64,000 nucleotides of DNA from Cenococcum geophilum 1.58. Its lineage: Eukaryota; Ascomycota; Dothideomycetes; Gloniales; Gloniaceae. A program made the translations under genes and the position numbers. The stretch's first letter is position 1; the number at the start of each line of letters is the position of its first letter. Where the stretch lies: contig KV748185.1 in assembly GCA_001692895.1 (NCBI GenBank), positions 1,240,001-1,304,000 on the forward strand, read 5' to 3'. The notes under the pieces were generated by a model. That model saw nothing but the letters and a program-made list of their open reading frames with translations. It did not search any database and was not told the origin of the DNA. Positions 1 to 64,000 of this stretch are shown piece by piece.

Positions 1-1179
1 TAGGCCTTAGTAGTTATAGTAGATTTATATACCGCCGCCAGGCTTAGCAGCGAGGAGGAGTGGTATGGTAGCTGGTAAGGTTAATTCGCGGATAAAACCC
101 TTATCTAGCATTTTATTAATCCACTTCTTTACATACCTAAGTTTAGTAGGTAAGAGTGGTCTATTTTTATAGTACGGGGCCTAGTTTCTGGGGGTAATCT
201 TAATTTTATAGTCCTATAGTTGGTAAAGGGGCAGCTTATCTGCATTTTTAGGGAGGAAGTGCTTAATATATTTACTAAACTCCTTTAATAGGCGTTATAG
301 AATATCTTCGCGGGTTAATCCTGGTTTGCCTTTTAGGAATTTTTTAATATTAGTATTAACTATCTTCCGACGTAAAAGCTTGGTTTTAGTTTTTAGATTT
401 ATTTTAAGGAAGTTATAGAAATAGGGGGGGAGCGCTTTACGGGCTTCCTTTATTATATAGTCGCCTTCCACTAGCTAGCGGAAAGACCTTTTTAATAGGT
501 TCGGTACTTCTATTAGGCCTATAGGTAGCTCTTTAAGTAGCTGTCGGTGCTTATCTTATTTAACTAGTTCTACTAGCTCCGCTATATAGATCCTTATTAC
601 CTTTATATCTTTTTGCTTATAGAACTGGGTAAAATTAATAGCACGGGTATATTTAATATTGTTTAGGTTAGGGCGTATCTAGCTTTCTAGTGCTATAGCT
701 AGGCTAATACGGCTTAGTTGGCCTAGGGGGGCGGAAATAAGGCAGCGGCCCTATACGGTACGCGCGGGAGATGGGTATAAGGTTAGGCGTTGTGGTAGCG
801 CGGTTTTTATTATCCGGGTCTTAGTAGTTTTATAGCCAGTCCTTACTGTAACGCGAGCTATAGTGTGCGTATATGGCATATAGCTTAGTTCTAGGTATTA
901 GGCTAAGCGGCTAGGGTTTAAATAGTGCCTAGGTTAGGGTTAGTTTCTTAATAGTAGCGGCGTAAAGCGGACCTTCTTCCTTAGTCTTGGTAGGGCTGGC
1001 TAGCCCATCATTTTAGTCTTAAGTGCTAAGTTAGTCTAGTCTTCTACTATCTTATTTCTTTGCAGCTATACGGGCTCCCCTTTATTAGGAACGTCTTCTA
1101 CTATTAAGGCTTTATATATAGTCCTAGGCACTAGGCTTAGTAGTACTAAGTGTTTATATAGGGCGTCCCTACTAACGTC

Positions 1180-3250
1180 GGCTATCCCCTATAGGAGGCA
1201 GTGCCTAGAGCAGTAGTCTAAGTTAAAGTAGATCTTAAGTTTCCTAAAGCTAAAACAGGGCTTATGCTTTTAAAGCTAGGGCATGCCTAGGATAATTGGG
1301 GTAGTGGGTAAGAGTTTAGTAACAAAAAAGAGTATAGCTTTAGTATGGAGGCCGATTAATATTTAGGCGGTAAAGTAGTCCGTAATAAGCAAAGTTAGAA
1401 TACTATTTATGAGGCGTAGTAGCCTAGGTACCAGTAGCTTCTTAGTTATAATATTATACTTTCTTATAATAGACTCTGCGTCGGTAAATGCCATTACAGT
1501 ACTACTAGAGTTTACTAGGCTTACTATATTGATATAAACTTAGGGGTATAAGTTATATAATAAGGAGAGTTAGGTTTAAATAAGGATTAATTTCTTATTA
1601 CTATTTGCTGATCTAAGATTAAATAGTAGTTTACTAATAGAAAGGACTAATTAATCTAGTAACAGGGACCTAATCTTCTCGTCTTCCTCCTTATATAGTT
1701 TAGACCCTTAGGCATAACTTAGTCTAAGAGTCTGCCTTTTAACAACTAGGGTATAAAGCTGTCTTAGTAGGGCGGTCTAGTATCCGTCTAGCTGGCGGTG
1801 TTTATCTCTATTTTAGTTGGGGTATAGAAAAACAATACCTTGCTAATAACGTAGCCGTATTTATATTCGCTAGCGCGAAGTTGCTAATACTAGGCGTTGT
1901 TAACGGGTTGGGCTCCTATATAGGGTATGGTTTAGAGTAACTAAGCCGTAGGGTTAAAGGGGGGGAGTTGTCTGCTGCGGCTATAATAGGCTCTGTGGTC
2001 GCCGCGTCTATAATAGACTCTATGGTCGCCGCGTCCGCGGTTATTTGTTCGCGTTATTTAATAGGGTAGCATTAGGACTAGGTTTGCTATTTTAGCGGGG
2101 TTATAGGCATCCTTCTAGTAGCCGGGCAGGCTATAGGTAAGGTACAGTCTATTATTAACGCGGCGCTTATACTCTGTATTTAAGATTCTATTAAGGTCTA
2201 TAGGTTCTCTAGTCATTACTAGGGTTGGGGTTGATATAAGGGCAGGGGCTTAGGTAGGTAGGCGGTAGTTAGCGTTCTTCTTAAGGTTGGCTCGGTATAT
2301 ATAGTTCGCGAGGTTCTTAGCAAACACATCTATCTGCTTGCTCCAACCTATATAGTCGCTATTATTAATTTTATAGGCTAGTCTAAGTACTAGCTCTTCC
2401 ATCTTTAGAGAGATAAACTTTTAGAGTAGGTCCACCTTCTATTTATCTGTCTTCTTGGCGCGAACTATTAGCTTATTAAGCTCTCCCTTCTAGGACCAGT
2501 AATTACGCTCGCCTTAGGGGAAATGGTTAAGCTTATTCTTTGCGACCTGGGTTATATTAAGGACCTTATAGTAGGCAGTAAAGTCTTTAAGCATATCTTC
2601 CTTAGTAGGCCATTTCTACGTANATATGTTGTTTGGGTTCTTATATATAAGCTCTAGGCCCTACTTAATAAACTTATAGGCCTTATCCTCTAGTATGTCC
2701 GAGATATAAAGGATCTAGGACTGAACTGTATTAAAGTAGTCCTAGTTCCGGTTAAAAACTCCCTTAATCTTAATATACTAGGTCTTAAAATTAGCTTATT
2801 ATTCTAGCGGGGTACCTTTTCCGCTAAATATTAGCGGGTCTTTAGATCTCTGTTTTTTCTACTAGGTTACTACCGTTGTTATAGGGGTTAATTATTTTAG
2901 AATGGTAATAGTCTCTACCTAGAAGTTAATAGTTCCTATTTAGGAAGCGATAAGGGCACTAAGGTTTTCGTTAACTTTCTTATTAGCGGTGTTTGTATTA
3001 TATGCACTATAGTCCTACTTTAATGTTGTTAAGAAACTCATTAGTATAGTTAATAAGGGTAAGGTAAGCTTTACTAGGCTTAAAGGTCTTAGGGTACGGT
3101 AGGGAGCGGCAGATTATCTACGCGATATTGGGATATGTCTCTATAAATAGGTCTACAAAAACGTCGCGGGGGTTTTAGGTTTCGGCCATTTCGGCATTAT
3201 TAGTGTTGCCTATCTAGGCGCTAGGTAAAAACTAAGGATTATTCTAGGAC
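1180..3250 (-). pseudogene. Gag and protease remnant of element A
   Basis: The minus-strand region between the LTR and the RT would have encoded the capsid-like Gag and the aspartic protease. No open frame remains. Gag is inferred from position only: the stretch around 3,250-2,000 is charged and repetitive, with a near-duplicate motif at about 1,978-2,040 (two copies of a roughly 38-bp unit rich in GCCGCG). The protease is recognised from its conserved downstream region. A single ambiguous base sits at 2,623. Confidence 0.5.
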
Positions 3251-3378
3251 TGTGCTAAGGACGTGTTGGTTTTAGCAGAGGCGCGTATAGGTCGCGATTA
3301 CTCTAGGGTGGAGGTTAATTAGCTAGGGTATGGGGAATTAGTGATCGCAATAGGGCGCAAATTAAAGATACTATAAAC

Positions 3379-3565
3379 TGTTACAGTGCTGTAATAAAGT
3401 AGACTAAATAACTACGTTGTGGTATAAAGAGGGGAAGAAGGTGGAAAGGGGGTATTATATATAAATAGTAGGGCCGGCCGCTAAGTCGCTAGTAGTGGGC
3501 CAGCTAACAGTAGGGAACAGTACGAGATAGTATGAAACAGTATGCGTCAGGTCAGTGCCGTAACA
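3379..3565 (-). repeat. 5' LTR of element A
   Basis: The 187-bp LTR has TG...CA ends and short inverted termini: it starts TGTTACAGTGC and ends GTGCCGTAACA. It contains spaced AACAGTA-like repeats (about 3,505-3,545) similar to the tandem TACTGTTT units in the LTR of element D1. Element B1 continues immediately downstream after GTTCT. Confidence 0.75.
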
Positions 3566-3599
3566 GTTCTTACTGTTCCTCTCCCTATACCTATAGTTC

Positions 3600-6500
3600 T
3601 TCTTTCTTCGTTAATTATATAAATAGTTTAATATTTTTTAACTATTATGTTATAAACCTTCTACAGTAGTTGCAAAACCCTAGGAATAATCTTAACTGTA
3701 TAACGTTCTCTAGTTCTTACCAATTTACTATAGCCTTAATCTTCTTTAGGTCTATACTAAGTTGGCTTAATTTAATAATAAATCTAATAAAATTGGTCTT
3801 CCTAGTAAAGAACTTGTATTTTTTAATTGCTACTAGCATCTATTCCTCTTATAGTCTTCTTAAAACCTATTTAATGTGTTCTCCGTGCTCTTCCTTATTT
3901 ATTAAGTAGATGATAATATTATTAAGGTATACTATAATAAATTTATTTAAGTGTTCTCCTAATATATTATTAATACGTTTCTAGAATATTGCTAGTGCGT
4001 TTATAAGCCCGAATTATATAACTAATAGTTTATATAGTCCTTCCTTTAACCTAAAGGCTGCCTTCTATTTATTACCTTCCTTAATCCTAATCTAATAGTA
4101 CGCCTACCTTAGATTTATCTTTATAAAGATTTACGTATTACCTATCCTATCTTAGATTTCGCTAATTAAGGGTAAAGGATACCTATCCTTTCTAGTAATA
4201 CTGTTAAACTGTCTATAGTTAACGCATAGCCTTAGTTTACTATTCGTCTTTAGTACGAATAGTACTAGATAACCCGCTAATAACTATAATGGTCTAATAT
4301 ATCCCTTTTATAAGTTTTCTTAGATAAACTCTTTTAGTGCTCTACCTTTTTCTTCGGTAAGCTTATAGATTAGAAAAAACCTTAGACTTATTCCTAGTTC
4401 TAATTCTATCTTATAGTTCTATGCTATATACTCTAATAGCTTTTTACTCTTAGGTGACTATAGTTTCTTACTATACTTGTAGTATCTTTTTGGTATATAG
4501 CTTAACCCTTTTTCTATTTCTTTGTAGGTCGCTCCTACTTAGTACTATACTAACTTGGCTTATTGTTATATTTTATAGCGTTATATATTTCTAATATTAA
4601 CTTAACCTATAACCTAATTAATCTTTAGATTATATTCCTATAACTAAGGCATTTCTAGTACTGCCTTATTATTCCCTAATAGTAATATATTAAAAGACAT
4701 CTTAACTAGTCTTCCTTTAATGGTTAACTAAATAGGTCCTGTTTTAAGGTTAATAATGCCTCCTTTATAGGCTATCAGATCTCCTAAAATCGTTATTAAT
4801 AGGTAAAGATATTCCTTCTGTCTATGTAGTAATCCTATTCTTTTTACTGCTACTAGCGAGATATGGTTCCTTATTGCTCTACTATCTATTAATACCTTAA
4901 ACTGTTAATCTTGCCACTTAATTTATAAATTTAGGTGTTGTTCTTAAATTTCTTTAAAGGTCTAAGGCTCTACTACTGGCTCTTTCTAGTTCTATAGGCC
5001 TTTACTTTTCCTAACTACTAGCTACTAGATCCTGTTTATACTTGGTCTAACTTAGGCTAATATTTAGTTCGCTTTTTGTCTTTAATGTGCTATAGACAGG
5101 TATTCTCTGGATATTCCCACTATTGTCGTCTATTTAGGCATTCTTCTATAAGGAATCTTCCTAGTTAAAGTATTAAGTCCCCTTATTCTTAAACTTCTAC
5201 TAGGTGCTAACTATGTATATACTTAGCGTTTTAATACTTCGCCTTGTCCGTTATCTAATATATCCTTATTAAATACTTCCGATTTTATCCTTTAGTGTTC
5301 TATATATATTATACGTATTATCTACACATGCTATCCACGATAGTGTGTAATATACTTAATGTCTTAGGTTAACTCTTAGCTTGTCTTTATCCTTAAGTTT
5401 AAACCTTTTTTATATTAATCTAAACGTCGTGACTTCGTTTATAGGTACTAAGATTTATCTTTTACTTCTCTAGTCCTCTAATTGCTTTTCTAGATCTTTT
5501 AATATTATAATTAAGGCTCCCTTAATATAAGTTATAGCCTTCTTTATAATTAGGTGGTCTTGGACAATTTTTTCGTCTAACTATATATAGAAATCCTTTT
5601 ACTTATTATTATATTGTTACCTATACTACTTTTAGTATAGCTGCTTAAGTATATACGGCTTATCCGTAAGGAAATATCTCTTTATTACTACGTTATAATA
5701 GCCTTTAGTATATTGTTCCTTAAACCTAGTAGGAATCCCTAAATCCTCTTCTTATTCCAGTCTAGTAAGCTACTTAGCTCTTAGTATACCTGCTTTAGGC
5801 CTATTAGTAATTCTTTATACTAGCGCTTTGTCCTTTATATATCCTAATATATTAGATCTCTTATCTAGTTTCTGTTCTTACTATAAGGTAATTCTTACTT
5901 TAAATTCCTCTATAGTTTTCTTTATATTACGTCTTATAAGTAAATCCTTAAAGTCTTCGTGCTTCTTAATCTTAGTATTAACTTTTTAATCTTTAGGCTG
6001 AACGCTATGTTCCCCTAGTAAGTCTTTTAGGTTTATATATCTGTCTCCTAATCTAATTGCTGTTTACGCTATAGATTCTCTAATTTATAAAGAAGCTCCT
6101 TGCCTCTTACTTATAGGTGTCCTAATTTATACTCTAAATTCTTAATCCCTTAAATTCTTTAATTCTAAGCTTGCTTCTAACTTAAGCTTAGCCCCTGCCT
6201 TAGTCTAACTAGGCTTAACTAGTGTCCTTATTTTGTCTTAAGAGTCCTAGATCTTACTTATCTTATCTTAAAAGTCTTATACTGTTAGGAATTCTTGTCC
6301 CAAGCTTATTTATATATCTTTAAACTAAGCTGCTACCCTACTCTATTAGTTTCTGTCTATTATAGGTCTTTAAGCTTACCTTATCTTATTTTAAGAATCT
6401 TAGTTATCTCTTATCTCGTCTTAAGAATTTTAAGCCTTTAGCTTTTTGCCTTTATTAAGTGGTAAGCTAGTACTAGTAGTTGTCTGCTTACTTAATTGTC

Positions 6501-8080
6501 TCTAGATATTACTCCTTCCGTTTTATAAAGTAATAGATACCGTATCTAACGGTGTTATAATGCCCGTTATTAAACCTTGCTCTATAGCGGTCTTAGTCTC
6601 TACTTCTATTATGTTATTAAGGTTTAGATACCCCTAGTTAGTTCCTTTACTATCCTTGTCGCTATTAATTAATAAGTACTCTAACTCTATTATTATTATT
6701 GCTAATTGTTGTCCGTATATTGCTGTAATATCTTAATTTAGCTTATAAAGTTAATCTTATTCTTTATCTAACTCTTTAGTTCCTCTAAGTCCTTTTAACT
6801 TTAGCTCTTATAGCCAATAGCTTATACCGTACTTAGTATCTTTATAAATTTAGTATGCGTTGTTATAACAAAACGTAAAACTTTTAATTAAATATTCTTT
6901 TGTTTCTTGTAGTATACTATTATCCCTCTATACGTGTATATTATATACTATTAGTCTAGTTCCCTTTATTGTATAATAACTCTAACTATCTTTATAATCC
7001 CTTGCGAAGTAACCTTGTTTCCCGTAATTTATATAAGCTTTATCTCTAAACTATTAACTTTATTATAGAGTCTGCCTAAACGTCTTCTGCTAATAAGATC
7101 CCTAGTTTAGCCTTTACTCTCTAGTCCTATAATTACTAGATCCTTAACCTCTAGGTTTTTATAGTTTTTTACTCTATCTCCTATAGGCTTCTTTAGTACC
7201 ACTTAGGTCTATTAGCTTTACGCTATACTATAGTTTCTAACTTAGCTTTAGTTGTTACGTGCTCTACGTCTTATATAACTATAGAACTCTATTCTAGCCT
7301 CTCTTAGCCTATTCCCTTTAGAAGATCCTATTATTGATCTTAATTACTTAATTTATTAATTTCCTTAGGGTGTCCGCATCTTCTATTAAAATAATTACGT
7401 CTTAGACTTTAGCCTTAAGTCCCTATTTATACTATGCTATAAGCGCCTTATTGTTCTATTTAACCTATATTATAAGTGTTTAAAACTATATTATATACTT
7501 AATTACTAAAGTTCGCTATATTAGGTCCTAAAGCTTTTTTTTTACTATAGTCGTTGCTTCCGGGTCCCTAAATATCTATATTAATTATTCCGCGAATCCT
7601 ACCTAGCTAGAAAACACAAACCGTACCTCTTAATTAGTAGTAGTTATTCTGTTAGTCTATATCTTTATTAAGTAGGATTTAAACTATTTAAGTGCCTAAC
7701 CCATTAGGAATAGTTCTGCGTAGGCTATTTAATCCATTATTATAGCTAACTTGGCCCCTTCTTATATGACTTTAAAATGCATTTATATTAAGAATCCTTT
7801 AAGCTTTAATCTCTCTCCTAAGAATTATTTGATTAATAATAACTTAACCTTTACTGCTCTGATTCTATTAAGTCTGTTTTTAAGTATTACATTATTTTCT
7901 ATTAATTAATCCACTATTTCTTATAATTGTTTTACTGTTATAGGTTATTGCGAGTTAGTGTCCGCTATACTAGTGTTACCCCCTAACCTTAAAGTAGTTG
8001 CCGCCGTCGATGGCGTTATAGTGGCTGCTTTTAGTAGCATGTTATTTGACTTCTATATTTATTACTATAACTAGGTAGTA
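3600..8080 (-). pseudogene. Gag-Pol remnant of B1 (no open frame)
   Basis: The CCHC zinc knuckle of the nucleocapsid reads AYINYGKQGYFARDY on the minus strand at about 6,995-7,045. The three Cys and the His of the expected C-x2-C-x4-H-x4-C have all become Tyr, as expected from C to T or G to A changes. The protease active site at about 4,860-4,900 reads LIDSRAIRNHI, with Gly of DSGA changed to Arg. RT lies at about 4,500-3,600. The protein would have made Gag and the reverse-transcription machinery; it is dead. Confidence 0.8.
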
Positions 8081-8084
8081 ATTG

Positions 8085-8507
8085 TGTAACGGAACCTTAT
8101 AGCAAAAACTACGATAGGCTTATTATTGGGCTAGGTATATAGGTAAAGCAAATTAAGTTAACAACGTAATAATAACTGGTGGAGTGGTTGCCTAACAGAT
8201 TAACTCTAATTATATTCTAAGAATTACTATAAGGAAGGAACTATCTAGGTAGGGACTAAGGGTCCTTAAATACATAACCGTACTTTTAAGAAATTCTCCT
8301 TGTACGTAATATACGTCTTATCTGTATTGGACGTGACGTTCCTTACGTTTAATATAGCCAACACGTTTAACTATTATATGACTTGCTTATTATTCCTCGT
8401 TATATGGTTCTACGGGTTCTATCCTGGACCGTGCTTATATTAATTAACTAGCTTCTTCTAACTCTTCCCTAAGTAGTCGTAATATCGTACTTAAAGCGTC
8501 CGTAACA
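8085..8507 (-). repeat. 5' LTR of B1
   Basis: The LTR is 423 bp, starting TGTAACGGAACC and ending GTCCGTAACA. It aligns over its whole length with the four LTRs of B2 and B3 (426 bp each). Confidence 0.9.
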
Positions 8508-9942
8508 TTTTTAAGGAAATCCTCTTAGTCTTTAGTATTATCTTAGGCGAGAGCTCCGGTATATTTCTAGAATTTAATATAGAACTTATTAAATAATTTA
8601 GTAGGGCTTATCTTTAGGGTATATAGTTTAGCTTAGTTAGTAGCCAGTAGGTTATAGTCGCGGTATATTAGGTTGAGATTATTAAAGACTTTTTAGTAAA
8701 ACTGCTACTTCTAGGGGCTACTAGTCTCCTATTAGGCGAAGAGTCTATTAAATAGTATACCCTTTATTTGCCTAATAATGTAGCTAATTTTAGTGTCTTC
8801 CGTAGGAAAAAGGTAGGCGCTTTAAGTTAGTTTCTCGCGGATTTACATCTTTTAGTGGCTGTATTTCTTATAGTCTCCCTAGAAAACTAGGGGATTAAGG
8901 TAGTATATATTAGACCCTATAGTAGCAGTTTAGGTCTAATTATTATAGCTTTTATTATCGCTACTTTAGTAGAGGTTCCTATTAGGTAAAGCTACTTAAC
9001 GCTAACCCTCTATTAAGTATTAAGTAGGTAAAGTTGCCGGGGGCGTAGAAACTTAGGTGGCGTTATATATAGTAAAGAGGTATCTAGCGTTATTATGAAT
9101 ATGCTCATTAAGCTAAGATTATAGGTATTTAATTATGCCTTCTTTTTTAGTAACTATAGCAATTAGTATAATCTTATTCTTCTTTAACTATTAAACGTCG
9201 CGTTTAGACACACGGAGGTTATCTTTAGTTTCTTAATATATATTATTGGCGAGCGCCTTATAAGCTTATAGGTCTTAGATAATATCGCGATCTTAAGTAG
9301 TACGCATCTTAGCTTATATAAGCTTTAGGTAGTAATTCTATAAAAGGTGGTAGTATTTATTAGGGTCTTATACTACCATTTTTACAAACGTCTCGGCGTC
9401 TCGTATTTTAATTTTAATAGGTAGTAGCCCTTCCGTTTGCTTATCCGTAGTTATATAGTTAATAAAAGATAAGATATTATTTGTGTCCATCTCCTTAGGG
9501 GCTAAGACTAGGGTTAATAAATTAAATTCTTCTAGGATTAATTGGCGTCGTAGGTTAAGTATAGGTATTAGATTATTCTTTAGGTTTAATATAGTGGCTA
9601 GTAAAGAATATTATCTTACTATTATAGGTTTCTTAGAAGTATAAAGTAAGGTAATTTATAAACACGCTGCTTTTAGTAGCGCCTACAGTATTATAAAGAC
9701 GTAGAATTAGTTATAGGCTAAGTGTCAGTAGTAAAAAGGGGTAACGTAATGTTATAGAACGAGGGCAGTGGCTATAGAGCGTATGTATTCGAGGAGTCTA
9801 TAAAACGTTGCGCGATCAATCGTAAGGGTCAAGGGCGTAAGGAGGTGATATACCTACGCGTAGCTGACATAAGCTATACGCGAGGTGTATATAAGAGCAC
9901 GGGGCTCTCCTATAGAGGCCCCTACGGTAGGGTTCCGTAACA
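8508..9942 (-). mobile_element. LTR retrotransposon F, 5' end only (LTR plus Gag)
   Basis: A 193-bp LTR (9,750-9,942) is followed on the minus strand by a Gag-like region that breaks at 8,508 where B1 is inserted. The Gag reading is stop-rich but has the layout of fungal Gypsy Gag, with a charged N-terminal half (for example IKIRDAETFVKMVV near 9,390) and a C-terminal part with LNNLNLIYRDYNLLATN near 8,650. The right flank is GCCTA (9,943-9,947), inside remnant X. The 3' half is outside the window. Family assignment beyond LTR retrotransposon is uncertain. Confidence 0.6.
9750..9942 (-). repeat. 5' LTR of element F
   Basis: The 193-bp LTR has TG...CA ends and inverted termini: it starts TGTTATAGAAC and ends GGTTCCGTAACA (the start was probably TGTTACGGAAC before mutation). 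It is more GC-rich than its surroundings. Confidence 0.7.
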
Positions 9943-10590
9943 GCCTATATACTTAACCTTGCCGTATTAATTCTGGTTCCCTTATATTGTTAATATAATT
10001 ATATACGGCGCTAGCTTATCTAGTTTAGGCCCTTTATTCTTTAGTTTAATAAGGATAAGGTTAGCAAGCTAAACATTCTATCTACTTTTACCCTAAGTAA
10101 TAGTAGTATAGCCTAAGGAATAGGTTAGAAAATAATAGCTATATAAACTAAATATAAACCTAATAAATGCTTAGCTGTAGTTTAAAGGTAAGACTTAACT
10201 AAACCCAGTATTTTAAAGCCCGTCTCCTAGTACTAAGTAATTGCCTTTTTAAGCCCTTTAACGTTGTAGCCGCTAGTAATTATAAATAGGCTTTAATTAA
10301 TAAAGTTAACGCGTTAAATTTAGTCTTTATTATAGCGGACGCTATCTAGTACCGCTAAGAGCTTTGCCCCCTATAGTGGCTATAAGGCCTTACCTTCTAA
10401 TTACTATATATAAAGCTTAGTAATAGCGGAGATATAGCTATTTATAATTAAGTATTAGACTATCTTATTAAATAAAGCGTTTAAGGCCTCCTTTATAGCT
10501 TCCTCTTATATAGCTGCGGCTGCCGCTACGGCTACCTTTCCCTTAGCCGTCTTCTGCCTCTTCTTCGCCCGCTTACTATCTTTCCACATC
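9943..10590 (-). pseudogene. Remnant X, downstream half (unrecognised protein)
   Basis: This continues, on the minus strand, the coding-like remnant at 22,800-23,440; the two halves were separated by E1 (target copies ACATC at 10,586-10,590 and 22,800-22,804). The reading is nearly free of non-RIP stops. It begins with a basic Lys/Arg-rich run (KRAKKRQKTAKGK), followed by an alanine run and then helical, leucine-rich sequence. I do not recognise the family. It could be a transposase or Gag C-terminus, or a host gene. It is cut at 9,943 by element F. Confidence 0.45.
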
Positions 10591-10934
10591 TATAAGGGCG
10601 CGGAGAGACTTTGGGGAAGATTTAAAGGAACGATATAAATTCTATCTAATCTAAGGGTATATAGCTTCTCGCTAAAAATAAGACGTTACGTAAAGAAGAG
10701 AAAGGAATAACAAGAGAATTATATAATTAAATAGTTAGGGGCTTAGTAGTTAATGCGTGCGTATATACGCACGCGGTCTTTAACAGACTTTAGTAGAATT
10801 TAATTAATCTGGCAGAATTTGGCAGAAGTTATTTAAGCTATTAGAATTTAGTAGAATTTAGTTAAAGCGTTAGAATTTATCTATTAAGTGTTTTACTAAG
10901 ATATTCCTACTATAACTGGGCTAGTCCTATTATA
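10591..10934 (-). repeat. 3' LTR of E1
   Basis: The 344-bp LTR pairs with 22,456-22,799. The outer end reads TATAAGGGCGC (TG mutated to TA). It carries tandem GGCAGAATTTGGCAGAA-like units at about 10,800-10,860. Confidence 0.88.
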
Positions 10935-10948
10935 GTACCTCCCCTTTT
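10935..10948 (-). other. Polypurine tract of E1
   Basis: On the minus strand AAAAGGGGAGGTA abuts the 3' LTR, which is the expected place for the plus-strand primer of reverse transcription. Confidence 0.7.
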
Positions 10949-11058
10949 AGTTAAAGATCTAAATAATTTAATTTTAGTTAAGATTTATAACTTATCGCGT
11001 GTTATATTTTCGCGTTAAGTAGTAGTATAGGGTTTTACCGGTTCTAATTGTTAAGTAG

Positions 11059-11103
11059 GCTAATTAGGATTTTCCATGCCTAGTATAAAAAATCGCTATT
11101 AGC
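11059..11103. repeat. 45-bp imperfect palindrome, E1 copy
   Basis: GCTAATTAGGATTTTC at one end is mirrored by AAAATCGCTATTAGC at the other. An equally long, better preserved copy lies in the unrelated Copia element C at 19,937-19,981. It lies in the 3' non-coding part of E1. Confidence 0.7.
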
Positions 11104-11174
11104 TTAGTTAAGGCGGTAAGCCGAACTAATATCTTTATAGTAGGTCTTAGCAAGGCAAATCTAACTAATTAGAT

Positions 11175-11197
11175 AACTTTAACCAGTGGTTAAAGTT
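11175..11197. repeat. 23-bp perfect palindrome, E1 copy
   Basis: AACTTTAACC and GGTTAAAGTT flank a 3-bp loop. The palindrome and about 30 bp upstream (TCTTAGCAA and AATCTAACTAATTAGA) recur in element D2 at 41,501-41,560. Confidence 0.75.
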
Positions 11198-11249
11198 CCT
11201 TAATATCTTGCGTATTATATAATTATATTATAAACATTATAACATATTT

Positions 11250-14200
11250 TAAGTTCTTTTTAATTTTAAGCTTCTTGCTATTATATTTTATATATTCATA
11301 TTAGGTAGCAGTTATTTATCTTTATATTATATCCATCTAACTAAAGTAGGCTATAAAGGATAGTCTTTATAGAATTCTTTAACTAAGGAAGGCGCGTTAG
11401 TCTTAATCTAGTTATAGGTTTCCTAAGTTTATATTTTATATCCTTCCTACTTAATAAGTAGTTTAAATTGTTTAGATCGTGTTTTCTATTATATATTATT
11501 AATTAAGTTAATAAAGTAAAAACCGTTACTATTATTAACAATTATAGAAGGTGGCGGTGGCACTTTATAAGTTATAGGTTTACCTTTTAAGGGTTATAGT
11601 AAGTTTATATAAAACGTTAGATGTATTTTTATCTTAGTTAGCAGTTTAAGCTTATAAGTATATAGGCTTAGTTTCTTCTTAATTTAGTATAGGCCCGTAA
11701 ACTTCTAGTCTAGTTTCTTTAAGGGTTATTAAGTCTTTAGGTTTCGTATATTTAGGTAAACTATATTACCTTCCTTAAAGTCCCACGCAGGAGCTTATTT
11801 TTTATTTATATACCATTCCTATACTATTTAAGCGTACGCTAATTTACTTTATAATAGTTCCGTTAACTACTTTATTTAATTAGCGAAGTTATATACATTA
11901 ATTAGCTAAATCCTCTTAATTATAGGTCATATTATATTAATTTCGGGTTATAGTTTAAATTTAAGTTAAGGGTCTTATCCGTAGGTTGCGTAGAATGGTG
12001 TTACGCCTATTAATTTATTTCTTATATTATTTACAGTAAACTTAGCTAAAGGTAGCTATTTTTCCTAGTCGTTTTATAAATAGGAGTAGTATATTTATAG
12101 GTATTGTTCTATAATCGCGTTCGCAATTTTAGTTTAACTATCTATCTCTAGATAAAATATAGTTAAGAGTTATATTTATATACTTAATCGTTTATATAGG
12201 GCTTACTAAAAGTCTAAAATAAACTAGCTTCTGTAATCGGATATTATTAAATTAGAAAGTCCATATAGCTTAAAAATGTACTTAATAAAATATTCGGCTA
12301 CTAATATTGCATTAATTAAGTCTATAGGAATTATATATTGCATTTTTATAAGATAGTTAATAACTACCATAATATTCGTAAACCTATTACTGTTAGGCAG
12401 GTTAACTATAAAGTTAATTAAAATATCTCGCTATTTTTGTATTAGAATTAGTAACGGTTAAAGTACTCCTTACTTTTTTATATAAAAGGTCTTCCTACGC
12501 ACGTATATTCTATATACTTAAACGTATTTTTGTATATAGTTATACATTATAGGCTAGTAATATACTTATTAGATAATCTTATAGGTTTTTATATAGCTAG
12601 GATATCCTACTATAGGGGAATTGTATATAAATTTAAGTATCTTAAATCGTAATGGTTTGGAATCCGGAACTACTATTTTCTATTAATAGTATAACCAATT
12701 ATTATAGATTTCGCATTTAGTAAGTATAATATCCTTATATTACCATTTCCCTATTTAAATCGCTTTTATTACATTTACTATCTAGGGGTTGTTCTTATAT
12801 TTATATTCTATTAATTTATTAATTTTTATATCCCACTTATTAATTTCTAATTTATTCTTATTAAGTTCCGCATCTAGAAATATAGGGCGTAGTTTCTTAA
12901 AGTATTTAAGGGGTAGTAGAATTTGTAATTAATTTATAATCTATTTATTAGAGGCGTTTATAGGTAAGTCCTATAATTATTATATTAATAAGTCGGGCTT
13001 CTAATTAAGTTTGCCAGGTTAGTACGTAATCTTAAAGTTAAATTATAAGAGATATTTGGCCCAACGAATTTAGCGCTATATTAATTACTTTATAATTATA
13101 AAGTACTATAGGTTTTTATAGTCCGTTAATACGTATATTAGGAACAACAATCCTTTAAGTTTTAAGCGCTATTATTTAAAGCATCTAATAATTATAAGCA
13201 GTTCCTTATTATATATTTTATAGTTTAATTTAGTAGGGGTAAGTTTCCGAGAAAGAAAGGCTACTAGGCGTAGCTCGCCGTTCTTATTATATTGCAATAA
13301 CACTCCTCCTAGTATATAATTAGATAAGTCTATTTTAATAATATATTCAAGGTCTAGATTAAAGTAGGTAAAAATTAGAGCAGTTATAAAACGATATTTT
13401 AGGTCGTTAAAAGCTTATTTACATTTAGTAGTCTATTTAAATCTTATATTTTTCCTTATTAAGTTTACTAATAGCTAAACAATTTTTAAGAAGTAATTAA
13501 TAAATTAATAGTAGAAATTTGCGAATTCTAGAAATCCTTAAATATCTTATATACTACTAGGACTTTCCTAGTTTACAATTGCAGCGATTTTCTTAGGGTC
13601 TATTTTAATTCCATTATAGGATATAATTAGGCCTAAGTACGTGACTTTAGACGCATAGAACTTATATTTCTTAATATTATATTATAAGCCCGCGTCTCGC
13701 AGGCGTTTAAGGACCATTTAGATATATTTCTAATACTTAAAAAGCAAAGACGAATAAATTAATATATTATTAATATATACGGTAATAAATATATTAAGGA
13801 ATTCGCGAAGCGTATTATTAATATATTACTAAAACGTATTAGGGCCGTTCTTTACACTAAACAGCATTACTAGGTATTTAAAAAGTCCCCATTATATACG
13901 GAAAGCCGTATACTTTTTATCTCCTTCGCGAACATGGATTTAATTAAAGGTAGCAACTATGTTAAGCTTTATAAAGTATTATACTTTTGCTAAGTAGTTA
14001 AGCGTTTCTTAAAGTAGAGGAATTAGATATTGGTTTTAAATTATAATCGTATTTAGGGCTTAATAATTAATATAGAACCTTAAGCCTCCTCTAGGTTTCT
14101 TAATAAATAGTATAGGTAAGGTAAATAGTAATTAACTAGGGCAAATAAATCCTTTCTCTAGGTGCTCTTTAAGGTATTATTATATTATAAGCAGCTCTTC

Positions 14201-14436
14201 TTATAATATACCGTATAACGGGCTAAACTTTAGCGTTATACTAGGTTTAAGTTTTATCTTAAAATCGTACTTATCTTAATGCGGGGGTAGTTAGTTTATA
14301 AATTGTTTCTTAAACGTATTAATTGGATTATAATATTCTTTAGGTATAAGAGGTTAGGGGTTAATATATTACTTTAGTTTTAATACCTTCTTAATATCTT
14401 CTAGTGTTATAGTAAAGATTTTATAGTCTTGTTTTC
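11250..14436 (-). pseudogene. E1 Pol remnant: RT, RNase H and integrase
   Basis: The minus-strand RT shows VYINNILIY (about 13,780-13,740), where YIDD has become YINN, removing both metal-binding aspartates by G to A change. Integrase lies in the part toward 12,000-11,800 and matches fragment E3 at 53,079-53,371. The coding frame is full of stops at former Gln/Trp codons. The 5' end of this part is cut by Copia C at 14,436. Confidence 0.82.
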
Positions 14437-14597
14437 TGTCGGTAGATATTCATTTTATATATCATATGCGTAGAGCACGTAATCTACGCGACATGCATAT
14501 ATATCACCAAGACGTATAGATAGAACGACAAGAATTTAACTACACACCGCACTACACATACATTACGTCCATTGCACTATATTAAAGCATACTAACA
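14437..14597 (+). repeat. 5' LTR of Copia C
   Basis: The 161-bp LTR starts TGTCGGTAGATATTC and ends GCATACTAACA, matching 20,451-20,611. Confidence 0.9.
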
Positions 14598-15004
14598 CTA
14601 ATTAGTAAGCGCGCACAGATTAGGAAACACGCAGATAGCTTAAAAGATAGTTATACTATCCACCTTACAGCAGATTGGAAGATAGTTGTACTTATCCACC
14701 TTTCGTATCAGCCTATTTCAGTTAAAGAGAAAAAGAGAAACCACCTAGGAGTACTTATCTGGTATCCACGACGACTTCTAAATATCTTATTCTATCTATT
14801 TCAGAAGAATTACTACGTAGAACACCTTACCCTACTTAAATAACTCAAACCGCCCCCTAAACCGCCTCCTTATCCACCTCCTTAACCGTTCCCCTATCTT
14901 TATCCTATAAATACCCTCACCCTTACTCTTACCTACCCAAATAATATATAAAATACAAGATATTAAGAATAGAGAAAGACTAGGAGAAAGAAGCAGCTAA
15001 ATAG

Positions 15005-18000
15005 GAAGATGGAATTAACCCAATAGAAGTCACTAAGGATGAGCTAACCGACTACGTACAATATAAGATATACGTATATACGGAGATATATAACTAGCTA
15101 GACTTAACACTTTAGGAATCGTTCTAGGAAGATTTTAAGGACTTTACGGTTAATATCTTTACGTAAGTCCCCTTATACTAGCTTTAGTAATTATATAACT
15201 ACCTAAATATTAGAGGAGTATGGGTTAATATTAACCATAAACGAGGCAAAACGCTCCCTTAGTCTTTACACAAAATAGCATAAAAAGAAAACTAAACTAA
15301 ATAGAGTAGAGAAATAATTTAATTAGCTAATAATAAGTACGGATTAACGCTATCTAGATTAATCAAGGTATATATAATAAAGGGCACTTTAGAGGAATAA
15401 TAACAAGCTAAAGCTACCGCAACCCAACTAACTAGTACACTAACTACCTCTACCTCCACACCATCTATTATACCTCAACTTACGACTACCTCTACCTTCA
15501 CACCATCTATTACACCTTAATCTGCAATAATAACACAGCAACTCTACGTATAACCTATAGATAAGGAGAACCGCCCTATCACTGCGACCGGCTATAGAAA
15601 GGAAATTACAAATGCAGCCAAGATATACACAGAGGAGTAGAAATACGGTAGCACAAATAAAAGCCTCAACTATAAATTAATAATATTCTATAATATCTAT
15701 AATTAAGCAGACGTACCCCAAAAAGCCTACCTTAAGGCATTCCCTACCATATTAAAAGGACTAGCTTTAAACCACTTCTATATAAATTAACTATCCCACC
15801 TATTATTTACTAAAGCTTATAAGCACCTTTAGAATTTCTTTAAAGGACTAGGATTTTAACGCAAGAATCTGGACAAGTAGAATACCGTTACACTTATAAT
15901 AGTAATGGCAGGAAATACAGATAAGTCTACAAGCAAATGCCTCCAATTATTAATCTACAGACTTCGTTAACTATAGTATAGCCTTAGACCTACCTTATAA
16001 ACTATAGACTTCCTTTATAACAAAATTGTTACTTCTTACCAGGGAATACTAGTATATAGATATACAGTCTCTAACCTACCGGATAACCTTAAAGCCCTTA
16101 TTAACAAACTTTAATTATCTATTATGGTATATAAGAAAGAGCATACGGAGAATATATAAGCTTTCTTTATAGACCGACAATTCTATAGAAAAGACAATAA
16201 CTACGACCACAACAACTATAATAACCGCCGCAACCGATAGAAACTACGTTGCTTTATATATAATAAGAAAGGATATCGCTTATAGAAACATACTAAGGAG
16301 GAGCAAGAAGAGTCTAAGACTAAGTTTAAAAATAAGGTTAAGAACCGCTTCTAGGAGCGAATAAAGTAATATATTATGGACTACAAAGGCAATAATAACA
16401 AGGATAATAACTTAGACAACAAGATTACCAACGCATTTAATACTCTAGTAGTTAATATAAACCCCAGCACTCTACTAAACAAGAACAACTAGGCTATAGT
16501 ATACTACACTTTATATAGTAAAATTAAACTAAATAATGCGACCGCTATAGCCTTAGAACTAGTTAACAGAGTATATAGCCACGTAGTCACAACTATTAAT
16601 ACCACAATAGATACATTCCTTATTAACATAAACCCGTTTACGTATAATATAACCTTATACTATACCTCTACAAAGTTTATAGGTATAATAATCGACACTA
16701 AAGCCTCTAAACGTTCTATAGCAGAATATGGTTAGTTCCTTACACTTTAGAGAATTAATAAAGTACAGTTAAACAAGTCCATAAGAGGCATAGTTGGCGT
16801 ACAGTTTAGAATAAGTTCTATATCTTCTATTAGTTCTATTAAGGTAGCTACACCAATAGGCACAGTAGAGTTTCACGTTGTTAAAGTTAACACTCCTTTC
16901 CTACTTTGCCTAGCAGATATAGACAACTTATAAGTATACTTTAACAACCTAAAGAACGTCCTAATAACCCCCTTAAAGACCGTACTAGTTATACGCCGAT
17001 TTGGACACCCGTTTCTACTATAGGATACCTTATTACATATATTTATTATAGAGTCTTTTAACTAAAACCCATGCTATTTAACTGACGTAGAATTGTGACG
17101 CCTACACCAACGCTTCGGATATCCATTAGTAGAGCGACTTAAGAGAATATTAGACCGCGCTGGCTATAAAAACGACGCTAACCGCAAAACCCTTAAATAC
17201 ATTACCCGCTACTACTTATACTGTTAAAAGTATGGAAAGTCACTAGGCAGATTTAGATTTACCTTAAAGGACGACGTTAATTTCAACTACTGTATTATCG
17301 TTAATATTATATACATTAATAGCAAGCCCGTACTTTATATCGTTAATAAAGGCACCCAATTTTAAATAGGTAGATGGCTATAGAATATTAACGCTAAGTA
17401 TATATAGGATATGTTATAAGTATACTAGATTAATATATACCTAGGCCCCCTAGATATAATTACATACAATATAAAAAAGAACTTCATTAGCAGAGAGTTT
17501 AAACAATACGCGGTTAATATAGGCACTACTATAAAGAGCGTACTGGTTAAAGCTTATAACTTAATAGGCATAATAGAGCGTTACTACGGCCCCTTGCGAT
17601 ATATATACTATATTATCACTTCTAAGATACTAGGAATTAATAAGGATATAGCACTGTAAATAGCCTTTAAAGTAATAAACAACTCCACAGAACCAGACGG
17701 CCTAATACCTACACTATTAGTATTTAGAGCGTACCCCCAAATAATAGAGTCCGATGTACCTTTACCTATAGTAATACAGCGTGCAATTACATTTAAGAAA
17801 GCTATAGAGGAAGTAAAGAAGATATAAGCGGAGCGCTAGGTCGCAGATGCACTTAATATACGTAATAGCCCTAGCACTACCGCAATTTATAATCTACCCC
17901 TTAACTCTTTAATACTGGTTTAGAAAAAAGGCAATATAGGACAACCTAGATACTAGGCAGGACTATATAACCTACTAAATATTAAAGGAAAAACGTGTGC

Positions 18001-19860
18001 TGTTAATCTACCTAGCGGCCCTACAAAGTTCCATAGCACTGTTGTTAAACCGTACTTAACAAACCCTAGAAATATTTAAGTTAAAGATATTTAAGTTAAC
18101 GGCACCTAAGTTAATAATATCTAAGTTAATAAAACTGTCCGTATATACAAACCGTCTACAGAAACTGCCTTTATATAGAAACCGTCCCTTACTAAAACTA
18201 GAGAAGCATAACTACCTTACTAAGGAAGAGGAAAACCCTGCAAGTATCCCCTTTATGTTAATACTGCCAACATTACTATATTCTTGTAAGAGGATAGCAA
18301 CTATAGGCAGTTTAAAACGTCCCGTTAAAAGGAAATTATAGAACTAATTAAAAAGGGCGTATTTAAAATAATTAACCCTTAGGACGTACCCGCAGGAGTT
18401 AAAGTTTTTAACTTATAATTTGTAGATAAGATTAAGAACCCTAGTACTAATAAAGCCTTTAAGAAATCGAGACTTATTATCTAAGCGTATAACGATCTTA
18501 AAAAGGGTATTATACTAACCTAGTTACCTACTATTTAACGAGTTAGCTAACGCCTTATTCTATATATTACAGCAATACTATAAGGCAATGGCACATAGTT
18601 ATACTTATAAGATATCTCCTGGGCGTATATCTAATCTCTTATAAAGCTAAATTGAGACTTCTATATCCGACCACCTTACGAGTTAGGAAGCTAACTAGGC
18701 ATTAAAAAGAACTTAATCCTAAAGGTAATTAAACCTTTATACGGTATTCCAGAAGTAGGCAATTACTAGTTTATAACCTACCATAATTATTATATTAAGG
18801 AATTAGATATAAACTCATTAATATATAACCCGTGCCTCTTATAGAGCAACACTCCTAACTACTTTAGTATTATTAGCCTTTAAACTAATAACACTCTATT
18901 TTTGGCTAATACCACCATTATAGACACGGAGCAACAATATCTAAAAAAGGCTTACTTTCTTATAAAAGAGTGTAAGCAACTTATGGTTAAGTAGTCACTT
19001 AAATCTAACGAATATATTATCTAACTCTCCTAGGAAGGCAATATTATAATAACCTAAAAATATTAGTGTAAGAACCTAAATACGGTTTACTTTAGCAAAA
19101 TAGCTATAACTATAAGCTTAAGAGGCATTGTCTATAATATACTAACTATAAAAAAAATAATACGTTACGCAACGCGTAAGGGGTATATATATTGCCTCTA
19201 TATATCAACTAGAAGCTTCCTTTAATCTCTCTTTTATCGCCCAGGTAATTAACCCTAAGAAGAAAGATATTACAGCACTTAATAAACGACTATAATTGCA
19301 GATTAACAATCCAATAAAAGGCCTTACGTTTGTTAAATTAGATATTAACATATTACGCCTACTTACTTTTATTAACGCCTTATTCACTAATAATAAGGAC
19401 CTCTTATTACAAATAGGATATATACTAGTACTAGAGGACGCATTATATAAGGCCAACATTATTTACTAGTTATTAATTAAGTGCAAAAGAGTCACTAGAA
19501 GCGTACTAGCCTTAAAACTTTACGCAATAGCCCACGGATTTAATATTGGCGCCGTAATTAAGTTAACTATTAAATAACTTCTATAGATCGAACTCCCACT
19601 CGTACTTTACACTAACTCAAAATTACTCTACAAATGTCTTATTAAGCTGGGCACTATATAAGAGAAACGTCTTATAATAGACGTTATGTCTTCGTAGTTA
19701 TACGAGCGTAAAAAGATTGCGGAAGTTAAATAGATTAATGGCGATAGTAACCCTACTAACTTAATAACTAAAATCAAGGCATCTACGGCTCTTAAGAAGT
19801 TAATTAATACTAATTACTTAGAACTGTAGGCTATAGAGTAAGTTAAACGAATATAAACGA
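15005..19860 (+). pseudogene. Copia Gag-Pol polyprotein remnant
   Basis: The polyprotein would have encoded capsid, protease, integrase, RT and RNase H. Seen in order: Gag from about 15,005 (TINEAKRSLS, later LPDNLKALINKLQLSI); a knuckle-like CFIYNKKGY near 16,250; protease IIIDTKASKRSIAEYG near 16,690, with Gly of DTGAS changed to Lys; the integrase zinc region LHQRFGYP (17,102) to YYLYC-KYG (17,220). The integrase core follows, where expected Asp, Asp and Glu read Asn (INSKP), Asn (ITYNIKKNF) and Lys (VKAYN). RT shows ILKVIKPLYGIPEVGNY, and TNNTLFL (about 18,880) where DD has become NN. RNase H has LYTNSKLLY and a final NLITKIKASTALKKLI. All changes are G to A or C to T. Confidence 0.88.
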
Positions 19861-19936
19861 ACTTAGATTTAACTTAGCGTTATAACGGTACTAAGGCACG
19901 CCACCTACCATATTCCACGGACCCTAAATTCAACCA

Positions 19937-19981
19937 GCTAATTAGGATTTTCTATACCCGGCATAGAAAATCGCTATTAGC
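19937..19981. repeat. 45-bp palindrome, Copia C copy
   Basis: The arms GATTTTCTAT and ATAGAAAATC surround ACCCGGC, extended by GCTAAT and ATTAGC at the outer ends. The length and outer sequence match the E1 copy at 11,059-11,103. It lies downstream of the RNase H end, in non-coding DNA. Confidence 0.75.
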
Positions 19982-20450
19982 TCGCTTACCACTAGCGCCT
20001 TAGCGGCCCTCGCGACATATCCACCTACCACCCCTAATAATTCTTCTTCTTCTCCTTCTTCTCCTTAAGCTTAGTATCTTTATTAGATAGCAATTGTTAC
20101 GGGATACCTCCGTAACACCTTACACACATTTACCTGTTTCTACCAACTTAGCAATTAGAGACTAACCGCGAGATAGCAATTTAACGGCAATCTATGGCAA
20201 TCTAATAGCAATCTAACGGCAATCTGCGGCATTCTGCTATATTCTGCCAAGTCCACCAAATCCTGCCAAGTTCTGCTAGGACTACTACCCTTTCTTCCCG
20301 TTCTCTTACCTTCCTTCCTTATAAGCGTTATATAACTAGGATAGGATTAAAAAAAAGCTATTATATACTATAGACGGAAGAGCCAGCTATTGCGTATACG
20401 CTATAAATAACGGGAATAGTACGATTTGGTTTCCTTTAGAGTTACTCTAG
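19982..20450 (+). other. 3' non-coding part of Copia C
   Basis: No coding sequence is seen. A pyrimidine-rich TTCTTCTTCT run occurs near 20,041. Repeated GGCAATCTA units lie at about 20,180-20,225, and repeated TTCTGC/TCCTGCCAA units at 20,228-20,282. The latter motif recurs in LTRs of other families. No clear polypurine tract is visible before the LTR. Confidence 0.5.
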
Positions 20451-20611
20451 TGTTAGTAGATATTCGTTTTGTATATTACGTACGTAGAGTATATAATCTA
20501 CGCGACGCGTATATGTATTACCAAGACGTGTAAATAAAACGACAAGAATCCAACTACACACCGCACTGCACGTACATTACGTCCATTGCATTGTGTTAAA
20601 GCATACCAACA
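20451..20611 (+). repeat. 3' LTR of Copia C
   Basis: The 161-bp LTR starts TGTTAGTAGATATTC, ends GCATACCAACA, and is followed by target copy TTTTC. Confidence 0.9.
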
Positions 20612-22455
20612 TTTTCTTACTAATAAATAAAAGGGTGCGGCTTATACCATATAAATTTTAAGGGGTTTTAATATATTATCTTCGCATTCTTTACCGCAAT
20701 TAGTAGTTATAACTTTATTATATTAGTTTAAGGTTTATAGTAAAGGTAATTTATATTATATTAAATTTAAATAGTTATATGCATGTTTATAGGGCAAGTG
20801 GTATTTTAAGTAATAACTTCGGCAGTAGATTGTACGGAATTTTAGTATTTCTTTAACCTAGCTAATTAAAGGGTTATATTGTTTTAGCTATCCGTATCTA
20901 AGTATTACCTTATAATGCTTTAAGGGTATTATAAATAGGGAAATATATTTAAGGTATTTGCCTATTTACATCTTTATAAGAGCGTAGTGCGTTAGTTTAC
21001 TATATATTAAAGGCTTACCATTAAAGCCTTATAGGCCTTAGGGTTTATTAAGTTTCTTTAAATTTAAGCGTTAAGTTTTCGCGTAGTTTATATTAATAAA
21101 GCCTATACTAATAGCTCCGCTATCTATAAGGATTTATACTTCCTTTTATTTTCTAAGTATTTAAATTTCGCTAAGTATATTAAAGGAGTCGTGTTGTATA
21201 TTAGCGCTAGAAGAGCCTAGACACTTATACTCTTCCACTTCTTATTCTAAGGCGTAACTTAGCCCTAAGATAATTCGTTTTCTAAATTAACTAAAGGTAA
21301 GACGCTTTATAGCAACTAAGTATAATTTATAAAATAAGTACAATTTAAGGACTAAAAAAAACTACGTTAGATCTTTTTAAAAGGGTAAGTTTAACAATTC
21401 CTTTAAATATATCCCTTTTTACCGCATTTAAAAAATTCTCTATTCGCGGCTTAAGTTCTTTATTTATTAGTTCCCAAGGGTGTATAGGATTAAGTAGTAT
21501 TAAGGTCTATAGGGTCGTATATAGGGCTTTTAGGTCTTAGAGACAGGTCGCGCTTTAGGGTATATACTAGTTTTATAGAGTTTTAAACATAAGGTATAGT
21601 TAGCTTTAGGGAATAAGTCTATTTATTATATTAAAGGTTCTTATTAATTCGTTAATATATTATAGCAAATTTGGGTAAGTCCTTTAGCAGTTCTCTACCT
21701 ACTAACTATGCTCTAATTTTATCTAAAATAGCTTAACGGAGAGTAGCAACTCTAGCGGCTTTATTCTAATCTAGTTCACTAATAAGGCCTAAAAATTCCG
21801 AAAAAAAGCTAATAAAGTCTCGGTTCCATTGTTATAGGTTTTTAAATTTAGTAATAGCTGTATATTCGCGGCTGGCGTTATTATACGTTCGTTTTAGTAG
21901 AGAGATAAAGATTTTAAAATTAACAAAGGTGCTATTATAGAAGAATAGGTCTATAGTTTATATAACGTCTTTACTTAAATAAGACATTCTATAGCTAATC
22001 TTGCTAGCTTTAGTAGGGTATTAGTTATAGTTTATTAAAAGTTTAAGATAGAGCTTAGTTATAAAGGGATATAGGTTATTTTAATTTCTATTAAATATTA
22101 GAGGGTTAAGGAGCTTTTTAGATTTTATAGTAGGTATAGGTTAAGTTACCGTTACTAGTTTAGGGTTTGTATTTAATGGGCCGGGTTCGCATATAGTTAT
22201 TTTAATTTTATTTACAGGTGTTATTATTAGGGTTTTTAATGTAAGCGCTTTAAGGTTACAGAGTTCTTTGCGTATTATTCCCATTAATTACTAGTGCTAA
22301 GCTTCTAATATCGCTTACTATTAGGCCAAAGCATTTATAAAGAACTGTTATATTATAGTTAACTGTTCCCTAACTAGGGCTATAATACTTATAGTTAACG
22401 CGGTAGGTTTAAGTTCGTTTACTATTTTAATAGTAGTTATTTTAATATAATGTAA
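20612..22455 (-). pseudogene. E1 Gag and protease remnant
   Basis: This is the continuation of E1 beyond Copia C. On the minus strand the zinc knuckle lies near 21,440-21,400 (KCGKKGYI then RNC after a stop, with His to Tyr). The protease follows near 21,150. The Gag body covers 22,440-21,450 and aligns with E2 Gag at 53,870-54,900. No frame is open. Confidence 0.78.
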
Positions 22456-22799
22456 TATAAGGGCGCAGAGAGACTTTAGGGAAGATTTAAAGGAATAATA
22501 TAAATTCTATCTAATCTAAGGGTATATAGCTTCTTGCTAAAAACAAAACGTTATATAAAAAAGAGAAAGGAATAACAAGAGAATTATATAATTAAATAGT
22601 TAGGGGCTTAGTAGTTAATACGTACGTATATACGCACGCGGTCTTTAACAGACTTTAGTAAAATTCAATTAATCTAGCAGAATTTGGCAGAAGTCGTTTA
22701 AGCTATTAGAATTCGGCAGAATTTGGTTAAAGCGTCAGAATTTATCTATCGAGTGTTTCACCGAGACATTCCTACTATAACTAGGCTAGTCTCGTTACA
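22456..22799 (-). repeat. 5' LTR of E1
   Basis: The 344-bp LTR has right end CTCGTTACA, followed by target copy ACATC (22,800-22,804). It is slightly better preserved than the 3' LTR. Confidence 0.88.
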
Positions 22800-23440
22800 A
22801 CATCTCTTTCCGTTTTAATTTACGTTTTTAATAGCTAGCAGCCCACAATTCTTGGTTAATAACTTACTACTCTAAAAATAGGCAAAGCTTATCTTCTATT
22901 ACCTAGGCGCCGTTTATATTACCTTTTAGTCTTATATACTAGTCTTCCTACTCTTTCTACTTTAGCTTATATACCCTTATAGTATTCTTTAAGCGCTAGG
23001 CCTTATAAATATTGTATAGCCGAGCCGTCTAGGTCTTAAATTCGTTCTGGAGGCTATAGGAGGAGGCTAGGGGAGCTTTATTTAACCGTAAAGTAGACTA
23101 TAGGGTAAGAAGATTCCTAAAAGACTCTATATCCGCAAGGGGTAAGGGGGAGACGCGTAAGCGTGGCGTGGGTAAATAAAGTTACTAAACGTGTAAAACG
23201 CGTAAATATTAAAGAAGAAGAAGAAGAGGGCTCTATATTATACAATTAGAATTACGGTAGGCCTTTCTATATAAAATTAGAAGCCCTGCGGGAGCTAGCG
23301 CGGGCATAAGGACAGGAGAGGGTTGGAAAATATATTGTCGAGGCGACAGTGAGGTCGAAGGCGCGCTAAGGCCCTCTCTACTAACCCAATACTAACCTAG
23401 GCCTCAAAAACGCGTCCAAAAAGTAGGGGCCACCACCAAA
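22800..23440 (-). pseudogene. Remnant X, upstream half (unrecognised protein)
   Basis: The minus-strand reading is mostly open apart from Gln/Trp-type stops: from about 23,120 it gives SFRNLLTL, NEFKT-TARLYNIYKA, LKNTIRVYKLK and VINQELWAASY, then joins the half at 9,943-10,590 across E1. The sequence upstream of about 23,200 is more GC-rich and carries a GAAGAAGAAGAAG run (23,214-23,227). The family is not recognised. The right limit is set by an 11-G tract (23,441-23,451); a Gypsy-type polypurine tract followed by an LTR start is an alternative reading of that junction. Confidence 0.4.
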
Positions 23441-23451
23441 GGGGGGGGGGG

Positions 23452-23697
23452 TGATATTTGGACGATATGTCGCGGACCCCGGGGGGTCGTGCGTAACCAG
23501 ATGTTATGCCAAGCCTAACCCCGACCTCCGATACCTGCACGTAATCTCTGTAGAGATACTAAGCCTAAAGAGGTATGGCCCCGAATCCTTCTTTTCTCCA
23601 CACTCACGACCTGCTGCGTATTTCGACCTCAGCCTCAAGAAGCCATGGTACATATCATTACAATTTCATCGCTAGAGCAGTTTTCGATACGTTCAAC
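23452..23697 (+). promoter_or_regulatory. Upstream region of the transcription factor gene, with a CGG-N3-CCG site
   Basis: The 246 bp have balanced base composition, unlike the repeats on the left. At 23,473-23,481 an inverted CGG triplet pair with a 3-bp spacer reads CGGACCCCG, the classic form of a site for a dimeric Zn2Cys6 regulator. It lies 217 bp before the chosen ATG, so self-regulation is possible. No convincing TATA box is seen. An in-frame ATG at 23,575 would convert the last 123 bp into coding sequence. Confidence 0.4.
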
Positions 23698-25410
23698 ATG
23701 TCGTCGGGCGCCTCCTCTATGGTCCTGGTCAAGAGACCACGGAGATCTGCTCCTAAAGTGAAGACGGGCTGCACAACATGCAAGTACGTTCATCAGATAT
23801 AACCACAAGCGGTTAAGCTTGATATGCGGCTAATCCTTAATCAAAAGAATCCGACGAGTCAAATGTGGTGAGGAGAAGCCTTGCTGCATAAGGTAACATG
23901 GCCCATGTACAATCATTCGTCCTCTAATCCAGCCAGATGCACCAGCACGGGTCGCAAGTGCGACGGCTATGCTCAAAGCACCAATGACAATCAGTCTGAA
24001 GCACTTGCCGTGAAACGAGTATCTGGTCCTCGATATGGCGTCCCAACCCTTCAAATTTTGGGCGACAATGTCCATTATCTGGAATTCTACCACCATTGCG
24101 CCGGCCCGACCATTTCCAGCAAATTTGATAAAGAATTTTGGTCTCAAACATCTCTCCAAATGGCCCAATCGGAACCTTGTGTCCGGCACGCCTTAATTGC
24201 TCTCGGTTACCTCAACAAGATCGAGACGGGAAGCTTAAAGGATGCTCGCTCAGGTTTTATGGCCGCCTCTGAGCAAAAGACCTTGCTATTCCACTACAAT
24301 AAAGCCATCAATTCTCTGGTTCAAAGAATATCTGAATCGTCTTACTCTCCCGAGATTGGGCTCGCCTCTTGCATACTCTTCATCTGCATAGAGTTTCTAC
24401 GCGGAAACTATGACACGGCCTTTGCACATTTCAACAGTGGTCTCAAAATCATATCTGCATTCAAGAGAAGTCAGATACTATCTCCCGTTAAGAGTTTAGG
24501 CCCTAGTATGATTGAAGAATCATTGATACCCATGTTTATTCGAATGATGGCAACGGCACTGTTATACGGCGTACCTGCAGAGCAGGTCTTGCATACCTCT
24601 TACTATCCATTAGAAATTCAAGAGCGTCCATTTACCTCGGTATTAGAAGCACAATCGTCGATTCACAACATTCGAAACATGGCCATGCTTTTCATACGCA
24701 ACATAGGGCAGAAGCTCACTAAGCCGAGACTAATCACCGAGGAAGACTTGCAACATCAGAAAGATATTCTGGAATCTCACCGTGCCTGGTTCTGCGCCCT
24801 CGAAGAGCTTGAACGTAAGACGACGCTCTCGAAGGAAGATGCAATTACGGCAAACTCTCTCAAAGCAAACTACTACTGCACCTACATCTTTACTGCCTGT
24901 GCTACACACACGAACCAGATCGCGTACGACCAGCATCTCGATGGCTTTAAAGCCTTGATCAACCACGCCAGAATCGTCCTTGATTCCATAGGAAGCACCT
25001 CGTCTAGTTCTCCCGCCGCAAACTTTACTTTTGAAATTAGCATCATCCCATACCTCTACTTCGCCGCTTCCCGTTGCCGCTGCCCCGTTACCCGCCGCGA
25101 AGCCATCTCTCTCCTCGAGCGCAACCCGCCTCGGGAAGGCCTCTGGGATGCGCAGCAACACGTCGCCGTCACCAACCGCATCATCGAGATTGAGGAAAGC
25201 GAACTGGATCCTGTCACGGGTTGGCCAGTGGAGCGGACGAGGATCTGGAGTACGATTATCAATGGGGATATGGATGGAAGTGGGAGGTTTCCGGTTTATT
25301 TTGCGGTGGGGATCTGGGGTGAGGGGAGGGGTGTGCCGCCGTTGCCGCCGGGGATGGTGCTGAGTGGGAGTCCGGAGGGGAGGATGTGGAAGGAGTGGTT
25401 TGTATTGTAA
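23698..25410 (+). CDS. Zn2Cys6 fungal transcription factor, 534 aa, two introns
   Basis: Three exons are inferred: 23,698-23,783, 23,848-23,892 and 23,937-25,410. The introns (64 and 44 bp) begin GTACGT and GTAACA and end AAAAG and GCCAG, each with a CTAAT branch-like motif. Splicing gives 534 residues and an exact C-x2-C-x6-C-x6-C-x2-C-x6-C cluster (Cys 25, 28, 35, 42, 45, 52; CKIRRVKC then CTSTGRKCDGY) that binds two Zn ions and DNA in the nucleus. A basic KRPRR lies before it. From residue about 91 (YLEFYHHCAGP, later EPCVRHALIALGYL) to the end it resembles the Fungal_trans_2-type regulatory region; the C-terminus has LLERNPPREGLWDAQQHV and PVERTRIWS. An alternative in-frame ATG at 23,575 would add 41 residues; I prefer 23,698 (CAACATGTC) because the motif follows at the usual distance. 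No RIP-type stops. Target genes unknown. Confidence 0.92.
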
Positions 25411-25529
25411 TATCGACAACGAGATGAGTCGGCATTGTGAAGAGCTAGATACTGAGAGAAAGAATCAGGTTTAGGTAAGTACTCTAAATCACCGTATCCT
25501 AGATGAAGTCTAGTAGCTTAATGCTTTAG
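25411..25529 (+). other. Spacer between transcription factor gene and dehydrogenase remnant
   Basis: This 119-bp spacer is 3' flanking DNA with no recognisable coding content. The shift from unmutated to stop-bearing, TA-enriched sequence happens here or just downstream. No strong poly(A) signal is evident. Confidence 0.4.
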
Positions 25530-26519
25530 TGGGAGGTGCAGACGAAAGCTTGATTCCGATACCAACCACCCAAGACACAACCAACTCTACCGTGGAACAC
25601 GACTATTTCATGCCATCTGACATCTTCGCTACCGGCTGGGCTAGTGTTGATCGGGCCGGCTTCTAGACAGGTGACTTAATCGCGGTGTTCAGTGCCGGGC
25701 TCGTCGGGCTTCTCGCGGTATACTCTGCAATCTTACGTGGTGCGTCAAACGTCTACGTAGTTAACCATGTATAGGACCGTCTAAATCTAGCAGCCTTAAA
25801 TCGGTGTAATTCTGATTTATTTTGTGGATGCGGATCCTATTACTTAGATTTTAGCCTTTAAACTTAAGATGGAGGCTTTTAATACATAATTTCAATACGA
25901 GGAAGATGTTATTATAAGGTAGATAATTAATATTACTTATTACAGAGGGGGTATAGGCTAGATTAGGGCGTTTAAAGCATAGGAGAAGTTCCCTAGTGCC
26001 CTATTTAGGGATAATATAGCTCCTAACGTGGCGTTTCTGGTGTTATAGTTCTTTAGCAAGTGTTAGCGACTCAGTCAATCGAGGCACGAGCACGGTAAGA
26101 AGGACGCGCAAGCCTGTACGATTGGATTGTCTATAACGAGGATCTAAAGCTAGAGAAAGGAAAGGAGAAGGAGAGCAGCGCCGCTCGATGTTTTATAAGA
26201 TCTTCGCGTCACGTGACCGCAATATGCCCATCTGTGGCAACTTGCCAGTACGGAGGACTGCAAAGTTCTGCCGACCGAGTTCTGCCAACCGAGTTCTGCC
26301 ATTTTCTGCCAGTGCCGTAACAGCAAGAACCTAGGTTTTTAAAGCGGCGGTATTAATTTGAAGATATATGCCCCAATGCTCATTAATTTTATCTATAATA
26401 GGAAGGCGCATTCTAGCTTTATTGCTTCTGTAGTAATTAATATTAAGGATACGCCAGAGTATTACGCGCGCTTTAATGGTCAGGAGGAAGTTAGTTTTTA
26501 TTCGTTTTCCATATGTTAA
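25530..26519 (+). pseudogene. Zinc-type alcohol dehydrogenase (MDR family), 5'-truncated and decayed
   Basis: The remnant covers roughly the last 235 of about 390 residues of a medium-chain zinc alcohol dehydrogenase, close to the glutathione-independent formaldehyde dehydrogenase-like group. From about 25,538 it reads ADESLIPIPTTQDTTN, DYFMPSDIFATGWASVDRAG, the Rossmann segment SAGLVGLLAVYSAILRGAS and VYVVNHV. After a 1-base frameshift near 25,800 follow FVDADP, INITYYRGGIG and FFSK. A solo LTR interrupts there, and beyond it the frame continues (SGGINLKIYAPM, SFIASVVINI, TPEYYARFNGQEE) to a stop at 26,517. Internal TAG/TAA codons stand where Gln is expected. The catalytic-domain N-terminus with the zinc ligands is missing. 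Confidence 0.8.
26061..26322. repeat. Solo LTR (262 bp) inside the dehydrogenase pseudogene, little mutated
   Basis: The LTR starts TGTTAGCGACTC and ends CAGTGCCGTAACA, flanked by target duplication GCAAG (26,056-26,060 and 26,323-26,327). Removing it with one target copy restores FFSK|NL of the dehydrogenase, which fixes the borders. It keeps many CpG and CpA sites, a CACGTGAC-type motif and tandem GAGTTCTGCC units (26,270-26,312). No internal retrotransposon sequence remains, so it is an LTR-LTR recombination product. Strand is not determined. Confidence 0.88.
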
Positions 26520-27045
26520 CCTAAATCGGATTTCCTTACTACTATTGTACTACTGTCTGTCGACCCAGATCGTATTTATATACTTTGTCTTAGTTGTTTC
26601 TTAATTTATAACTAATTACCCTCTTTCTTAATCGAATGTCTTATTAAATGTTTTATTACCTATTTTTATTACTAATTACTAACTAGAACTTTAAGGTCAA
26701 GTTATAGGAGTAGAAGAGGGTATATACTAAGTATAAGGAGCTAGGTCTACCTAAGGTAGATAATAATTATTTAATAAAAGACTTTATATACGTAGTCGAG
26801 TTAATTACACTAGGCTAGTTAAAATATTAGAAGAATAAATTTTAAAGGCTTAAGTAAAAGAACAAGACTCTTTCTAACTTCTTTAAACTAGTCGAAATAT
26901 ACCGAAACCACTGTTGTACGGAGCTTGCCTAGAAGGGTAAGACTCTATAAAGATCCTTTATAGTTACCTTTAAGGACAAGTCAAATAAGTTACCGAATTT
27001 AAAGCCTAATTCGAAGCCTAAATTATTATTAGTAGATAAGAGGAA

Positions 27046-27471
27046 TGTAACGGAACCTTGTAGCAGGAACTACGATGGGTTCTATTAATGGGCTAGGTGT
27101 GTAGGAAATGTAAAGATAGTAGTTAACAACGTAATAACAATTGGTGGAGTGGTTGCCTAATAGATTAACTCTAATTATATTCTAAGAATTACTATAAGGA
27201 AGGAACTATCTAGGTAGGGACTAAGGGTCCTTAAATACACAACTGTACTCCTATAAAATCCTCCTTATACGCGATATATGTGTTATATATAAGATACGTA
27301 AGTTCCCTTCGTTCCTTACGTTTCTTATATAGCACCTTATATAACCTTGGCTACTATTTCTCGTTATATAGTTCTACGGGTTCCATCTTAGACCGTACTT
27401 ATATTAACCAACTAGCTTCCTCTAACTCTTCTCTAAGTAGTTATAATATTATACTTAAAGCGTCCGTAATA
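27046..27471 (-). repeat. 3' LTR of B2
   Basis: The 426-bp LTR starts TGTAACGGAACC; the inner end reads CCGTAATA, where CA has become TA. Confidence 0.9.
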
Positions 27472-27488
27472 CCATCTCCCTCCTCTTT
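27472..27488 (-). other. Polypurine tract of B2
   Basis: On the minus strand AAAGAGGAGGGAGATGG abuts the 3' LTR. The same tract is kept in B3 (45,402-45,418). Confidence 0.75.
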
Positions 27489-27489
27489 A

Positions 27490-30400
27490 TCTTCGTCCTT
27501 AAAGATACCTAATATCTTTAAGTCGTTTACTAGAGGTATAATGTCCGTCTAATTAATTTAGTTAATATTATTACTTATAATGCTTAAAGCTTCTTCTTCT
27601 TTATACGCGCAACGTCGTGCTTGTACTATTACTATAATATTATCGCTTAGTAAAATAATACTATCTCCGTGTTCTTGTTGCTTAAAAGAGGGGCTAGTAT
27701 ATATTACGTTGGCGAGTCCCTTATCTTAGTAACCCTCCTTTTATTTAAAGTGCACTAAAGCAAACGTTTAATTATCTTGCGATGTTCGCTTTACTTCTAA
27801 CGCTAAGTATACGCGTCCTATAACTCTTAATAGTCTTTAAGTTCCCTAAGTAATTTATTATAGGGTTTTGTATTTAATCTGCTGCTATAAAGCTTAATAG
27901 TAACCTAGCGTAGGCCCTTGCTAAATTTAAGCATTCTTAGGATGCGGAATAAAAGGCTCTAGATACTTACATTACGGCATTTACTCGTTTACTTCGTCTT
28001 AAGAAAGTGCGTAAGAAGGTCCGTTTTAAGGAGTAGAAACTTATAGAATAAGGTCTACAGAAACTTAGTAATAAAAGAATAGGTTCTCTTCTAACAGAGA
28101 AGTAAATAACTCTAAATAGCTTGGTAGTTGCTCTTTCTAGGTCCCCCTTAGGTAACTTATTCTTTAGTAATTTCTCTTTATTAATATTACCTAACCTATT
28201 TTCTTCTAATACTCCTATACCTTTCCTATAGCATTCTTTAAATTCTCTAGTAGCTCCTAGGCAGTCTTAGTGTAGCCTATCTACTTAACCTTATACTATG
28301 TTTTATTATTAATATCCTTATAACTAACAATCCTTAAAACTTACTATTTATCTTCTTCTTATCCTTTATACGTGTCTGCCTTATAAACTAGTGGCTTAAT
28401 ATTCCTATATACTAGCTCTAGCATCGTAATATACTATATAGGGTAGATCTTTATTTTAGCTAGTAGGTTTAACTTAAATATAACTAGTGAAATCCTCTAT
28501 ATAATTTTAAAAGGTCCTAGTCTAATATAGTCCAACTTCTTACTTAGTTGTCAACTTTTAAAATTTTTGTGTAGTAGCTATACTTTATCTCCCTCCTTAA
28601 GATCTAGTCCCTTAGATCTCTTAGCATCGTAGTACTTTTTTATTCTTTACTATACCACCTTAGCTATTTCCATAAGGTCTATATAAAGATTTATTAAATC
28701 CTTTATTCTTTACTTAGCTATACTACTTATTTTCTTTACTTATTATAGCGATAATAATATTCTTGGCTTATATCTATAATTCGCCTTAAATAGTGACGTA
28801 CCTATTCCTTCTTATAGTGTAGTATTATATGCAAACTATATAACTAGTAATAGCAATACCTAATTATTCTATACGTAATTAATATAATGCCTTAGATACT
28901 ACTCTAGTATCTAGTTTAATCTTTCCGTTTAACTATCTATCTGCGGATAATATATAGTGGAAGTTACTGCTTAAACTCCTTATTCCGCTAAGAATACCTC
29001 CTAAAATGCTACTATAAATCTTAGATCTCTATCCGATATAATTTTATTTAATGCTCTATGTCTTATAAATACTTCTTTAATATAAATTCTAGCGATATCT
29101 TCTACTAAGATTTCTTCCGTATAGGCTATAAAGTATCCCTACTTTATAAGCTTATCTACTATTACTAAGATTACGTTATAATCTTATCTAGTAATAGGAT
29201 CTCTTAACTTTAGTAACTTAATAATAAAGTCCTATAATATAACCTCCTATAGTCTCTTTAGTATTTTAATAGGTTATAGCCCTTTATACGGCTTATACCT
29301 TATTAGCTTATTCCTTTAGTAATCTAAATACTCTTTAGTAACTCTTCTAGCTATCCTCTAAATTTTATTAATAATATACTCCTCCTAAAGTCTTAACACT
29401 AAGCCTATAGCTCTATTATGTCCTTAAGTTAGAAGTCCTCCACGAATTACTCTGCTATACTTCTTAGGATATACTTTACTTCTTAATTTTTATATATATC
29501 TAACTATAGATCTTCTACCTATACTTTTAGAATTCTTTATACCTAAAAGCTTTCTAATATCTTATAGACCTTTTTTAACTTATTCTTTTATATAGCTGTA
29601 ATTTTTGGATAATTATACCTAATTAGTCTATCTATATCTTTTTGCAGTAAAGCCCCTAATAGCTTATTGTCATTTTATAGTTTAGCCTTTTAACTTAACG
29701 TATTAGCTCGCGTGTTGTCTATACCCTTAGTATACTAAATCTTAAAATAGTATTCTATAAGCATCTCTGCCTATCTAACCTATCTTTAGTTAAGTTCCTT
29801 TATTATTAGGAATTCTATTAGGTTCTTATAATCTGTTTTAACTATAAATAGTTTTTCTATACCTTATAAAAATACTCTCTATTTCTTTAGTATTATAACT
29901 ATACCTAACAACTCCTTATTATAGATGTTATAGTTTAACTCTAGTAGTGTTATCTTCCGACTATAATATACTACTAAATACTATCTATCTAGATGCCTTT
30001 ATATAAAATATACTTTTAGTATAAAGTCTAATATATCTATTTCTACAACCGTCTCTAGTTCTAGTTAATAGATCTTAAGAACTAGCTCCTAGGTAAATAA
30101 CTCTTTAATTTCCTTAAAGAGTTTTTGCTGTTCCTTTCCCTATACCTATAGTTTTTCTTTCTTTATTAATTGCGTAAATAGTTTAATATTCTTTAACTAT
30201 TGCGCTATAAACCTTCTGCAGTAATTATAAAACCCTAGGAATAATCTTAACTATATAACGTTCTCTAGTTTATACTAATTCGCTATAGCCTTAATCTTCT
30301 TTAGATCTATACTACGTTGGCCTAGTTTAATAATAAATTTAACAAAATTGGTCTTCCTAGTAAAGAACTCGCATTTCTTAATTGCTACTAGCATTTATTC

Positions 30401-33400
30401 TTCCTATAGTCTCTTTAAAACCCATTTAACGTGTTCTCTATACACTTCTTTATTTATTAAGTAGATAATAATATCGTTAAGGTATACTATAACAAATTCA
30501 TCTAAATATTCTCCTAATATATTGTTAATACGCTTCTAGAACGTTGCTAGTGTATTTATAAGCCTAAATTATATAACTAATGATTTATATAGTCCTTCCT
30601 TTAACCTAAAGGCTGCCTTTTATTTATTACCTTCCTTAATCCTAATTTAATAGTACGCCTATCTTAAATCTATTTTCGTAAAAATTTACGCATTACCTAT
30701 TCTATTTTAGATTTCGCTAATTAAGGGTAAAGAATATCTATCCTTTCTAGTAATGCTGTTTAATTGTCTATAGTTAATACATATCCTTAATTTACTATTC
30801 TTTTTTAGTACGAATAGTACTAAATAACCCGCTAATAACTATAATAGTCTAATATATCCCTTTTATAAGTTCTCTTAAATAAACTCTTTTAATACTCTAC
30901 CTTCTTCTTTGGTAAGCTTATAGATTAAAAAAAACCTTAAACTTATTCCTGGTTCTAATTCTATTTTATAGTCCTATACTATATACTTTAACAGCTTTTT
31001 ACTCTTAGGTGACTATAGTTTCTTACTATACTTATAGTATCTTTTTGGTATATAGCTTAGCCCTTTTTTCGTTTCTTTATAGGTTGCTCCTACTTAATAT
31101 TATACTAACTTAGCTTATTATTATATCTTACGGCGTTATATATCTCTAATATTAACCTAACTTATAACCTAATTAATCTTTAGATTATATTTCTGCAACT
31201 AAGGCATTCCTAATACTGCCTTATTATTTCCTAATAGTAATATATTAAAAGACATCTTAACTTATCTTTCTTTAATAGTTAGCTAAATAGGTCCTATTTT
31301 AAGATTAATAATACCTCTTCCATAGGCTATTAGATCTCCTAAAATTATTACTAATAGGTAAGGACGTTCCTTTTACCTATATAGTAACCCTATTCTTTTA
31401 ACTGCTACTAGCAAGATATAGTTCCTTATTGCTCCACTATCTATTAATGCCTTAAACTGTTAATCTTGCCATTTAACTTATAAATTTAGGTATTATTCTT
31501 AAATTCCTTTAAGGGTCTAAGGCTCTACTACTAGCTCCCTTTGGTCCCGTAGGCCTCTACTTTTCCTAACTACTAGCTATTAGATCTTATTTATACTTAG
31601 TCTAACTTAGGCTAATACTTAATTCGTTTTTTATCTTTAATATACTATAGATAGATATTCTCTAGATATTCCCACTATTATTATTTATCTAGGTATTCTT
31701 CCGTAAGGAATTTTCCTAGTTAAAGTATTAAGTCCCCTTATTTTTAAACTTCTACTAGGTGCTAACTATATATATACTTAACGTTTTAATACTTCGCCTT
31801 ATCCGTCATCTAATATATCCTTATTAGAAACTTCTAATTTTTATCCTTTAATGCTCTATGTATATTATATATATTATTCATATATATTATCCATAATAGT
31901 ATATAATATACTTAATGTCTTAAGTTAACTCTCGGTTCGTCTTTATCTTAGAGTTTAAACCTTTCTTATATTAATCTAAGCGTTATAACTTTATTTATAG
32001 GTACTAAGATTTACCTTTTACTTCTCTAGTCCTCTAATTACTCCTCTAAATCCTTTAATATTATAATTAAGGCCCCCCTAATATAAGTTATAGCCTTTTC
32101 TATAATTAAGTGGTCTTAGATAACTTTTTTATCTAACCATATATAGAAATTCTCCCACTTGTCATTATATTATTGCCTATACTACTTTTAGTATAGCTGC
32201 TTAAGTATATACGGCTCGTCTATAAGGAAATATCTCTTTATTACTATGTTATAATAGCCTTTAATATATTATTCCTTAAACCTAATAGGAATCCCTAAAT
32301 CCTCTTCTTATTCTAGTTTAGTAAGCTACTTAGCTCTTAGTATGCCTATTCTAGGCCTATTAGTAATTCTTTATACTAGCGCTCTGTCCTTTATACGTCC
32401 TAATATGCTAGATATCTTATTTAGTTTCTGTTCTTGCTATAAGGTAATTCTTACCCTAAATTCCTCTATAGTTTCTTTTACGTCGCGTCTTATAAGTAAA
32501 TCCTTAAAGTCTTTATACTTTTTAATCTTAGTATTAACTTTTTAATCTTTAGGCTAAACACTATATTCCCCTAGTAAGTCTTCTAGGTCTATATATCTGT
32601 CTCCTAGTCTAATTGCTATTTACGCTATAGATTTTCTAATCTATAAAAAAGCTCCTTACCTCTTACTTATAGGTGTTTTAATTCGCGCTCTAAATTCTTA
32701 ACCCCTTAGATTCTTTAATCCTAAGCTTGCTTCTAACTTAAGCTTAGCTTTAGCCTTAGTCTAACTAGGTTTTACTAATATCCTTATCTTATCTTAAGAG
32801 TCCTAAATCTTACTTATCTTATTTTAAAAGTCTTATACTATTAGGAGCACTTATCCCGCGCTTATTCGTATATCTTTAAACTAAGCTACTACTCTACTTT
32901 ATCGGTTTCTGTCCATTATAGGTCTTTAAGCTTACCTTATCTCGTCTTAAGAATCTTAGTTATTTCTTATCTTATCTTAAGAATCTTAAGCCTTTAGCCT
33001 TTTACCTTTATTAAGTGGTAAGCTAGCACTAGCAGTTATCTGCTTACTTAATCGTCTCTAAATATTACTTCTTCCGTCTTATAAAGCGATAGATGCTATA
33101 TCCAACGGTATTATAATACCCGTTACTAAACCTTGCTTTATAGCGGTCTTAGTCTCTACTTCTATTGCGTTATTAAGGTTTAAATACCCCTAGTTAGTTC
33201 CTTTACTATCCTTATTACTGTTAATTAATAAGTACTTTAACTCTATTATTATTATTACTAATTTTTATCTATATATTGTTATAATATCTTAATCTAGCTT
33301 ATAGAGTTAATCTTATTCTTTATTTAACTTTTTAGTTTCTTTAAGTCCTTTTAACTTTAGCTCTTATAGCTAATAGCTTACACTATACTTAGTGTCCTTA

Positions 33401-34640
33401 TAAATTTGGTATATGTTATTATAACAAAACGCGAAACTTTTAATTAAATACTCTTTTATTTCTTATAGTATACTATTATCCCTCTATATGTATATGTTAT
33501 ATACTATTAATCTAGTTCCCTTTATTATATAGTAACTCTAACTATCTTTATAATCCCTTATAAAGTAACCCTATTTCCTATAATTTATATAAGCTCTATC
33601 TTTAAACTATTAACTTTATTATAGAGTCCGCCTAAATATCTTCTGCTATTAAGATCTCTAGTTTAGCCTCTACTCCTTAGTCCTATAATTACTAAATCCT
33701 TAACCTTTAGGTTTCTATAGTTTTTTACTTTATCTCTTATAGGTTTCTTTAGTACCGCTTAGGTCTATTAGCTCTACGCTATACTATAATTTCTAATTTA
33801 GCTTTAGTTATTATGTACTCTACGTCTTATATAACTATAAAACTCTATCCTAGCCCTTCTTAGCCTATTCCCTTTAGAAGATCCTATTATTAATCTTAAT
33901 TGCTTAATCTATTAATTCCCTTAAGGTATCCGCATCTTCTATTAGAATAATTACGTCCTAGACTTTAGCCTTAAGTCCTTATTTATACTATACTATAAGC
34001 GCCTTATTATTCCATTTAACCTATATTATAAGTATTTAAAACTATATCGTATACTTAATTACTAAAGTTCGCTATATTAGGTCCTAAAGCTTTTTTTTTA
34101 CTATAGTTATTACTTCTAGGTCCCTAAATATTTATATTAATTATTCCGTAAATCCTATCTAGCTAGAAAACACAAATTATACCTCTTAATTAGCAGTAGT
34201 TATTCCGTTAGTCTATATTTCTATTAAGTAGGGTTTAAACTATTTAAGTGCCTAACCCGTTAGGAATAGTCCTGCGTAGGCTATCTAGTCTATTATTATA
34301 GCTAACTTAGCCCCTTCTTACATAACTTTAAAATATATTTATGTTAAAAATCCTTTAAGCTTTAATCTCTTTCCTAAGAATCGTTTAATTAATAGTAATT
34401 TAACCTTTACTACTCTAATTCTATTAAGTCTGTTTTTAAGTACCGTATTATTTTCTATTAATTAATCTACTATTTCTTATAATTATTTTACCGTTATAGG
34501 TTGTTGCGAGTTAGTATCCGCTATACTAGTATTACCCCCTAACCTTAAAGTAGTTGCCGCCGTTAATAGCGTTGTAGTAGCTGCTTTTGGTAGTGTATTA
34601 TTTAACTCTTTATATTTAATACTATAACCAGGTAGTAATT
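27490..34640 (-). pseudogene. Gag-Pol remnant of B2
   Basis: Minus-strand landmarks: the zinc knuckle near 33,560, where Cys/His positions are Tyr (AYINY-K-GYFIKDY); a protease active site still reading ALIDSGAIRNYI (about 31,455-31,415), the best preserved of the three B copies; RT with VYLNDIIIY (about 30,485-30,455), where YLDD has lost its first Asp to Asn. RNase H and integrase follow. More than 2 kb separates zinc knuckle and protease; this long stretch is basic and repetitive and I cannot assign it a domain. Confidence 0.82.
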
Positions 34641-34641
34641 A

Positions 34642-35067
34642 TGTAACGGAACCTTGTAGTAGGAACTACAATGGGTTTTATTAATAGGCTAGGTATATAG
34701 GAAATGTAAAGACAGTAGTTAATAATATAATAATAACTAGTAGAGTGGTTGCCTAATAGATTAACTCTAATTGTATTCTAAGAATTACTATAAGGAAGGA
34801 ACTATCTAGGTAGGGACTAAGGGTCCTTAAATACACAACTATACTCCTATAAAATCCTCCTTATACGCGATATACGTATTATACGTAAGGTACGTAAGTT
34901 CCCTTCGTTCTTCGCATTCCTTACGTAGCACCTTATATAACCTTAGCTACTATTTCTCGTTATATGGTTCCATGGGTTCCATCCTAAACCGTGCTTGTAT
35001 TAACCAACTAGCTTCCTCCAACTCTTCTCCAAGTAGTCGTAATATTATACTTAAAGCGTCCGTAACA
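34642..35067 (-). repeat. 5' LTR of B2
   Basis: The 426-bp LTR starts TGTAACGGAACC, ends CCGTAACA, and is followed by target copy AGGAA. Confidence 0.9.
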
Positions 35068-36430
35068 AGGAAGGATAACCGCTATTACTATACCTATACG
35101 GACTACGCCACTTTTTTAATTAATACTAGTATATAGTAGAGTTAACTTACCTATCTTAGTTTAAACTAGATATTAAGATATAAAAGAAAGTAGAGGAAAA
35201 GATTACTAATATTACGCTTTAAACTAAGGCTTGTATTAAGCAAATTAAAAAGGACAAACGAGCCAATAAATAGCTAAAGGATAGTAATTAGTAGAGCTCT
35301 AAGAAGCTTAATAGAGTCTTTACTATTAATTAAGTAGCTTATAATATAGCCTCTAACTATAAACTTTACAGCAGTATCCTTCTCAGCTTAGGAACTACCC
35401 TATACGTCTTTAACGACTAAAGTAGATTTATTAGTGAAACTAAGCCTTCTATAGACCGTGTCTATATAGGCTTATATATAGAAGAGATCGTCAGCTTTAG
35501 AACAGCTATAGTTATAATTAATACGCCTAAAGGTAAAGAATAGATACTGCTTACAAGAGTAGCCTATATATTAGGCTTCTACACTAACCTAGTATATATA
35601 CAAAAGTTAAATAATAAGGGAGTTTACTAGAATAATAAAGAGAATACCCTCTACTATAGGAACAATAAGACGTACGCCTATTACGGCTACTACTATAGCT
35701 AGATAACCCTTAAATATAATAAGCCAAAGAGCGCCTTATAAGAGGCCTCCTTTGCGACTTAAAAGAAATTATTAAAGCCTCTAAACTAAAAGGTAGAAGG
35801 CTAAATATAGTACTAGCGATTAGGCTATATAGGAAAGGACGCAATAAAGTATCTATTATAGTTAGTAATAGACACGATTTTATAAGGCCCAACTATTATA
35901 AAATAAAAATCTTATGGTGTTAATAAAGCTTATAAGGTTATATTAAGATAACTACTGGCTTAAATAACAATACCTTCCTATAGGATATACCTTAATTTAA
36001 CACCTAGAATAGTTATATATAATAGTAATTAGTATACCATATACTTTATTAACGACGCGATTTAAATTAATAAGGTAGATATAATTACTAAGAAATCGTC
36101 CCTCACCTAAATAGTTATTAGATATTGTAATATCGTTAAACAACAATACGGCTTTAACGTAGCTATAATCTATATAGATAGAGAAATATCTCTAAGAGGA
36201 GACCTTAAGGAATAAATAACTAAATAAGGAGTCCCTCTTAAAATATTAGCACCCTATACTTAGTTTATAAACGGTTTAATAGAATGTTCTAGAAGGGCGA
36301 TTATAGAGAAGGCTTAGTGTATAAGAATTAAAGCTAAGCTACTAGAAGAGCTCTAGCCTAAAGCCTATAAAGTAGCTATATACCTATTTAATCAAAAGCC
36401 TAGCTAATGACTTAGGTAGTTATAGACTAA

Positions 36431-37039
36431 AACTCACCTTAGCGAAATCTGACTCGGTTAGTTAGTATCGCCGCTCTACTTAAGCGCTAAGCACCCTTGC
36501 CTTACCCGCTACTTAGGCCCTATTTAGGCTACTTAGTCACATTCCTACTCCTTTACCTTAGCAACTAATTATGCCTTAAAAATGCTCTGTCTTTATAAGG
36601 CGAATTATTAACTCTATATAACAATCTTAAGGGGCCGTATTTAGGGTCCCTGGGGTTCCTAAAACTAGGCCCTTTTAAAATAGAGTATTTACCTATTCTA
36701 AGCTGCATCTATATTATAATATTACGTCTATAAAGGTTTTAGTTAAAGAGGATACACCTTATCCCTCTTATTATAAAATCTCTCCCTAACCGTGTCCGTT
36801 TACTCTATTTTACCTATCTACCGCTTAATTTCCATTCTATCCCCTCTTCTTTTACCTACTATTTCTTAGCTTTTCCGCCTGTCCGTTTCTTTAAGCTTAT
36901 CTTTATATTTCTTCCTCCCTTTCTTTTTATACTAACTTCTACTTACCTTATACGTTCTTTATAAAATACTAAAAAAACCCTTACTAACTCTTTACTATAG
37001 TAAGAGTAAAGGGTTCTAAGTAAAGTAGAGAGGGTATAG
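36431..37039. other. Unassigned AT-rich DNA between Copia G and the DUF3435 remnant
   Basis: No coding unit or LTR pair is recognised. Integrase similarity fades near 36,430. A pyrimidine-rich stretch (about 36,780-36,960, many TTTCTTCCTCCCTTT-like runs) precedes the DUF3435 start and could be its former promoter or 5' untranslated region. Confidence 0.4.
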
Positions 37040-37690
37040 ATGGTACTAAAGTTTAAAAGCATCTCTAGCTAAAGATAGAGAGAGTTTACTAGAGAAAGGT
37101 AGAGCTATAAAACTAGTAAGTTATAATTAACGTACTATAGTAGCTGGTATTTATCCCGCTCTAACTTTCTACCTCTTTTCTAAATAAATACGCTAAAGAA
37201 TATCTTAATACTACCCTGTATAATATAGAGTTGCTAAAAGATTTGTTAAGAATATAGTATACGGTATTAATAGCGTTAAGGATAATTTAAAAGCAGCATT
37301 AACCACTATTAGCTAGTACTAGAAAGATTTTACAGCTAGCTAACGCCATAACCACTTTATAATATACTTGGTTATAAATATACATTCTATCTATATTCCT
37401 TCTATTTTCTTTTTATTAAAGGATCTAATCTTATTTAGTTTATTAAAGGCCCACTAGCTAATAAGCTAAAATTGTCTTTAAATATAAGGCCTTAGAGGTT
37501 TGTAACTACGAACTACTTTATTTATTTAAGAAGGCAGTTATAGACAGTAGATTAGGTTACGTATAAACGGCCAGCAATAAAAGTAAATAATTAAGCAGAT
37601 CTTATAGCCATTATTTATTCTTCTATATAAGTTGGCGAATATATTAAGTTTAGCTATTAAGCGGATTCCGACCAGGGTTTGCACTATAAG

Positions 37691-37773
37691 GTAAGAACAC
37701 CTCTCTACCCCCCCCCCCCTTAAGGTATATATATAGCGTAGTAAGCAAATAAACTAACTTAATCCTAATATAG
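37691..37773 (+). other. Putative intron of the DUF3435 remnant, with a 12-C tract
   Basis: GTAAGA at the start, an AACTAACTTAAT branch region and TAG at the end; removal joins GLHYK to DVIFLVF in frame. A run of 12 C lies at 37,698-37,709. Confidence 0.65.
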
Positions 37774-39442
37774 GATGTAATATTCCTAGTATTTTATAAC
37801 AAGCATAGAAATGCGGAGTTTGCTATTTAAGTTATTTAAGATACTAAGAATATGACTACGATACTAGACAAGAGGTAAGTGCTAGGTTGCTAAGCCTATT
37901 AAACTAAGTAGCGGTTTTTAATTCTTAAGTTAGAACGCTATAGCACTCTCTATATAAGGGCTTAGTATTAGTGCCTTTTATTTATAACTTAATGCTCCTA
38001 ATACTTACTATCCCTTAGCATACCAAGAGTTTAAGAGAAGAAGGCCCATGCACGAACACCAGAGTCAAAATAGCGCGTATTTAAATTTAGCTAATCTAAG
38101 TAGCCACTTCTTATTGATAAGTTTAGGACTAATTTCAACGTACTAAGGGATACTTATCGCGGCAAAAGCATTTAGGGACTGCAATACTATTAAAGAGCTG
38201 CTTAATATAGTACTTCTAAAGAAGGAGATGCTTTATTTATAATAGAAAAAAAACATACCTAATACGCCTTTTTAAAGAGTATATCCATAAGAGAGAAAAT
38301 CGAAAGGTAAATATATTTAGCTTCCGCCTTAGAGTGCTAGGCTTCCACATAGGATACCCTTAACCGTCTATAATTTACAACTTTAGAGTGGAGGGCTTAT
38401 ACTAGATTAATATATATATAGTTATTCCCTCTATATTAAAGCTATTTACTAATCGATTTCTAGTAAAGATAAGCTATATTTCACCACTTAAAGAATAGAG
38501 CACGCTAAGTCGAGAGATTTAAATACGTTTAGTAATTACTATATACCCAATAACAGTGGTATAAACGGCTAAGCGAGCTACTTCGGCACCAAGTTATGCG
38601 GTATTATTAATAACCTCTTCCGCAGTTTATCTCTCCTATATAACCTAAAACTATAGCAATCTCTTCTAGCGGAGAAGTAATATAAGTTTAAAAATAGCTC
38701 GAAATATATTAATATGGAGGAGGAGATTACTGCTTTAAAAGGGAAGAAAGACCTAAAATCTATTACCTATTAAAAGGAGTTTTACGTATAAAGATATAAG
38801 CTAACTACTAAAGAACTCCGTAAATAGCAGAAGGCATAGCTATATAGGCCAGATATTAAGGATAAAGATAATAACTTACTATGCTATTACCGGACTATAT
38901 TTAACTAAACTTAATTTTTTATACCTAAATAGGAGCGCCTTACCTTTACTCTTTTTTAGGTTGCTACCTTATAGAGCCCTATAGGACTTAGCGCTCTCTA
39001 TAATATAGTTGCGCTATATTAAAAGGATATTATAGTAGAGTTCTAGCCGGGCTTAGAGCTAGAGAAGTATTATTACTCTATTTTAACGAGCTAATAGAAG
39101 CTAGCTTAATCTCTGCTTAGTAATACTAAAAAGAAGACCACTTATAATTAGAGGTATATATATAACTACTATAAGAAGAGTTATAATGGCTTTTTTAAGC
39201 TATACTTCTAGTATAACTGATGGATTTTCGGGGCGGTATAATAAAGTAACCATTACTAAGCGTATCTAGGTAACCCTTAGACACTTCCTATTTAATATAA
39301 CCCTCTTATTTATAGTAGGGTACTTAATACTACCGGCTACTACTATTTCTGCCTTAGTAATACTAATATTACTCTGCTAGCTATAGTGCGGATACGTTAA
39401 TTTCTAAAATAAGCTATATAAAAAGATGTAAGCTTTGCAGTG

Positions 39443-39613
39443 TGTGGGAATTAAACGAGCGACTTAATTGTAAAGCTATGGAAATCAAGAGGTATATATA
39501 CATGAAATGGTGTAGGTAACAAGATAAAATGGGAACAGTGATCTACAATCAATATATAGGGTGGCGTTAACGCTGTCTTGGATCCTTCCAAGCGGTGATC
39601 TTGTGTCTCAGCA
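39443..39613. repeat. Solo LTR (171 bp) inside the DUF3435 remnant, little mutated
   Basis: The LTR starts TGTGGGAATTAAACGAG and ends GTGTCTCAGCA, flanked by target duplication CAGTG (39,438-39,442 and 39,614-39,618). Removing it with one target copy rejoins GCT TTG CAG TGT CGG and lets the DUF3435 frame continue, which supports the borders. A TATA-like GGTATATATACATG lies at about 39,492. Base composition is balanced, unlike the flanks. Strand is inferred only from the TATA-like motif. Confidence 0.78.
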
Positions 39614-40290
39614 CAGTGTCGGTAGTCGGTTACAAAAGAGTATATCTCTAAGCATATAGAAAAACTAAATAAAAGTAGATTAGTAAATTGCCCTTACCTA
39701 GGCTCGCAATATATTACAATATTTAATTTGGTTAAAAAGCTAAAGTTCTATCTTTAAGATATTTATTGCCTTAACTTTACTAAATAAAATAAAAACTACT
39801 AAAAAGATTAAAAGAAGACGGTAAAGTGAAATTAGAGCTAGTAAAAGGCAAAAGGTAAAGGCCCGGCTATAGTAAGGAATTAAGTATAAATAATAAAGCT
39901 CTGGTTAAAGTAGAATACAGCTTTATTAATAAGACAATAGAGAACATTATCTAATATCCATCTAATAAATCCGCGACATCTTTAAGCCGGTCTATATTAG
40001 ATTTCGGCTATTATATAAATAGTAGCTAGACGAAAAACAAAAACTTTCCTAGCACTAATACCCCGCTATTATCTATATGTAGTAGGATTCTTAAAAAGAT
40101 TAACCCTAGACTTTTTGCTTAAGCGGCAGCCTAAAGCAATATAATGTCTAAGTATAATATAATTAAGGTTATAGACCTTATAAACCTTAATAAGAACATA
40201 CCTCTGCTTTTAATTTAAAGATAAATAGCTTACTATCGCCAAATAAATATATAGAGGGTAGTATTAGAGAATTAATGGCTAAAGTATAGG

Positions 40291-40544
40291 ATGGGGAGTG
40301 CCCGCTCCCGCCCTTTATAATCTACTTAAGATATTAGTCTACCTACCCCTATACGCCTAAAGGATAACTAGTTTATTATCAAGTAGTCAGTCAGAAAGCA
40401 TGTCTACTAAGTTAGTTGCTTAATTGCTAATCTATATACTTTATATATATTCTTAATATTAATTTAGATAAGCTAGTAAGGGGCTAGCTTAAGGTTATAA
40501 AGGGTATATTATATACGCTAAATAAGGTAAATTAAGTCCTATAG
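40291..40544. other. Unassigned AT-rich spacer
   Basis: I see no coding or repeat structure in this 254-bp stretch between the DUF3435 tail and element E4. A GC-rich patch at 40,298-40,315 (GGGGAGTGCCCGCTCCCG) can fold on itself and could be part of the gene's 3' end. Confidence 0.35.
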
Positions 40545-40829
40545 TGTAACGGGGCTAGCCCAGTTATAGTAGGAACGTCTTAGTAAAATACCTAACGGAT
40601 AAATTCTAACGCTTTAATTAAATTCTACCAAAGTCCGTTAAAGACTACGTATATATATACGCATATATTGACTGCTAAGACCCCTAACTATTTAATTATA
40701 AGACTCTTACGTTATTCCTTTCTCTTCTTTATATAACGTCTTATTCTCTATAAAAGCTATACTACTAGATTTAGATAGAATATATTTTATTCCTTTAAAT
40801 CTACTCTAAATCCTCTTTAAACCCTTGCA
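40545..40829 (+). repeat. 5' LTR of E4
   Basis: The LTR is 285 bp, starts TGTAACGGGGCTAGCC and ends CCCTTGCA. It is shorter than the 344-bp LTRs of E1 because the TTCTGCC-rich segment has been lost. Confidence 0.75.
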
Positions 40830-41097
40830 CTACGTTACGTCTAAATAACTACTATTAAAATAGCAAACGAACTTAAACCCCCTACGTTAACTATAATGTA
40901 ATAGTACTTTATAGATGCCCTAGCCTAGTAACAAACTACGTTAAAAGCTTAATACTAGCAATTAATAGAAGTAATTTGCGAAGAACTTTATAATATAAAG
41001 TACTTATAATAAAAACCCTAATACTACCTATAAATAAGATTAATATAACTATATCTAAACCTAGCCTGTTAAATACGAACCTTAAACTAGTAATAAT
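40545..41097 (+). mobile_element. Gypsy element E, copy 4 (E4): 5' LTR and start of Gag, cut by D2
   Basis: The plus-strand E-family LTR (40,545-40,829) is preceded by TATAG as possible target copy. It is followed by Gag matching E2 from about 53,870 (both share a TTTATAGATGCC segment near the start). Interrupted at 41,098 by the LTR of D2. E3 (53,079-53,371), also plus-strand E sequence, may be its detached 3' part. Confidence 0.75.
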
Positions 41098-41307
41098 TGT
41101 AACGGCTTATATAAATGCCTCTAAACCAAAGCTTATGGAATGCTATCTTATAAAGATACTAAGCTAAGGAAAAGGAAAAGGGGTTGCTAAGACCGATGTA
41201 AACAAATATATAGGGTAAGCCGCTAAGGCGCTAGCTTTGGGCGAGCCAATTATAGGTTAACAGAATTTGGCAGAATTTGGCAGGTAATGTGCTATAGCGC
41301 TATTATA
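41098..41307 (-). repeat. 3' LTR of D2
   Basis: The 210-bp LTR has plus-strand left end TGTAACGGCTTATATAAATG and right end TAGCGCTATTATA. It lacks the tandem TACTGTTT units of the D1 LTR but carries CAGAATTTGGCAGAATTTGG (41,260-41,280). The polypurine tract (minus strand AAAGAAGGGGGTGA) lies at 41,308-41,321. Confidence 0.8.
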
Positions 41308-41500
41308 TCACCCCCTTCTTTAAAAGAAAGCCTGCCTTTAGGCTTAGTTAGGAATAGGACAGCCTTAGGCTTATAAAACGTAAGATTACAAAATATAAGA
41401 TAAGGAGGAAAGAAAGAAGATATAAGTGCGTCCGGATTAAGTATAAAAGGCAATTATAGGTTAAGTAGAGGCACTAGGCTAGGAACAGTAGCCGTTAAAA

Positions 41501-41560
41501 ATCTTAGCAAAGATCTAACTAATTAGACAACTTTAACCGGTGGTTAAAGTTCCTAAATAT
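41501..41560. repeat. Palindrome-containing module, D2 copy
   Basis: It includes the 23-bp palindrome AACTTTAACC-GGT-GGTTAAAGTT (41,529-41,551) and upstream TCTAACTAATTAGA, shared with E1 (11,146-11,207) although E and D are otherwise different families. The D1 copy has nothing comparable before its 3' LTR. Confidence 0.7.
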
Positions 41561-41609
41561 CTGAAGTTAATAATACTAGTAAAAAACGGCAGGATATAGC
41601 AGAAAACGG

Positions 41610-44600
41610 CAGATAGCTATATTAGGGCTTTAGGGCGCTTTTGTCCCTATACTCCTCCGGTAACTTATCTTCTTTATTATACTAGTATTTTATTTACTTA
41701 TTTAGGTACTTTAGGGGTCTAGGTATATTAGGGTATTAGTTATAAAACTCTTTAAGCTTTTAGAGGTAGCCTATAAAGTTCTATATAGGTACTAGGTTAA
41801 GTTTAGGTTATAGCCCTTCTATTAGACACGGTATTTTAATATTTCCTATATTATCTTATAGGCTAGTATTTTATTAACTTCCTATTCGTTATTACCGTTT
41901 CCTTAAATTAGTAGGGGAGGCTTATTCTTTTGTCCGGGTAATAGGTTATTTATAGCTTTTAATAACTTATCTAGCGAGAAAATAGGGTATACCCTAATTA
42001 AATCTAGGAGCTTTACCTTATATAAGTTGCCTATCTTTTTAAGGACCTTATATAGTCCTACTATCTAGTAGTCCAGCTTATAGCTAGGTTGTTTGGTTTT
42101 ATAATTCCTTGTTATAACCTAGACTATATTACTAGAGGTAAAGTTAGGCTCTTAACGGTGTTTATTCGCCTACTATTTTATTAATCTTTAGGCTTTTCCT
42201 AGGTTTTTATAGGCTACCGTCTAGGCCTTCTTTAAGCGTTTAGCGTACTATCGGGCCTTACTATAGAATAGCTTTTCTTATATAGTTTAGGGTTCTTTTA
42301 GCCTTTTCTAGTTAAAGCTTATATAGGGTAAATATCCCATTTCTAGCTAAATTAGGGCAAACCTTATAGAGTTATGGGGTAGGGTTGCTTGGGCGTAGTC
42401 TATTAAAGGTAGTAGTTTTAACTAGTTGTTTTAGAAGTAGTTAATAAAGGGCCTAAGCCTCTAGTCTAGGTACTAATTATAATCTCTGTCTAACCGTCTA
42501 TTTAGGGGTAGTAAGCTATAGAATACTTTAGCTTAATACTTAGGATTTAGGTGAACTCCTTCTAAAAGGCTAATATAAACTATAGCCTATAATTAGATAT
42601 AATAGTATTTAGTAGTCCGCAAATTCGGTAAATATAGTAAATATATAGCTAGGCTACTTCTTTAGTATTAATGTTTTTATAATAGGGAATTAAGAATAGG
42701 CGTTTACTAAAGCGGTTAACTATAACTATAACTATATTATATCCGTTATAGTCTATAGGTAGTTTATAAAAGTCTATAGAAATATACTGCTAAGGGCGCT
42801 CTAGTATTAGGAGTGGCTTAAGTAGTCCTATAGTTTTGTTTTATAGGGTTATAGCTCTCTAGTAGTCCTTATAGTTCTATATATATTGATTAATATCCAT
42901 AACTATTCTTAACTAATAGTAGTGGTAGTTAATAATCTTACGGGTCTTATTTTTGCTAGGGTGTGCTATAAAGACTTAGCAATAAGCTTTGCGGATTAGT
43001 TCTATTTATAAACTATTAACGTTAGGGACTATAAGCCGCTCCTAGTATAGAAGCAACCCTTCCTTTATTTTAAAATTGGGGTCTTCTTTTATAGCTTAAT
43101 TGCAGAGGGCCTTTAGGGCGTTAGCTGTGCGGTTTACAGCTAAAAGACGATTAATTAGCCCTATTAGTTTATCTAAGGATTCCTCTATTAGTGCTAGCTT
43201 GTTTTACTAAAAGTTTAGCTCCTTAAGGATTTATAGGTTAAGCTGTTTAGGATAAAGGAGGGTGCGCGTCCGGTATTAGGTCTTTAGCTTATTCTAGGGT
43301 TTTATATCTTGTTCTCTTTAGGTTATAGTATTAGCCTTAGAGTTTACTTACTAGAATAATATATAATTATAAAAGAGAATTATAAGAGTAATTTAGCCTA
43401 CTAGGCCTATTATTTAGTAAGCTGCTTTATAGTTATAAAGTACTTTAAGACTTTATAATCTGTATATATATCTTAATCTAGGAGTTTGTACCTTTAAGCT
43501 CTACACACTATTAAAATAGTAATTAAATAATAGCTAGTATTTCTTTATTGTATACTTTATAGTTATACTTAGCTAGGTTTATTATTTTTAAGAAAAAGGT
43601 AATAGGGTACTATTTGCTGTCCGAGTGTAGCTATAATAGGATTCCCGCTATAACCCTATTAGAAGTATCCATTTCTAATATTAATTTAAGGTCTAGGCTA
43701 TAGTAATAAAGAACTAGGGAAGAGATAAGCTAATCCTTTATCTCTTTAAAGGCTTTTATATAGCTATTATTAAATATAAAAGGCGTGTTCTTTTTAGTTA
43801 CGCATATAGGGGCTTTGCTATAATTCTATAATCGCGGATAAATTGGTAGTAAAAGTTATAAAAACTAAAGAAGGGCTAGATCCCTTTTACTATATAAAGG
43901 GGCTTCTAGTAATAGATTACCTCTACCTTCTTAGGGTTAACCTTAATTCCTTTTATAGTTATAATAAACCTAAGGTATTTTATACGTTTTACCCCAAACT
44001 TATATTTCTTAATATTAACTTATAAGCCTACGTTCTGTAGTCTCTCTAAGACCTTCTTAATATAAACTTAATACTTAAGTTTGTTATCTTAGTATATAAG
44101 AATATTATCTAGGTATACCGTGCAGAATTCATTAAGGTAATTAAAAAGAATATTATTTATATATCTTTGGTACGTAGCTAGTCCGTTTATTAGTCTAAAA
44201 GGAAGAACTTTATATTTATAGGAACTATAATAGGTACGGAATGTTGTTAAATCTTTAGATATAGGGTCTATTCTAATTTAGTAGAAAGCTTAACAGATAT
44301 TAAGTTTAGTAAAGATCTTTGCCCGGCTTAGACGTATAAGGGTTTTATTAATTAAAGGAATAGGATACTAATCCTTTTAAGTAATAGTATTTAGCTTTTA
44401 ATAGTTAGTACAAAAATTAAGGCCTTTATTAGGCTTTTTTACAAATAGAATAGGGGAAGTAAAAGGGGCTTAACTTAGCTTGATAAACCCTTTATCTAGG
44501 TTATTAATTATTAGTAGAGGGGGCTATAGCCTAGCAAGTTATTGGCTTTTAATTAAATTTTATAATTATATATCTAGCAAGGGGGTAACTTATTTAAAGC

Positions 44601-44970
44601 CGCTTTTAAGAATATATTCTTATAGTTTATATAAATAGTAGGGACAAGGTGTTTAACTAGTTTTTTATCTATTTCCTTAGCTAACTCTTCTTCCCTATTA
44701 TTAATAATTTGGTTAATTTTATATAAGCTTATTATAAAGACCTTATTATTCTTCCGGTATATATTAAAGTAGAACGCTATAGCGCTAATTATAGCAATAT
44801 CTATTATAGGGGGTTTATATAATAATAGGGGCGTATATAACCTTAGGGGCTTTTAAGGTACTAGCGTTATTATTACTCCTTTTAGCTCCTATCGCATCTT
44901 TTAGAGGTTATCCCTTATATTCTATTAATACGTTCTTTTCTATACCGGTTAGATCTACGCAATTTAGACG
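41610..44970 (-). pseudogene. D2 Pol remnant (RT, RNase H, integrase)
   Basis: The minus-strand RT carries VYLDNILIY (about 44,125-44,100), where the second Asp of YLDD is Asn. RNase H and integrase follow toward 41,700. The sequence matches D1 Pol at 59,640-62,700. Stops at former Gln/Trp codons break all frames. Confidence 0.8.
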
Positions 44971-44975
44971 TCATC

Positions 44976-45401
44976 TATAACGGAACCTTATAGCAAGAAC
45001 TACGATGGGCTCATTATTAGGCTAGGTGTGTAGGAAATGCAAGTACAAAAGTCAACAACGTAATAATAACTGGTGGAGTGGTTGCCTAATAGATTAACTC
45101 CAATTATATTCTAAGAATTACTATAAGGAAGGAACTATCTAGGTAGGAACTAAGGGTCCTTAAATACATAACCGTACTCCTATAAAATCCTTCTTATATA
45201 TAATATACGTCTTATCTGTATTAAATATAGCGTCTCTTACATTTAACGCAGTTAACACGTTTAACCGTTATATAACTTACTTACTATTCTTCGTTATATA
45301 GTTCTATCGGCTCCATCTTGGACCATACCTATATTAACTAACTAGCTTCTTCCGTCTCTTCTCTAAGTAGTTATAATATTATACTTAAAGCGTCCGTAAT
45401 A
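44976..45401 (-). repeat. 3' LTR of B3
   Basis: The 426-bp LTR starts TATAACGGAACC (TG changed to TA) and is followed inward by the polypurine tract at 45,402-45,418. Confidence 0.9.
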
Positions 45402-45419
45402 CTATCTCCCTCCTCTTTA

Positions 45420-48400
45420 TCTTCGTCCTTAAAGATTTAAAATATCTCTAAGTCGTTTACTAGAGGTATAATATCCGTCTAATTAATTTAGTTAATATCT
45501 TTGCTTATTATACCTAAAGCAATTTCTTCCCTATCTTAGGTTAAGCGTCGCCTTTATACCGTCTCCTCAATACTATTACTGGGTAAGGTAATAGCGATCC
45601 CTTACTCCCATTATATAAAAGAGGGATTAAGTTACGTTGCGATCGCGAGTCCTTCCAGTTACTAACCTTCCTCTTACTCTAAATACACTCGCGCCAATAT
45701 ACGTTTATTATGTAACGTTTATTCCGCGTCTAATGCTAAGTATACACAACCTATTACTCTTAATAGTTGTCTAGTTCCCTAATTAATTTATCTTAGGGTT
45801 TTATATTTAATCTGCCGCTATAAAGCTTAATAGTAAGCTAGCCTCTGCGCTGCTTAAGGTCTAATATGCCTTAGAAGAGTCCGCACGCGTCCTTAAAGCT
45901 TAGCGTCTGGCTTACGCCTATCTTTAGCGTCTAGAACGTGTTCGTAAGAAGGTCCGTTTAAAGGAGTGGAAACTTGTTTAATAAGGTTTTTAAAAGCTGG
46001 GTAATAAAAGAACGGATTCTCTTCTAACAGAAAAGGAAACAGATTTAAATAGTTTAGCAACTGCTCTTTTTAGGTCCCCCTTAGGTGACTTATTCTTTAG
46101 CAATCCTTCTTTATTAATACTACCTAACCTAATCTCTTCTAATACTCCTGTACCTTTCCTATAGCATTCTTTAAATTCTTTAGTGGCTCCTAGGTAGTTT
46201 CAGTATAGCCTATCCACTTAACCTCGTACTATGTTTTGTTGTCAATATCCTTATAACTAACGATTTTTAAAACTTGCCATTTATCTTCCTCTTGTCCTCT
46301 ATACGTGTCTGCTTTATAGACCGGTGGCTTAATATTCCCATATGCTGGCTCTAGCATTGCGATGTGCTATATAGGGTAGATCTTTATTTTGGCTAGTAGG
46401 TCTAACTTAAACGTGACCAATAAAATCCTTTATGAAATTTTAAAAGGTCCTAGTCTGACGTAGTCCAATTTCTTGCTTAGTTGTTAACTCTTAAAATTTT
46501 TGTATAGTAGCTATACTTTATCTCCCTCCTTAAGATCTAGTCCCTTAGATCTCTTAGCATTATAGTACCTTTTTATTCTCTTTTATACTTTCTTTACTAA
46601 TTCCATAAGGTTTGTATAAAGATTCATTAACGTCTTTATTCTTTCTTTAGCTATACTACTTGTTTTCTTTGCTTGCTATAGTAATAATAATATTCTTAGC
46701 TTATATCCGTAATTTGCCTTAAATAGTAATATGCCTATCCCTTCTTAAGGTGTTGCATTATATGCAAACTGTATAACTAGTAATAGTAATACCCAATTAT
46801 TCTGTGTATAATTAATATAATGCCTTAGATACTGTTCTAGTGTCTAATTTAATCTTTCCGTTTAACCGTCTGTCTGTAAATAATATATAGTGGAAGTTAC
46901 TACTTAAACTCCTTACTCCGCTAAGAACACTTCCTAGAATGTTGCTATAAATCTTAGATCTCTATCTAATATAATCTTGCTTAGTACTCCATGTCTTACA
47001 AACACTTCTTTAATATAAATTCTAGTAATATCTTCCGCTAAGATTTCTTCTGTATATGCTATAAAGTATCCCCACTTTATAAGCTTATCTACTATTACTA
47101 AGATCGCGTCATAATCTTATCCGGTAATAGGATCCTTTAATTTTGGCAACTTAATAATAAAGTCCTATAATATAACCTCCTATAGTCTCTCCGGTATTTT
47201 AATAGGTTATAGCCCTCTATATAGCTTATGCCTTATTAATTTATTCCTTTAGCAGTCTAAATATTCCCTTATAACTTTTCTAGCTATTCTTTAGATTCCG
47301 TTAATAATGTACTCCTCCTAAAGTCTTAATACTAAGCTTATAGCTCTATTGTGTCCTTAAGTTAGTCCCTTATAAAAGTCTTCCATAAACTGTTCTACTA
47401 TACTTCTTAGGATATACTTTGCTTCTTAATTTTTGTATATATCTATCTATAGATCTTCTAGCTATGCTTCTAGAATTCTTTATACCTAAAAGCTTTCCGG
47501 TATCTTATAGACTTTCTCTAGTTTATCGTCTTCTTAAGTTGCTATAATTTTCGGATAATTATACCTAATTAATCCGTCTATATCTTTTCGCAATAAAGCC
47601 CCTAATGGCTTTTCCTTATTTTGTAGTTCAGCTTTACGGCTCAGAGCATCTGCCCGCGTATTATCTATACCTTTAGTATACTAAATCTTAAAATGGTATT
47701 CCGTAAGCATCTCTACCTATCTAACCTATTTTTGGTTAAGTTCCTTCATTATTAGGAATCCTATTAGGTTCTTATAATCCGTCTTAACTATAAATATTTT
47801 CTCTATGCCTTGCAAGAATGCTCTCTATTCCTTTAATACTATAACTATACCTAATAACTCCTTATTATAGATGTTATAGTTTAACTCTAGTAGTATTATC
47901 TTCTAACTATAGTATGCCACTAGGTGCCATCTATCTTAATGCCTTTATATAAAGTACGCCCCTAGTATATAGTCTAATGCATCTATTTTTACAACCGTCT
48001 CTAGTCCTAGTTAATAGATCTTAAGAACTGGCTCCTAGGTAAACAACTTTTTAACTCTTTTAAAGAGTTCTCTTTACTCCTCTCCCTATACCTATAGTTC
48101 TTCTTTCTTTATTAACCGCGTAAATGGCTTAATATCCTTTAACCACTGCGCTATAAACCTTCTGCAGTAATTATAAAACCCTAGAAACGATCTTAACTAT
48201 ATAACGTTCTTTAGTTCCTACCAATTCACTATAGCCTTAATCTTCTTTAGATCTATGCTAAGTTAGCCTAGTTTAATAATAAATTTAACAAAATTGGTCT
48301 TCCTAGTAAAGAACTTATATTTCTTAATTACTACTAGCATTTGTTCTTCTTATAGTCTCTTTAAAACCCATTTAACGTATTCCTTATGTTCTTCCTCTAT

Positions 48401-51400
48401 TATTAAGTAGATAATAATATCGTTAAGATATACTATAATAAATTCATCCAAGTGTTCTCCTAATATATTATTAATACGCTTTTAGAACGTTACTAGTACG
48501 TTTATAAGCCTAAATTGCATAACTAATAGTTTATACAATCCTTCCTTTAACCTAAAGGCTGCCTTCCATTTATTGCCTTCCTTAATCCTGATCTAATAGT
48601 ACGCCTATCTTAGATCTATCTTTATAAAGATTTGCGTATTACCTATCCTGTCTTAAATTTCGCTAATTAAGGGTAAAGAATACCTATCCTTCCTAGTAAT
48701 ACTATTTAACTATCTATAGTTAATATACAGCCTTAGTTTGCCATTTTTCTTTAGTACGAATAGTACTGGATAACCTGCTAATGACTGCGATAGTCTAATA
48801 TATCCCTTTTATAGATTTTCTTAAATAAACTCTTTTAACGCTCTACTTTCTTCTTCGGTAAGCTTATAGATTAGAAAAAACCTTAGACTTATTCCTAGTT
48901 CTAATTCTATTTTATAGTCCCATGCTGCATATTCTAATAGCTTTTTACTTTCCGGTGACTATAGTTTTTTACCATACTTATAGTATCTCTTTGGTATATA
49001 ACTTAGTCCTTTTTCTGTTTCTTTATAGGTTGCTCCTACTTAGTACTATACCAACTTAGCTTATTGTTACATCTTGCGGCGTTAAGTATCTCTAATATTG
49101 ACCTAACCTATAATCCAATCAATCCTTAGATTGTATTTCTATAACTAAGGTATACCTAACACTACCTTATCCTGTCCTAACGGTAGGATATTAAAAGACA
49201 TCTTAATTTATCTCCCTTTAATAGTTATCTAAATAGGTCCTATTTTAAGATTAATGATCCCTCCTCCATAGGTTATTGGATCTCCTAAAATTGTAACTAA
49301 TGGGTAAGGTTGCTCCTTTTATCTGTAAGGTAGTCCTATTCTTTTAACTACTGCTAGTAAGATATAGTTTCGCGTTGCTTTACTATCTATTAGCGCTTCA
49401 AACTACTAATCTTGCCATTTAATTTATAAATTTAGGTGTTGTCCTTAAATTCCTTTAAGGGTCTAAGGCTCTACCACTAGCTCCCTTTAGTCCTATAGGC
49501 CTCTACTTTTCTTAACTACTAGCTGCTTAATCCTAGTACACTTAGCTCGCTCTTTGGCTAATACCTAGTTCGCTTTTTATCTTTAATATACCATAGATAT
49601 GTATTTTTTAGGCATTCCCACCACTGTTGTCCGTCTAAGCATTTTTCTATAAGAAATCTTTCTGGTTAAAGTACTAAACTTCCTTCCTTTTAGACCTCTA
49701 CTGGATGCTATCTATACATATATTTGGCATTCCTATACTATTACTCGTCTGTTATCTAGTATATCCTTATAAAGTATTTCCGATTCTTTTCCTTTAGATT
49801 CTTATATATGTCGCATATATCGTCCACGTACACAATCTATGATAACGTGTAGTATACTAGGTGCTTTAGGTTAACTCTTAGCTCGTCTTTATCCCTAAGT
49901 TTAAACCTTTATCGTACTAATCTGAACGTTACGACTTCATTTATAGGTACTAAGATACGTCTCTCGCTTCTTTAGTCCTCTAAACGTTCCTCTAAATCCT
50001 TTAACGTTATAATTAAGGCTCCTTTAATATACGTCATAGCCTTTTCTATAATTAGGTGGTCCTGGATAACTTTTTCATCCAACTATATATAGAAATCTTC
50101 CCACTTATTATTGTGCCTCTGCCTATACCACTTTTAGTATAGCTACTAGAGTGTATACGGCTTATCCATAAGGAAGTATCTTCTTATTACTATATTGTAA
50201 TAGCCCTTTATATATTATTCCTTGAACCTAGTTAGAATCCCTAGATCCTCTTTATTTTCCAGTTTAATAAGCCACTTAGCTTTTAGTATGCCTGCTCTTA
50301 GCCTATTAGTAATTCTTTATACTAGTACTCTATCCTTTATACGTCCTAATATACTAGATCTCTTATCTAGTTTCTGTTCTTGCTATACAATAATTCTTTA
50401 CCTAAACTCTTCTATGGTTTCTTTTGGTTTACGCCTTACGCTTTAATCCTTAAAGTCGTCTTGCTTCTTAATCCTAGTATTAAACTTTTAATCTTTAAGC
50501 TAAATACTGCGTTCCCCTAGTAAGTCTTTTAAGTCTATATATCTGTCTCCTAGTCTAACTACTATTTATATTATAGATTCTCTAATCTATAAAGAAGCTC
50601 CTTACCTCTTACCTATAGGTGTCCTTATTCGTACTCCAAAATCTTAGTCCCTTAGATTCTTTAATCTTAAGCTTACTTCTAACTTAAGCTTAGCTCCCGC
50701 CTTAGTCTAACTAGGCGTCTATAGTATTCTTATCTCATCTTAAAAGTCTTAAATCTTATTTATCTCGTCTTAAGAATCTTATACTTATAGAAAACTCTAT
50801 CCCAAGCTTATTCGTATATTTCTAAACTAAGCTGCTACCCTACTCTATCGGTTTTCGTCTATTATAGGTCCTTAGGTATACCTCATCTCTTCTTAAAAAT
50901 CTTAGTCGTCTCTTATCTCGTCTTAAAAATCTTAAGCCTTTAGCTTTTTGCCTTTATTAAGTGCCGAAGTAGTTCGCTATCCTACTTCTCTTACGTCTTG
51001 CGAAGCGATAGACATTATATCTAGTGGGGTTTCGATCCCTACTAATATTCCCTATTCTATAGTGGAATTATCCTCTACCTCTAGTATAACATCTCCGAGG
51101 TCTACTTGCTTCTAATAAGCGGCCCTTATTACCTTATTGTCACGGAATATTTTACCTAAGTTAAATTTATTGTCCTTAATATCCGATCTGCGAACTAGTT
51201 TATTAGTTCCTCTACATCTTATAGGTGCTGGCTCTTATAGCTAATAGCTTACGCCGTACTTGGCGTCCTTATAAATTTGGTATACGTTATTATAATAAAA
51301 CGCAAAACTTTTAATTAAATATTCTTTTGTTCCTCGTAGCACATTATTGTCCCTCTATACGTGTATATCGTCTACTAATCTCATACCTTTTACTATATAG

Positions 51401-52505
51401 TAACTCTGCCCACTTCTATAGTCTCTGATATAATAACCCTGTTTTCCGCAATTTATATAAGCTCTTTCTTTAAACCATTTCTCTTGCTATAGAGTCCGCC
51501 TAAATATCTTCTGCTGTTAAGATCCCTGATTTGGCCTCTGCTTCTTAAACCTTTAATTACTTAATCCTTGTCCTCTAGGTTTCTATAGTTTACTCCATCT
51601 CTTATAGGCTTCTTTAGTACCACTTAGGTCCATTAGCTTAGCGCTATACTATAGTTTCTAACTTGGCTTTTATTGTTGCGTACTCTACGCCTTATACAAC
51701 TATAGAACTCTATCCTAGCCTCTCTTAGCCTGTTCCCTTTAGTAGATCTAATTATTAATCTTAATCGCCTGATCTATTAGTTCCCTTAGGGTGTCCGCAT
51801 CTTCTATTAGGATAATCGCGTCCTAGACTTTAGCCTTAAGTCCCTGTTTATACTGTGCTATAAGCGCCCTATTATTTTACTTTACTTACGTTACTAGTGT
51901 CTGGAACTATATCGTGTACTTAATTGCTAAAGTTTATTACATAAGGTTCTAGAGTTTTCTTTCCGCTATAATTGTTTCTTCCAGGTCTCTAAATATCTAT
52001 ATAAGTCGTTCTGCGAATCCTTCCTAACTTAAGAATATAAATCGCATATCTTAGTTAGTGGTTGTTATTCTATTTGCCTGTATCTCCGTAAGGTAAGGTT
52101 TAAATTACTTAAGTGCTTTTCCTGATAAGAATAGTCCTGCGTAGGCTATCCAATCTATAGGTATAGGTAACTTTGCTTCCTCCTGTGAGACCTTAAAATA
52201 CATCTACGTAAGGAATCCTTTAAGCTTTAACCTTTCTCCTATAAATCTCTTAATTAATAGTAGCTTAATCTTTACTACTCCTATCCCGTTAAGTCTTTCT
52301 TCCAATACTGTATTATTAGCTATTAGCTAGTTAACTACCTTCTGTAGCTGTCCGATCGTCATAGGTTGCTATAAGTTAGTATCTACCATACTAGTATCAC
52401 CTCCTGTCCCTGAAGTAGTTGCTGCCGTCAATAGCGTTGTGGTAGCTGCTTTTAGTGGCATGTTATTTAACTTCTTATATTAATACTATAATTAGGTAGT
52501 AATTG
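45420..52505 (-). pseudogene. Gag-Pol remnant of B3
   Basis: The zinc knuckle near 51,440-51,480 reads AYINCGKQGYYIRDY on the minus strand: one Cys is kept, while the other ligands are Tyr. The protease lies near 49,390, RT near 48,900-48,100, and integrase near 47,400-46,300. The Pol is broken by stops like its sister copies. Confidence 0.82.
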
Positions 52506-52931
52506 TGTAACGGAACCTTGTAGCAAGAACTACGATAGGCTTATTATTGGGCTAGGTATATAGAAAATATAAGTATAAAAGTTAACAACGTAATAATAAC
52601 TGGTGGAGTAGTTGCCTAACAGATTAACTCTAATTATATTCTAAAAATTACTATAAGGAAGGAACTATCTAGGTAGGGACTAAGGGTCCTTAAATACACA
52701 ACCGTACTCCTATAAAATCCTTCTTATACGTAATATACGTCTTGTCTATATTAAACGTAGCGTCCCTTACGTTTAATGTAGTCAACACATTCAACCGTTA
52801 TGTGACTCGCTTACCATTCTTCGTCACATGGTTCTATTGGCTCCATCCTGGACCGTGCCTGTATTAACCAACTAGCTTCTTCCGTCTCTTCTCCAAGTAG
52901 TTGTAACATCGTACTTAAAGCGTCCGTAACA
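52506..52931 (-). repeat. 5' LTR of B3
   Basis: The 426-bp LTR starts TGTAACGGAACC, ends CGTCCGTAACA, and is followed by target copy TCATC. Confidence 0.9.
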
Positions 52932-53078
52932 TCATCTATATTACTATTTATCCCACTACTATATATAGAGTCCTCTTTAAATATAGCACTTTAAAAGAGT
53001 ATCTTTATTAGTATAGAGTTCTTTCTAGCTTCGCGGCGGGCGTCTTCTTAGGTAAAGGCTAGGTTATGGGCCCGGACG

Positions 53079-53371
53079 TCCTACTAAAACGACTAGGAAA
53101 AGTAGCTGCCCTTAGCTAGGTTTACTATAAATAATATAATAAACCAATTAATAGGCGTAAGGCGTTCTATATAACCTATAGACAAAACCCTTAACTTAGA
53201 TTTAAACTATAACCCAAAATCAATATAATAGGACCTATAATTAAGAGGATTTAGCTAATTACCGTATATAACTTCGCTAATTAAATTAAGCAGTTAACGG
53301 AACTATTATAAAATAAATTAATATACGATTAAATAGTATAGGAATAGTATATAAATAAAAAATAAGCTCTT
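53079..53371 (+). mobile_element. Gypsy E integrase fragment (E3)
   Basis: This plus-strand piece matches the reverse complement of E1 at about 11,800-12,080 (for example AAAACGACTAGGAAAA, later TAAGAGGATTTAGCTAATTA). The left border is a junction with D2 through about 11 bp of GC-rich filler (53,068-53,078). The right border is unclear; 53,372-53,497 matches nothing I recognise. It may be the displaced 3' part of E4. Confidence 0.75.
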
Positions 53372-53497
53372 ACTATTATGCCTAAGCCTAACCCACCCAA
53401 TTATACAAACTAAAAAGATAGTAATAGTGTCTCGTAACTGGACGGTTTACTAGTTAGAATACTATATAAGCTCTCTAGCCTATATCTACTATATAGG

Positions 53498-53831
53498 TAT
53501 AACGGGACTAGCCTAGTTATAGTAGGAATGTCTTAGTGAAACACTTAATAGATAAATTCCAACGCTTTAACTAAATTCTGCTAGCTTAATTAACTTCTGC
53601 CAAGTTCTGCTAGATCTATTAAAATCTACTAAAGTTAGTTAAAGACCGCGTACATATATACGCATATATTAACTACTAAGACCCCTAACTATTTAATATA
53701 TAACTCTCTTATTATTCCTTTCTCTTCTTTATATAATGTCTTGTTCTTAGCGAGAGCTATATACCCTTAGATTTAGATAGAATTTATATTATTTCTTTAA
53801 ATCTTCCTTAAAGTCTCTTCGCGCCTTTATA
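53498..53831 (+). repeat. 5' LTR of E2
   Basis: The 334-bp LTR starts TATAACGGGACTAGCC (TG changed to TA) and ends GCGCCTTTATA. It contains ACTTCTGCCAAGTTCTGC at about 53,590. Confidence 0.82.
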
Positions 53832-53869
53832 TTATATTACATTAAAATAATTATTATTAAATAGTAAAC

Positions 53870-56329
53870 GAACTTAAACCCCCCGCGTTAACTATAAGCA
53901 TTATAGCCCTAGTTAGGGAATAGTTAATTATAATACAACAGTCCTTTATAGATGCTTTGGCCCAATAGCGAGCGATATTAGAAGCTTAGTACTAGTAATT
54001 AATAGGAGTAATCTATAAAGAACTCCGTAACCTTAAAGCACTTATATTAAAGACCCTAATAGTAACACCTATAAATAAAATCAAAATAACTGTATATAAA
54101 CCCGGCCTATTAAATACAAACCTTAAATTAGTAATAGTAGCTTAACCCGTACCTATAACGGACCTAGTACCTATTATAAAATTTAAAAAGCTCCCTAACC
54201 CTCTAATATTTAATAAAAATTAAAATAACTTACGTCCCTTTATAACTAAGCTCTATCTTAAACTTTTAATAAACTATAACTAATACCCTACTAAAGCTAG
54301 TAAGATTAGCTATAGAATGTTTTATTTAAGTAAAGACGCTATATAAACTATAGACCTATTCTTCTATAATAGTACCTTTATTAATTTTAAAATCTTTATC
54401 TCTCTATTAGAATAAATATATAATAACGCTAGCCGCGAACATATAGCTATTACTAAACTTAAAAACCTATAATAATAATAGAACCGAGACTTTACTAGCT
54501 TCTTTTTGGAATTTTTAGGCCTTATTAGTAAACTAGATTGGAATAAAGCCGCTAAAGTTGCTACTCTCCGTTAAGCTATCTTAGATAAAATTAGAGTATA
54601 GTTAGTAGGCAAAGAACTACTAAAGGACTTACCCGAATTTGCTATAATATATTAATAAATTAATAAGGACCTTTAATATAATAAATAGACTTATTCCCTA
54701 AAGCTAACTATACCTCGTGTTTAAAACTTTATAAAACTGGTATATACCCTAAAGCGCGATCTATCTTTAAAACTAAAAAGCCCTATATATAACCCTATAG
54801 ACCTTAACACTACTTAATCCTATATATCCTTAGGAATTAATAAATAAAGAATATAAGCCGTAAATAGAGAATGCTTTAGATATAGTAAAAGGGGACACAT
54901 TTAAAGAAATTGCTAAACTTACCCTTTTAAAAAGGTTTAATATAGTTCCTCTTAGTTTTTAAATTATACTTAGTCGCTATAAAGTATCTTACCTTTAGTT
55001 AATTCAGAAAATAAATTATCCTAGGGCTAAGTCGCGCCTTAGAATAAAAAGTGGAAGAGTATAAGTATTGTAAGAGTATATATATTAGGTCCCGCCGCGC
55101 TTACAACAAGTTCGCAAGCACTCTCAGTCTTTTTGGCCGTATGGCGACGTGGAGGTGGGCCACGTTACAAGTATCTAGGCTTTTTTAACGCTAATATATA
55201 ACACAACTCCCTTAATATATTTAGCGAAATTTAAATACTTAGAAAATAGAAGGAAGTATAAATCCTTATAGATAGCAAAGCTACTAGTATAGGCTTTATT
55301 AATATAAACTACGCGAAAACTTAATGCTTAAATTTAAAGAAACTTAATAAGCCTTAAGGCCTATAAGGCTTTAATATTAAGCCTTTAATATACGGCGAAT
55401 TAATATACTACGCTCTTATAAAGATGTAAATAGGCAAATACCTTAAATATGTTTCCCTATTTATAATACCCTTAAAGTATTATAAGGTAATACTTAGATA
55501 TAGATAGCTAAAACGACATAACCCTTTAATTAGCTAGGTTAAAGAAATACTAAAATTCCGTATAACTTACTGCCGAAGTTATTATTTAAAATACTACTTG
55601 CCCTATAAATATATATTTAACTATTTAAATTTAATATAATATAAATTGCCCTTACTATAAACCTCAAACCAATATAATAAAGTTATAACTATTAATTGTA
55701 GTAAAGAATATAAAGATAATATATTAAAACCCCTTAAATTTTATATAATATAAGCCGCACCCTTTTATTTATTAGTAATAAAACGAGACTATAAAATCTT
55801 TACTATAATACTAGAAGATATTAAAAAGGCGTTAAAACTAAAGTAATATATTAACCCCTAACCTCTTATACCTAAAGAATATCACGATCTAATTAATATG
55901 TTTAAAAAACGATTTATAGACTAACTACCCCTATATTAAGATGAGCACGATTTTAAAATAGAACTTAAACCTAGTATAATACTAAAGTTTGGCCCGTTAT
56001 ACGGTATATCGCGAGAAGAGCTGCTTATAATATAATAATACCTTAAAGAGCACCTAGGGAAAGGATTTATTCGCCCTAGTTAATTACTATTTATTAAGAA
56101 ACCTAGAGGAGGCTTAAGGTTCTATATTAATTATTAAGCCCTAAATATAATTACAATTTAAAACTAATATCTAATTTCTCTACTTTAAGAAACGCTTAAC
56201 TACTTAGTAAAAGTATAATACTTTATAAAGCTTAACGTAATTACTATCTTTAATTAAATCGGTGTTTGTAAAGGAGATAAGAAGTATATAGCTTTCTGTA
56301 TATAATAGGGACTTTTTAAATACCTAGTA
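53870..56329 (+). pseudogene. E2 Gag, protease and partial RT remnant
   Basis: Gag occupies about 53,870-54,860. The CCHC knuckle at 54,872-54,914 reads CFRYSKRGHI-RNC: the second Cys is Tyr, while the other ligands are kept. The protease near 55,262 reads ILIDSKATSIGFIN, with Gly of DSGATS changed to Lys. RT begins near 55,930 with FGPLYGISREELL, then GKGFIRPS, FIKKPRGGLRFYINY and FNRIRV-type sequence, and is cut at GLFKYLV by element H. The frame is broken by Gln/Trp stops. Confidence 0.82.
55069..55169. repeat. 101-bp solo mini-LTR in E2, unmutated
   Basis: The element starts TGTAAGAGTATATATATTAG and ends GGCCACGTTACA (ends TGTAA/TTACA), flanked by target duplication AGTAT (55,064-55,068 and 55,170-55,174). 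E1 lacks it at the same place, where GAGTATAAGTGTCTAGGC runs through, so it is a true insertion. It is GC-rich with intact CpG sites, against a TA-rich host. The size and TG..CA ends fit the LTR of a very small (SMART/TRIM-like) LTR element. Confidence 0.75.
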
Positions 56330-57120
56330 AGATCGGACCCCCGGTACTCGGACGGCCCCTAAGCTTAGACGCCCCACTAAAATCGGTCCCCCCTATTAAA
56401 ACTAACGCACAACTACCAAATCTAAACATTTTACTACACAATTTTAAAATCGTATACATTTACCTTTTCTGCAGCGTATACCGCCTTTTCACTTATTTTT
56501 TTTTAACCTCTTCGCTTTAATTTATACCTTTTACTCTACTACTTCCTCCTTAGCTCTCTTAATTAAATCNATATTAGTANACTCTATATTTANATNTNCN
56601 ATAANCTATTTTTAAGNTTTTAGCNTTANAGTATATTAAGCTATAATTATAAGCTATAAATTTAACTTTTATATATTATATCCGGTGTAGAGACTTAATT
56701 AAATCGTCTTCTTACTGTCTTTAAGCGTGCCTATAAGTATATACTATATATTAGGGCTCTAAATTAGTTTATAGGTATCCTATAGTTATTTTAATGTAAA
56801 GAATGTATTAATTTTATTAAATTAACCTAATTTTTGTCTTAACAACTTAGTTAAAACTTTATTTCAGCTTATAATAATTAAAGGTATTTATATAGGTTTT
56901 AAGGGTTAATACTAAAGACTTTCTACTTAAATTTAATAATTTTAGTGCTAAGTTAATCCTTAGAGGTCTAGTAGTAATATTAAATAAAATAGGGCTTTAT
57001 AATATAGGCTATATTATTAATAGAGGTAAGAGCGCATAACCCGATTTATATACCTTTTCTTAATTAGTAAAAAGTATAATAAATCTAGTAGCTAAAGTAT
57101 ATAGGTTATATAGAGGGTAT
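56330..57120 (+). mobile_element. Putative DNA transposon H, left part
   Basis: It begins immediately after a TA in E2 RT (E1 shows the uninterrupted CTAGTAATGCTG). The first 70 bp are GC-rich, with a repeated ATCGGACCCCCGG / ATCGGTCCCCCC motif. TA-rich DNA follows, with weak plus-strand coding character (for example VVILNKIGLYNIGYIINRGK near 56,980-57,035). TA target choice and GC-rich ends suggest a Tc1/mariner-pogo (Fot1-like) element, but I find no DDE motif and the other end is outside the window. Ten ambiguous bases lie at 56,570-56,629. Strand is tentative. Confidence 0.5.
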
Positions 57121-57419
57121 TGTAACGGTACTAGAGCGCGTTACCTACTAAGTTCTACTATATTCTGCTACCTATTATATTATCGCATACTATTTGGTAC
57201 TATTTTATACTGTCTAGTACTATTTCTTACTATCTAGTACTGTTTCTTACTATTAGCTCCCCTACTATTAGCTCGTCTACTACTAGCGCCTTAGCGACTT
57301 GCGCTACCTATTTATTAACACTAGCCCTCGCGACCCCCTTTCCTTCTCCTTAGCTTAGTATCTTTATTAGATAACAATCTATAAGCTTTAGTTTAGAGGC
57401 ATTTATACAAGCCGTTATA
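57121..57419 (+). repeat. 5' LTR of D1
   Basis: The 299-bp LTR starts TGTAACGGTACTAGAGCGCG and ends AGCCGTTATA. It contains tandem TACTATTT/TACTGTCTAG units (about 57,185-57,275). Confidence 0.92.
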
Positions 57420-57654
57420 TTATACTAAGCTCTCCCTATATTGCTTAGGAAGGCCTTAATAATATCCCACCCTAAAAAAATACCCTTGTCTGCAATAACG
57501 CGTTAACGCGTTATACTTAGACACTAAAGTTACTCTATATTGCCTAGGAAGGCCTTACTAATGTCCCACTTTATAAGCCAGATAGGACTAGACCTATACC
57601 CTTAGAATTAAAACCAAAGCATATAATACTAATAAACCCTAGGAAGCTAATAAT

Positions 57655-58800
57655 GGCACCTAAAGCTAGCTTATTTAAGAGAGCTATCTCTACCTAAGAG
57701 GAACCTAAGATCTAATTGGGATCAGAAATTAAAGATAATAATAACGTTGTAGACGTACGCGAGTAGATTTGCGCCCTTGTAGCCAGCTAGAAAGCCGATT
57801 GTCTTAAGGTAAAGAATATATAGGAGACCCTACAAGAGATCCTAGAAAGCCTTATAGCCCTATAAAATAGCCCGGCTTCCCCTTTTTAAAGCCCTAGCTA
57901 ACCTATTTACTTTACTAAATGCAATATACTAGGGAGTATAGATATAATAATAAAGTAATTAAAGTTTGTTAAGCTTTCTAACCCCTAACTACTGTCTAAC
58001 GGGATAAACCCTACCTTTAAGAATTAGAGGATTTAAGTATAAGGAAAGCTCCGTGTTAACTATAACTATTTCCTTTCTAAAGAAGCTAAAATGCTCTACC
58101 TCTTTGGTTAAACCACTAGGGACGCCTAACGGCACCTTTAAGCTAAGTTTAAGGACAATTTCCCTATCCAATTTATATCTATTAATGAGATAATACGGCA
58201 CCTAGCGGCTATCTATATTAACCTAAATAAAGTATAGGACGCCTAGTATAACTATAATTGCCTAATAATAAAACCGAACTAACCCTTTGCCAAATTCTAG
58301 ACTTAATTCCTATACCTTATGGGAGAAGGCTAGGTTCCCCTTAAGAACTATTAATTAGACCTATATAATAAGCTAATAATCTAGCTATAAGAGAAGATCG
58401 CTATAACCTTAAATAACCTTCTAATGTATAACAGACTTGTAACTTATTGCCTATTATTAAATTTAGAACTAAAGCAAATTAACGCCTACCCTAATTGGCA
58501 GAAGCGACCCTAGAATAATTAAAACTTATTAGCTATACCTATAGGAGCTAGAGTAGGAAAATAAGCTATAACCGCTCTTATACTAAAAGCGGTTATATCT
58601 ACGCACTAGCAAGCCTTACCCAACTAACTACGTACTATACCCCCAACTAGTACTTATTATAATACCCTAATCAACCCTATCTCGGCTACGTGCTATAACT
58701 GCAATAAGGAGGGTTACTTTACCCTATCTTACCTAGAGCTAAAGGATATAGGCGATATTAAGGAGATAGAGAAAGGAGAAACGTCTAATAAGTTAGGAAA
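57655..58800 (+). pseudogene. D1 Gag remnant
   Basis: From ATG at 57,655 (MAPKASLFKRAIS) the frame follows a fungal Gypsy Gag: KLSNP-LLSNGINPTFKN, VQGKLRVNYNYF and MLYLFG-TT. The C-terminal zinc knuckle CYNCNKEGYFTLSY (58,691-58,732) has His and the last Cys both changed to Tyr. Gag would form the virus-like particle and package the RNA. About twenty stops break it, nearly all where Gln or Trp is expected. Confidence 0.85.
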
Positions 58801-58879
58801 AGAAGAACCCTAGGGAAAGACTCCCCCCTAGGGTATCCTATTAATCTTAAAGAGATTAATTTAAGTTAGTTAATAGGTG

Positions 58880-61800
58880 GAAAATACTTTACGGTTTTAT
58901 ATATAGTATCTTAAAATATATATAAAGTTAACTTAACCGCCCTTATTAATACTAGAGTAAATAGCTTTACCTTTATAAATACTACCTATTTAATTAACGT
59001 TACTAAGTTTCTAAATATAAAAGCTACCTAACTAGAGAAGCCTATTTAAGTAAAAGGCTATAACGGTAAGCTAGTAAGCCGGTTACCTACGTCCTAAAGT
59101 TATATATCTCCCTTAATAGACGACGCTAATATAGTATTCCCTTTTGCATTCTAGACCTAGGTTCTTATAATATAATCCTTAGCCGAAAATAAATATCTTA
59201 TTTTAATATTTGGTTAAACGTACGGTAAAGATAGTTTGTTTAGCCGGAGGATAAACTAAAATTACCCTCCTTTACTAGGGAAATCTGAACTAACCGCAAG
59301 ACACTAGCCGCGAAGGCTAACCCTACCTATTGGTAGGATATAACTAATTATAACCTAGCCTTTACCTAAGAAGATACCCGTTATAAGGCCGGAAGGAATT
59401 CTTTTATACTAGTAAAGATACTTTCCTAAAGCGCTATAGTTAATAAAGACTCTATATACAGAAGCGGGATAGATAGTAATATAGATAACGTCTAAATCGC
59501 GTATATCTAACTAGTATAGAAAAGAACGTACTAATAAGATATAAGGGATAACCTCTAAAAGATATAATAGGAGCTAAAAGGAGTAATAATAGCGCTAATA
59601 CCCTAGAAGCCCCTAAAGTTGCGTATATCCTCATTGTTATATAGCCCCCCTATAGTAGATATTACCGTAATTAGCACTATAGCGTTTTACTTTAATATAT
59701 ACTAGAAAGATAATAAGGTCTTTATAATAAGCCTATATAAGATTAATCAAATTATTAATAATAGGGAGGAAAAGCCAGCTAAGGAAACTAACGAGGAACT
59801 AGTTAAATGCCTCCTTTTTACTATCTATGTAGATTATAAGGACGCATTCTTAAAGACGGCTTTAGATATACTACTACCTTACTAAATATATAACTATAAG
59901 ATTTAATTAGAAGCTAATAACTCGCTAGGCTTTAGCCCCTTCTATTAATAATTAACGGATAAGCTAAAAGTAATAGAGTAGTACTTAATTAATAACCTTA
60001 ATAAAGGGTTTATTAAGCCAAGTTAAGCCCCTTTTATTTTACCTATTTTATTTATAAAAAAGCCTAATAGAGGCCTACGCTTCTATATTAACTATTAAAA
60101 GTTAAACACTATTACCTAAAAGGATTGGTACCTTCTCCCCTTAATTAATAAGACCCTTATATGTCTAAGCCGGGCAAAGATCTTTACTAAACTTAATATC
60201 CGTTAGGCTTTTTACCGAATTTAGATAAACCCTGCTTTTAAAGACTTAATAACATTTTGTACCTATTACGGGTCCTATAAATATAAAGTCCTTCCTTTTA
60301 GACTTATAAATAGGCCTACTATATACTAAAGGTATATAAATGACGTCCTATTTAACTACCTTAACAAATTCTGCACGGTATACCTAGACGACATTATTAT
60401 ATACTTAAACGACGAACTAAAGCACTAGGTTTATATTAAGAAGATTTTAAAAAAACTATGGAACGCAGGCTTATAAGTTAATATTAAGAAATATAAATTT
60501 AGGGTAAAGCGTATAAAGTATCTTGGGTTTATTATTACTATAAATGGAATTAAAGTTAATCCGGAGAAGGATAAAGCAATCTATAACTAGAAACCCCCTT
60601 ATACCATAAAAGGGATCTAGTCCTTCCTTAGCTTTTATAACTTTTACTATCAGTTTATCCATAACTATAAAATAGTAGTAAAGCCTTTTATATAACTTAC
60701 ACGGAAAGATATACCTTTTGTTTTTAATAATGACTATATAAAAGCCTTTAGGGAGTTAAAAGATTGGCTTATCTCTGCTCTAATTCTTTATTACTATAAT
60801 CTCGACCTTAAATTAATGCTAAAAACGGACACTTTTAATAGAGTTATAGAGGAAATCCTATTATAGCTACATCTAGACGGCGAATAGTACCCTATTGCCT
60901 TCTTCTTAAAAATAATAGACCTAGCTAAGTATAACTATAAAGTATATAATAAAGAAATACTAGCTATTATCTAATTATTATTCTAATAGCGCGTAGAGCT
61001 TAAAGGCACTAACTTTTAGATTAAAATATATACGGATTATAAAGCCCTAAAGTATTTTATAACTATAAAGTAACTTACTAAACAATAAGCCCGCTAGGCC
61101 AAAATACTTTCTTAATTCTTCTTTATAATTATATATCGTTCTAATAAGTAAAATATTAAAGCTAATATATTGACCCAAAGGGAATAAAATAGAGAACCCT
61201 AGGATAAGCTAAAGGCCTAATACTAGACGCGCGCCCTCCTTTACCCTAAATAGCTTAACCTATAGATTTTTAAAGAACTAGACTCTAAACGGAATAAGTT
61301 AGTACCCTTAAAAGGATAAGTCTTAAATAAACTAATAGGGCTAGTTAACTATATCCTAACTATAAACCGCACGGCTAACTCCCTAAAAGCCCTCCGCGAC
61401 TAAGCTATAAAAGGTAACCCTAATTTAAAAATAGAAGAAGGACTGCTTTTATACTAAGAACGGCTTATAGTCCTAAATATTAACAACCTATAGATAGAGC
61501 TAATCCGCGAAGCCCACTATTAAGTCTTTATGGTATACCCTAGTTAAGATAAGACCTACTAACTACTGGCGCCCTGTTATTACTAGTAAGGACTTTTATC
61601 TAATATAGAATGATTTATTAGAAACTACCACGCCTATAAACGCGCGGATACTCCTAGGGATTGCACCCCTAGGTAGTTACGACTACTACCTATTCTAGAA
61701 CGCCCTTAGCAATATATTATAATAGACTTCAAGTCATTTTTAAAGGACGCCTACGGCTATAATACGGCCTTTATAGTAATTAACTGGCTATATAAGTAAT

Positions 61801-62850
61801 CCGTCTCCCTCCTTTATTTTAAAACTATAACTATAAAAGATATAGCCCGCCTCTACATTAATAATATCTATTAATTCTACAGTGCCCCTAAATTAATTAT
61901 TTCTAACTATAGTCTTTAGTTTATATTAAATTTCTAAAATAAACTTTGCCGTATCCTTGGGATTAAGATTAAACTCTTTACTATATTCTACCTTTAGACG
62001 GACGGCTAAACCGAGATTATAAACTAGTACCTTAATTAGCGACTACACCCCTTTATAGACTACTATTAGGACAACTAGTTAGAATTACTGCCTATAATGG
62101 ACTACGCGCAGCTTATACTCCCCTATAATAGTATAGGGATATTACTATTTAAACTGCTTAACGGGTATGTACCCTAAATGTCCTTTAATTAGAATAGGCC
62201 TACTAAACCCGCTATGGCTCGCGAACGCCTTAGCCGTGAAGAGGCCTAGGTATTTACTAAGAGAATATACGGAGCCTAGGAGACCGCCTAAACAATTATA
62301 AAAAAGGTGTAAGAGAAGAAGGAGTCCAATATAAATTAATATTGTTATAAAGTAGACTTCTAAGTAGGAGATAAGGTATAGGTATTAATAAAGAACTAGA
62401 AAACCTAGAGGCCGAGCTATAAGCTAGACTATTAAATAGCTAGCCTATATAAGATTCTTTAAAAAGTAGAATACTTTTTTAAGGTTAAGCTACCAGAATT
62501 AATAAAGATTTACCCCATTTTTCCCCTGGACCGGCTATAAAAAGCTATAAATAATCTATTACCTAGGCAATATAATAACCCCTTACAGCTAATCTGGATT
62601 ATAAAGGACGAAGAATAGGAAGTTAAAGAAATCCTAGCGGTAAAAAAGGACTATAAGGTCTTAAAATACCGTATAAGCTAGGTAGGCCATAATAAAGACC
62701 TAAAATGGTATCCCGTATCTAACTTTAAGTACTCCCCCTATAAGCTGCGGGACTTCTACCTAGCCTACCCTAACCTCCCTAAACCACTACGTAAATTAAA
62801 TAGCTGGATTAAGTGCTGGGAAGAAGGGTTAGATAACTACGACGATTTAG
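58880..62850 (+). pseudogene. D1 Pol remnant (protease, RT, RNase H, integrase)
   Basis: Protease near 58,945 reads ALINTRVNSFTFIN, with DTGA mutated to NTRV. RT: LNNLNKGFIKPSQAPF (about 60,000), LFIKKPNRGLRFYINY, and an intact TVYLDDIIIY near 60,380. KYLGFIITINGIKVNPEK follows. RNase H begins with LMLKTDTF (about 60,820). The integrase zinc region and core lie at 61,500-62,150, with FLK-AYGYNTAF, FISNYSLQF-type and PLDGRLNR (from LQTDGQTE) segments. A chromodomain-like tail (about 62,630-62,760, KAL-YRI and WYPVSNFK) ends the frame. RT catalytic Asp residues are kept here, unlike in D2, E1 and the B copies. Confidence 0.87.
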
Positions 62851-62886
62851 ATAACAATAAGGAGCTTAAACAACGCCTAAGGGCAG

Positions 62887-62911
62887 GCTTTTTTAGGAGG
62901 GGGGGGGGTGA
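62887..62911 (+). other. Polypurine tract of D1
   Basis: A stretch of T followed by AGGAGGGGGGGGGGTGA abuts the 3' LTR, the expected plus-strand primer site. Confidence 0.75.
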
Positions 62912-63210
62912 TATAACGGTGCTAGAGCGCGTTACCTGCTAAGTTCTGCTATATTCTGCTATCTATTATATTATCGCATACTATCTAGTACTGTTTTATA
63001 CTGTCTAGTACTATTTCTTACCGTCTAGTACTGTTTCTTACTGTTAGCTCGCCTACTATTAGCCCATCTACTGTTAGCGCCTTGGCGACTTGCGCTACCT
63101 ATTTGTTAATACTAGCCCTCGCGACCCCCTTTCCTTCTCCTTAGCTTAGTATCTTCATTAAATAGCAATCCACAAGCTTTGGTTTAGAGGCATTTATATA
63201 AGCCGTCACA
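62912..63210 (+). repeat. 3' LTR of D1
   Basis: The 299-bp LTR starts TATAACGGTGCTAGAGCGCG (TG changed to TA) and ends AAGCCGTCACA, followed by target copy GGTAT. Confidence 0.92.
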
Positions 63211-64000
63211 GGTATAATAGGGTAAACTAGATATTGTTCTACTTATATATCTAGAAATTCTTATATATATAGTACCTTCCGGTCTTATTAAGTAGGAATA
63301 ATTAGGTTTTATTACTAAATAGCCTTATTTTAGGTAGGAAAATAGTAGTAAACTATATAAATATTATTTTATTTACTTTCTAGCCATTCTTAAAAGTGAT
63401 ATAAATTTAATTAGAACCCTTATTATATTAAAACGGGGTGGTTTAAAGGCCCTTTTTATTAGGGGTAATAGCTAAATAAATTACGGAACCAGTTATATGG
63501 ATAATCTCTATAATAAATGCCTATTTATAATTTTATGGCAATTATATAAGAGTTTTCTAATTTATTAAGTCTCTAAAATTAATTATATTAATATTAACCT
63601 TTAATATAATACTACTTTTACCTATATTTTATTCCAGTTTTAAATATACTTAACATAACTATAAAACTCTTAAATTTAGTCTATAATATATCTTTTTAGC
63701 TTATATAGCCTCTATTAGTTAGCTATATATAGATATAATATATAGATTTTAGTTTAAAATCCTATATATCTCTAATATATCTAAGGGCTTAATATTATTA
63801 TTTTGGTAAGGGGTTTAAGTGGCTATATTTTATATACGCGTATATAAAGAAGTAAATCCTTATAAGTCCTATTTAAGGATCCAATTTATATGCAACTCTT
63901 TTTAAGTAGGGGTTAATTGCTACTAGTATTAGTATACAAATCGTTATAGAAGCTCTATATATAAATAATCGCTTAAAATTAAATCTAGGACGTTATAAGC
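63211..64000 (+). mobile_element. Putative DNA transposon H, continuation after D1
   Basis: It resumes with target copy GGTAT and stays TA-rich to the end of the window. No clear protein motif survives; short runs such as TGWFKGPFLL and VNPYKSYLRIQF are seen in one frame but I cannot place them in a family. The right terminus of H is not in the window. Confidence 0.4.

What the first reader, a model, noticed from the sequence alone, without database searches (positions are those of the whole stretch)
37040..40290. Decayed DUF3435 gene: possible relic of a tyrosine-recombinase mobilised element
The reading keeps the DUF3435 landmarks, including an H-x2-R-like box (YNFRVEGL, His mutated to Tyr, 38,376) and a Tyr-containing box (TFSNYYIP, 38,525-38,548). 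DUF3435 proteins include the captains that move Starship giant transposons; others are dispersed FluG-like genes with C-terminal zinc fingers, which this one also has. It may mark the edge of an old Starship or be an independently amplified gene. RIP-type decay implies it was once duplicated, or that mutation leaked from neighbours.
Basis: partly seen in the sequence, partly recalled or inferred. Interest (0 to 1): 0.7.

Follow-up and report, generated by a model that had tools for sequence, protein, structure and literature searches.

The report
Mutated remnant of a giant transposon
A mutation-riddled gene in a fungal genome appears to be the front end of an old giant "Starship" transposon, whose relatives (some over 100,000 bases long) were copied around the genome and then disabled by what looks like the fungus's own repeat-mutating defence.

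Summary
Window 36,966-40,433 (+) is a decayed DUF3435 tyrosine-recombinase (captain-type) gene with RIP-type mutations, a 140-bp MITE-like insert and a 208-bp solo-LTR-like insert. It is not a stray gene: 550 bp upstream, at 36,416, lies a sharp 5' element terminus found 26 times genome-wide with 0-1 mismatches and, among 14 inspected, in 11 different flanks. Related 'B' loci begin with the same terminus and gene and stay colinear to about +45 kb in eight loci and, by sampled probes, to +113-119 kb in C36 and C2. A DUF3723 gene is listed in 8 of 9 B loci. That is Starship anatomy. B copies differ mainly by transitions (C2 vs C36: 121 to 0 transversions in 1,270 bp): near-identical giant copies, then RIP. 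The window copy is in an older 'A' clade; only its 5' 4.0 kb survives, cut at 40,433. Against: the window's own pieces miss the Pfam cut-off (a sister copy passes, 40.3 bits), and no 3' end, direct repeats or empty site were reached. Bonus: in B copies a chromodomain reads in the captain's frame.

The parts
36416..36435 (+). 5' terminus of the element (GTAGTTATAGACTAAAACTC)
   Evidence: Degenerate pattern: 20 exact and 6 one-mismatch hits genome-wide, 22 of these 26 within 3 kb of a captain match; 15 further two-mismatch hits not counted; control (pattern reversed, up to 2 mismatches) 6 hits, not split by mismatch. Homology of copies starts here
36408..36415 (+). target-site-like flank (TGACTTAG); other flanks show Y-W-A-C at -8..-5
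   Evidence: A at -6 in 10 of 11, C at -5 in 9 of 11, G at -1 in 10 of 11 distinct flanks; the window has G, not A/T, at -7
36966..37115 (+). captain exon 1 (start codon lost, ATG to ATA)
   Evidence: alignment to sister copies
37188..37379 (+). captain exon 2
37439..37690 (+). captain exon 3
37774..37874 (+). captain exon 4
37933..38409 (+). captain exon 5, with H-x-x-R box mutated to YNFR at 38376; split by the 140-bp insert
38011..38150 (.). 140-bp MITE-like insert, ends TCCCTTAG / CTAAGGGA, target duplication TA
   Evidence: absent from the sister copies displayed
38469..40433 (+). captain exon 6 and tail: Tyr box TFSNYYIP at 38525, C2H2-like finger region; split by a 208-bp insert; homology to other copies ends about 40431-40433
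39427..39634 (.). 208-bp solo-LTR-like insert (TG..CA, 5-bp duplication AAAGA), itself dispersed in the genome

Best explanation
The feature is the surviving 5' end of an old, RIP-inactivated Starship. The gene is its captain, a DUF3435 tyrosine recombinase that in life would cut and join the element at its ends and insert it at a short YWAC-like target (inferred from Starship biology; not shown here). The element family multiplied by transposition (supported: same 5' end in different flanks, long colinear bodies). Once present in several copies it was struck by RIP (supported: transition excess in the copies compared, CpA loss, stop codons). The window copy also took a MITE-like and an LTR-type insertion and lost everything beyond 40,433 to later insertions or deletion (anatomy shown; order inferred).
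For: 5' terminus recurs genome-wide and in 11 distinct flanks of 14 inspected. Captain is the first gene, about 550 bp inside, pointing inward. Sister captain passes PF11917; window is 77.8% identical to that copy over 1.28 kb. B loci are colinear at +7-8 kb (9 loci), +8.4-13.4, +24-27 and +42-45 kb (8 loci); C2, C36 and C61 at +77-79 kb and on to +86 kb; C2 and C36 to +92 kb and at +105-119 kb. DUF3723 is listed in 8 of 9 B loci, same strand as the captain in 7 of 8. A-clade copies C45 and C19 share downstream sequence with B loci C43, C39 and C18. Divergence of nine B copies from C2: 113-155 transitions, 0-10 transversions in about 1.27 kb.
Against: No piece of the window's own gene reaches PF11917. 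The 3' end was not reached, so there is no direct repeat, full length or empty site. The +77-79 kb probe found C36 and C61 but not C18, C39, C43, C11 or the C28 locus (40 of 54 candidates scored). Large parts of the body were not compared (about 13-24, 27-42, 45-77 and 98-110 kb on C2). In the body stretches at hand, nothing longer than 54 bp matches the window downstream of 40,433, and no DUF3723 match is listed near the window copy (85 of 174 candidates scored). In C55 the shared downstream block abuts the captain inside exon 6, so that block could be a separate repeat.
Confidence: 0.87

Rival explanations
1. The A clade, including the window copy, is a short captain-only (Crypton-like or solo) element that amplified by itself; only the B relatives are Starships.
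For: A copies C45, C11, C55 and C19 break off at different places soon after the captain; no DUF3723 match in the captain's direction is listed within 100 kb of an A copy (C17 has one 29 kb away on the other strand, capped list); no body seen in the window.
Against: A and B share the same 5' terminus; C45 and C19 (A) continue into the same downstream block as C43, C39 and C18 (B); A copies are more diverged and several are split by other sequence.
Confidence: 0.2
2. The copies are segmental duplications of chromosome blocks, not transpositions.
For: Four loci (C36, C43, C39, C18) share 230-300 bp of the left flank.
Against: The other ten inspected termini have ten different flanks, and the homology edge lies at the same place within a few bp; the long body is shared by C2, C36 and C61, which do not share a left flank.
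Confidence: 0.06
3. The gene was a single-copy host gene and its mutations leaked from RIP of neighbouring repeats.
For: It lies in a 64-kb stretch that is RIP-positive (composite index above 0) in 31 of 32 bins of 2 kb.
Against: It has at least 20 dispersed relatives, itself enough to trigger RIP.
Confidence: 0.02

Closest known systems
Starship superfamily (e.g. Sanctuary in Bipolaris sorokiniana, Frontier in Alternaria ventricosa)
   Same: DUF3435 captain is the first gene, a few hundred bp from the 5' edge (about 350 bp in Sanctuary; PMC12506042 passages); giant size; DUF3723 accessory gene; RIP has been reported for the Frontier captain (PMC12257634 passages) and for whole Gaeumannomyces elements (PMC11905480 passages)
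   Different: Several near-identical copies in one genome, RIP-mutated in the copies compared; in B copies the chromodomain reads in the captain's frame, whereas in Sanctuary and Frontier it is a separate gene at the opposite end (passages)
Hephaestus and Phoenix Starship families (targets TTAC(N7)A; Janus A(N3)TTACTA..., with CHROMO)
   Same: TTAC/TAAC next to the 5' end; a chromatin domain (CHROMO) is listed for Janus (PMC12153272 passages)
DUF3435 genes with C2H2 fingers of another type (e.g. C49:752543-753905 of this genome)
   Same: DUF3435 plus C-terminal C2H2-like fingers
   Different: The window family has its own conserved element terminus and giant bodies

Membership tests
Starship superfamily | Captain with a DUF3435 (PF11917) domain | tested here: met
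   Met by sister copy C18 read through with X (40.3 bits, cut-off 25.8); the window's own pieces fall short but align to that copy by DNA
[quoted passage not shown]
   5' terminus 36416, gene start 36966, + strand
Starship superfamily | Giant size (15-700 kb) with a body beyond the captain | tested here: met
   For B loci: colinear to +45 kb in eight, to +113 kb (C36) and +119 kb (C2) by sampled probes; the window copy keeps only 4.0 kb
Starship superfamily | Accessory genes (DUF3723, FRE, PLP, NLR) | tested here: met
   DUF3723 listed in 8 of 9 B loci; FRE, PLP and NLR not tested; none listed near the window copy
Starship superfamily | Short direct repeats at both ends / empty site | tested here: inconclusive
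   5' flank shows a YWAC pattern over 11 distinct contexts; 3' end not reached, no sister strain available
Starship superfamily | Catalytic residues of a tyrosine recombinase (H-x-x-R and Tyr boxes; the rest not tested) | tested here: met
   HDFR kept in 2 of 5 sister copies displayed, Tyr box present; the window has YNFR and is dead
Starship captain families (Phoenix, Hephaestus, etc.) | Placement in a captain tree with reference captains | not testable with these tools
   No reference captains or their profiles in the collections at hand
Crypton-like short YR element | Small element without cargo | tested here: not met
   Not met for the B relatives; for A copies inconclusive

The most novel reading that the evidence does not exclude
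A Starship lineage whose captain carries a C-terminal chromodomain (recombinase plus histone reader in one protein), which multiplied into at least eight near-identical giant copies in one genome (colinear to +45 kb in eight, over 113 kb in two) before RIP shut it down; the window copy comes from an older wave of the same lineage that lacks the chromodomain core.
Probability: 0.4. Interest if true: 0.7.

Novelty: new member of a known kind. Interest (0 to 1): 0.55.

Why it matters
In A. fumigatus a Starship is, with few exceptions, present at most once per strain; the same passage says that some other species accumulate several copies and that RIP can degrade multi-copy Starships (PMC12153272 passages). 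So the kind of event is known; a genome with what look like two waves of RIP-killed copies is a fossil record of it: how many copies a giant element can reach before RIP stops it, which target it chose, and how its captain changed. The in-frame chromodomain, if real, would link captain action to chromatin targeting directly; the Frontier authors suggested captain plus a separate chromodomain gene as a minimal unit (PMC11857905 passages).

Tried and rejected
Direct Pfam on window frames: no PF11917, only a chance-level E 0.31 hit to another family; on the window exon pieces, apart and together with X between: nothing. PDB by sequence: two hits at E 0.12 and 0.19, unrelated proteins. I first read an 8.0-kb end for the B element from C36 against C2 and dropped it when eight other loci ran on past that point: C36 has a nested insert there. 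The probe at C2:2550001 fell in common repeats and told nothing. A stretch at C2:2508001-2510000 was fetched and only compared with the window. No long terminal inverted repeat: the terminus pattern shows no opposite-strand hit on C2, C36 or C61. Empty-site search through the flank shared by four loci found only a weak, about 130-bp relative at window 26,542-26,671; not pursued. On recheck I withdrew a reading that two of the shared stops were the chromodomain tryptophans. The genome's species is not given; its size (177.2 Mb) recalls Cenococcum geophilum (recalled, not tested). Papers: only search listings and passages were seen, no whole text.

Full report
Observation. They are in different frames of the + strand, because an intron (38,410-38,468) lies between them; sister copies have it at the same place. 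By alignment to sister copies the gene starts at 36,966, where ATG has become ATA, and has six exons; its tail runs to about 40,433, where homology to the other copies stops. In the window two of the five 5' splice sites read AT instead of GT. The region is RIP-like: composite index 1.03-1.42 at 36-42 kb, CpA depleted against CpT.

Is it DUF3435? The window's own frames give no PF11917 hit, as long stretches, as exon pieces or as pieces in one query with X between. The copy on C18 (locus L028), 77.8% identical to the window over 1.28 kb and less decayed, read through with X at stops, hits PF11917 at 40.3 bits (cut-off 25.8, E 2.5e-10, profile 48-306 of 418). Of the five sister copies displayed at the H box (C36, C2, C61, C39, C18), two, C39 and C18, read H-D-F-R; the window's CAC to TAC and GAC to AAC are both RIP-type changes.

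It is one of many. The genome (177.2 Mb, 162 contigs; the window is C10:1240001-1304000) has 165 PF11917 matches, a lower bound (100 of 346 candidates scored), nearly all listed rows with stop codons. The window gene's DNA finds 79 stretches in the same genome, itself included (40 of 925 candidates scored). In a tree of 15 sequences the window groups with C45, C19, C11 (4.6-9.6 kb) and C55 as an 'A' clade with support 1.00; the rest ('B') are C2, C36, C61, C18, two on C39, C43, C28, C11 (57-62 kb) and C44.

An element terminus. Where the end is preserved, homology of the copies starts at the same point, window 36,416 (GTAGTTAYAGACYAAAACTC). A degenerate 20-base pattern has 41 hits with up to 2 mismatches: 20 exact, 6 with one, 15 with two; the control (pattern read backwards) has 6 hits, not split by mismatch. 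I count only the 26 with 0-1 mismatches; 22 of them lie within 3 kb of a captain match, four (C19:1346442, C58, C1, C32) do not. Of 16 copies looked at, 14 show the end next to the aligned stretch; in L020 and L024 it is displaced and one search finds it further out (C11:11845, C45:1415184). Four of the 14 (C36, C43, C39, C18) share 230-300 bp of flank; the rest differ, giving 11 distinct flanks. Just outside the end these flanks share a Y-W-A-C pattern: A at -6 in 10 of 11, C at -5 in 9 of 11, G at -1 in 10 of 11, weak beyond -11; the window itself reads TGAC. This looks like the target preference of a site-specific recombinase and recalls the Hephaestus target TTAC(N7)A (PMC12153272, passages), with six rather than seven bases before the A.

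A giant body. C2 and C36 align from the 5' end over 8.0 kb in one piece at 91.4%; the apparent end there is an insert in C36, because eight other loci run on (C2, C18, C43, C61, two on C39, and with gaps C28 and C11). Probes from C2 find the B contigs further on: +8.4-13.4 kb, +24-27 kb, +42-45 kb (C11, C36, C61, C39, C43, C18, C28). At +77-79 kb the probe finds C36, C61 and, elsewhere, C21 and a diverged C28 place, but not C18, C39, C43 or C11 (40 of 54 candidates scored). Fetched stretches align C2, C36 and C61 from +79 to +86 kb and C2 with C36 to +92 kb and again after a 5.6-kb insert in C2. An 8-kb stretch of C36 (+105-113 kb) matches C2:2558681-2566627 along its whole length, up to +119 kb, and in part C61, C18, C43, C116 and others. 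One probe (C2:2550001) hit common repeats only. Since C2, C36 and C61 do not share a left flank, the shared body is best read as one mobile unit and not as a duplicated chromosome block.

Accessory gene. DUF3723 (PF12520), which the Sanctuary paper lists among Starship accessory genes (PMC12506042, passages), has 88 matches (85 of 174 candidates scored). Among them are C2 (+21.0 kb), C36, C61, C39, C18, C43, C11 and C28: 8 of the 9 B loci that share the +7-8 kb stretch (the second C39 copy has none listed). The strand equals the captain's in 7 of 8; C28 is the exception.

The window's clade. After the captain the A copies break off at different places. Downstream sequence of the C45 copy, however, is found after the captain tail also in C19 (A) and in C43, C39 and C18 (B). 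This suggests that A elements were of the same build. Against this, in C55 the block joins the captain within exon 6, so it could be an unrelated repeat; and no DUF3723 match in the captain's direction is listed within 100 kb of an A copy. In the window, of the Starship body stretches I had, nothing longer than 54 bp matches after 40,433; that part holds other repeats.

Decay. Between B copies nearly all differences are transitions: C2 against C36 121 transitions and 0 transversions in 1,270 bp; against the other eight B copies 113-155 and 1-10. So most B copies were near-identical when they spread, and all ten compared carry RIP-type differences. The window differs from four other A copies by 123-173 transitions and 12-17 transversions in 1.0-1.3 kb, so the A wave looks older. 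C-to-T changes from the majority of B copies to the window hit CpA (21 of 50) and CpG (37 of 87) more than CpT (38 of 229) or CpC (28 of 121). Two insertions sit in the window copy: 38,011-38,150 (140 bp, ends TCCCTTAG/CTAAGGGA, TA duplication) and 39,427-39,634 (208 bp, TG..CA, AAAGA duplication; dispersed elsewhere too).

Chromodomain. Downstream of the captain's finger region, C36 reads a chromodomain (PF00385, 30.8 and 32.4 bits, cut-off 25.1) in the same frame as exon 6. Over the first 2,247 bp from exon 6 that frame has 31 stops in C36 against 73 and 108 in the other two. Indels of seven other B copies against C36 are multiples of three except a 1-bp loss in C28 and an 8-bp gain in C11, the latter past the chromodomain. 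The two tryptophan sites of the chromodomain are TGG in three (C28, C44, C18) and one (C39) of eight copies and stops in the rest, as RIP would make them. Just after the chromodomain, codon 717 is TGA in three and TAA in five copies: a likely genuine stop. Against a single reading frame: 13 stops before the chromodomain are shared by all eight copies, the same codon in each; they begin within the recombinase region, so they may be saturated RIP sites or decay older than the burst, but a genuine stop among them is not excluded. The window, C45 and C11 (A) lack the chromodomain core. In Sanctuary and Frontier the chromodomain gene is separate and at the opposite end (passages); nothing I saw in the listings and passages of the searches for Starship with DUF3435 and chromodomain, or captain and chromo domain, describes a fusion.

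Conclusion. The finding is best read as the 5' edge and dead captain of an old Starship, one of about 26 such edges in this genome. Shown: terminus, gene, sister-copy family hit, colinear B bodies, DUF3723, transition spectrum. Inferred: recombinase action, target choice, order of events, and that the A clade had the same build. Not shown: 3' end, direct repeats, empty site, captain family.

Noticed in passing
window 27045-35067 and 44978-52937: Two LTR-retrotransposon-like units of about 8 kb of one family, with 425-430-bp direct terminal repeats, in RIP-positive DNA; 3562-8507 is a further partial copy.
   Followed up: no
window 57115-63206: Unit of 6.1 kb with 301-bp direct terminal repeats (90.7% identical), related in inverse to 42301-44979.
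   Followed up: no
window 23872-25410: The longest open frame (512 aa, PF11951 fungal transcription factor, 27.4 bits, cut-off 21), mostly in the only 2-kb bin with a negative RIP index.
   Followed up: partly
G000 C49:752543-753905 (L001, L005): Nearly intact DUF3435 gene with C-terminal C2H2-like fingers, a different type from the window's.
   Followed up: partly
G000 C10:1325096-1325812: Another decayed PF11917 match about 21 kb beyond the window's right edge.
   Followed up: no
G000, whole genome: 88 DUF3723 and 165 DUF3435 matches, both lower bounds and mostly with stop codons in the listed rows: possibly several further dead Starship families.
   Followed up: no
window 26542-26671; flanks of C36, C43, C39, C18: Four Starship copies share the same left flank, perhaps one small repeat; a weak relative of it lies in the window.
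   Followed up: partly
G000 C19:1346442, C58:60403, C1:4216551, C32:1107883: Starship-type 5' termini without a listed captain match: perhaps more copies or solo ends.
   Followed up: no
B captains, exon 6 (C36, C2, C43, C28, C44, C11, C39, C18): Thirteen stop codons before the chromodomain are identical in all eight copies: saturated RIP sites, or decay older than the burst of copies.
   Followed up: partly
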